From: a virus
IMG/VR virus record: IMGVR_UViG_3300044619_000755
Location: 1 to 32,312 of that record
Length of the DNA: 32,312 nt
Reading direction: 5' to 3' (one strand)
The position numbers and the translations under genes are program-made. The notes beneath the pieces are model-generated. The model ran no database searches. It saw nothing but the letters and a program-made list of their open reading frames with translations, and was not told the DNA's origin. Of the stretch, positions 1 through 32,312 are shown piece after piece (within the stretch, counting starts at the first letter, position 1; every line of letters starts with the position of its first letter).

Positions 1-531
1 GCCCGCTTCGGCGTGAACTCGCTCAAGATGGACGACTTCTACGAGCGGATCGACCCGAACGCTTTCAGCATCGTCACGGAGCGTCGCGGCCGGAAGTCGC
101 CGCTTGAGACGCGGGCTCTGTTCAATCACGACCCGAACGTCGTGCTTGGCAGGTTCCCGAACACGCTGAAGATGAAGGTCGATGAGCATGGTCTTCGCTA
201 TGAGATTCTCATGCCGGAGTCCCGCTCCGACATCGTTGAACTCATCCAGCGAGGCGACATCCGTGGCTCGTCTTTCTCGTTCATCGTTTCGCCCGGCGGC
301 GAAGACTGGAGCGTCGAAGAGGGGCGTTCGATTCGCACCGTGAAGAGCATCGCCTCTCTGGTCGATGTCGGCCCCGTGACCTACCCTGCCTACCCCGACG
401 CGAGCGTATCCGTCGCGAAGCGTTCATACGAAGCATTCATGCGGAGTCAGAACAAGCCCCGCCGAGACTTCGTTTCCTTCGCTGGCAAGATCGCCGAACT
501 GCAGACGTTCCTCAAGGCCCGCACGCGATGA
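1..531 (+). CDS. HK97-family prohead protease (5' truncated)
   Basis: Serine protease that cleaves the capsid delta domain and scaffold inside the assembling procapsid. The reading frame is open from base 1, so the N-terminus lies outside the window; 176 residues are visible. Family landmarks are present: the LFNHD motif, whose His (about visible residue 43) is the expected catalytic His; the RGSSFSF motif, matching the GxSxGF-like nucleophile motif (Ser about 91); and the DVGPVTYPAYPDASV segment typical of the family C-terminal core. The gene sits directly upstream of the capsid gene, as in HK97-like modules. Its stop overlaps the next start in an ATGA. The ATG at 28 is internal to a conserved stretch and is not the true start. 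Family assignment is secure; exact catalytic residues are inferred by motif. Confidence 0.92.
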   Translation, partial: ARFGVNSLKMDDFYERIDPNAFSIVTERRGRKSPLETRALFNHDPNVVLGRFPNTLKMKVDEHGLRYEILMPESRSDIVELIQRGDIRGSSFSFIVSPGGEDWSVEEGRSIRTVKSIASLVDVGPVTYPAYPDASVSVAKRSYEAFMRSQNKPRRDFVSFAGKIAELQTFLKARTR

Positions 532-701
532 AGTCTGGCGATCAATGCCAACGATGCGGGAAAGCCCAGATGGGGGCAGTGTCGAGCCGCGCCGCTGGTG
601 AGTACCAGATTCGGTACCTGAAATGCCCGCGATGCGGCTGTTCTTGCCGCAGCGTAATCAGGGCCGAAAACGTCAGAAGGCGGGGCATCTGTTCTAACTA
701 G
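528..701 (+). CDS. 57-residue zinc-ribbon protein between protease and capsid
   Basis: Small ORF starting in the ATGA overlap with the protease stop and ending in TAG. It encodes 57 residues. A CQRCGK knuckle near residue 7 and a CPRCGC knuckle near residue 33 give two CxxC pairs about 26 residues apart, as in a zinc ribbon. Further cysteines follow (SC, ICSN), and the C-terminal third is basic (ENVRRR). This composition fits a small nucleic-acid-binding or structural zinc protein. No function can be named: it could be a late regulator or an accessory head-assembly factor. Coding potential rests on the paired cysteines, the overlap-coupled start and the otherwise unexplained 170 bases. It contains no membrane segment. 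Confidence 0.7.
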   Translation: MKSGDQCQRCGKAQMGAVSSRAAGEYQIRYLKCPRCGCSCRSVIRAENVRRRGICSN

Positions 702-712
702 AACAACCTATC

Positions 713-742
713 TGGACGACATTCGCCGGACTCGGTTAGTAT
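713..742 (+). promoter_or_regulatory. Candidate sigma70-like promoter for the capsid gene
   Basis: TGGACG (713-718), an 18-base spacer, then TAGTAT (737-742). Each hexamer matches 4 of 6 consensus bases. It lies in the only noncoding gap before the capsid gene and shares the 18-base spacer of the better promoters at 2199 and 21766. On its own it is weak. Confidence 0.35.
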
Positions 743-795
743 CCAAGCATCGCGGCAGGAAGAAGCCGCACACTCAAGTTCACTAGGAGGTTCCC

Positions 796-2196
796 GTGGC
801 CGCTTCTCAAGTCAAGGTTCTGCTCGACGAACTCGCCAAGGTACTCGGCGAGATCGGCGCTCTCGAAGAGACGCCCCCCGCCGAAGGCGACGCCGCCGAA
901 GGCGACATGCAGTCCAACGCGGCCGACGTCGCGTTCGAGACGGCCGAGAAGGTCGAGACCCTCCTGAAGCGAGCCGAGGATCTCAAGGCGAAGATTGCCT
1001 TCTACGAGAGGGCCGCCGAGAAGGAGAAGGAACTTCGCTCGGTGCTGGAGCGTTCGGCCCCGGCGAAGGCGATCGAGAAGCGTTCCGAGAGCAACGAGGA
1101 GTCCACCGTGGAAAAGCGTCACTTCGCAGTTCCGAAGGGCCATCGCCCCCTGAAGGCGTTTCGTGGTCCCGATGCCGAGGAGCGTGCGTATCGCTCTGGT
1201 ATGCACCTGAAGGCGTACACCTTCGGTGACGCCGAGGCCCGACGGTGGTGCCAAGATCACGGCGTCGAGGCTCGCGCTCAGGCTGGCGGCACGAACAACC
1301 TCGGCGGCTACCTCGTCGATGACGTCCTGATGAACGAGATCATCCGGCTCGTCGAAGAGTACGGTGCGTTCCCGCAGTACGCCCGCCGGCTCCCGATGAC
1401 CACGGACACGATGGTCGTGGCTCGCCGCGTCGGCGGCCTGACGGCCCGCCCGATCGGCGAGAACTCCGAGCCTGCCCAGAGCGACGTGACGTTCGACAAC
1501 GTCGAACTTCAGGCGAAGATCTGGGGCATCCAGAACCGGATTCCCAACTCGCTGCTCGAGGACTCGGTGATCAACCTCGCCGACCTCGTGGCGGTCGAGA
1601 CCGCTCAGTCGTTCGCCGAAGCGTTCGACAACGCGGCCTTCATCGGTGACGGCACGTCCGCTTACCACGGCACGACCGGCATCTGCACGAAGATCCTCAA
1701 CTCGGCCCACTCTAAGTCGGTCGTGTCGTCTGCTTCGGGCAACCCGACGTTCGACACGCTCGACCTGACGGACTTCACGAACGTGATGTCCCGCCTCCCG
1801 CTGTACGCCAGCCGTAACGCCTCGTGGTACATCAGCCCCGCTGGCTACGGCTCGTCGATGCTCCGCCTCGCCATGTCGGCCGGCGGCGTCTCGACGCAGA
1901 ACATCGAGGGCGGCTTCGGGAACACGTTCCTCGGCTACCCCGTGCGTCTGGTTCACTCGATGGAGTCGGGCCTGACCGGCACTGCCGGTAAGGTTCTCGC
2001 CCTCTTCGGCGATCTGGCTCAGGCTGCAACCTTCGGCGAGCGTCGGGCGGTTTCGCTCCGCACCTCGACCGAGCGGTTCATCGAGTTCGACCAGACGCTG
2101 ACGTTCGCCACGACTCGCGTTGCGATGGTCGTTCACGACCTCGGCAGCACGACGGTCGCCGGCCCGGTGGTCGCTCTCGTGGCCTACGACGACTGA
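796..2196 (+). CDS. Major capsid protein, HK97 fold
   Basis: Shell-forming protein, 466 residues. The GTG start at 796 is preceded by AGGAGG (785-790). Residues 1 to about 90 are charged and helical, resembling the HK97 delta (scaffolding) domain that the upstream protease removes; a basic stretch near residues 90-115 (EKRSES...VEKRHF) is a plausible linker to the mature N-terminus. The mature part begins around the AQAGGTNNLGGYLV segment, a common HK97-capsid signature, followed by NEIIRLVEEYG and the long core, ending in the usual FATTRVAMVVHD strand region. It follows protease and zinc-ribbon genes in the standard order. The size fits a precursor carrying a delta domain. The cleavage point is inferred; the family call is firm. 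Confidence 0.95.
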   Translation: MAASQVKVLLDELAKVLGEIGALEETPPAEGDAAEGDMQSNAADVAFETAEKVETLLKRAEDLKAKIAFYERAAEKEKELRSVLERSAPAKAIEKRSESNEESTVEKRHFAVPKGHRPLKAFRGPDAEERAYRSGMHLKAYTFGDAEARRWCQDHGVEARAQAGGTNNLGGYLVDDVLMNEIIRLVEEYGAFPQYARRLPMTTDTMVVARRVGGLTARPIGENSEPAQSDVTFDNVELQAKIWGIQNRIPNSLLEDSVINLADLVAVETAQSFAEAFDNAAFIGDGTSAYHGTTGICTKILNSAHSKSVVSSASGNPTFDTLDLTDFTNVMSRLPLYASRNASWYISPAGYGSSMLRLAMSAGGVSTQNIEGGFGNTFLGYPVRLVHSMESGLTGTAGKVLALFGDLAQAATFGERRAVSLRTSTERFIEFDQTLTFATTRVAMVVHDLGSTTVAGPVVALVAYDD

Positions 2197-2198
2197 AG

Positions 2199-2228
2199 TT
2201 GACGAGGCTCTAGCGGGCCTCGTATGAT
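2199..2228 (+). promoter_or_regulatory. Strong sigma70-like promoter upstream of glycosyltransferase
   Basis: TTGACG (2199-2204), 18-base spacer, TATGAT (2223-2228). Five of six consensus bases match in each hexamer. It begins just after the capsid stop (2194-2196) and gives the following genes their own transcription start near 2235, immediately before a perfect hairpin. An in-frame ATG at 2224 falls inside the -10 box and is therefore unlikely to be a start codon. Confidence 0.7.
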
Positions 2229-2238
2229 GACGCCCACG

Positions 2239-2283
2239 GATGGGCGAGCGGGCAGGGACGCCCATCCCTACCGCTCGCCCATC
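2239..2283 (+). promoter_or_regulatory. Perfect 13-bp hairpin in the mRNA leader
   Basis: GATGGGCGAGCGG (2239-2251) pairs perfectly with CCGCTCGCCCATC (2271-2283) around a 19-base loop. The loop holds a small GGGA/TCCC stem. The hairpin would form at or just after the predicted transcript start. There is no T tract, so it does not look like a classical terminator; a 5' stability hairpin, protein-binding leader or attenuator is possible. It ends 9 bases before the ribosome binding site GGAGG (2293-2297). Confidence 0.7.
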
Positions 2284-2301
2284 TTCATTCGTGGAGGCAC
2301 G

Positions 2302-3051
2302 ATGCTCGTCAAAGTTGGTGACATGACTGCCGACGTCCGCGTTCACGCGGTCATGTCAACGCCTCGGTCTGGCTTCACGGATAACTTCTCCGTCTGGGCT
2401 CAGGCGTTCATCCCGCTCGGGATTCCGGTCACGAACCACACCGGGGCGTTCTGGAGCCAGGGAATCCAGAAGGCGATTGAGAAAGTGATCGACGACTGCC
2501 AGTACGTCATCACGGTTGACTACGACACCTTCTTCACCAAGCGTGACGTAGAGGCCCTCATGACGCTCAGCATGGCGTATCACTGCGACGCGATTACTGG
2601 CCTTCAGGTCAAGCGAGACAGCGGCCTGCCGATGATCACGATGCTCGGGTGCGACGACAACCCGCCCGAGTCCGGCAAGACGACGGTGAGCCGCGACTGG
2701 TTCAGCAAGCCCATTCAGCAGGTGGACGCGATGCACTTCGGATGCACCGTCATCAGCACTGCCGCACTGAAGCGGACCCCGAAGCCTTGGTTCCAGGAGT
2801 TGGCAGACTCAAGCGGCGAATGGGGAAAAGGCAAGACCGACGCGGATATGTTCTTCTGGCGTCAGTTCAGGAAGGCTGGGAACCGTGCGTATGTCACGCC
2901 GCGAGTGCTGCTCGGCCACGGGGAATACCGAATTTTGTGGCCGAACCAGCAAATGAACGGCCCGATCTACCAGAACCCTGCCGATTTCGTCAACAATGAT
3001 GGCAAGAGGCCACAAGAATGTTGGATCACCCCCTCCACTACCGAAGCCTAG
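2302..3051 (+). CDS. GT-A-like glycosyltransferase in the head module
   Basis: 249-residue protein with the look of a GT-A nucleotide-sugar glycosyltransferase. The VITVDYDTFF segment (residues 69-78) supplies a DxD-type metal/sugar-nucleotide motif (Asp73, Asp75). TDADMFFWRQF (from 179) resembles the conserved acidic region that contacts the acceptor, and LLGHGEY (about 203-209) offers a late metal-binding His. Start ATG 2302 is preferred over ATG 2224 because GGAGG lies 5 bases upstream and the latter sits in the promoter. It is wedged between capsid and connector genes with its own promoter, which suggests an added cargo gene (moron) that may glycosylate the virion or the host surface. Its 3' end overlaps the connector by 34 bases. 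No signal peptide is visible, so it is cytoplasmic. Substrate unknown. Confidence 0.7.
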   Translation: MLVKVGDMTADVRVHAVMSTPRSGFTDNFSVWAQAFIPLGIPVTNHTGAFWSQGIQKAIEKVIDDCQYVITVDYDTFFTKRDVEALMTLSMAYHCDAITGLQVKRDSGLPMITMLGCDDNPPESGKTTVSRDWFSKPIQQVDAMHFGCTVISTAALKRTPKPWFQELADSSGEWGKGKTDADMFFWRQFRKAGNRAYVTPRVLLGHGEYRILWPNQQMNGPIYQNPADFVNNDGKRPQECWITPSTTEA

Positions 3052-3626
3052 TCAGGCTCACGCAGCCTGCCATCGAGCCAGTCTCTGTCGCGGAGGCGAA
3101 GGCTCACCTTCGCGTTGACATCAGCGATGACGACGCCTACATCGCCTCGTTGATCTCTGCGGCCAGAATCTGGTGCGAGGACTACACTGCCCGCACGTTC
3201 ATCACGACGCAGTGGCAGATGCGGCTCGACGCATTCCCGAACGTCATCGTCCTTCCGAATCCGCCGGCGTCCACGCTCGTGCAGGAAGTGACGATCACCT
3301 ACGTTCCGAACGCGAGCGGAGCGTCCGTGGTGCTTCCGTCGACTGAGTACCGAGTCGACCGGCTGGCTACTCCTGCCACCATCGTGCCGCGTTACTCGCA
3401 AACGTGGCCGACCACGCTCGACGACTACAATTCCGTTTCCGTCACTTGGCGGGCAGGCTACGGCGATACCGCAGTGTCTGTCCCGACGCCCATCCGCCAC
3501 GCGATCCTCATGCTCGTGGCGACTTGGTACGAGCGGCGTCAGGCCATCGACAGCGTGTCCGCCACGGAAGTCCCATACGGCGTCAAGGCTCTGCTCGACA
3601 TGAACCGATGGGGGTCTTACAGGTGA
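3018..3626 (+). CDS. Head-tail connector protein, gp6-like
   Basis: 202 residues. The N-terminal part, with EPVSVAEAKAHLRVDISDDDAYIASLISAAR, is the hallmark of the phage gp6-like connector family (DNA-packaging neck ring): a short lead, then helices beginning with the EAK.HLR motif. A mid-protein beta region follows, and a C-terminal helix (IRHAILMLVATWYERR) completes the typical architecture. Position after the capsid and before the adaptor is canonical. The ATG at 3018 overlaps the preceding gene by 34 bases; no perfect ribosome binding site is seen, so translational coupling is likely. A start further in would trim the motif only slightly. Confidence 0.88.
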   Translation: MLDHPLHYRSLVRLTQPAIEPVSVAEAKAHLRVDISDDDAYIASLISAARIWCEDYTARTFITTQWQMRLDAFPNVIVLPNPPASTLVQEVTITYVPNASGASVVLPSTEYRVDRLATPATIVPRYSQTWPTTLDDYNSVSVTWRAGYGDTAVSVPTPIRHAILMLVATWYERRQAIDSVSATEVPYGVKALLDMNRWGSYR

Positions 3627-3940
3627 TCCGCCCCGGCGAACTCAACGAACGAATAACAATCCAGCAGGCCACCGAGAGCAGGAACGCACTCGGCGAAATG
3701 GTCCCGACCTGGGGATCGTTCGCGGTGCGATGGGCGAAGGTCGAGGGCGTGTCCGCACGTGAGTACCTCGCTGGCGGGCAGATGGACATCTCGATCACGC
3801 ACAAGGTTCGCATGAGGTTCCTCGCGGGGCTGAATCAGAAGATGCGTATTCTGTATCGCGGCAGAACCCTTGAAATCATCAGCCTGCTGGAACACGACAA
3901 CAGGACAGTCCACGAGTTGATCTGCCAAGAGGCGGTGTGA
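3623..3940 (+). CDS. Head-tail adaptor (SPP1 gp16 / HK97 gp9-like)
   Basis: 105 residues from the GTG at 3623, which overlaps the upstream stop as GTGA; an in-frame ATG at 3608 is the alternative. The sequence IRPGELNERITIQ, a following ESRNALGEMVPTW segment and VRMRFLAGLNQKMRILYRGR are diagnostic of the small beta-barrel head-tail adaptor (head-closure) family: P.L..RITIQ near the N-terminus and a VRVRY..GI....RV.Y.G pattern near the middle. The protein closes the neck after DNA packaging. Length is normal for the family (about 100-115 residues). Confidence 0.87.
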   Translation: MIRPGELNERITIQQATESRNALGEMVPTWGSFAVRWAKVEGVSAREYLAGGQMDISITHKVRMRFLAGLNQKMRILYRGRTLEIISLLEHDNRTVHELICQEAV

Positions 3941-3941
3941 A

Positions 3942-4619
3942 ATGGCACGAATCGCACAGGACGGCTTGTCTGCTGACTTTGAGCCGCCGCTCTCTGAGTT
4001 GCGCGAGCGACTCAAGACGTTCGGCACTTCGATTTCCGCGAAGTACCTCGGCGCGGCTCTTCGCAAGGCCAGCGAGCCAGCCTTGCGTTCTCTCAAAGCG
4101 GAGGTCGCCAAGCGTCGGCGTGTCACCGGCAACCTCGCTCGTGCCATCTCGGTCAAGGTCAAGCGTTACACGCAATCGGGCAACGCAGTCGCGTTGATTG
4201 GGTTCGCCGCTACGCCGTACAAGCAGATTCCAGACAAGGGCGGCGGAAACGGGAAGGATCAGGCTTTCCACGCTGGGCTCATCGAGTTCGGAACGAAGAA
4301 CAGGAAGACGAAGGGGCCGTTCGCTTCTTCGTTCCTCTCCAAGTCCCCGGGCCGCTCAGCCTTCCAGATCAAGCAGGTGAAGAAGCCGGGCCGGGGGCGG
4401 TCCCGGGCTTTGTTCATCAGGCCAACCCTGAAGCCCGCCTATCCAAAGGCTTTTTTCAAGCGGACGGCCAACGGAGGCACCGTTGATCTCGGCAGCACTC
4501 CGGCGTATGCCCCGATTCGCAACGCGTGGAATGCCAGCAAGAGTCAGGTCGCGTCCGAACTGCGCAAGAACATGGAGGCCGCGATCGTGAACGCCGCAAA
4601 GGACTTGTACGCACCATGA
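3942..4619 (+). CDS. HK97 gp10-like tail-completion protein
   Basis: 225 residues. An N-terminal helical segment is followed by AEVAKRRRVTGNLARAISVKVKRY, matching the P..TG.L..SI pattern of the gp10-like family. A loop rich in Lys and Gly (FAATPYKQIPDKGGG...FHAGLIEFGTKNRKTKG) contains the family's HA.L.E.GT motif, and the C-terminus is helical (WNASKSQVASELRKNMEAAI). These proteins sit at the head-tail joint or tail end during siphovirus assembly. At 225 residues it is longer than common members (about 130-160), because of the inserted basic loop near residues 95-170. Order (adaptor, gp10-like, terminator) is standard. Confidence 0.8.
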   Translation: MARIAQDGLSADFEPPLSELRERLKTFGTSISAKYLGAALRKASEPALRSLKAEVAKRRRVTGNLARAISVKVKRYTQSGNAVALIGFAATPYKQIPDKGGGNGKDQAFHAGLIEFGTKNRKTKGPFASSFLSKSPGRSAFQIKQVKKPGRGRSRALFIRPTLKPAYPKAFFKRTANGGTVDLGSTPAYAPIRNAWNASKSQVASELRKNMEAAIVNAAKDLYAP

Positions 4620-5032
4620 GCCTGAAGTCACCAGAGCAGGTCATCTACGACCGATTGTCAGCGCATGCCGACACTGCACCGCTGATCGGCAACAGGGTCT
4701 ACCCAATCGTCGCCCCCTCCTCCACTGCCATGCCGTTCGCGGTTTACCGCAGAACGGGCATCCGCCGGTCGCAGACACTTTCCGGGGTTGTCGGCGTCCC
4801 TATCGTGACTCTCGAAATCGGCATCTACGGAGAAACCTACAACGGTGTCCGCGAGGTCGCGGATGCCTTCCGCAAATGTCTGGACGGGTGGGGCGGGAGT
4901 TCGTATGGTGTAGAAGTGAAGCGAGTCTCCCTGACGGACGAGTCAGACGGGCTGGCTGCACTTGAGGGTGGCGAGGTGCCTCCCATGTATTCGGTCACTC
5001 AGTCCTACGAGATTCTCTGGCAGGAGACATAA
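4616..5032 (+). CDS. Tail terminator / DUF3168-like protein
   Basis: 138 residues, starting in an ATGA overlap with the preceding gene. The sequence begins with a helix (SPEQVIYDRLSAHADTAPLIGNRVYPIVAP) and then strands (AVYRRTGIRRSQTLSGVVG, VTLEIGIYGETYNGVREVADAF). This is the pattern of the small alpha/beta tail-terminator family (DUF3168, lambda gpU/HK97-like) that caps the tail tube and limits its length. The helix containing EVADAFRKCLDGW and the ESDGLAALEGGEVPPMYSVTQSYEI ending also fit. Position before the tail-tube genes supports the call. Length is typical. Confidence 0.8.
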   Translation: MSLKSPEQVIYDRLSAHADTAPLIGNRVYPIVAPSSTAMPFAVYRRTGIRRSQTLSGVVGVPIVTLEIGIYGETYNGVREVADAFRKCLDGWGGSSYGVEVKRVSLTDESDGLAALEGGEVPPMYSVTQSYEILWQET

Positions 5033-5034
5033 GC

Positions 5035-5406
5035 ATGGCAGATACCCCCCATGACGGTTCGGGCACGACGGTCACGTTCTCTGGCGGTTTCTCTGGCGAC
5101 GTCACCGGGATCTCGTACTCCGAGTCCGCCGGCGGCAACAACGACATCGACATCAGCCACCTCGGCCAGACCGTGGGCGAGACCGCCCTGTCAATGAGTC
5201 GCCCGCTCAAGGGCGGCGGCGGCGAGACCGGCAAGGAAGTTCAGATCGACTACATCGGCTCCAGCGTTGTCGAGGGTGGCAAGTCCGGCACTCTTTCGAT
5301 CACCGGAGGCCTTACGATCAGCGGTGTCGCCACCTGCACTTCGTCGAGTGTTACGCTCGCCGTGAACGACGTCATCAAGGGTTCGGCCACCTTCCGGGTT
5401 GCGTAA
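5035..5406 (+). CDS. Putative tail tube protein
   Basis: 123-residue, Gly/Ser/Thr-rich beta protein with no long helix. Start ATG 5035 lies two bases after the preceding stop, with GGAG about 10 bases upstream. The segment SGDVTGISYSESAGGNNDIDISHLG and the later KEVQIDYIGSS look like strands of a tail-tube beta-sandwich (IDIS/H followed by a loop is a frequent tube-protein feature). It lies between the terminator and the tail-chaperone genes, exactly where the major tail protein is expected. The assignment is mainly positional. The next gene may be a second tube-like protein. Confidence 0.6.
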   Translation: MADTPHDGSGTTVTFSGGFSGDVTGISYSESAGGNNDIDISHLGQTVGETALSMSRPLKGGGGETGKEVQIDYIGSSVVEGGKSGTLSITGGLTISGVATCTSSSVTLAVNDVIKGSATFRVA

Positions 5407-5409
5407 CCG

Positions 5410-5724
5410 ATGGCCGTTTACAGCCACGGCGTAACCGTGACTTGGGGAGGCACGACCTACGAAGAGGTTGTCTCTTGCGCGATCAGTGGCGGTGGAGACC
5501 GCCAAGGTCGTGACTCCCCGTGGGCCGCAAGTCAGGGCAGCCTGCAAGTCGGGTGCCTCAGTCCAACAGGCAGCGACGTCGGGCTCTGCGGCACGAGGGA
5601 GAGTCTCTCCGTGAGCGGCGGCGGCATCAGTTACTCTGGATTCGCCGTCCTCGGTGAAATCACGGCCGAGTGTGAACTCAACGGCGTGACACGCTATACT
5701 CTGTCCTTCACGTTATGTGACTAG
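5410..5724 (+). CDS. Small beta-rich tail protein
   Basis: 104 residues with four cysteines, Gly/Ser-rich and beta in character (VTVTWGGTTYEEVVSCAIS, LSVSGGGISYSGFAVLGEI). It follows the putative tube gene by three bases and precedes the chaperone pair, so a structural tail role (tube variant, minor tail or decoration protein) is likely. It shares with its neighbour an N-terminal V-T-aromatic-GG strand, but similarity is too weak to claim duplication. A start at ATG 5410 fits the operon spacing; no better ribosome binding site is seen. Confidence 0.55.
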   Translation: MAVYSHGVTVTWGGTTYEEVVSCAISGGGDRQGRDSPWAASQGSLQVGCLSPTGSDVGLCGTRESLSVSGGGISYSGFAVLGEITAECELNGVTRYTLSFTLCD

Positions 5725-5745
5725 AAACCAACAGGAGAGTTGCTC

Positions 5746-6090
5746 ATGGCACTCACGAAAGACGCGATCATCTCTGCGAACGACTCCGGTCTCATGAAGG
5801 TGGCAGTCCCGGAATGGGGCGGCGATGTCTTCATCAAGGTCATGTCGTGCGGCGAGCGAGACGCCTACGAGAACGACTGGGTCGTCAACAAGAGCAAGGG
5901 CGTCGAGAACTTCCGCTCGAAGTTCCTTGCCCGCTGCCTGTGCGACGAGAACGGCTCGCTCCTGTTCACCGAGCAGGAAATCCCGCTCTTGGCGAAGAAG
6001 TCGGCCAAGGTTCTGTCTCGGCTCTGGCAGAAGGCGATGGATCACAACGCCCTGACGGACGCGGACGTCGAGGAACTGGCAAAAAACTAA
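5746..6090 (+). CDS. Tail assembly chaperone, short form (lambda gpG-like)
   Basis: 114 residues from ATG 5746, with AGGAGAG upstream; an in-frame ATG at 5740 is less well placed. The protein is helical and acidic (MSCGERDAYENDWVV, FRSKFLARCLCDENGSLLFTEQEIPLLAKKSAKVLSRLWQKAMDHNALTDADVEELAKN), the usual composition of the G-type chaperone that coats the tape measure before tail-tube assembly. It lies directly upstream of the tape-measure gene. Its last sense codons form a classical slippery site immediately before the stop, allowing a longer product. Identification rests on location, composition and the slip site together. Confidence 0.82.
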   Translation: MALTKDAIISANDSGLMKVAVPEWGGDVFIKVMSCGERDAYENDWVVNKSKGVENFRSKFLARCLCDENGSLLFTEQEIPLLAKKSAKVLSRLWQKAMDHNALTDADVEELAKN

Positions 6091-6398
6091 ATATCCGGCC
6101 GACTCTCAGGTTCGCTTTCCGGTTGGCCGGATTCTTGAAGATGACAGTGGGCGAACTCTTCACGCGAATGGACTCGCGTGAGTTCGCCTACTGGCAGGCT
6201 TACCACCGATATTACGAGCCTATCGGCGGCGAGTGGGAGCAGACAGGTCTGGCAGTCGCGGCCTCTTTGGCTCCATACTGTCCTCGTGGACGGACGCCGA
6301 AGCCGAAGGACTTTATCCCAATCGAAAAGCCCCCTCAGCACAGGCTCCAGATCGAGGAAGAACTGAAGAAAATCCAGCGGGCGATGGCGGGAGAATGA
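5746..6398 (+). CDS. Tail assembly chaperone, -1 frameshift product (gpGT-like)
   Basis: Joined product: 114 residues read in the first frame to 6087, then a -1 shift, re-reading C6087 as the start of CTA and continuing 103 codons to TGA at 6396-6398, about 217 residues in all. The extension begins LNIRPTLRFAFRLAGFLKMTVGELF and contains MDSREFAYWQAYHRYYEPIGG, a pattern frequent in the T part of phage chaperones (helices with a W.AY...EP.G motif). It ends one base before the tape-measure start. The T segment may recruit tail-tube protein, as in lambda. The frame open to the left of the slip site in this phase is a shadow. Frameshifting is inferred from the motif and the frame logic, not measured. 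Confidence 0.82.
6081..6087 (+). promoter_or_regulatory. Programmed -1 ribosomal slippery heptamer A AAA AAC
   Basis: In the chaperone frame the bases read gcA AAA AAC TAA, a perfect X XXY YYZ heptamer with a stop codon directly after it. The -1 frame continues open for about 100 codons. The position, between the G-like and T-like parts and just before the tape measure, is the classical one. Confidence 0.85.
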
Positions 6399-6399
6399 T

Positions 6400-9300
6400 A
6401 TGGCAAACGCTATCGGCCTCGCGATGCAGATCAGTGCCAGCACGAGTTCGCTGGCTTCTGGCATTTCTGAAGCCGACCGCCTGATCTCCAAACTCGGTCA
6501 GGGTGCGGTAGCCGCCGGGAAGCAGTTCGACTCGTTCCGCGACTCATCCGGCGCGCTTCCGGCCGTGATGCAGTCGCTCGTGGATCAGGCCGGGTTTCTG
6601 GCCGACGCTTTTCGCGGCGGAGCGGCAACGTCGCAGGAGTTCAAGGACGGCATCGCCGAGGTCGCGGCTTCGGCGTCGGAAGTCTCTGCTCTGTTTCAGG
6701 CCGGAGCAGCGACGACTGCTCAGTACGCCACTGAGGAGGAGCGAGCCGCTCAGGCACTCGCTGCCGTCGAGCAGCAGTACGCAGCCGGTGCGATCAGCCT
6801 TGAGACATATGGCCGAGCCAAGGCCGACCTCACTGGCGAGACAGCCGCAGCGGCAGCGGCAGAACGCGAGGCCTCTGCGGCTCTTGCAGCGTCCGCTGCC
6901 GAGGTCGCCAAGGCCGAGCAGGAAGCAGCCGCGATCACCGCGAAGTATACGACCGAGGCCGAGCGGAAAGCGGCGGCTCTCGAAAGAGTGACCGCCCAGT
7001 ACGAGGCCGGTAGGATCTCCGAAGAGACGTTCCAGCGGGCGACTGAAGACCTGACAGGAGCGACCGCCGCTGCTGCCCAACAAGAGCAGGAGATGGCATC
7101 GCTCCGCCAGAGGGCGGCTTCGATCACAGAGCAGGTCGCCACCCCGACAGAGCGGTACGCCAAGACGGTCGGCGAACTCGACGCCTTGCTCGAGCGAGGG
7201 CTCATCTCGCAGGAGACGTACAACAGGGCTCTTGAGCAGGCTCGCACGAACCTGGATCGGGCAGCCGCAGCCGCCGACGGGTTCGGCAAGAAGGCGGGCG
7301 ATGCTGCCGACAGCAGCATGAAGTTCAACGAACTGTCTGGAATCCTCGGCCTGCTGCCGGGTCCGCTCGGCGGGATCTCCGCAAGGATCTCGTCGGCCGC
7401 GTCTGCGGCAGAAGGACTCGGCAAGGTGTTCGGCGGCGGTCTTTCTGGGGCCGTCTCTCAAGTCGGCCAAGCGTTCGCGTTCCTGACGACTCCGCTCGGC
7501 CAAGTCGCTGCCGGTCTTGTCGCCGCCGGGGCTGCGGCTGCGGCTGTCATCGCCAACGTATCTGCGCTCGCCGATCGCGTTGAGAAACTGAACAACATCT
7601 CGATAAAGACCGGCGCGAGTTTTGAGTTCCTGCAGGTTCTCGGCGAGGCCGCCGAGCGTTCTGGTTCTTCTATCGACGCGGCCGGAATGTCCCTGACTCG
7701 GCTCGCCCGCAAGATGGACGATGCAAAGAACGGCAGCAAGGAGGCCATCAAGGGCTTTGAGCGTATCGGCCTCAGCACCGAAGACCTTGCGAAGATGTCG
7801 CCAGAAGAAGTCTTCAAGAAGATGTCGGCCGAGTTGTCGAAGATGGAAGACCCAGCCGCCAGAAGCGGCATCGCGATGGACTTGCTCGGCAGAAGCGGCG
7901 CAGAACTGCTGCCGACCATCATGAGTCTTGCCGACTCCGGCCCAGACATGCAGAGGTTCTTCGCGATCCTGAGCGGCTTTGACAAGGTTCGCCTCGAAGG
8001 CGTCGATGCCGCGTTCGAGAAACTGAATACTGCTGGTAAGGGGCTCACGAACTCGCTGACGCTTCCGTTCGCTGGCATGGTTGATAGCGTGACCACCGGA
8101 CTTGCGGAGTTGATCGGAGGCATCACCGCTATCACGAAGCCGATTGGGCAGTTCCTTGAGCCGCTGTTCACTGGCATTGGCAGGCTCGTCGAGGTCATCG
8201 GCATGGCGTTCGGCACCATCGGACGCAACATCGGTGCGGCACTCGCACCGCTTGGCGAGTTCGGCGCGACGATGAGCCAACTTTTTGACCCGATCAACGA
8301 GGGGCTGGTCGACCTTCTTGGGTATCTCTTCGAGGTCAGCACCAGCGTCACTGAGTTCATTGTCTCGTGGAGCCCGCTCGCGCTCATCAACGACGCGATC
8401 CAGTTGGCCGCTGGCCTCGTCACCGAGTTCGGCTCAGCGGCCTCCGCAGCCTTTGAGCCGGTCATTGATGTCGTTGGCCGCGTCGGGGCGATCTTCGAGG
8501 CGGTCTTCGGCAAGATCGGGGCGTATGTTAGCGAGTTCGCCAGCAACGTCGCCGGGAACTTCGTCGTGATCGTCGAGGCGTTCCTTGAGTTCACCGGCGT
8601 GGGCCAAGTCGTCTCTGCGGTCGCTGACTCCATCGGGCAGGCTTTCAGCAGCGCGTGGGAGATCATCAAGGGCGTAGTCGGAACCATCGGCGGCCTCATC
8701 GAAGACATCCTGACGTTCGCCGAAGACTGGCTCGGGATCGCGAAGGACGTTGAGGAGCCAGTTGTAGCCACAGTTGAGATCGAAACCCCAGCCGTCGAGA
8801 TCGCGAAGTCCACAGGGGCGGTCTTCTACGCCGAAATGGACAAGGCTACAAAGAAGGCGGCCGAGTTTGGACAAGAGGGCGTCGCCGCGTCGCTCGCCTA
8901 CCAGAAGTCCCTTGAGGACATCAACGCTCTTGTGCAGGACGGCGAACTGGATCAAGAGGCACAGAAGAGAGCGGTCGCTCAAGCCACGGCCGAGTTCGAC
9001 CGCCAGATCGCCTCGCTTGAGCAGCAGAAGAAGGCCCGCGAGGACGCCGCGAAGGTTGCAGAGGACGCCGCGAAGCGGCAGGCCGACGCAGACAAGAAGA
9101 TCGCCGACGCCGCGATCGAGGCGAACAGGGCTCAGGCAGAGTTCGGAGGCAACAAGGCTCAGCAGAAAGCCTCGGAAGATCTGGTCGCTATCGACCGCGA
9201 GCGAGCGCGTGTCGAACAAGAGATCGCCGCAGCCCGCGATGCGTCGGATCAGGCCGCTATCGCCGCCGCCAACCAGAGGCTCGCCGCGTTGGATCAGGCC

Positions 9301-10005
9301 CGTGCGGCAGTCGCCGAGACTGCGCAGTTCGGGTTCAATCAGGCAGACGTCGATAAGGCCATCAACGATGTCGCCGACAAGATCGACAAGGACATTTCGC
9401 AGTTCGAGATCGACCTTGATCCGCAGGCGGCTGACGAGTTCTTCGACAACATCGAGGACCTGAAGCAGCAACTCAATGACAAACTGATCGACCCGAAGCA
9501 GTTTGAGACCGCCGCCGCCGAAGCAAAGAAGCAGTTCGAGACCATCACGAGCGTCGTGGACAAGGTGTTCGGCTCGTTTAGCGAGGCGGACTTCGCCATC
9601 GCCCCAGACGCCGCAGACGCCCTCTTCAGCCGCATGGAAGAACTCAAGCAGCAGTTCAAGGATGGCGTCATCGACGAGAAGCAGTTTGAGCGCGCCGCCG
9701 GTACGCTCAAGAAGGGCTTTGAGGACGCCAAGAAGCAGGCAGAAGATATTGCGAAACTCGAAGAGAAGTACGCCGAAGAGGCTGCCAAGATCGAGGAAGA
9801 GCGTATCAGGGAACTGTCGAAGACTTCGAGCGAGTCACTCAAGGCGACCGACTTGAGAACATCAGAGGGTGCGTCGGAACTCTTGAGGCTGGCGTCCGGC
9901 CGCGAAGACCCGGCAATCGAGGAGTACCGAAAGCAGGTCAAGAAACTTGACGAGATCAAGAAGGAAATCGCCAAGATCGGGCAGCAACCAGTGGAGATCC
10001 TCTGA
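6400..10005 (+). CDS. Tape measure protein
   Basis: 1201 residues, the longest gene of the window, start ATG one base after the chaperone-extension stop. It sets tail length and may act in DNA ejection. Residues about 90-310 are Ala/Glu/Gln-rich coiled coil with three tandem copies of an approximately 60-residue unit (a YATEEER-like lead, then EQQYAAGAISLETYGRA and its variants TAQYEAGRISEETFQRA and ALLERGLISQETYNRA). Hydrophobic and small-residue stretches (GQVAAGLVAAGAAAAAVI near 370) and the region about 390-520 (NNISIKTGASFEFLQVLGEAAERSG..., MDLLGRSGAELLP) match the conserved core of siphovirus tape measures. The central part (about 560-790) is hydrophobic; the C-terminal 400 residues are again charged helices with further helical-hairpin repeats. 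No peptidase domain is seen. Confidence 0.95.
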   Translation: MANAIGLAMQISASTSSLASGISEADRLISKLGQGAVAAGKQFDSFRDSSGALPAVMQSLVDQAGFLADAFRGGAATSQEFKDGIAEVAASASEVSALFQAGAATTAQYATEEERAAQALAAVEQQYAAGAISLETYGRAKADLTGETAAAAAAEREASAALAASAAEVAKAEQEAAAITAKYTTEAERKAAALERVTAQYEAGRISEETFQRATEDLTGATAAAAQQEQEMASLRQRAASITEQVATPTERYAKTVGELDALLERGLISQETYNRALEQARTNLDRAAAAADGFGKKAGDAADSSMKFNELSGILGLLPGPLGGISARISSAASAAEGLGKVFGGGLSGAVSQVGQAFAFLTTPLGQVAAGLVAAGAAAAAVIANVSALADRVEKLNNISIKTGASFEFLQVLGEAAERSGSSIDAAGMSLTRLARKMDDAKNGSKEAIKGFERIGLSTEDLAKMSPEEVFKKMSAELSKMEDPAARSGIAMDLLGRSGAELLPTIMSLADSGPDMQRFFAILSGFDKVRLEGVDAAFEKLNTAGKGLTNSLTLPFAGMVDSVTTGLAELIGGITAITKPIGQFLEPLFTGIGRLVEVIGMAFGTIGRNIGAALAPLGEFGATMSQLFDPINEGLVDLLGYLFEVSTSVTEFIVSWSPLALINDAIQLAAGLVTEFGSAASAAFEPVIDVVGRVGAIFEAVFGKIGAYVSEFASNVAGNFVVIVEAFLEFTGVGQVVSAVADSIGQAFSSAWEIIKGVVGTIGGLIEDILTFAEDWLGIAKDVEEPVVATVEIETPAVEIAKSTGAVFYAEMDKATKKAAEFGQEGVAASLAYQKSLEDINALVQDGELDQEAQKRAVAQATAEFDRQIASLEQQKKAREDAAKVAEDAAKRQADADKKIADAAIEANRAQAEFGGNKAQQKASEDLVAIDRERARVEQEIAAARDASDQAAIAAANQRLAALDQARAAVAETAQFGFNQADVDKAINDVADKIDKDISQFEIDLDPQAADEFFDNIEDLKQQLNDKLIDPKQFETAAAEAKKQFETITSVVDKVFGSFSEADFAIAPDAADALFSRMEELKQQFKDGVIDEKQFERAAGTLKKGFEDAKKQAEDIAKLEEKYAEEAAKIEEERIRELSKTSSESLKATDLRTSEGASELLRLASGREDPAIEEYRKQVKKLDEIKKEIAKIGQQPVEIL

Positions 10006-10871
10006 TGGCAGTCACCAGTGTCCGCGAGGTTATCGGTCGCGGGCTGACGCACGAGTTCGGGAAAGCCCCATCGGCCGAACGCAAGTTTGTCTGCTCGCTC
10101 GATGACCCGAATACGCCAACGCAAGAGATCATCAACGCGGTCGGGATCGCCCACTTGGCCCCCCATCCCGAGTACGGGTTCCTGTACGCTATCAACGGCT
10201 CGTTCAACGAGGGCTCTCCGACGCCGTTCCACGCCGAGGCGACCATCAGTTACGGCGTCCCGCAGGAGGAGGATCGCGACGCGAACCCGCTGACGCGGCA
10301 GGACATCTGGTCGTTCAGCACGAGCGGTGCGGCGGTTCCGGCGTTTTTCTACTACGACGGAACGACCGCGAAGGTTCTCGTGAACACAGCCAACGATTTC
10401 TTCGAGGGCGCACAGACTGAAGAGGCCGAGGTTCGCGCGACGATTCAGGGTAATCGGGTGAACTTCCCTGTCGGGCTGGCAGCACAGGTCACGAACTGCG
10501 TGAATAACGCGACGTATCTCGGCGCGCCGCCGCACCACTGGAAGTGCGCGGGGATCTCGGCAAGTAAGGTGACCGAGGTGGTCAATGACTTTGAGATAAA
10601 ATACTGGCAGGTCACATCCGAACTCGTCTACCGCCAGAGCGGATGGTCGCTTCAACTGCCGAACGTCGGGTATAACTACCTCGAAGGCGGGCAGAAGAAG
10701 CGTGCGTATGTCATCGACCCAGATGACGGCACAACGAAGATTCCCTGTGCGAACCCGGTGGCACTCAACACGAACGGCAGCATCAAGACAAGCGGGCCTC
10801 CCGAAATCCTTGTGAGGCGAGTCCACAAGGAGGTTGACTTCCAATCACTGTTCGGCACCCCTCCGACCTAG
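10005..10871 (+). CDS. Tail-tip protein of unknown function
   Basis: 288 residues, start overlapping the tape-measure stop by one base (TGATG). No family recognised with confidence. The sequence is beta-rich and acidic, with conserved-looking aromatic clusters (FEIKYWQVTSELVYRQSGWSLQLPNVGYNYLEGG), and runs of Asp/Gly (DPDDGTTKIPCANPVALNTNG). The final part (PPEILVRRVHKEVDFQSLF) resembles the ending of a structural tail protein that carries a short coat-like domain. Directly following the tape measure, this is the place of a distal tail or tail-hub component. An in-frame alternative start is not needed. Cytoplasmic, no signal peptide. Confidence 0.6.
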   Translation: MAVTSVREVIGRGLTHEFGKAPSAERKFVCSLDDPNTPTQEIINAVGIAHLAPHPEYGFLYAINGSFNEGSPTPFHAEATISYGVPQEEDRDANPLTRQDIWSFSTSGAAVPAFFYYDGTTAKVLVNTANDFFEGAQTEEAEVRATIQGNRVNFPVGLAAQVTNCVNNATYLGAPPHHWKCAGISASKVTEVVNDFEIKYWQVTSELVYRQSGWSLQLPNVGYNYLEGGQKKRAYVIDPDDGTTKIPCANPVALNTNGSIKTSGPPEILVRRVHKEVDFQSLFGTPPT

Positions 10872-10879
10872 CATTCATC

Positions 10880-11224
10880 ATGGCAACCAATAGAGGCGGA
10901 GGCGACGAGTCGGTCTCCTTCACAAAAGACGCCGCCCGGCGAATCGCGGACACGGTTCGCTTCGTTGAGCAAGGCAATCGCGACACGTACTCGCCGGTCT
11001 CAAGCCCCCGAGCCACTGGCGGCGGCGGCAGCGCAATCAGGCTCTGCACCTTTACGGGGGCATGGGCTATCGGAAGCGTGAAGACCTGCACAATCAAAGA
11101 GACGACGAACGAAATCGAAGTAAAGAACTACTTTCACCACATCGGTGCGAACTGCGGCCAGCGAGACTGTGCGGTCGCAAAAGTGAAAAGCGAATGGATC
11201 CTTGTCGCGGCTCAGTGCGGGTGA
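10880..11224 (+). CDS. Small unknown tail-region protein
   Basis: 114 residues, ATG at 10880, nine bases after the preceding stop, without an obvious ribosome binding site. The N-terminal half is polar and helical (FTKDAARRIADTVRFVEQGNR), followed by a Gly-rich linker and a compact C-terminal part with paired cysteines (IRLCTFTGAWAIGSVKTCTIKE, ANCGQRDCAVAKVKSEWILVAAQCG). The final VAAQCG ending next to the Cys-rich start of the following gene suggests that the two products may work together, possibly through metal or disulphide contacts. Not recognised as a known family. Probably a tail-tip or fibre-adaptor component by position. Confidence 0.55.
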   Translation: MATNRGGGDESVSFTKDAARRIADTVRFVEQGNRDTYSPVSSPRATGGGGSAIRLCTFTGAWAIGSVKTCTIKETTNEIEVKNYFHHIGANCGQRDCAVAKVKSEWILVAAQCG

Positions 11225-11227
11225 CTC

Positions 11228-14074
11228 GTGGCCTCATCTTGTCCTAGTTGCGGTCAGTGCGGATGCGGCTGTCAGTGCGGGTCGCTTCCGTTCACGATGA
11301 CTGTCAACTTCCGTGAGATGTCGAACAAGACTCACGGCCCGTACTGCGCCCTGACGTTCTCGTCGAACTTCGGGAGCGGCGCGGCCGGCGTGGCGACTGA
11401 TCCCGGCGGGTGCGACGGGCCGTCTGACCCGCTGTGCGAGATACCTCCGGAGCCGGTCGACGGCGAGTGCGTGGAACCACCGGAGCCGCAGTACGAGCCG
11501 AGCAACCGCGGTCCACTGATCGGCGTGCTGCTGACCAATCCCGGTTCGTGCTACGCAAAACTTGGCAGAGTCGCCCCGGAACTGACCGCCGCCGCCGGCG
11601 GAGAAATCTCGGACGCGACGTTCACTGTCAGCGCAACGCAGCACGAAGACAGCGATGGCTTCCACTACTGGAAAGTATCGTCAATCTCCGTATCCGGCGG
11701 CGAGGGCTACCATCACCAGTCTGAACTAACGATCTCGCACTCTGTTGGCGACACGAAGGTGACCCAGGCCACGGCAAAGGTGAACGCTAATGCCGACGGC
11801 GTCCCGGTGTCTGTGACAGTAACCGAGGACGGTGAGTATTATCGGGAGTCAAAAGATGCAGAGCCTTATGTCGCTGAGGTGACAGTTACGCCGTGCGGGT
11901 TTGGAGGTGCCGCTGGCGGAATTCCTCCATGCCCCCCTAGTTATGGCAAGGAGGAGTGCGATGGCTGGCCGGCTGAGTACCTAGCCTCAATCTCGGCGGA
12001 GATAACGGCAACGGTCAACGATGATCCATACGATGAAAAATTCGGCCAGATACAGCACCTCACGATTACGAGGGGTGGCTCAAACTATCTGGCGTGGCGG
12101 TGGAGGAACGTCTGCCTAGTCCGGTCGAACATGGGTCGGAAAGGCGGCTTCGTGTTGCGTGCAACGACGCCGACGGAACTCGTGTCGGTCTCGCCGATAG
12201 ACGGGTGCTACGGAGGAGGGGCGTGTGCCAGAGTCGTCCCGCTCGGGGACAGGAGGGAACCTATTGTCTGCCTCTCCGGTGACGGCACGGGCGGGTTGAT
12301 AACGGCCGTAGTGGAGTCGGACTACGAGAGCGAGGACGATAATCCGTGGAAGCCGTACTGGTTTATATCAAAGGTGAACGCCTCTGGGGGCTCTGGATAC
12401 ACCGACGGGTCGCTCGCGTCTGTTACCTTCCTCGGCGGTCCCCCACACGCGACAGAGGATGAGACGGTGGTGGTTGAGTTGTCGGCCACTCCAATCGTCA
12501 TCGACCCGCAGACTGGCGCAAATTCGGGTGGAGCCCTTACGGGGGCAACGGTAGTGAACGGTGGGAAGTTCTACATCCAAGAGGCTTATCGGGGGAATCC
12601 GACGCCAATAAAAGAGATAGAGTTGGTCAACAGAGGGAGCGGCTACGCTAAAAAGCCGCGAGTCAGGCCGGAGGTTACGGCAGTCGCTACCGGGACGGCA
12701 GGGTCCGGTGCAACCTTCACGCCGACGCTATCGGTGGAGCAGGATGACTGCGGGGTCGACTACTGGTATGTCTCATCAGTCTCGGTTAGCGGCGGAAGCG
12801 GATACGGGGCAGGTGCGGCCCTTTCGTTTGCTGTCCAAGGCGACGGCGTATCCGAGGAGCCCGCAGAGGCATCGCTCGTCGCCGCCCCGTCCGACGGAGT
12901 GGACGGGGTTCCGACTGGCGTCACCGTAGCGAACGGCGGGAAATACTACCTAGAGGATGACGAGGGCGAGGCGTATGTAGCGGACATTGCGATTGACATT
13001 ACGCAAATACCACCGAGCAGCGGGAGCGGGGCTGAGTTTGAGGCCGAAGTAGAAACGAACCCGTCGAGCCCGGATTTTGGCAAGATCAAGAAACTGCGAA
13101 TCAAGAACAGCGGGAGTGGGCACTCTTTGTGGGGAGGCCCGACTGACTGCGAGTATTACGGCTCGTGCGGAGTTACGCTCCGGTTTCTCGGGACAAACAA
13201 AGAGCCTGAAGTCGAATACAACGGGGCTGTGTTTCGGGCGGACGATCCACTTGTTGACTGCAACTACCCGCCGCCGAACGCTACCGCCCTGCATAGCGTT
13301 GAGCGTAAGGCTGAAGCCAGTATCTATCGAGGCGGTGTCTGGGACCCCTACGAGAGATGCGCGTGTGACCCTAACGACGGCTCGAACTGCACGCCGCTTG
13401 CTCCGCCGGCCGTGTGCGGCGAGGCCACGTCATCTGTCCCGTGTCCCCCGTGCCGCGGACAGTGTTCCGAGTGCCGCCCGTGTGCCACCGGCTGCACATG
13501 CACCAACGGAAACTGCGAGCCGTGTGAGGGTCCGTGCGACGGTGACGCCCCGTGCCCCGAAGGCTGCGTGTGCGTTGGCGGAAAATGCCTGTCGGCCGGC
13601 GAGTGCTATTGCGACTGCTATGAAGTCTCTGTGAACGGGAAGTGGGGATTCAACCCTGACAATTACTCTGACCCAAACAACGAAGGCTGGGGCAGCGGTT
13701 TTGGGTACAACTGCAACCCCACCGGCGCGTCGTACACCAAACTGGACTATCCGGTTCGGTACGACGGAATATATGTGACCATCAATGGGGCGACCGCAGT
13801 AGTTCAGCAAGATTGCGACACGGGATGCGCAGGCGCGGGGTACGTGTGGCCCAACGCGACCCTGACATTCGGTGAGGACGGATGCCCCACCGGGATTGAC
13901 CTTGGAGAGCCGGTCTTTTCATGCAGTCCAATTCCTTACGAATACGCATGCAATCCGATGTTCGGCGACTGGGGCGGGACTGAGGAGGAGGTTTGCCAGA
14001 AGGCCCGGAGGTTCCTTAACGATCATGAACCGGACATTCAGTTTCGCCCCTGCGTAGAGAACCCGCTCCCATGA
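11228..14074 (+). CDS. Large cysteine-rich, repeat-containing tail adhesin
   Basis: 948 residues from GTG 11228. The N-terminus carries a short cysteine cluster (CPSCGQCGCGCQCG, residues 5-18). Residues about 98-290, 343-456 and 460-640 are diverged copies of a beta-rich module with the recurring motifs YW.VSSISVSGG.GY and GVTV.NGG.YY, sometimes ending in I..G.GY. Residues about 711-798 hold 21 cysteines in 88 residues, including two C.xGC.C..G.C units. The last 150 residues form a Gly/Asn/Tyr-rich C-terminal domain. Location after the tail-tip genes suggests the receptor-binding fibre or spike. Codon use in the module region (more ATA, AGA/AGG, TTA-type codons than in neighbours) hints at separate acquisition. 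Cysteines may form disulphides outside the cell or bind metal. Family unknown; structural role inferred. Confidence 0.7.
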   Translation: MASSCPSCGQCGCGCQCGSLPFTMTVNFREMSNKTHGPYCALTFSSNFGSGAAGVATDPGGCDGPSDPLCEIPPEPVDGECVEPPEPQYEPSNRGPLIGVLLTNPGSCYAKLGRVAPELTAAAGGEISDATFTVSATQHEDSDGFHYWKVSSISVSGGEGYHHQSELTISHSVGDTKVTQATAKVNANADGVPVSVTVTEDGEYYRESKDAEPYVAEVTVTPCGFGGAAGGIPPCPPSYGKEECDGWPAEYLASISAEITATVNDDPYDEKFGQIQHLTITRGGSNYLAWRWRNVCLVRSNMGRKGGFVLRATTPTELVSVSPIDGCYGGGACARVVPLGDRREPIVCLSGDGTGGLITAVVESDYESEDDNPWKPYWFISKVNASGGSGYTDGSLASVTFLGGPPHATEDETVVVELSATPIVIDPQTGANSGGALTGATVVNGGKFYIQEAYRGNPTPIKEIELVNRGSGYAKKPRVRPEVTAVATGTAGSGATFTPTLSVEQDDCGVDYWYVSSVSVSGGSGYGAGAALSFAVQGDGVSEEPAEASLVAAPSDGVDGVPTGVTVANGGKYYLEDDEGEAYVADIAIDITQIPPSSGSGAEFEAEVETNPSSPDFGKIKKLRIKNSGSGHSLWGGPTDCEYYGSCGVTLRFLGTNKEPEVEYNGAVFRADDPLVDCNYPPPNATALHSVERKAEASIYRGGVWDPYERCACDPNDGSNCTPLAPPAVCGEATSSVPCPPCRGQCSECRPCATGCTCTNGNCEPCEGPCDGDAPCPEGCVCVGGKCLSAGECYCDCYEVSVNGKWGFNPDNYSDPNNEGWGSGFGYNCNPTGASYTKLDYPVRYDGIYVTINGATAVVQQDCDTGCAGAGYVWPNATLTFGEDGCPTGIDLGEPVFSCSPIPYEYACNPMFGDWGGTEEEVCQKARRFLNDHEPDIQFRPCVENPLP
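11519..13147 (+). repeat. Diverged triplicated module inside the tail adhesin
   Basis: Three unequal copies at roughly 11519-12097, 12254-12595 and 12605-13147, recognised in translation by the shared YWxVSSISVSGGxGY-like strand and the GVTVxNGGxYY-like strand. The middle copy is shorter. They are diverged at DNA level, so this is an old duplication rather than a recent tandem array. Confidence 0.7.
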
Positions 14075-14508
14075 TTTCATGCCACAGACAACACCTTGTC
14101 GCCCGCTGCCGCCAACGTGGCTACACGCTGGACGAAGTGCGGCCCTGCATCGTCAGCGAAGACGGCGACCAGATTACGGTGGACGAGACGCACGGCAGTT
14201 ACCCGCGTGAGCCGAAACCGGGTTTCGTGCCGCCGCAGGCCAAGGCCGCACCGCCCGCACCGGCGAGCGGACCCGGCACGGAACTCAAGAAACTCCTGAA
14301 ACTAGTCGGCATCACCGCCACGCCCAACTGTTCGTGCAACGCCAAGGCGAAGGTTATGGACACGAACGGGGCCGATTGGTGCGAGGCCAACCTCGACCAG
14401 ATCGTAGGCTGGCTCCGCGAGGAGGCGACGAAGCGGAAACTTCCGTTTATTGACGCAGCGGGACGGCTTTTAGTCCGGAGGGCAATCAAGAACGCCCGAC
14501 GCAGATGA
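14071..14508 (+). CDS. Conserved small protein with WCEANLDxIVxWL motif
   Basis: 145 residues, ATGA-coupled to the adhesin. The first 50 residues read like a short adaptor (CHRQHLVARCRQRGYTLDEVRPCIVSEDGDQITVDETHGSYP), followed by a Pro/Ala-rich linker and a C-terminal domain of about 75 residues: TELKKLLKLVGI, CSCNAKAKVMD, ADWCEANLDQIVGWLREEA, then a basic helix (RLLVRRAIKNARRR). I recall this C-terminal arrangement from uncharacterised proteins of planctomycete genomes and their phages; no function is established to my knowledge. The C.C plus WC pattern could bind metal. Position suggests a virion-associated or tail-assembly accessory role. Confidence 0.65.
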   Translation: MISCHRQHLVARCRQRGYTLDEVRPCIVSEDGDQITVDETHGSYPREPKPGFVPPQAKAAPPAPASGPGTELKKLLKLVGITATPNCSCNAKAKVMDTNGADWCEANLDQIVGWLREEATKRKLPFIDAAGRLLVRRAIKNARRR

Positions 14509-14825
14509 AAACAAAACAGACTTGGCCCGATGATGACGATGACGATGAGACCGACCTAGATGGGGACATAATCTGGCTGCAAGGAGGCAGCAACGATGTT
14601 CAAAACCAAAAGCCTGAGCCGGGGAGTGGTGGAGATCGAACTGTCGAAGACGCCAGCGTGGGTCTTCCTGAGCAGCGATTGGCACTGGGACAGCGTCAAG
14701 TGCGACAGAGAAAAACTAGAGCAAGACCTTCGGCTCGCAAAAGAACTGGACGCTCCGGTGCTGGCGTTCGGGGACGTCTTCGACGTAATGGGCGGAAAGT
14801 TCGACCCAAGAGGAGCCAAGGATGA
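14505..14825 (+). CDS. Doubtful ORF with acidic N-terminus, overlapping the phosphoesterase
   Basis: Starts in an ATGA overlap with the preceding stop and would encode 106 residues. The first 30 residues (MKTKQTWPDDDDDDETDLDG, IIWLQGG) fill an otherwise empty 87-base gap, which is why it is listed. From 14596 on it lies out of frame within the phosphoesterase and turns Arg/Gly-rich, as shadow frames do here. It may be a translated leader that keeps ribosomes moving to the phosphoesterase start, or nothing. Confidence 0.2.
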   Translation: MKTKQTWPDDDDDDETDLDGDIIWLQGGSNDVQNQKPEPGSGGDRTVEDASVGLPEQRLALGQRQVRQRKTRARPSARKRTGRSGAGVRGRLRRNGRKVRPKRSQG

Positions 14826-15435
14826 ACTCCGCCCGGAACTGCTTCGCGGAAACTACTTCGACGAAGTGATCGAGCAGTGCGCCGAGTGGCTGAAGCCTTA
14901 CTCGAAGCAGATCGCTGTGATCTCCCCCGGAAACCACGAAACTGCGATTCGCAAGCGGCAGGAAACGTGCCTGACGACGCGACTCGTGGAGCGACTGAAG
15001 ATCGCCGGCTCGCCTGTCGTGCAAGGTGGGTACTCTGGATGGGTTTTGGTGAAGAGGAGAGACTCGAGCAAGCACGTAGCGTCCCACACGATCTGGTATC
15101 ACCACGGATACGGCGGGGGCGGTCCAGTCACTCGCGGAGTCATAGACTTTTCAAGGTTCCTTGTAGATATAGACGCCGACTCAATCGTCGCCGGACATAT
15201 CCACCAGAGGACGCTCATCGAGTCCACAAGGCAGCGGCTCACGCTTCATGGCATTCCAAGGGTTCGCCCTATTTACTTGGTGCGCTCGGCGTCATATAAG
15301 AACGAGTGCCTCACCGACGGCTGGGCGGTTGAGAAGGGCATGAGCAGCCGCCCGCTCGGTGGGTGGTGGCTCAGGCTCACAATCAACCGCGACAACGGCG
15401 AACTCAACGCTTCATATCACAATCACCCGGAGTGA
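14596..15435 (+). CDS. Calcineurin-like metallophosphoesterase
   Basis: 279 residues, ATG 14596 preceded by AAGGAGG. The two-metal phosphoesterase motifs are complete and in order: SDWHWDS (Asp28, His30), FGDVFD (Asp60), PGNHE (Asn113, His114), WYHHG (His169/170) and AGHIHQRT (His201, His203). The fold therefore hydrolyses phosphomonoesters or phosphodiesters (nucleotides or nucleic acid ends) with Mn or similar metals. In phages, such enzymes act in DNA end processing, nucleotide turnover or removal of 2',3' phosphates; the substrate cannot be told. It stands at the head of a three-gene small-molecule block with the MazG-like and DUF4406 genes, which favours a nucleotide-related role. Length is typical for phage members. 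Confidence 0.88.
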   Translation: MFKTKSLSRGVVEIELSKTPAWVFLSSDWHWDSVKCDREKLEQDLRLAKELDAPVLAFGDVFDVMGGKFDPRGAKDELRPELLRGNYFDEVIEQCAEWLKPYSKQIAVISPGNHETAIRKRQETCLTTRLVERLKIAGSPVVQGGYSGWVLVKRRDSSKHVASHTIWYHHGYGGGGPVTRGVIDFSRFLVDIDADSIVAGHIHQRTLIESTRQRLTLHGIPRVRPIYLVRSASYKNECLTDGWAVEKGMSSRPLGGWWLRLTINRDNGELNASYHNHPE

Positions 15436-15438
15436 ACC

Positions 15439-15771
15439 ATGCGAAGGCTCGAAGGCTCTGACAAGCGTATCAACCCCGGCTCGCTGGCCTTCATGGAGGC
15501 CATCGAGGAGATCCGCGAGACTCACATCAAGAAGTCACAGGACTACGGTGATCCGTCCGACGCACTTGCAAACATCAAGGTCGGTGCCGAACTCGTCGGC
15601 ATTGAGCCGTGGCGAGGGTGCGTCATTCGCATGGCCGACAAGATGCAACGCATCAAGGCGTTCTGCCGGGACGGCAGCCTAGCCAACGAAGGTTTCGAGG
15701 ACGCACTGCTCGATCTGGCCTCATACGCCGTCATCGCGCTTGTCATGTTCCGCGAAGAAGAAGTCGCATGA
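15439..15771 (+). CDS. MazG-like / DUF1599-type nucleotide-associated protein
   Basis: 110 all-helical residues. The sequence KKSQDYGDPSDALANIKVGAEL, then CVIRMADKMQRIKAF and a C-terminal DALLDLASYAVIALVMF helix, follows the pattern of the DUF1599 (nucleotide-modification-associated domain 1) proteins: K..DYG.P...N, an R..DK..R helix, and an acidic E..D..D..AY helix. These belong to the all-alpha NTP pyrophosphohydrolase (MazG) superfamily, whose acidic residues hold magnesium to hydrolyse (d)NTPs. Likely role: adjusting the nucleotide pool or feeding base modification. It starts three bases after the phosphoesterase stop and ends in an ATGA overlap with the next gene. Catalytic activity is inferred from family, not tested. 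Confidence 0.72.
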   Translation: MRRLEGSDKRINPGSLAFMEAIEEIRETHIKKSQDYGDPSDALANIKVGAELVGIEPWRGCVIRMADKMQRIKAFCRDGSLANEGFEDALLDLASYAVIALVMFREEEVA

Positions 15772-16082
15772 AGGTCTACATCGCGGGGCCGATGACCGGA
15801 CTTCCGCAGTTCAACTTCCCGGCGTTCGACGCGGCGGCTGAGAAACTTCGGCTTCTCGGCCACGACGTATTCAACCCGGCACAGGTTGACCGCGAACTCG
15901 GCTTCGACCCATCTGTGCCTTCTGTGTCAAAGGAGTTCATGCGTTCGGCACTTCGCCGCGACTTGTCGGCCATTTGTGACGCGGACGCAATCGCACTCCT
16001 CACGGGCTGGGAAAACTCTCACGGTGCCAGAATCGAGTGGATGCTGGCTGTCTATCTCGGACTGAAGATCTTTTACCTCTAA
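15768..16082 (+). CDS. DUF4406 protein, nucleoside deoxyribosyltransferase-like
   Basis: 104 residues starting in an ATGA overlap. MKVYIAGPMTGLPQFNFPAF at the N-terminus, the GHDVFNPA segment and the C-terminal RRDLSAICDADAIALLTGWENSHGARIEWMLA are characteristic of DUF4406, a family with the fold of nucleoside 2-deoxyribosyltransferases. The GPMTG loop binds the base, and the E in ARIEW (about residue 92) aligns with the family's Glu, which in true transferases serves as nucleophile. It could exchange bases on deoxynucleosides or sense nucleotides. With the MazG-like neighbour it forms a probable nucleotide-metabolism pair. Length and motif order are complete. Confidence 0.82.
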   Translation: MKVYIAGPMTGLPQFNFPAFDAAAEKLRLLGHDVFNPAQVDRELGFDPSVPSVSKEFMRSALRRDLSAICDADAIALLTGWENSHGARIEWMLAVYLGLKIFYL

Positions 16083-16096
16083 TCGGAGAAACGAAA

Positions 16097-16324
16097 ATGA
16101 ATCATCTCACTGCAACTCTCGCCGCGAAGATGCTCGAATGCTCGAGGAGCAGCGTATGTCGTGCGGCGAAAGCGAGCGGAGCCGGTATCTACGCGAACGG
16201 TCGTCTTGTTGCGATCCCAGAGAATCAACTCAACAAGATCAAGCCGTTCATTCACGAGACGGCAGGCAACCCAGATTGGATTGCCGCGAAGAAGCGGCGG
16301 AAGCCTGCCCGCCGGGGCGTGTAA
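16097..16324 (+). CDS. Small helix-turn-helix DNA-binding protein
   Basis: 75 residues from ATG 16097. The segment TATLAAKMLECSRSSVCRAAKASG fits a helix-turn-helix (LAAKMLECS, turn, SSVCRAAK), with a following wing-like IYANGRLVAIPENQLNKI, and a basic C-terminus (AAKKRRKPARRG). This resembles MerR-/excisionase-type small DNA binders. The gene lies immediately upstream of promoter element A (16390-16480), so it is the natural candidate for the regulator of that element. It is short for a repressor; dimerisation would need to come from the C-terminal helix. No paralogue is seen at element B. Start chosen by the GGAGAAACGAAA leader (GGAG at 16085) and length of the motif. Confidence 0.68.
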   Translation: MNHLTATLAAKMLECSRSSVCRAAKASGAGIYANGRLVAIPENQLNKIKPFIHETAGNPDWIAAKKRRKPARRGV

Positions 16325-16389
16325 TATATAGCCTCGCCGCCCCGGCCCCCCCACGGTGATAACCCCCCTGTATTGCTCAAGGCTAAATA

Positions 16390-16480
16390 CTATTGCACCG
16401 TTTGGCCGATAATGTAATAATAGTGGTGTCGGTTGGGCGTCCAGCCGCGTTCAGTTTCCAAGTGAGTTGAAAGGGTTCAA
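16390..16480 (+). promoter_or_regulatory. Promoter/leader element A (duplicate of 20013-20102)
   Basis: Contains TTGCAC (16393-16398), a 16-17-base spacer and an A/T-rich -10 (TAATAAT, 16415-16421). The transcript leader then carries a 7-bp hairpin: CGGTTGG (16430-16436), loop GCGT, CCAGCCG (16441-16447), followed by TTCAGTTTCC and the ribosome-binding segment AAAGGGTTCAA just ahead of ATG 16483. The whole block, from CTATTGC to GGGTTCAA, is matched by element B. It lies in a 158-base noncoding gap that otherwise holds only a C/G-rich run after the HTH gene. Confidence 0.72.
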
Positions 16481-16482
16481 CG

Positions 16483-17748
16483 ATGGCTATCAAGTTCCGC
16501 ATCGGTCAGGGCATCAAGACTCGTTCCGGCAAGATCATCACGATCCAGAAGATCGAGTGGGTCGCCGGGGCTGGCTCGCGTCGCAAGCGGATCATCACGA
16601 TCAAGTGGGAAGACGGCACCGAGAACCGCGTCACGAAGCGAGCCCTGACGAAGATGACGACCGATGCGTCGCAAGACACGCCCGACGATGATGATGACGA
16701 CAACGATGATGTCTCGACTCCGGCTCCGTCCGTCCCGACGAATCCGGGTCTCAGCAGCGATCTGGCTCAGGCGATCGCTCAGGCTGTCGCTCCTCATGTG
16801 AAGAGCAACATCAGCCGAGAGGAAGTCGAACGCATCGTTGACGAGCGTGTCGTTGACGTTGTCATGCCTCGTCGCGTCGAGTGCGTGAGTCCGGTCACCG
16901 GCGAAGTCCGCGACGTCGGAGTTCAGCACGTCTACTTCGAGGCGATCCGCCGTATCGCTATGAATAGGATGAACCTCTGGCTCACCGGCCCCGCTGGTTC
17001 TGGCAAGACGAGCGTCGCTGCGGCAGTCGCCGAGTCGCTCGATCTTCCGCACTACGCCCTGAGCGTCTGCTCATTGACGAGCAAGGCCGACCTGATCGGC
17101 TACAAGAACGTGAGTGACGGTGCCTATGTCAAGACGGACCTCCGTCAAGCGTATGAAGAGGGCGGCGTCTTCTTGCTCGACGAGGTTGATGCTGGCAACC
17201 CGAACGTGATGGTGATCGCGAATGCCATGCTGGCGAACGACCAGTGTGCGTTCCCTGACGGCATGGTGAAGAAACACAAAGACTTCATCCTGCTGGCCGG
17301 AGCGAACACCATCGGCCTCGGTGCCGATAAGCAGTATCTGGGACGCAACGCTCTGGACAAGGCGACGATTGATCGGTTCGTGATGATGGAGTTCCCGTAC
17401 GATCCGGCCGTGATGGCGGTCATGTGCGGCGTCGCTCCGTCGTGCTTCGGTGAACTGCGTCGCCCGAAGCCGATTGAGTTCATCCAGACCGAGGACAAGG
17501 CCGATTCGGATAACGATGCACGGCTGAAGGCCGCGACGAACCAGCGGTGCGATGCGTTCTGCCGAACAGTGGCGAAGGTGATGGGCGTCGTTGACGAACT
17601 CAAGATTCGCCATCTGGTCGGCCCTCGTGCCGCGTCGAGCGGCTGCAAGTTGATCCGGCTCGGCTTCACGACCGACGACGCGATGAACATGGCAGTCTGG
17701 AAGGGTCTCGACGCTGACACGGTGTCCAAGGTCATGGCTCGGGTCTAA
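16483..17748 (+). CDS. MoxR/CobS-type AAA+ ATPase
   Basis: 421 residues. N-terminal 60 residues form a small basic beta domain (KFRIGQGIKTRSGKIITIQK...KRIITIKWEDG), then an acidic linker (six to eight Asp near 68-76), a coiled segment, and the AAA+ domain: Walker A GPAGSGKT (169-176), Walker B VFLLDEVD (229-236), sensor-1 AGAN (272-275), and an Arg finger candidate in TIDRF (Arg298). This is the MoxR/CobS branch, whose members remodel target proteins or insert metals, usually with a von Willebrand-type partner. In phages such a gene is often followed by a partner gene, as here. Transcribed from element A. Target unknown. The acidic-linker architecture is unusual and may tether it to a partner. 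Confidence 0.88.
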   Translation: MAIKFRIGQGIKTRSGKIITIQKIEWVAGAGSRRKRIITIKWEDGTENRVTKRALTKMTTDASQDTPDDDDDDNDDVSTPAPSVPTNPGLSSDLAQAIAQAVAPHVKSNISREEVERIVDERVVDVVMPRRVECVSPVTGEVRDVGVQHVYFEAIRRIAMNRMNLWLTGPAGSGKTSVAAAVAESLDLPHYALSVCSLTSKADLIGYKNVSDGAYVKTDLRQAYEEGGVFLLDEVDAGNPNVMVIANAMLANDQCAFPDGMVKKHKDFILLAGANTIGLGADKQYLGRNALDKATIDRFVMMEFPYDPAVMAVMCGVAPSCFGELRRPKPIEFIQTEDKADSDNDARLKAATNQRCDAFCRTVAKVMGVVDELKIRHLVGPRAASSGCKLIRLGFTTDDAMNMAVWKGLDADTVSKVMARV

Positions 17749-17756
17749 CTCATCAA

Positions 17757-17769
17757 CCAACAGAAAGGA
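17757..17769 (+). repeat. Leader copy 1 of CCAACAGAAAGGA
   Basis: Same 12-14-base ribosome-binding leader as at 20525-20539 and 20785-20798 (shared core CCAACAGAAAGG). Here it precedes ATG 17779, to which the AAAGGA has nine bases of spacing. Confidence 0.6.
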
Positions 17770-17778
17770 AGCATGAAC

Positions 17779-18627
17779 ATGAACGACAGCATCAAGATCG
17801 ACGAGCGGCACGAGTTCGGCTCACTCGCCGAACTCATCAAGGACAACCTCCGCTGGAACGGAGCCCCTGTCGATGGGGCGTCATCGCACGAACGCGGAGG
17901 CACTCGGTTCAACGACTTCACCGAGTCATATGATGCGGCAGTGAAACTCACGCAGAACGGCTGGCGTGAAGGTGCGAAGCGAGTCGAGTCGCTTCGCCGC
18001 GACCTCGACGATGCCGTGCAGACTCTGGTCGCAGCGAAGGCCGCGAACATGGTCTATGCGGTGGACGGCGATTGGGTGGATGTAGGCAGGCTTGTGACGG
18101 GCGACCCCGAATGCTGCGGCTCGTGGCATATTCAAGGCGACGACCGCAACGAGAAGGTGATCAAGGTCGTGGCGAACGTGAGCGTGAGTTGCGCCGTGAA
18201 CGCGGAGACGATATTCGCTCGCGGTGCAGCCTGCCTCGCTGCCGTTGACATCATCGAGTCGCTCGGCAAGCGAGTCGAACTCTGGATCGGCCTCGGCCTG
18301 AACGACTGCGGCAAGCGGATAGAGACGCACGTTCTCGTGAAGCCTGCGAGCCAGCCGCTCGAACTCGACCGGCTGGCGTTCACGCTGTGTCACGCCTCAA
18401 TGCTGCGGCGAGTCCTGTTCGCCCATATGGAACTCAACAGGCACAATCCGTGCCGTACATATCCCGGGCCGGTCTGGTCCGAGGATGCGATCATCCTGCC
18501 CGAACTCAAGACCGGACGCGCTCCGGGCCGCGAGGAGAACATAAGGGAGGTCATCAAGATCTGCGAGTTGGCTGGCATCGTCTTCAATGCAGAAGACCTC
18601 GCCGGTCTTGTTTCTAGTGCGTTGTAA
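17779..18627 (+). CDS. Phage AAA+-partner protein, DUF7192-like
   Basis: 282 residues from ATG 17779 (an ATG at 17773 is too close to the AAAGGA). The order of motifs, F..LAELIKDNL.WNG, then FTESYDAAVKLTQNGWREG, VDVGRLVTGDPECCGSW and RGAACLAAVDIIESLGKRVELWIGL, matches what I recall of phage proteins labelled DUF7192, often next to CobS-like AAA+ genes. The ESLGKRVELWIG region could be part of a von Willebrand-like alpha/beta fold, but a MIDAS motif is not clear. A role as substrate adaptor or partner for the ATPase is inferred from adjacency and shared transcription. Family memory is moderate, function unproven. Confidence 0.6.
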   Translation: MNDSIKIDERHEFGSLAELIKDNLRWNGAPVDGASSHERGGTRFNDFTESYDAAVKLTQNGWREGAKRVESLRRDLDDAVQTLVAAKAANMVYAVDGDWVDVGRLVTGDPECCGSWHIQGDDRNEKVIKVVANVSVSCAVNAETIFARGAACLAAVDIIESLGKRVELWIGLGLNDCGKRIETHVLVKPASQPLELDRLAFTLCHASMLRRVLFAHMELNRHNPCRTYPGPVWSEDAIILPELKTGRAPGREENIREVIKICELAGIVFNAEDLAGLVSSAL

Positions 18628-18657
18628 TTATCACCATCACAGGAAGGAAACTGAAGC

Positions 18658-18966
18658 ATGAAAGCCCACTTCATTCGGATCGACGCTGAGGAAATGACAG
18701 ACCTGCTCTGTGCGACGCTGGTTTGCCGCCTCCGTGAACTCAAGTGGCCTGCCGGTGAGGCCGCGATGGCTGCCGACAAGGCACTCAAGATGGTTTACAG
18801 CAGGATGGAGGACATTCAGGTGCAGGCGGCTCAGGACATGGGCCGGATCGCTGCCGGTGGCGGCAACGAGGCGATGATGCAGAACATGGCGAGGGCGGTC
18901 TTCGCCGTGGAAGGGATCAAGATTGCCGATGAACTCAACAAGTCCCGCCTCGCGGGCTTGAACTGA
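18658..18966 (+). CDS. Small helical protein, paralogue of the next gene
   Basis: 102 residues, mainly helical, with AGGAAGGAAA upstream of ATG 18658. A helix pair (LVCRLRELKWPAGEAAMAADKALKMVYSRM) and a C-terminal ARAVFAVEGIKIADELNK are matched by the following gene's FVKRLRMHGWSREAVDGVKVQAIDEMREAF and EAEVFAEFALLGIRVADSF. Spacing between these landmarks is also similar, so the two genes look like a diverged tandem duplication. No known domain. Membership in the AAA+ block suggests a regulatory or accessory subunit. No membrane segment or signal peptide. Identity is low, so paralogy is an inference. Confidence 0.6.
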   Translation: MKAHFIRIDAEEMTDLLCATLVCRLRELKWPAGEAAMAADKALKMVYSRMEDIQVQAAQDMGRIAAGGGNEAMMQNMARAVFAVEGIKIADELNKSRLAGLN

Positions 18967-18978
18967 AAGGGAAAGAAG

Positions 18979-19299
18979 ATGAACTACATGAACATCATCA
19001 TGGACACGCTCGGATCAAGGACGCCTCGTGCTGCCGGAGTCTGCTGTGCGGCGTTCGTCAAGAGGCTGCGGATGCACGGGTGGAGCCGGGAAGCAGTGGA
19101 CGGCGTGAAGGTGCAGGCTATCGACGAGATGCGAGAAGCCTTCGATGACTGCTCGTCGCACCTTGCGAGCAACTGCGTGAGACTCCTGGAGTCCGGCGAG
19201 GACTTCACTGAGGAGCGTCTGCGTGATTTGGTTGAGGCCGAAGTGTTCGCCGAGTTCGCGTTACTCGGCATTCGGGTGGCTGATTCTTTTGACCTTTGA
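18979..19299 (+). CDS. Small helical protein, paralogue of the preceding gene
   Basis: 106 residues, helical, beginning MNYMNIIMDTLGSRTPRAAGVCC. It shares the xVxRLRxxxW helix, the charged VKVQAIDEMREAF stretch and the VFAE..LLGIRVADSF ending with the gene at 18658. The final part is acidic (GEDFTEERLRDLVEAEVF). Spacing of 12 bases with AAAGGGAAAG as ribosome binding site shows one operon. Function unknown; two copies side by side could form a heterodimer or be alternative versions for different partners. Confidence 0.58.
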   Translation: MNYMNIIMDTLGSRTPRAAGVCCAAFVKRLRMHGWSREAVDGVKVQAIDEMREAFDDCSSHLASNCVRLLESGEDFTEERLRDLVEAEVFAEFALLGIRVADSFDL

Positions 19300-19313
19300 G
19301 CAAGGAGGCTGTC

Positions 19314-19553
19314 GTGGTTGATTTCAACAAGATCTCTGCTAAAGACCTTTCGGTCGGCGATCAGTTCAGGCTGGCAGTCGGCGAGGTCATCGCCGATGCG
19401 ATGAAGGCCGCGATGATGCTTGTCCAGTCTGGAGCCCTCAACGGCCTCAGTCACAACAAGCGGGCTGAAGTCCTGACGGCGATGACGATTCCGAGCGTCT
19501 ACAAGATCGAGGGTGTCATTGAGGAATTTGCCAAGCGGAAGGAGGCCGAGTGA
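19314..19553 (+). CDS. Small unknown protein
   Basis: 79 residues from GTG 19314, chosen because AAGGAGG (19302-19308) lies 5 bases upstream; the TTG at 19296 is an alternative that overlaps the preceding gene. The protein is helical: SAKDLSVGDQFRLAVGEVIADAMKAAMMLVQSG and a C-terminal VYKIEGVIEEFAKRK. Nothing recognisable. Its stop overlaps the next start by one base (TGATG), so both are made from one message. Small polar helical proteins of this kind recur through this block. Confidence 0.5.
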   Translation: MVDFNKISAKDLSVGDQFRLAVGEVIADAMKAAMMLVQSGALNGLSHNKRAEVLTAMTIPSVYKIEGVIEEFAKRKEAE

Positions 19554-20035
19554 TGGTTACTCAGGATCACTACGTCGTGAACGACAAGATCACGCTTCGT
19601 CAGGGAGACATCTTCCGTGCGAAGGCTGGCCCGTACTACATCGCACGCGACGAGAAAGGAGGGAAGCGTCGCGTGCCTATGGCGGCGAAGGGGCCGTTCA
19701 GGTTCGTTCGCTACTGCGAGGCGTCGAAGCGGAAGTGGATCGAGGCTTGGTCAGTGAAGGAAGGCAGCATCGCCATCCTGTCGCTGAACGGGCGTCGCTC
19801 GCTGATGCCCGGAGTCCTGATACCGCGTCCGTATCACATCACCGGGCGAGTCAGCGCGAAGAAGGCGATCAAGATCGCGGCGAAGATGGCGATGAAGGGA
19901 AAGAAGCCGCGTCGGGTCAAGGAGCAGGCTGCGGAGGCGTTCGCGCCGCCCGCAAAACCGGCCCGCGACACGCGGCAGGCTGCGGTTGACTCGGTTTTGG
20001 CGGGGCTGCTCCCTATTGCCCCGTTTGGTGGATAA
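19553..20035 (+). CDS. Small basic protein of unknown function
   Basis: 160 residues, start ATG 19553 in a TGATG overlap, with GGAGG at 19541-19545. The N-terminal 90 residues look beta-rich (VVNDKITLRQGDIFRAKAGPYYIAR, KWIEAWSVKEGSIAILSL), possibly an SH3-like or OB-like barrel. The C-terminal 60 residues are strongly basic and Ala-rich (KKAIKIAAKMAMKGKKPRR...KEQAAEAFAPPAKPARD), which suits nucleic-acid binding. The last codons and the stop TAA (20033-20035) lie inside element B: its last few residues (PIAPFGG) are encoded by the promoter's upstream part, so the promoter duplication shaped the C-terminus. No known family. Confidence 0.5.
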   Translation: MVTQDHYVVNDKITLRQGDIFRAKAGPYYIARDEKGGKRRVPMAAKGPFRFVRYCEASKRKWIEAWSVKEGSIAILSLNGRRSLMPGVLIPRPYHITGRVSAKKAIKIAAKMAMKGKKPRRVKEQAAEAFAPPAKPARDTRQAAVDSVLAGLLPIAPFGG

Positions 20036-20102
20036 GGCTATATTTACAGTGTCGGTTGGGTGTTCCAGCCGCTCGGTTCAGTTTCACACGAAAGGGTTCA
20101 AA
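20013..20102 (+). promoter_or_regulatory. Promoter/leader element B (duplicate of 16390-16480)
   Basis: TTGCCC (20016-20021), 17-base spacer, TATATT (20039-20044). A 7-bp leader hairpin follows: CGGTTGG (20053-20059), five-base loop GTGTT, CCAGCCG (20065-20071). Next come GGTTCAGTTTC and AAAGGGTTCAA before ATG 20105. Compared with element A, the hairpin stem is preserved while the loop differs in length and sequence and the spacer is different, i.e. the stem is under constraint. The -35 side overlaps the end of the preceding coding sequence. Confidence 0.72.
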
Positions 20103-20104
20103 TC

Positions 20105-20512
20105 ATGTTTCGCAACATCATCAAGAAGTTCGCTCTGTCGCTGGTCGCCGATGACATCAAGTCCATGATCAACGATGCGGTTGCCGATGCGATGGAGGGC
20201 ATCTCGGAACACATCGACCTCGACGATCTGGCGTCCACGGTCGCCGAGTCGATCGAGATCGACACCGACGAGGTCGCTCGTCACATCGACACCGACCGCA
20301 TCGCCGAGTCGGTCGCAGAGAACATCGACACCGACCAGATCGCTGACAACGTCGCTGGCAACATCGACGTTGACACCGTCGCTGAGTCCATCGCCGAGAA
20401 CATCGACATGGAGGCCATCGCCGAGAACATCGACCTCAGCGATCTCGCGAAGGCCATCATCAAGGTTCGCCAGATGCAGCGGAAGACTCGGCTCATGAAG
20501 GCTGGCAAGTGA
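20105..20512 (+). CDS. Acidic tandem-repeat protein
   Basis: 135 residues. After a basic/hydrophobic helix (MFRNIIKKFALSLVADDIK), residues 36-117 consist of tandem units of 13 residues (for example AESVAENIDTDQI, ADNVAGNIDVDTV, AESIAENIDMEAI) with occasional 8-residue half units ending in IDxD.I/V. The C-terminus is again basic (KVRQMQRKTRLMKAGK). The regular IA..VA.NID.D pattern gives an amphipathic acidic rod or helix bundle. Such a shape could be a scaffold, DNA mimic or membrane-surface coat; none is proven. It is the first gene of the second promoter in this block. No known family recognised. Confidence 0.6.
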   Translation: MFRNIIKKFALSLVADDIKSMINDAVADAMEGISEHIDLDDLASTVAESIEIDTDEVARHIDTDRIAESVAENIDTDQIADNVAGNIDVDTVAESIAENIDMEAIAENIDLSDLAKAIIKVRQMQRKTRLMKAGK

Positions 20513-20524
20513 TTCACCCAACTC

Positions 20525-20539
20525 CTCCAACAGAAAGGA
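20525..20539 (+). repeat. Leader copy 2 of CTCCAACAGAAAGG
   Basis: Ribosome-binding leader that shares 14 bases with the one at 20785-20798 and 12 with 17757-17769. It precedes ATG 20548. Confidence 0.6.
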
Positions 20540-20547
20540 ACCTAAAC

Positions 20548-20778
20548 ATGAAACACTCCGACATGTCCCGTCGTGATCGCCAGTATTTCGCCCAGAGGAA
20601 GCGTCAGGCACGGGCTCACGAGCGGCTGCTCGGCGGTGCCGCAGCGATGGATCTGGCGTTCCTCAATCGGGCTCGCAAGTTCATGGAGCGTCGCGGACTC
20701 TACTCGAACCCGAAGGCTCGGGCCGCGCTCGCTGAACTTGAGTTCGAGACGGCCGATCTGATCAAGAAGCAGTCCTGA
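20548..20778 (+). CDS. Small basic unknown protein
   Basis: 76 residues from ATG 20548, preceded by the repeated AAAGGA leader. The N-terminal 30 residues are strongly basic (SRRDRQYFAQRKRQARAHERLL), then a helical segment with AFLNRARKFMERRGLYSNPKARAALAELEFETADLIKK. Charge and length suggest a small nucleic-acid-binding or protein-modulating peptide. No domain recognised. It belongs to the operon started by element B. Confidence 0.5.
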   Translation: MKHSDMSRRDRQYFAQRKRQARAHERLLGGAAAMDLAFLNRARKFMERRGLYSNPKARAALAELEFETADLIKKQS

Positions 20779-20784
20779 AACACA

Positions 20785-20798
20785 CTCCAACAGAAAGG
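20785..20798 (+). repeat. Leader copy 3 of CTCCAACAGAAAGG
   Basis: Third copy of the ribosome-binding leader, shared with 17757-17769 and 20525-20539. It precedes ATG 20808 with slightly longer spacing. Confidence 0.6.
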
Positions 20799-20807
20799 GT
20801 CAATCAA

Positions 20808-21101
20808 ATGGCTTCCATGTCTTACTGCCTGTTCCAGAACACTGCCAGCGAACTCGATCGCTGCGAGGACTCTCTTGAGGCTCTGTTCAACGACGTCGAT
20901 TCCAGCCAGATCGACTCCCTTGAAGAGCGTGAGGCCGCAGTGAGGTTAGTCGCTACCTGTGCTCGCATCATCGACATGATGATGGAGTGGACTGGTGCTG
21001 ACGATGTCGCTGATGTGAACAACCCTGCGATCAGGGCAGCGATCAAGAACGCCCGGAAGGTCGCGGCTGGATATTGTGATGTCGGTACGGATGGCGAATA
21101 A
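20808..21101 (+). CDS. Small acidic unknown protein
   Basis: 97 residues from ATG 20808. Acidic and helical: ASELDRCEDSLEALFNDVDSSQIDSLEEREAAVRLVATCARIIDMMMEW, then VADVNNPAIRAAIKNARKVAAGY. Three to four cysteines are scattered without a metal-site pattern. No domain recognised. Contrasts in charge with its basic neighbour at 20548, so the two could bind one another, but this is only an inference from composition. Confidence 0.5.
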   Translation: MASMSYCLFQNTASELDRCEDSLEALFNDVDSSQIDSLEEREAAVRLVATCARIIDMMMEWTGADDVADVNNPAIRAAIKNARKVAAGYCDVGTDGE

Positions 21102-21135
21102 AACGGAGTTGCAAATCGGAGGCAAGGAGGCCACC

Positions 21136-21207
21136 ATGAACGTCGAAGTGTTGATTCAGTTGCTCCTGCTCGTTCTGCGGATTGTTTCCGCAGGGCAGGC
21201 CGACTGA
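21136..21207 (+). CDS. 23-residue hydrophobic micropeptide
   Basis: ATG 21136 with AAGGAGG (21124-21130) six bases upstream; ends TGA 21205-21207. The sequence is MNVEVLIQLLLLVLRIVSAG plus QAD: a hydrophobic run of about 15 residues flanked by single charges, long enough to enter or lie on a membrane. The strong ribosome binding site is the main evidence. It could be a small membrane effector, a toxic peptide or a leader peptide for the next gene. No homologue recognised. Confidence 0.45.
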   Translation: MNVEVLIQLLLLVLRIVSAGQAD

Positions 21208-21243
21208 GGTTGATTCCACTAGGCTGAAGAAAGGGACGATGTT

Positions 21244-21657
21244 ATGTCAAAGCACGATGAGAAGATGGCGGCCCTGCTCGCTGAGGTCGCGAAGGTTCTT
21301 GAGCCGCTCGCCGCGAAGGACGCGGCGGCTGCCAAGATCGCCAAGGAGGTTGGGAAGATGGTCAAGGAAGACAAGGTTCGTGGATTCAAGGTGACGAAGC
21401 GGTATCGGGTCAAGTTCTCGCCGGGGCAGTTGATGCTGCTCGACGGGAAGGGGCCGAAGGACCGCCGAGTCGCGGCCGCGAAGGTGAATACCTCGCTGTC
21501 GAAGTTGCTGAACTCGGACGTTGAACCCGCCGAGGTCCGCGACACGATGGTCAAGGTTCTCGGGTCGATGAAGGAAATCGGTGCGTGGAACAAGCACTCC
21601 GAGGCCCTCGTCGATCAGGTGCTGGAGGTCTACACTCGCGAGCGGTCGAACGCTTGA
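21244..21657 (+). CDS. Unknown protein, last gene before terminator
   Basis: 137 residues from ATG 21244. A Lys/Ala-rich amphipathic helix (AALLAEVAKVLEPLAAKDAAAAKIAKEVGKMVKED) precedes a compact region with a possible beta hairpin (FKVTKRYRVKFSPGQLMLLDGKGPKDRR) and a helical C-terminus (VRDTMVKVLGSMKEIGAWNKHSEALVDQVLEVYTRE). No family recognised. It closes the operon; a strong intrinsic terminator begins 32 bases after its stop. Confidence 0.55.
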   Translation: MSKHDEKMAALLAEVAKVLEPLAAKDAAAAKIAKEVGKMVKEDKVRGFKVTKRYRVKFSPGQLMLLDGKGPKDRRVAAAKVNTSLSKLLNSDVEPAEVRDTMVKVLGSMKEIGAWNKHSEALVDQVLEVYTRERSNA

Positions 21658-21686
21658 CGCAAGTCACGCGAGGCTGATCCGCGATC

Positions 21687-21719
21687 AAGCGGGGCGACTT
21701 CGGTCGCCCCGCTTTTTTT
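21687..21719 (+). terminator. Strong intrinsic terminator with UUCG loop
   Basis: GCGGGGCGAC (21689-21698), loop TTCG, GTCGCCCCGC (21703-21712), then seven T. A further AA/TT pair extends the 10-bp stem. It separates the AAA+ block from the next operon. Confidence 0.95.
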
Positions 21720-21765
21720 GTCTGATCGCTCGTCACGGTTCCGTGGAAAAAGTTCCAAGATGGGC

Positions 21766-21795
21766 TTGCTAAATCTTTCTGGACTGCAATATGAT
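21766..21795 (+). promoter_or_regulatory. Sigma70-like promoter after the terminator
   Basis: TTGCTA (21766-21771), 18-base spacer, TATGAT (21790-21795). It directly follows the terminator and shares TATGAT and the 18-base spacer with the promoter at 2199. Predicted transcript start about 21802, leaving a 20-base leader with AAGGAGG (21811-21817) before ATG 21823. Confidence 0.7.
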
Positions 21796-21822
21796 CCCGC
21801 CCCGCAAGACAAGGAGGCAGTG

Positions 21823-22239
21823 ATGCAGGCAGCATGGACGCGGGCAGCATGGACGCGGCACGACCGGCCCCGGCCAACCCTCGCAAGGGGGGGCCGGGGC
21901 CGCAGGGCCGGGGCGTCCCCAGCCGGTGAGGGGGGCCGCAGCCGCAGGGCCGCAGGGGGCCGCAGGGCCGGGGCCGCAGCCGCAGGGCCGCAGGGCCGGG
22001 GCCGGGGCAAACGGGCCGCAGGGGGGCCGCAGGGGGCCGCAGCCGCAGGGGGCCGCAGGGCCGGGGCCGCAGGGCCGCAGGGCCGGGGCCGCAGGGGGGC
22101 CGCAGGGCCGGTCACGCTGACCACGGCTGAACTGAACGCGGTCGCTCAGGCTTACGTCTGGTTCGCCGTCAATCGTGACGTCGAGCCTGCTCTCGTGCTG
22201 CGACGACTGATGCAGCGTTCACTGAAGAAAGGAAAATGA
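21823..22239 (+). CDS. Arg/Gly/Ala-rich protein built on a CCGCAG repeat
   Basis: 138 residues from ATG 21823. It opens with a perfect 15-base tandem duplication (GCAGCATGGACGCGG at 21829-21843 and 21844-21858, giving AAWTRAAWTR), continues in a low-complexity R/G/A/P/Q region (residues about 20-95), and ends in an ordered 42-residue helix (VTLTTAELNAVAQAYVWFAVNRDVEPALVLRRLMQRSLKKGK). The basic disordered part is reminiscent of RGG-like RNA- or DNA-binding tails. Promoter, ribosome binding site and the conserved-looking C-terminus favour a real gene. The repeat has no stop in several frames, so its exact frame is supported mainly by its ends. Stop overlaps the next start region. Function unknown. 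Confidence 0.6.
   Translation: MQAAWTRAAWTRHDRPRPTLARGGRGRRAGASPAGEGGRSRRAAGGRRAGAAAAGPQGRGRGKRAAGGPQGAAAAGGRRAGAAGPQGRGRRGAAGPVTLTTAELNAVAQAYVWFAVNRDVEPALVLRRLMQRSLKKGK
21890..22110 (+). repeat. CCGCAG-based GC-rich repeat
   Basis: About 220 bases containing 17 CCGCAG hexamers separated by GG, GGGG and GGCCGGGG-type linkers. The composition is almost pure G and C except for the A of each hexamer. Spacing is irregular, so this is a degenerate short-unit array likely grown by slippage rather than a CRISPR or a satellite of fixed unit. Confidence 0.9.
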
Positions 22240-22688
22240 TGCAGACTTTCTTACCGTATGAAGACTTCGCACGATCCGCGAGCGTCATCGACACGAAGCG
22301 TCTTGGAAAGCAGCGAGTCGAGGCGAAGCAGATCCTGATCGCCCTCGGCGTCAACGTCGGCGATCACATTGGCAACGCATCGAGCCGATGGAGGCACCAT
22401 CCGGCCGTCTTGATGTGGAAGGGCCACGAGGACTGGCTCGCGACGTATGCGGTGTGCATCTGCCGCGAGTGGATCAACCGTGGATGCCGTGATTCTTTGC
22501 TCGGGCAGTTCGCTGATGCCGCAGCGATGATGCCGATTCAGCAATATCCAAAGTGGCTCGGCGTCGCCGAGTTCCACAGATCGCATCGAAGCAATCTGCT
22601 CCGCAAGTACCCGGAGCATTATTCGCGGTTCGGGTGGTCCGAGCCGGATGACCTTGAGTACGTCTGGCCCTCACGGGGCGAGGAGTAA
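22239..22688 (+). CDS. Pyrimidine-dimer DNA glycosylase-like protein (MSMEG_6728 family)
   Basis: 149 residues from ATG 22239 (MQTFLPYEDFARSASVID), chosen over ATG 22236 for the family start and a five-base gap to AAAGGA. The hallmark strings MQTFLPY.DFARSA, LGKQRVEAKQIL and SSRWRHHPAVLMWKGHEDWLATYA match the MSMEG_6728/pyrimidine-dimer glycosylase-type family (related to T4 DenV by Pfam grouping). In DenV-like enzymes the N-terminal amine and a Glu near residue 23 do the chemistry; here the R.E.KQ region (about residue 28) has the Glu. Likely repairs UV-damaged phage or host DNA. Catalytic function is inferred from family, not residue-proven. Confidence 0.75.
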   Translation: MQTFLPYEDFARSASVIDTKRLGKQRVEAKQILIALGVNVGDHIGNASSRWRHHPAVLMWKGHEDWLATYAVCICREWINRGCRDSLLGQFADAAAMMPIQQYPKWLGVAEFHRSHRSNLLRKYPEHYSRFGWSEPDDLEYVWPSRGEE

Positions 22689-22691
22689 ACG

Positions 22692-22961
22692 ATGAGTGTC
22701 TTGTATTCAGCCTTCGTCAGCAGGCAGATGACCTTCGACGAGCCGAGCGAAGTCGTGGTCTGCATCATGGAGGCGAAGGCGGCAGGGTTTGAGTTGGAAG
22801 GCAAGAGGATGATCAAGCAGCCGAACGGGGCTTACATCCCAGACGACGGAACGTGGTTCGCGGATCGCGGCGATGCGGTTCGGAAAGCCATCGAGATTCT
22901 TGAGGGGCGAATGGCGTCATTTGCCAAGAAGATCGCGGAACTGAAGAAGGAGGTTTGCTGA
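22692..22961 (+). CDS. Small unknown protein
   Basis: 89 residues, three bases after the preceding stop. First half beta-like with hydrophobic strands (VLYSAFVSRQMTFDEPSEVVVCIMEAKAAGFELEG), then IKQPNGAYIPDDGTWFADRGDAVRKAIEILEGRMASFAKKIAELKKEV, ending in a helix with coiled-coil spacing. No family recognised. Its stop (22959-22961) is three bases before the next start. Confidence 0.5.
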   Translation: MSVLYSAFVSRQMTFDEPSEVVVCIMEAKAAGFELEGKRMIKQPNGAYIPDDGTWFADRGDAVRKAIEILEGRMASFAKKIAELKKEVC

Positions 22962-22963
22962 AG

Positions 22964-23323
22964 ATGTCGTACACTGAAACCATCACGGACGAAGAGAACA
23001 TTCTCGGGTTCGGTGCTGGCTCCACCGTGGAGGCCGAACTCTACTACACGATCGACCCCGGTGATCCGGGTTGTTGGCGGGACTCCAACGGCGACGGATG
23101 GCCGGCGACGCCTCCGTGCGTCGAGTTGGAGGCGATCTCGATCCTCGTCGTCCGCGACGCCGAAGGCAACGCAGTGACGCTGACGGCAGAGCAAGAGGAC
23201 GCGGCGGTCAAGTTCGTTGACGAGGACACGCAACTCCGCTGGGAGTCAATCGAAGAACGGATCTTCGATGATCTGGCGGATCACAGCGAAGACGCAAACT
23301 GGGAGGACGCACGACATGAGTGA
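22964..23323 (+). CDS. Unknown acidic protein
   Basis: 119 residues from ATG 22964 (MSYTETITDEENIL); AAGGAGG (22947-22953) lies 10 bases upstream, while the in-frame TTG at 22955 is nearly on top of it. The protein is acidic, with a beta-rich N-terminal half (VEAELYYTIDPGDPGCWRDSNGDGWPA, VELEAISILVVRDAEGNAV) and an acidic helical C-terminus (EQEDAAVKFVDEDTQLRWESIEERIFDDLAD). No domain recognised. The stop overlaps the next gene by 8 bases. Confidence 0.5.
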   Translation: MSYTETITDEENILGFGAGSTVEAELYYTIDPGDPGCWRDSNGDGWPATPPCVELEAISILVVRDAEGNAVTLTAEQEDAAVKFVDEDTQLRWESIEERIFDDLADHSEDANWEDARHE

Positions 23324-23591
23324 TTTCATAGCCGATGGACACGCAAGGGGCCGGACGATCACGGTGTCAACGACCAGAAGCGAGAGGCTTGCGAAGCGTC
23401 ACGCGATGCTCTGGATGGTGGCTCGCGCTGCTGCCAGAATCGCTGACGACGCGAACCTGTATTCCCGTGGCCTCTACGAGATCCATCCGGCGTTGATGCT
23501 TCGGCTCCGCGAGGCCGTCGACCGCATCAGGCCGGACATGAAGCGCATGGAGGCAGAACTCGCCTCTGGAGGTGACCAAGATGCAGAGTGA
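23316..23591 (+). CDS. Unknown helical protein overlapping the helicase start
   Basis: 91 residues from ATG 23316, which overlaps the preceding stop by eight bases. Basic N-terminal half (ARGRTITVSTTRSERLAKRHAMLWMVARAAARIADD) and helical C-terminal half (YSRGLYEIHPALMLRLREAVDRIRPDMKRMEAELASG). No family recognised. Its last 11 bases overlap the helicase start at 23581, so translation of the helicase is likely coupled to it. Confidence 0.5.
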   Translation: MSDFIADGHARGRTITVSTTRSERLAKRHAMLWMVARAAARIADDANLYSRGLYEIHPALMLRLREAVDRIRPDMKRMEAELASGGDQDAE

Positions 23592-24957
23592 CATCCTTAT
23601 CGTCTGCCCCCAAGCGGTCGTACCCGCTTGGGGGCAGCAGATCGCGTCGTGCGAAGCGAAAGAACCGTGGAAGCATCAGCAGGACGCAGCGAAGTGGGCA
23701 TCGTCCCGGCGGTCTGCGATGCTCGCGCTGGATATGGGTACCGGAAAGACGCTGACAGCATTGATGATCGTCGGGCGATCCGGCCTGAAGCCCGTCATGC
23801 TCGGAGGCGGCAGCACGGCGACTCGTGCCAAGACTCTTTCGCGTGAGATCACACTCAGGCCGAACGGAACCAGACTTGCGGTCGTGACGAACTACGACAG
23901 CGTCTGGCGTGGCGAACTCGGCAAGATCATCAGCAAGCACAAGTGGTCTGTCATCATCCTCGACGAGTCGCATCGAGTGAAGTCCCCCGGTGGTCGTGCG
24001 TCTCGGTGGCTGGCATCTCTGGCTCGCGCGAACCCTTCGGCAAGGCTCCTGTGCCTCACTGGGACGCCGATGCCGCACTCGCCGCTTGACCTATATGGTC
24101 AGTTCAGGTTCCTCGATCCGGCGGTGTTCGGCACGAGTTTCGCCCGAATGCGAGCCAGATACGCCGAGTGCGACCATATGTTTCCGAGCAAGGTTCGTCG
24201 GTGGATACGTCAGGACGAGTTGGCTGGGATACTCGACAAGAACTCGTTTCGGGTTACGTCGGCAGAAGTCCTAGATCTTCCGCCGGTCATGCACGAGGTC
24301 ATTCCGGTTACGCTCACTGGCAAGTCTCGCAAGTTCTACGACGCCCTAGAAAACGACATGGTCGCGAAACTTGAGCAAGGCACAGTAGTCGCGGCGAATG
24401 CTCTCACGCAACTGCTCCGTCTTCAGCAGGCTACAAGCGGATACGCGTCTATTCAGGTCAGCGAGACTGAGGTCTCTTCTCAGCCGATTGACGGCCCTCC
24501 ATCAAAGCGTGTCGCGTTTCAGGAGTGGCTCGAGGACTTACCGCAGAACGAGCCGGTCGTTGTTTTCTGCAGATTCCGGTGTGATCTCCGCGAGATCGCG
24601 TCGGCGTGCGAGAAACTCGGTCGGTCGTGTTCGGAACTCTCTGGCGGCTCGAAGGCTGGCCTGGGTCAGTGGCAGGCAGGCGAAACGTCTGTCCTCGCTG
24701 TTCAGATTCAGTCTGGTGGAGTCGGCATTGATCTCACTCGGGCTTCGTACTGCGTCTACTACTCGCTCGGGTTTTCGCTCGGTGACTATGAGCAGAGCCT
24801 CGCTCGCGTTCATCGCCCGGGGCAGACTCGGTGCGTTCACTACTATCACATCGTCACTCAAGACACCGTCGATGAGGTCGTCTATGACGCACTAAAAAAA
24901 CGACGCGAGGTCGTTGATGCCGTATTGCACCGGCTGGCAAAAAGGGCTATAAGATGA
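23581..24957 (+). CDS. SNF2-family DNA helicase/translocase with displaced motif Ia
   Basis: 458 residues from ATG 23581 (GGAGG at 23568-23572). Motifs, numbered from this start: an ILIVCPQAVVPAWGQQI segment at residues about 5-21, KHQQ at 31-34, Walker A MGTGKT (52-57), TNYDSVW (103-109), DESH (128-131), LTGTP (160-164), GGVGIDLT (379-386) and QSLARVHRPGQT (405-416). In normal SNF2 proteins the LIVCP...W motif (Ia) follows Walker A; here it precedes it, and the interval from Walker A to TNYD is short, as if the segment had been moved to the N-terminus. This class moves along duplex DNA, in phages often at replication forks or in displacement of proteins. A perfect hairpin lies inside its first codons. 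Confidence 0.85.
   Translation: MQSDILIVCPQAVVPAWGQQIASCEAKEPWKHQQDAAKWASSRRSAMLALDMGTGKTLTALMIVGRSGLKPVMLGGGSTATRAKTLSREITLRPNGTRLAVVTNYDSVWRGELGKIISKHKWSVIILDESHRVKSPGGRASRWLASLARANPSARLLCLTGTPMPHSPLDLYGQFRFLDPAVFGTSFARMRARYAECDHMFPSKVRRWIRQDELAGILDKNSFRVTSAEVLDLPPVMHEVIPVTLTGKSRKFYDALENDMVAKLEQGTVVAANALTQLLRLQQATSGYASIQVSETEVSSQPIDGPPSKRVAFQEWLEDLPQNEPVVVFCRFRCDLREIASACEKLGRSCSELSGGSKAGLGQWQAGETSVLAVQIQSGGVGIDLTRASYCVYYSLGFSLGDYEQSLARVHRPGQTRCVHYYHIVTQDTVDEVVYDALKKRREVVDAVLHRLAKRAIR
23604..23637 (+). promoter_or_regulatory. Perfect 14-bp hairpin inside the helicase 5' coding region
   Basis: CTGCCCCCAAGCGG (23604-23617), six-base loop TCGTAC, CCGCTTGGGGGCAG (23624-23637). It starts 24 bases into the coding region and would hinder initiation or elongation in mRNA; in DNA it is a potential cruciform or transposition scar. 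It lies exactly under the displaced motif Ia segment. Confidence 0.7.
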
Positions 24958-25214
24958 AACCGTGCAGTCGCTGCGGCAAGAGGCCGCGAATCGAAGGGCT
25001 GGGCATCTGTGACCCGTGCGTCAGTGCGGCGGCAGAGGCGAGGCAAAAGGAGGCCGAGGTCGCAAGGAGCATCAGGCTCGATCTTGCGAAGACCACTGCG
25101 AAGACCACCGGGCTTCCGCAAGACTTATATAAGTGTCCGATCCGCGAGCGTCGCGGTCGAAAGGAGTTGAGGGTGTTTCTGGAGGACGATGAAAGTGGCA
25201 GCGACATTGAATGA
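24954..25214 (+). CDS. Zinc-ribbon protein
   Basis: 86 residues, starting in an ATGA overlap with the helicase stop. CSRCGK near residue 4 and CDPC near residue 19 give a short CxxC...CxxC zinc knuckle, followed by a charged helix (AAAEARQKEAEVARSIRLDLAKTTAKTT), a KCPIRERRGRKE segment with one further Cys and an acidic C-terminal tail (FLEDDESGSDIE). Such proteins usually modulate DNA- or RNA-acting enzymes; nothing specific recognised. It is coupled to the helicase and overlaps the next gene by 26 bases, which suggests co-function. Confidence 0.65.
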   Translation: MKPCSRCGKRPRIEGLGICDPCVSAAAEARQKEAEVARSIRLDLAKTTAKTTGLPQDLYKCPIRERRGRKELRVFLEDDESGSDIE

Positions 25215-25617
25215 TCTTCTTGCTCGCGTCGTGAAGAAGCAGGCCGAGCATGACGAGGCGATGATTCGGGCGAAAGCCATCAAGACTGAGTTGGAAGAAA
25301 TCGAGAGCCTCGCCGCCGAGGCACTCGCAGTGAGCGGGCTGGAGAAAGTGACCTGCTCCGGCAGGTCGTGGCGGATCGAGACTGCAACCTACTTGAACGT
25401 GCCGAAGGATAACCGCGAGGCTGTCTTGGAGGCTGCGGTCAAGGAGGGCATCTCGGACGAGTTGACGACCGTGAACACGTCCACGTTGAAGGCGTGGCTG
25501 ACGGAGCGTCACGGCGATGATGCCGACAAGGTTGAATCGCTGGCGGCTGGGACTGCGTTCGAAGGTTTGGTGACTGAGTATCGTGAGATCCGGCTGCGTA
25601 GCCGGACGTCTGGTTGA
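25189..25617 (+). CDS. Phage protein with coiled-coil N-terminus, replication-type
   Basis: 142 residues, start ATG 25189 inside the end of the preceding gene. An N-terminal coiled coil (LNDLLARVVKKQAEHDEAMIRAKAIKTELEEIESLAAEALAVSG) is followed by a compact domain (EKVTCSGRSWRIETATYLNVPKDNREAVLEAAVKEGI, LTTVNTSTLKAWLTERHGDDADKVESLAAG, FEGLVTEYREIRLR). I recall similar unnamed phage proteins, often found beside ssDNA-binding and replication genes, with the N-terminal coil and a V.G..VYL.....A..DR-type core. Function unknown; a recombination or replication accessory role is inferred from context. Confidence 0.6.
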   Translation: MKVAATLNDLLARVVKKQAEHDEAMIRAKAIKTELEEIESLAAEALAVSGLEKVTCSGRSWRIETATYLNVPKDNREAVLEAAVKEGISDELTTVNTSTLKAWLTERHGDDADKVESLAAGTAFEGLVTEYREIRLRSRTSG

Positions 25618-25644
25618 TATTCTTTTTTCGCAAGGAGCGAGAAC

Positions 25645-26397
25645 ATGAGTGGTGAAATGATTCGCGGTGTCACTGGTTCCAACTTCCTCGCGCTGCGTCC
25701 CGATTCGGACGTCCGCGAGGCGTTGACCGCCAACCTCGGCCCCGGAGAGTCGCTGAACGCGAGCGATCTGCCTCGCGTTCCGACGCCATCCGGCGGCGGA
25801 AAGGTGTTCGCGTGGACGGACTCGGGCAACAACGAGCAGTCCGCGAAGAGCATCGACGGTGCGCTCGTGTACTACGGCGTTCGTGGTACGCTCTGGGGCA
25901 GCGAGGAGCCGCAGGGCAAGGTGTCTCCGGTCTTGGTCTCGTACGACCTCATCACGGCGATCCGCGTGAACGACGACATCGGCGATCTCAACGCCGACCA
26001 GTTGGAGGCGTGCCGGACGGGTGATCGCACCTACGACTGGACGCGTCTGCCGTGGAATCAGTACGGCACGAGCAAGTCCGGTCGCGGGAAGCGGTGCAAG
26101 GAGTCGCGGCTGATGGCGATCCTTCGCCGTGACGAGGCGTGGCCTCTGCTCGTGACCGCTGGGCCGGGGTCGCTGAAGACCGTCGTGCCGTTCGTCAAGC
26201 GGCTTCCCGTTCCGCACTTCCGTGCGGAGGTGAGCCTGACGCTCGACAAGGTCGAGAACGCCGGAGGTCAGCCCTACTCGCAGATCGTCCCGAAATTGGT
26301 CGGCACGATCTCGAAGGAGGAGGGCGAGGCTCTTCGGCATCTTTACACGATCCCGCTCTCGCGGATCGCTGCCCAGATCGACGTCGTTGACGCTTGA
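25645..26397 (+). CDS. Conserved phage protein, ssDNA-binding/replication candidate
   Basis: 250 residues. A variable N-terminus leads to a strand-rich region (GALVYYGVRGTLWGSE, VLVSYDLITAIRVNDD), then a segment resembling the CP.N.WGS....GKACKE....LL pattern of a widespread phage family (here LPWNQYGTSKSGRGKRCKESRLMAIL) and a GSLKTVVPFVKRLPVPHFRAEVSLTLDKVENAGGQPYSQIV segment matching the SLK...Y...L...G..Y..V.T...L.....G..YS continuation. In the recalled family the first Cys is present; here the sequence has Cys only at GDLNADQLEACRTG and KRCKE. These are often annotated near primase and helicase genes as ssDNA-binding-like proteins. A strong terminator follows 31 bases after its stop. Confidence 0.6.
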   Translation: MSGEMIRGVTGSNFLALRPDSDVREALTANLGPGESLNASDLPRVPTPSGGGKVFAWTDSGNNEQSAKSIDGALVYYGVRGTLWGSEEPQGKVSPVLVSYDLITAIRVNDDIGDLNADQLEACRTGDRTYDWTRLPWNQYGTSKSGRGKRCKESRLMAILRRDEAWPLLVTAGPGSLKTVVPFVKRLPVPHFRAEVSLTLDKVENAGGQPYSQIVPKLVGTISKEEGEALRHLYTIPLSRIAAQIDVVDA

Positions 26398-26428
26398 GCA
26401 AGGAACGCTCTGGCGTGTCGTTCGTCAA

Positions 26429-26476
26429 CCGGGGCGGGAGAGCATAGACTCTTCCGCCCCGGCTTTTCTTCTTCTC
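26429..26476 (+). terminator. Intrinsic terminator with 14-bp stem
   Basis: CCGGGGCGGGAGAG (26429-26442), loop CATAGA, CTCTTCCGCCCCGG (26449-26462), one G-U pair, then CTTTTCTTCTTCTC. It ends the operon begun at 21766. The next gene starts 46 bases after the stem. Confidence 0.9.
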
Positions 26477-26507
26477 ATTCTCACGGCCATCGAAAGGACA
26501 CGGCGGC

Positions 26508-28142
26508 ATGATTGGGTCATATACTGCACTTGGATGGAAGATAGTTCGGCTCTACGGAATCACAGGCAAGGGGTCTTGCTCATGCGGAAGGGGAGCGTGT
26601 CACACTCCGGGCAAGCATCCCGTTGGTTCAAACTGGCAGGCATCGGCAACGTCCGACGAGGAGATCATTCAGTCGTGGTACGACGACGATCCGAACGCGA
26701 ACATCGGCATTCTGCTTGGTCAGTCTTCAGGCGTCATCGACATAGAACTCGACGACAACGAAGCGAAAGAGGCGTGGGCTTCGCTCGGGCTCGGCGAGAT
26801 ATGGACGCCGACGTACACGGCAGGACGAGGCCCGCATAGGCTCTTCAAGTGGCAGGACGGGCTTCCGCTCGTGGCTGTGAAGAAGGTCATGGGCATCGAG
26901 GTTCGGCTCGGCAACGACGGCAAGGCATCGCAGTCTGTGCTGCCGCCGAGCAGGCACCACTCCGGTGCGAGGTACGCTTGGGTTGACGGACTCGGTCCTG
27001 ACGACGTCCCGGTCGCGCCGATACCGGAGAAGTTGCTCCGGCTCTTGTGGAACGACGACGGCTCTCTTCCTCGTGAGTACCGAGAGCCGGCGAGTTCGAT
27101 CCTGCACAAGAAGGTGACGGAGGGCGGCAGAAACACCGCACTCTATCGGTTCGCCTGCGATGAGGCGTTCAGGTGTCGCGACATCAACTCGGAGAAGGAG
27201 CAGCAGGATCTTCTCGGCAAGATCATGGCGATCAATCAGTTTCAGTGCGTCCCGCCGCTGGACAAGGCTGAGTTAGTCGCGATCTATCGGTCTGCAGTCG
27301 GCTACGTTCGCAAGACGCAGTCCGCTGGCGTTCCTGTTGAGGCCGCGATGGCCGAGTTCGAGAAGGACATCGACGATCGCAAGAAAAAGGGCAACCCGAC
27401 TCCGAAGGAGAAGGACTGGGTCAAGGCGTTCACCGTCACTGGCCTGCATCACGCTCCACCGCGAGACGGCGGCGAGCCGGAGTGGTGGCCCGGAGAGTGG
27501 CAACTCACGGTCGTTCATTCAGACCCGCTCGAGTATCGCCTGCACGTTCCGGCGTGGAGGGAACTCACGGCGTCCGGGTCTGGCAACATCGCCCTGACGG
27601 TCGATCAGTATCGCTCGTCCACGAAGGTCGCGGCGGCTGTCCTCGCTGCCACAGGCACCGTCATGCTGGACGACGAGCCTGGGAAGTGGCGTCGCATCTG
27701 GGACGGCGGCGGGAAGAAGAAGCCGACGCGAGGAATCAAGGCGAAACTCCTAGACAACGTGCAGCACGAGTATCCGGGGGCGTCCAGCCTGCGGTACGTT
27801 GTTCTCGCCGGATGGCTCTACGACAGGCTGTCGCAGGCTGCCCAGCCGAATGACGACGATCTGCCGGACGCGACGGGACGGGCCGCGTGGAGGCAGGACG
27901 GGACGCTCTGGTGGAACTGGACGAAGGTCTGGGAGGACATCGACAGGAACCACAGGGTTCTTGAGGGCGAGCGTCTGGCATTGAAACGGCGGCTGATCGC
28001 CCGGATGGACGACAGCGTCAAGGACTTCCGTCACGCCGAGTATCGCCATATCGGCGGAGCGAGGAAGTCATACATCGTCTGGACGAAAAAGGAGTTCGCC
28101 ATCTTGGAGGCTATGGCAACCGAAGAACCCGGCGGGGCTTAG
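26508..28142 (+). CDS. Bifunctional primase-polymerase (AEP/PriCT type)
   Basis: 544 residues from ATG 26508 (GAAAGGA upstream). The N-terminal domain opens with GWKIVRLYGITGKGSCSCGRGACHTPGKHP, the typical start of the bifunctional primase/polymerase family (PF09250-like). Then come NIGILLGQSSGVIDIELDD (residues 65-83) with the first acidic metal pair, GRGPHRLFKW (107-116) and IEVRLGNDGKASQSVLPPSRHHSG (130-153), the last acidic/His active-site segment. A PriCT-like helical segment follows (EGGRNTALYRFACDEAF, about 209-275). The remaining C-terminal 260 residues are Trp-rich and unassigned. It makes primers for phage DNA synthesis. Neighbouring helicase genes support a replication role. Two Cys and one His near the N-terminus may bind zinc. 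Confidence 0.88.
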   Translation: MIGSYTALGWKIVRLYGITGKGSCSCGRGACHTPGKHPVGSNWQASATSDEEIIQSWYDDDPNANIGILLGQSSGVIDIELDDNEAKEAWASLGLGEIWTPTYTAGRGPHRLFKWQDGLPLVAVKKVMGIEVRLGNDGKASQSVLPPSRHHSGARYAWVDGLGPDDVPVAPIPEKLLRLLWNDDGSLPREYREPASSILHKKVTEGGRNTALYRFACDEAFRCRDINSEKEQQDLLGKIMAINQFQCVPPLDKAELVAIYRSAVGYVRKTQSAGVPVEAAMAEFEKDIDDRKKKGNPTPKEKDWVKAFTVTGLHHAPPRDGGEPEWWPGEWQLTVVHSDPLEYRLHVPAWRELTASGSGNIALTVDQYRSSTKVAAAVLAATGTVMLDDEPGKWRRIWDGGGKKKPTRGIKAKLLDNVQHEYPGASSLRYVVLAGWLYDRLSQAAQPNDDDLPDATGRAAWRQDGTLWWNWTKVWEDIDRNHRVLEGERLALKRRLIARMDDSVKDFRHAEYRHIGGARKSYIVWTKKEFAILEAMATEEPGGA

Positions 28143-28297
28143 TAGGGAAAAAATATTTTTCTAAAAAAGTAGCATTTATGAGCCCGGTTTTCCCGTCAGG
28201 GCATCTAAGTGGCTGCGTGGCTTGGACTTAGGTTGACGGGAAAACCCGCGGTAAATAGGTTTTTGCCGCACAAATAAAGGCGTCAAGGAGGATTTCT
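28143..28297 (+). other. AT-rich and palindromic intergenic island between primase and helicase
   Basis: 155 noncoding bases. First an A/T run (about 28148-28180) with AAAAAATATTTTT and CTAAAAAAG, in a GC-rich genome; then a long hairpin (28186-28246); then another A/T-rich stretch (GTAAATAGGTTTTTG) and finally AAGGAGG (28286-28292) for the GTG at 28298. An AT-rich unwinding tract beside an inverted repeat between replication genes is typical of a phage replication origin; it could equally be a promoter/operator, since TTGACG (28233-28238) is present without a convincing -10. No terminator-type T tract follows the primase stop. Confidence 0.6.
28186..28246 (+). repeat. Long composite inverted repeat
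   Basis: GGTTTTCCCGTCA (28186-28198) pairs perfectly with TGACGGGAAAACC (28234-28246). Inside it, ATCTAAGT (28203-28210) pairs with ACTTAGGT (28226-28233) with one wobble, leaving a GGGC bulge on the left and a 15-base loop. Total arm about 21 bp. Confidence 0.85.
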
Positions 28298-29938
28298 GTG
28301 CAAATCGCAAGGCTGATCGGTGGTGCAGGCACCGGGAAAACGACGGAACTCCTGCGGATCATGGAGTCGGCACTGGAACACATCAAAGAACCGACCCTGC
28401 TCGGATTCGCGAGTTTTACTCGCGCGGCCAGAGCCGAGGCGGTCGGGCGAGCGTCTTCCGCCTGGAACGTCGCCCCGGAGGTTCTGTCCAAGCACGGATG
28501 GTTCAGGACTGTCCACTCTGCGGTACTTAGGTGCCTGGGGGGGGACGCGAAAGACCTCATAACCGAGTCAGAAAAAGACCTCCATTGGTTATCTGGCGTT
28601 TTTGGGGTGAACCTGTCCACCTCAGTGGACGACGAGTTGGGCCGGACTCAGTTCATCGGCGAGCCCTCCGTGGCGTCAGCCATGAACTGCTGGTCGCTGG
28701 CGAGGACGACGTTCCAGCCGCTTGAGGGCGTGGTCAAGCGGATGCGAACGATTGACGACAGCGTCGCCGACTACGCCAGATGCGTGCAGTTGATCGAGAA
28801 GTACGAGTCGGCGAAGCGAGTCGAAGGCAAGATGGACTTCGACGATATGCTGCTGATGTTCGCAGGGATCAGGTGTTCCCCGACGTCTGGAACCTACGAG
28901 ACTACGCCGATCGGCGAGATTCCCGGCGTCCACGCTTGGCTGTTCGACGAACAGCAAGATGCCTCGCCGCTGCTCGACGCTGCTTGCAGGCGGCTCGTCT
29001 CGGCTCCAACGGTCAAGTGGGCCTACGTCGTGGGCGACCCGTTTCAGGCGATCTATGGATTCGCAGGGTCGAGTGCCTCGTGCTTCATGTCTTGGAAGGC
29101 AGACAAAGAGCGGATCATGCCGAAGTCGTACAGATGCCCGAGGAAGATCTTGGAACTCGGCGAACTGTGCCTGAAGAACACGAAAGGGTACTTCGACAGA
29201 GGCATCGCCCCGGCCGATCACGAAGGCTTTGTCTACGACACTGGTTCTATCGACGATGTAGTTGAGTTGGTCGATCCATCGCAGGACTGGCTCCTGATCG
29301 CACGAACGAACTATCAGGCCGCGAGACTCGCTGCTTCGCTGCACTCATTCGGGAAGCCACACAAGTGGACTACTCAGCCCGAAGGCGTGACGCATCGCTC
29401 ACTCGGCCTGAAGGGCTTGTTTGAACTCGAACACGGCCGACCCGTCACTGGCGAACAGTGGAAGCACGCGATGGAACTGCTGCCTCAGCGAGACAAGCAC
29501 GGGGTCGCGTTCATAACGCGAGGCACGAAGTCGAAATGGAAAGACCCCGAGGTCGCGAAGCAGTGGGACAGGATCTGGCCCGAAGAACTTGAGCAAGTCG
29601 GTGCGACGCAGGCTTTGATCGCGAAGTTGAAGTCTGCATCGTGGGTGGAACTCGTGGACAAGGGGGCCAAGTGGCGAGAGACTGCAAGGCGATTCGGCGT
29701 TGATCTCGCATGCGAACCTCGCGTGCGAGTAGGCACGATTCATTCTGTGAAGGGGGCCGAAGCGGACAACGTCGCCATGCTGACGACGACAAGCAAGAAA
29801 GTGGATTCTGGTATGGAAGACCAGAACCAGCGGGACGAAGAGTGCAGGATCGCCTACGTCGGCGTGACGCGGGCGAAGAAACACTTGCACATCATCCGGG
29901 AGGGACGCCCCGGAACGCCAAGGATGGAGATGCCATGA
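28298..29938 (+). CDS. Superfamily-1 DNA helicase, UvrD/Rep-like
   Basis: 546 residues from GTG 28298 with AAGGAGG five bases upstream. SF1A motifs run in order: Walker A GGAGTGKT (8-15), FASFTRAARAEA (38-49), FDDML (about 181-185), DEQQDAS (217-223, the DExQD helicase box), VGDPFQAIYGF (246-256), SYRCP (277-281), LIARTNYQAARLA, GTIHSVKGAEADNV (479-492) and AYVGVTRAKKHLHI (519-532). It unwinds duplex DNA, most likely in the phage replisome or in recombination. At 546 residues it is a compact version lacking much of the usual 1B/2B insertions. No nuclease domain is fused. It overlaps the next gene in an ATGA. Confidence 0.92.
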   Translation: MQIARLIGGAGTGKTTELLRIMESALEHIKEPTLLGFASFTRAARAEAVGRASSAWNVAPEVLSKHGWFRTVHSAVLRCLGGDAKDLITESEKDLHWLSGVFGVNLSTSVDDELGRTQFIGEPSVASAMNCWSLARTTFQPLEGVVKRMRTIDDSVADYARCVQLIEKYESAKRVEGKMDFDDMLLMFAGIRCSPTSGTYETTPIGEIPGVHAWLFDEQQDASPLLDAACRRLVSAPTVKWAYVVGDPFQAIYGFAGSSASCFMSWKADKERIMPKSYRCPRKILELGELCLKNTKGYFDRGIAPADHEGFVYDTGSIDDVVELVDPSQDWLLIARTNYQAARLAASLHSFGKPHKWTTQPEGVTHRSLGLKGLFELEHGRPVTGEQWKHAMELLPQRDKHGVAFITRGTKSKWKDPEVAKQWDRIWPEELEQVGATQALIAKLKSASWVELVDKGAKWRETARRFGVDLACEPRVRVGTIHSVKGAEADNVAMLTTTSKKVDSGMEDQNQRDEECRIAYVGVTRAKKHLHIIREGRPGTPRMEMP

Positions 29939-30321
29939 TCGAGATCATCAAGATGGACGATCGCACGAACTGCGACAGGTGTCATGCACGGTGCCATGAC
30001 TTCGTGCGAGAAAAGAAGGGCGAGATGCTGCTTCAGTGCTGCTTCTGCGGTGAGACGAAGTGGGTGTTCGGCCAAGTTCCTTCGCAGAAAGCGGCTGTGG
30101 ATTTGAGGTTGAAGTACGGACGATACGCGGGTAAAACGCTCGCCGAGATTGTTGTTGAGCCACGAGGCGAGGAGTACCTTCGCCTACTTGCCGCAGATAC
30201 CCCAAAACTCAGAGGACCGATCGAGGAGTTCTTACGCTCCGCCGTGAGCGAAGCAGGCTGTACCCAGCCTTCATCAGCCGCATCGGCCGCCCAGCCGGAC
30301 AGAGGCGAGTATCCCCGGTAG
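29935..30321 (+). CDS. Zinc-ribbon plus DUF3820-like protein
   Basis: 128 residues, ATGA-coupled to the helicase. An N-terminal ribbon has CDRC (about 14-17), another Cys-His (CHDF) and CCFC (about 38-41). After a short linker comes LRLKYGRYAGKTLAEIV...GEEYLRLLAADTPKLRGPIEEFL, a pattern like the DUF3820 module (F/YGKY.GK.L......YL..L) often found at the end of exonucleases. The C-terminal 30 residues are low-complexity. A nucleic-acid-binding helper of the SF1 helicase is a fair guess; the family call for the second half is moderate. Confidence 0.62.
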   Translation: MIEIIKMDDRTNCDRCHARCHDFVREKKGEMLLQCCFCGETKWVFGQVPSQKAAVDLRLKYGRYAGKTLAEIVVEPRGEEYLRLLAADTPKLRGPIEEFLRSAVSEAGCTQPSSAASAAQPDRGEYPR

Positions 30322-30355
30322 TCAGTGACGAATGTTTTACCATCCTTTCCATTCG

Positions 30356-30398
30356 GGTGCTGACCCCCGAGAGGCTTCGGCCTCTCGGGGACAGCACC
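30356..30398 (+). promoter_or_regulatory. Long hairpin with UUCG tetraloop
   Basis: CCCCGAGAGGC (30365-30375), TTCG, GCCTCTCGGGG (30380-30390), inside an outer stem GGTGCTG (30356-30362)/CAGCACC (30392-30398) with a small asymmetric internal loop. The 43-base structure fills the 105-base gap before the next gene. No T tract follows on either strand. An RNA processing, stability or factor-dependent pausing role is likelier than intrinsic termination. Confidence 0.8.
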
Positions 30399-30426
30399 GG
30401 ACGGAGTCACAAACAAAGGCAGGAAC

Positions 30427-30711
30427 ATGCACTACAGAGTCAGCAATTCGAAGGCCCAGCGTTACGTTCAACTCAAGGCTCGGTTCAAGGGAAGCAACCT
30501 CTTCTCCGACATGGTCGCTGGAAACTACGTCGTGTATTCGTACGGCACTCACTGGCCGCTCTTTGTGTTTCATGCCGAATCCGGCATTTGGTACGAGAAC
30601 ATGGACAAGAGGAGCGCGACCACGAGCAGGCACAGGACTCAGGCCCATCCGGGCTGCGGAACCGTACTGATGGGACACGACGAGATCCTTGAGTTCGTTT
30701 CTTCGGGTTGA
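30427..30711 (+). CDS. Conserved small phage protein
   Basis: 94 residues from ATG 30427. The string VVYSYGTHWPLFVFHAESGIWYENMDKRSATTSRHRTQAHP matches a conserved segment that I recall from many phage and prophage proteins of unknown role (YSYG.HWPLF...G.W..N...S.TTS.H..Q..P). The N-terminus, MHYRVSNSKAQRYVQLKARFKGSNLFSDMV, is also of that type. No enzymatic motif is established, though the His-rich strip could bind metal. It usually lies among replication-region small genes, as here. Cytoplasmic. Confidence 0.68.
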   Translation: MHYRVSNSKAQRYVQLKARFKGSNLFSDMVAGNYVVYSYGTHWPLFVFHAESGIWYENMDKRSATTSRHRTQAHPGCGTVLMGHDEILEFVSSG

Positions 30712-30744
30712 CTCAAGATTCCGGGGTTGATACAAACCCCCTTC

Positions 30745-31146
30745 ATGGCAAAGGAATCATCAATCGTCGCGTCGATCATGCGGTCCGCGAGGGCCGCAGG
30801 GTGGTGGGTGATGAAGATCCACGGTGGGCCGCATCAGGTGTCGGGAGTCCCAGACATCCTGTGCGTGAAGCAGGGGCGAGCCGTCTTCTTGGAGGTCAAG
30901 CAGCCCGGAAACAAGCCGACGCCGATTCAGGTCTACAGGATGAACGAGATTCGCTCCGTCGGCGGGGCGGTCTGTTCTGTTGTCACGTCACGAAAGGAAG
31001 CCGATGCGGTACTTCAAGATGATCCGCCGGGTGAACATCGGAACGCTCTCGATCAGTCTGTCCTTCGAGCGGAGCGAAGGCATTCCGTGCGACCACATGG
31101 AGGCACACGCGGAGACGGTCGTCGAGGCGGTCAGGAACATGGTTGA
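30745..31146 (+). CDS. VRR-NUC-type nuclease
   Basis: 133 residues from ATG 30745; the upstream TTG at 30727 is less likely. The core contains GWWVMKIHGGPHQVSGVPDILCVKQGRAVFLEVKQPGNKPTPIQ, i.e. the PD (Asp in GVPD), then the E.K motif (LEVK), and Q..R...I, which fits the VRR-NUC fold of phage and FAN1-like nucleases, cutting branched or flapped DNA. The usual domain ends by about residue 90 (VLQ), but no stop occurs there; the frame runs another 46 residues, overlapping the next gene out of frame. The extra tail may be readthrough sequence of no function, a lost stop, or a natural extension. Ribosome binding site is weak. Confidence 0.75.
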   Translation: MAKESSIVASIMRSARAAGWWVMKIHGGPHQVSGVPDILCVKQGRAVFLEVKQPGNKPTPIQVYRMNEIRSVGGAVCSVVTSRKEADAVLQDDPPGEHRNALDQSVLRAERRHSVRPHGGTRGDGRRGGQEHG

Positions 31147-31258
31147 TGAAGACGACGAGCCGTCGATCACGGCTGCCCGGATCTGTGAAACTTTCCAGCA
31201 CCTCAGCAGCGTCCGTGTTCTCACGGACGACGGCGAAGGTGGCATCGCTTACTCGTAA
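31004..31258 (+). CDS. Small unknown protein
   Basis: 84 residues from ATG 31004, preceded by GAAAGGAAG. N-terminal strands (MRYFKMIRRVNIGTLSISLSFERSEGI) and an acidic helical second half (MEAHAETVVEAVRNMVDEDDEPSITAARICETF) suggest a small alpha/beta protein. It overlaps the nuclease tail by 143 bases out of frame, which makes the pair slightly suspicious, but the ribosome binding site and residue pattern favour this one as real. No family recognised. Confidence 0.55.
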   Translation: MRYFKMIRRVNIGTLSISLSFERSEGIPCDHMEAHAETVVEAVRNMVDEDDEPSITAARICETFQHLSSVRVLTDDGEGGIAYS

Positions 31259-31273
31259 TCAGGAGTGCGTTCG

Positions 31274-31387
31274 ATGAGCGTTCAAGAACTGGTTCTGGTC
31301 TGCAGCGGCATCTCGATCAACGCAATCACATTCGCGCTCGGCCTCATCGTCGGGGCCAGCCTTCGCGTCCGCAGGCTGAAAGAATAA
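31274..31387 (+). CDS. 37-residue single-pass membrane peptide
   Basis: ATG 31274 to TAA 31385-31387. MSVQELVLVCSGIS is followed by INAITFALGLIVGA, a continuous hydrophobic segment of about 25 residues from LVLVC to LIVGA, and then a basic tail (SLRVRRLKE), which by the positive-inside rule points the C-terminus to the cytoplasm. The GGAG at 31260-31263 lies 10 bases ahead. Two bases separate its stop from the next start. Function unknown: a membrane anchor, superinfection-exclusion peptide or minimal holin are possibilities. Confidence 0.55.
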   Translation: MSVQELVLVCSGISINAITFALGLIVGASLRVRRLKE

Positions 31388-31389
31388 AC

Positions 31390-31641
31390 ATGAGCAATCA
31401 CCGGCGTGCGCAGCAAGACCTCCTCGAGTTCTTGAAGGACGCCAGAGCAGTGTCGATCACGCAGAAGTGCTACGTGGACGCCATCGTTGTCTGGCGTGTT
31501 GGCTACGTCATCGACCCAGACATGGAGTTCACGACGCTCGACGAGCAAGAGCGGGAAATAAAGTCTCGATGCCAGATAAGGGCAGTCGAATGCACAGTTG
31601 ACGCGGATGGCAGGCGAACTGTTGAGGTCGAGTGGATATGA
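31390..31641 (+). CDS. Small unknown protein
   Basis: 83 residues from ATG 31390. Helical start (NHRRAQQDLLEFLKDARAVSI), then beta-like strands (CYVDAIVVWRVGYVIDPDMEFTTL, QIRAVECTVDADGRRTVEVEW). Two cysteines lie in the second half. No family recognised. The stop overlaps the next start in an ATGA, so it is co-translated with the glycosyltransferase-like gene. Confidence 0.5.
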   Translation: MSNHRRAQQDLLEFLKDARAVSITQKCYVDAIVVWRVGYVIDPDMEFTTLDEQEREIKSRCQIRAVECTVDADGRRTVEVEWI

Positions 31642-32312
31642 TCTCGCTGCCAGAGCATCTCGTTTTCCCACTCGCGGAATTCTCCGACGCTCATACGTCT
31701 GCGGTCGATAGGGGGCGCGAAGTCCTGCGTGACGCGAGCGTGGCGTTCGTCGGCCTCGCACGCGACTGCGCGAGGCAACTTGAAGCCAACCTTCGCAGCG
31801 TCGCAGATATGTCTAGCGGCTTCAGATCGTGGATGCTGCACATCGAGAGCAACGACTGCATCGACGACACGCACGGGGTTCTGTCTGACTTCTGCTTCGC
31901 GTACCAGAGCAGGGCATCGTTTCGGTATCAGTCTCTCAGCCGCGAGCGATACGGCAGCGAGTTCGGCGGCAGGCGAACGCAGGCTCTTGCTGAATACAGG
32001 ACAGCCTGCCAGGAGTGGGTCCGCGAGTCGGCGTCTCACTGCGACTTCGTTGCCGTGATCGACTTCGACATGGGTGGCGGCTGGTCACGCGAAGGGTTCT
32101 CGGCTGGCGTAGGCACGCTGAACGACATGACCGACGCATACGGCATGGCGAGCGTCGGCCTTGCCATGCTTCCGATGGTCGTCGCGACGGTCGGAGACAA
32201 GCAGGTCGTTACCGAAGACTGGCGGATGTACGACGCATGGGCTCTTCGCGGGGTCGGGCAAGAGTCGTGCTACTGGGATGCCTACACAGCCGGATACGGC
32301 GGGTGGTCGCAC
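31638..32312 (+). CDS. Glycosyltransferase-like protein (3' truncated)
   Basis: Open from ATG 31638 to the window edge (225 residues), frame continuing off the edge. VAFVGLARDCARQLEANLRSVADM is a typical N-terminal strand-helix of GT69/CAP-type and related glycosyltransferases. The later CDFVAVIDFDMGGGWS segment has a D-F-D motif at Asp142/Asp144, preceded by RRTQALAEYRTACQEWVRE, the R....A..RN-like helix of such enzymes. The order resembles the family in which glycosyl transfer to sugars or protein is known. It could modify virion or host polysaccharide. With the gene at 2302 it is the second transferase of the phage. The C-terminal half is missing, so substrate cannot be suggested. Confidence 0.68.
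   Translation, partial: MISLPEHLVFPLAEFSDAHTSAVDRGREVLRDASVAFVGLARDCARQLEANLRSVADMSSGFRSWMLHIESNDCIDDTHGVLSDFCFAYQSRASFRYQSLSRERYGSEFGGRRTQALAEYRTACQEWVRESASHCDFVAVIDFDMGGGWSREGFSAGVGTLNDMTDAYGMASVGLAMLPMVVATVGDKQVVTEDWRMYDAWALRGVGQESCYWDAYTAGYGGWSH

Follow-up and report, generated by a model that had tools for sequence, protein, structure and literature searches.

Two related promoter-leader elements, A (16390 to 16482) and B (20013 to 20104), in a 32,312-base IMG/VR record of an uncultivated bacterial virus (analyzed at full length and called the window here) form a real regulatory module, probably paired promoters whose RNA has a cap with a protective or regulatory role, because related phages keep both positions and keep the pairing of a short leader hairpin despite changes in its letters. 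The window carries head, tail, and replication genes. Our best explanation, which we hold tentatively, is that A and B are coordinated sigma-70-type promoters with a stabilizing hairpin at the 5′ end of each transcript.

Aligned within the window, A and B were 73.7% identical over 95 nt (E 6.8e-12) and had a common layout, consisting of TTGC(A/C)C, 17 nt, an A/T-rich -10, 8 nt, a 7-bp stem, GTTCAGTTTC, GAAAGG, and the start codon. A sequence-only reading of this DNA had proposed a duplicated promoter/leader element, and every part that it named was found in place or directly adjoining. Both elements and the genes around them lie on the plus strand. In element A, the promoter (16390 to 16421) comprises a -35 TTGCAC (16393 to 16398; the stretch from 16393 to 16405 reads TTGCACCGTTTGG), a 17-nt spacer, and a -10 AATAAT (16416 to 16421). 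It is followed by the hairpin CGGTTGG(GCGT)CCAGCCG (16430 to 16447), at about +2 to +4 of the predicted transcript, and by a leader (16448 to 16482) with GTTCAGTTTC and a GAAAGG Shine-Dalgarno sequence, which is common to element B. The promoter of element B (20013 to 20044) has a -35 TTGCCC (20016 to 20021; TTGCCCCGTTTGG occupies 20016 to 20028), a 17-nt spacer, and a -10 TATATT (20039 to 20044) and precedes the hairpin CGGTTGG(GTGTT)CCAGCCG (20053 to 20071, from pattern and fold) and a leader (20072 to 20104) with GGTTCAGTTTC and GAAAGG. The Shine-Dalgarno sequence is contained in AAAGGGTTCAA, present at 16470 to 16480 and at 20091 to 20101, and lies 8 to 9 nt 5′ of ATG 16483 and ATG 20105, the corrected starts of the AAA+ gene and of the gene after B. 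The hexamers are of the sigma-70 type and stand 17 nt apart, within the 16 to 18 nt expected of that type, with 8 of 12 consensus bases in A, 9 of 12 in B, and 8 to 10 in relatives; a genome scan for a host returned distant homologues only. The stem begins 8 bases 3′ of the -10 in both window copies and 2 to 11 bases 3′ of it in the listed relatives, the start site being predicted. The 7-bp leader hairpin that had been claimed for both elements was recovered: its exact pattern occurred twice in the window compared with 0.01 times expected from shuffles, folds of the 40 nt after the -10 gave a single dominant hairpin, and each hairpin taken singly outdid shuffles only moderately (z of -2.1 and -2.6). 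One stem pair is U-G rather than Watson-Crick, a second helix, weak and located at the ribosome-binding site, appeared only in folds of 63 to 64 nt, and Rfam gave no match in the window.

Operon A opens with a gene for an AAA_5/CobS-like ATPase (16483 to 17748; PF07728, E 1.4e-13; phrog_249, E 4.8e-43), followed by a gene for a DUF7192 protein (17773 to 18627; PF23822, E 2.9e-42). The first gene of operon B (20105 to 20512) encodes a 135-aa protein that is 70% identical to a protein of the relative L067; it contains imperfect 13-residue repeats (IAE.IDTD..) and matches ArdA below threshold only. As the sequence-only reading had it, B overlaps the end of the preceding small gene (19550 to 20035), which ends ...LLPIAPFGG* within the element, with its stop codon at 20033 to 20035; the last codons (PIAPFGG*) are at the same time the element B promoter. 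Elsewhere in the window, a B-promoter-like sequence without the leader (TATTGCACCGGCTGGCAAAAAGGGCTATAAG, 24923 to 24953) lies just 5′ of ATG 24954, and two strong hairpins that resemble terminators, each with a T tail, lie at 21687 to 21714 and 26429 to 26462. A long run of GGGCCGCAGGG-type repeats in an open frame occupies the same place in the window (21896 to 22107) and in L067 (18120 to 18320).

Relatives were collected by a scan with the phosphoesterase-like gene (14596 to 15435), which returned 80, and by a scan with an AAA+ alignment, which brought in L157 (G014) along with phages at a greater distance; the close relatives escaped protein scans that used the AAA+, DUF7192, or helicase gene as a single sequence. 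L067 (G011) and L069 (G012) are syntenic with the window over the HTH, AAA+, DUF7192, and 19550 genes. Searching related phages, a check suggested by the sequence-only reading, revealed the element at both positions in three further phages (G011, G012, and G014), with A lying 5′ of the AAA+ gene and B lying where the 19550 gene ends; G014 has a third copy in addition. Counted from the -35, the stop codon of the 19550 gene has an identical position in the window, G011, and G014, with the B promoter again making up the last codons and stop. L091 carries two copies, and no AAA+ homologue was found in it. Beside HTH genes and 5′ of its promoter, L091 also has a tyrosine recombinase gene (11511 to 12893), and some relatives may therefore be temperate. 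Related promoters lacking a hairpin occur in L067 (18057) and L069 (10570), so the hairpin is a nonfixed part of the promoter. Strict concerted evolution of the copies was unsupported, since A of the window was 82% identical to the A copy of L067 and 77% identical to B of the window; mean identity within phages (77%) exceeded the between-phage means (60% and 58%).

A promoter followed immediately by a hairpin was present 5′ of the AAA+ gene in 11 of the 12 phages with that gene; the A site of G020 has no hairpin. Stem sequences are unrelated between phage groups, and some stems contain a mismatch or an internal loop. Summed over eight distinct groups, the stem score was 81, compared with 50.7 ± 5.6 in shuffles, none of 1,000 of which reached 81. 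Taken singly, 15A, 16A, 18A, and 19A did not beat shuffles, and groups 15, 16, 19, and 20 were not significant alone. Covariation of the stem, also proposed as a check, was examined in an alignable set (the window and A and B of G011 and of G014), the alignment of which is biased toward structure because the loops were taken out by hand before counting: 97% of cells paired, two of the seven pairs had changed on both sides, and the covariation score was equalled by 5 of 500 shuffles. Pairing has thus been kept as the letters changed. Selection on the structure, as the earlier reading claimed, is supported through the pairing in relatives; its own argument, that the stem is unchanged while loop and spacer differ, is weak, as GTTCAGTTTC and GAAAGGGTTCAA are as invariant as the stem in the two window copies.

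The two matches in IMG/VR to an exact query combining the -35 motif and left stem (L006 and L007) were chance occurrences within coding genes. A hairpin pattern search gave 47 matches, nearly all coding; only the match in L020, a different phage of 78 kb, combines a promoter with a 13-bp hairpin at +1. There, at about 2100 to 2180 on the minus strand, TTGACG-17-TAAGAT is followed immediately by a 13-bp hairpin containing the window stem sequence, and the gene 3′ of these is one that we take to be rIIB-like; the match may be a coincidence. No clear promoter with a +1 hairpin was seen in Tunturi_4, RHph_X2_24, Silverleaf, or Sephiroth, which are known phages with the AAA+ gene.

Under the explanation that we tentatively prefer, A and B would be two members of one tailed-phage promoter set, with each sigma-70-type promoter presumably read by the host polymerase. 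Judging from the -10-to-hairpin distance, the 5′ end of the transcript is predicted to lie within a few bases of the short G+C-rich hairpin. By a known mechanism, the hairpin would most likely protect that end from end-dependent decay, and long-lived AAA+/DUF7192 and operon B mRNAs would result; translation would then start from the ribosome-binding site 20 to 25 nt 3′ of the stem. Base-paired 5′ ends are poor substrates for RNase E, and a 5′ hairpin hinders conversion by RppH and can stabilize mRNA (PMC3997798). The stabilization reading fits because the position of the hairpin matches that of a paired 5′ end hindering RppH and RNase E. The arrangement resembles the 5′ stem-loops of ompA and papA (PMC3997798) in having a G+C-rich hairpin at or near the predicted 5′ end, followed by an unstructured leader and a ribosome-binding site, but the hairpin described here belongs to a duplicated phage promoter unit.

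One DNA-binding protein, perhaps the product of the gene at 16097 to 16324, might switch both operons through a dyad in the promoter spacer. This gene, called helix-turn-helix in the sequence-only reading, encodes a small 75-aa protein that is a MerR-like winged helix according to its predicted structure (AlphaFold2 pLDDT of 77; best Foldseek matches BldC, RacA, CarH, SoxR, and Xis, none with an E value of <0.06) and is a candidate regulator of both promoters. The spacer dyad, CCTATTG-N11/12-CGATAGG, was found at 13 sites in five phages. Its right half-site had a mean match of 5.4 of 7 across the 13 sites, compared with 3.6 ± 0.2 in shuffled spacers (0 of 2,000); it overlaps the stop codon in B-type sites, which could add to its conservation there, and is present in A-type sites too. 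In the window, the dyad is degenerate (5 of 7 in A and 4 of 7 in B) and is not significant in A or B alone; the form in A is ACTATTG (16389 to 16395) and CGATAAT (16407 to 16413). Different palindromes occupy the spacer in the copies of more distant AAA+ phages, for example, CGCGACGTCGCG in G017 and G015 and GCACCG-N4-CGGTGC in G020. G020 (L255 17-10960) carries CTTGCAATGCACCG....CGGTGCTATACT five times; this promoter has an almost perfect spacer dyad and lacks a clear hairpin.

Genes for proteins homologous to the 16097 protein lie 5′ of the AAA+ gene in L067, L069, and L157 and 5′ of a promoter in L091. The five phages that have the CCTATTG dyad gave strong matches; elsewhere, only weak ones were obtained (L159/G015 and G024). 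This co-occurrence fits a shared regulator without proving it, because those phages are the closest relatives. Control of A and B by the winged-helix protein is no more than plausible. As at promoters of the MerR family, the dyad (in relatives) is centered on the spacer between -35 and -10 and a small MerR-like winged-helix gene is nearby; unlike in that family, the spacer is 16 to 18 nt and the 16097 protein has no effector domain. MerR activator promoters typically have a spacer of 19 to 20 nt. The two-promoter regulon of the sequence-only reading stands as a two-promoter arrangement, with positional orthologues of A and B in three further phages; as a regulon under a candidate regulator it is plausible, because a MerR-like winged-helix gene precedes A in four phages.

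We consider it unlikely that the hairpin is instead an antitermination signal in the nascent RNA (HK022 put-like or a phage-specific nut/boxB), which by itself or with a bound phage protein would modify polymerase and allow readthrough of the long operons A and B. In HK022, each early operon has one of two related put RNAs, with putL just 3′ of its promoter; put RNA is ~70 nt long and has two stem-loops (PMC9378689). The likeness is that related hairpins lie 3′ of two phage promoters, at the starts of two operons in one phage, that they vary between phages, and that the two promoters of L091 share an identical hairpin. However, the element here is a single hairpin of 5 to 13 bp, in contrast to the two long stem-loops of put, and its letters, loops included, vary freely among relatives. 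A terminator search between A and B turned up no strong one beyond shuffle expectation (17 versus 14.4 over 13000 to 32312). Put-like antitermination thus agrees with the presence of the element at two operons but disagrees with its size. A wider version also seems unlikely, in which a fast-changing, phage-specific leader hairpin, shared by the operons of a phage, would be read by a phage protein or polymerase (put-/nut-like antitermination or a switch) across a large group of uncultivated CobS-like AAA+/DUF7192 phages.

It is improbable, in our estimation, that the copies are a mobile cassette of promoter and stem-loop like the PeSLs of T4-like phages, serving as recombination points that exchange a gene block, with little RNA role for the hairpin. 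As PMC4503421 presents them, PeSLs are promoter and stem-loop units that mediate shuffling, and the title of a 2014 paper cited there calls them promoter-terminator motifs. In common with the T4-like PeSLs (Arbiol 2010 and Comeau 2014, as cited in PMC4503421), there is a duplicated sigma-70-like promoter and then a stem-loop amid small accessory genes. Two near-direct repeats flank 3.6 kb; the first gene after B differs among the window, L067, L069, and G014, and two genes after B are in reversed order in the window relative to L067. Against this, the cassettes would lack the U-run, which follows the stem at G014 site 14C alone among the window and relative copies, and each phage has only two or three copies, at conserved rather than scattered places. 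No empty or excised form was seen when the window and relatives were compared for recombination between copies. A PeSL origin would account for the duplication and for the gene changes 3′ of B, whereas the absence of a terminator speaks against it. The missing U-run likewise rules out an intrinsic terminator (except at 14C), and a pattern scan gave only a weak terminator-like match for element A.

The chance appears slim that the start-site inverted repeat acts in DNA, as the operator of a dimeric repressor, rather than as an RNA hairpin. Phage operators often overlap start sites, and a strand test of RNA against DNA palindrome gave no preference for RNA (P = 0.37 for all elements and 0.15 for 12 less redundant ones). 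However, the repeat sequences differ among phages that share the spacer dyad, loops of 3 to 6 nt put the half-sites close together, and G-U occurs at pairs 4 and 7 of the alignable set, a combination that RNA accepts as a pair but that would be mismatched in a DNA dyad. Very improbable and largely refuted is a recent leader duplication with a functionless hairpin, as suggested by the window having only two copies and by the unstructured leader parts agreeing between A and B no less than the stem does, since diverged relatives retain the hairpin in place.

In a phage group that we know from metagenomes alone, A and B provide a regulatory unit that can be tested. The AAA+/DUF7192 operon retains its promoter and leader while surrounding genes change, and the conserved pairing with free letters makes a role of the 5′-terminal hairpin in phage mRNA testable by arm swaps.
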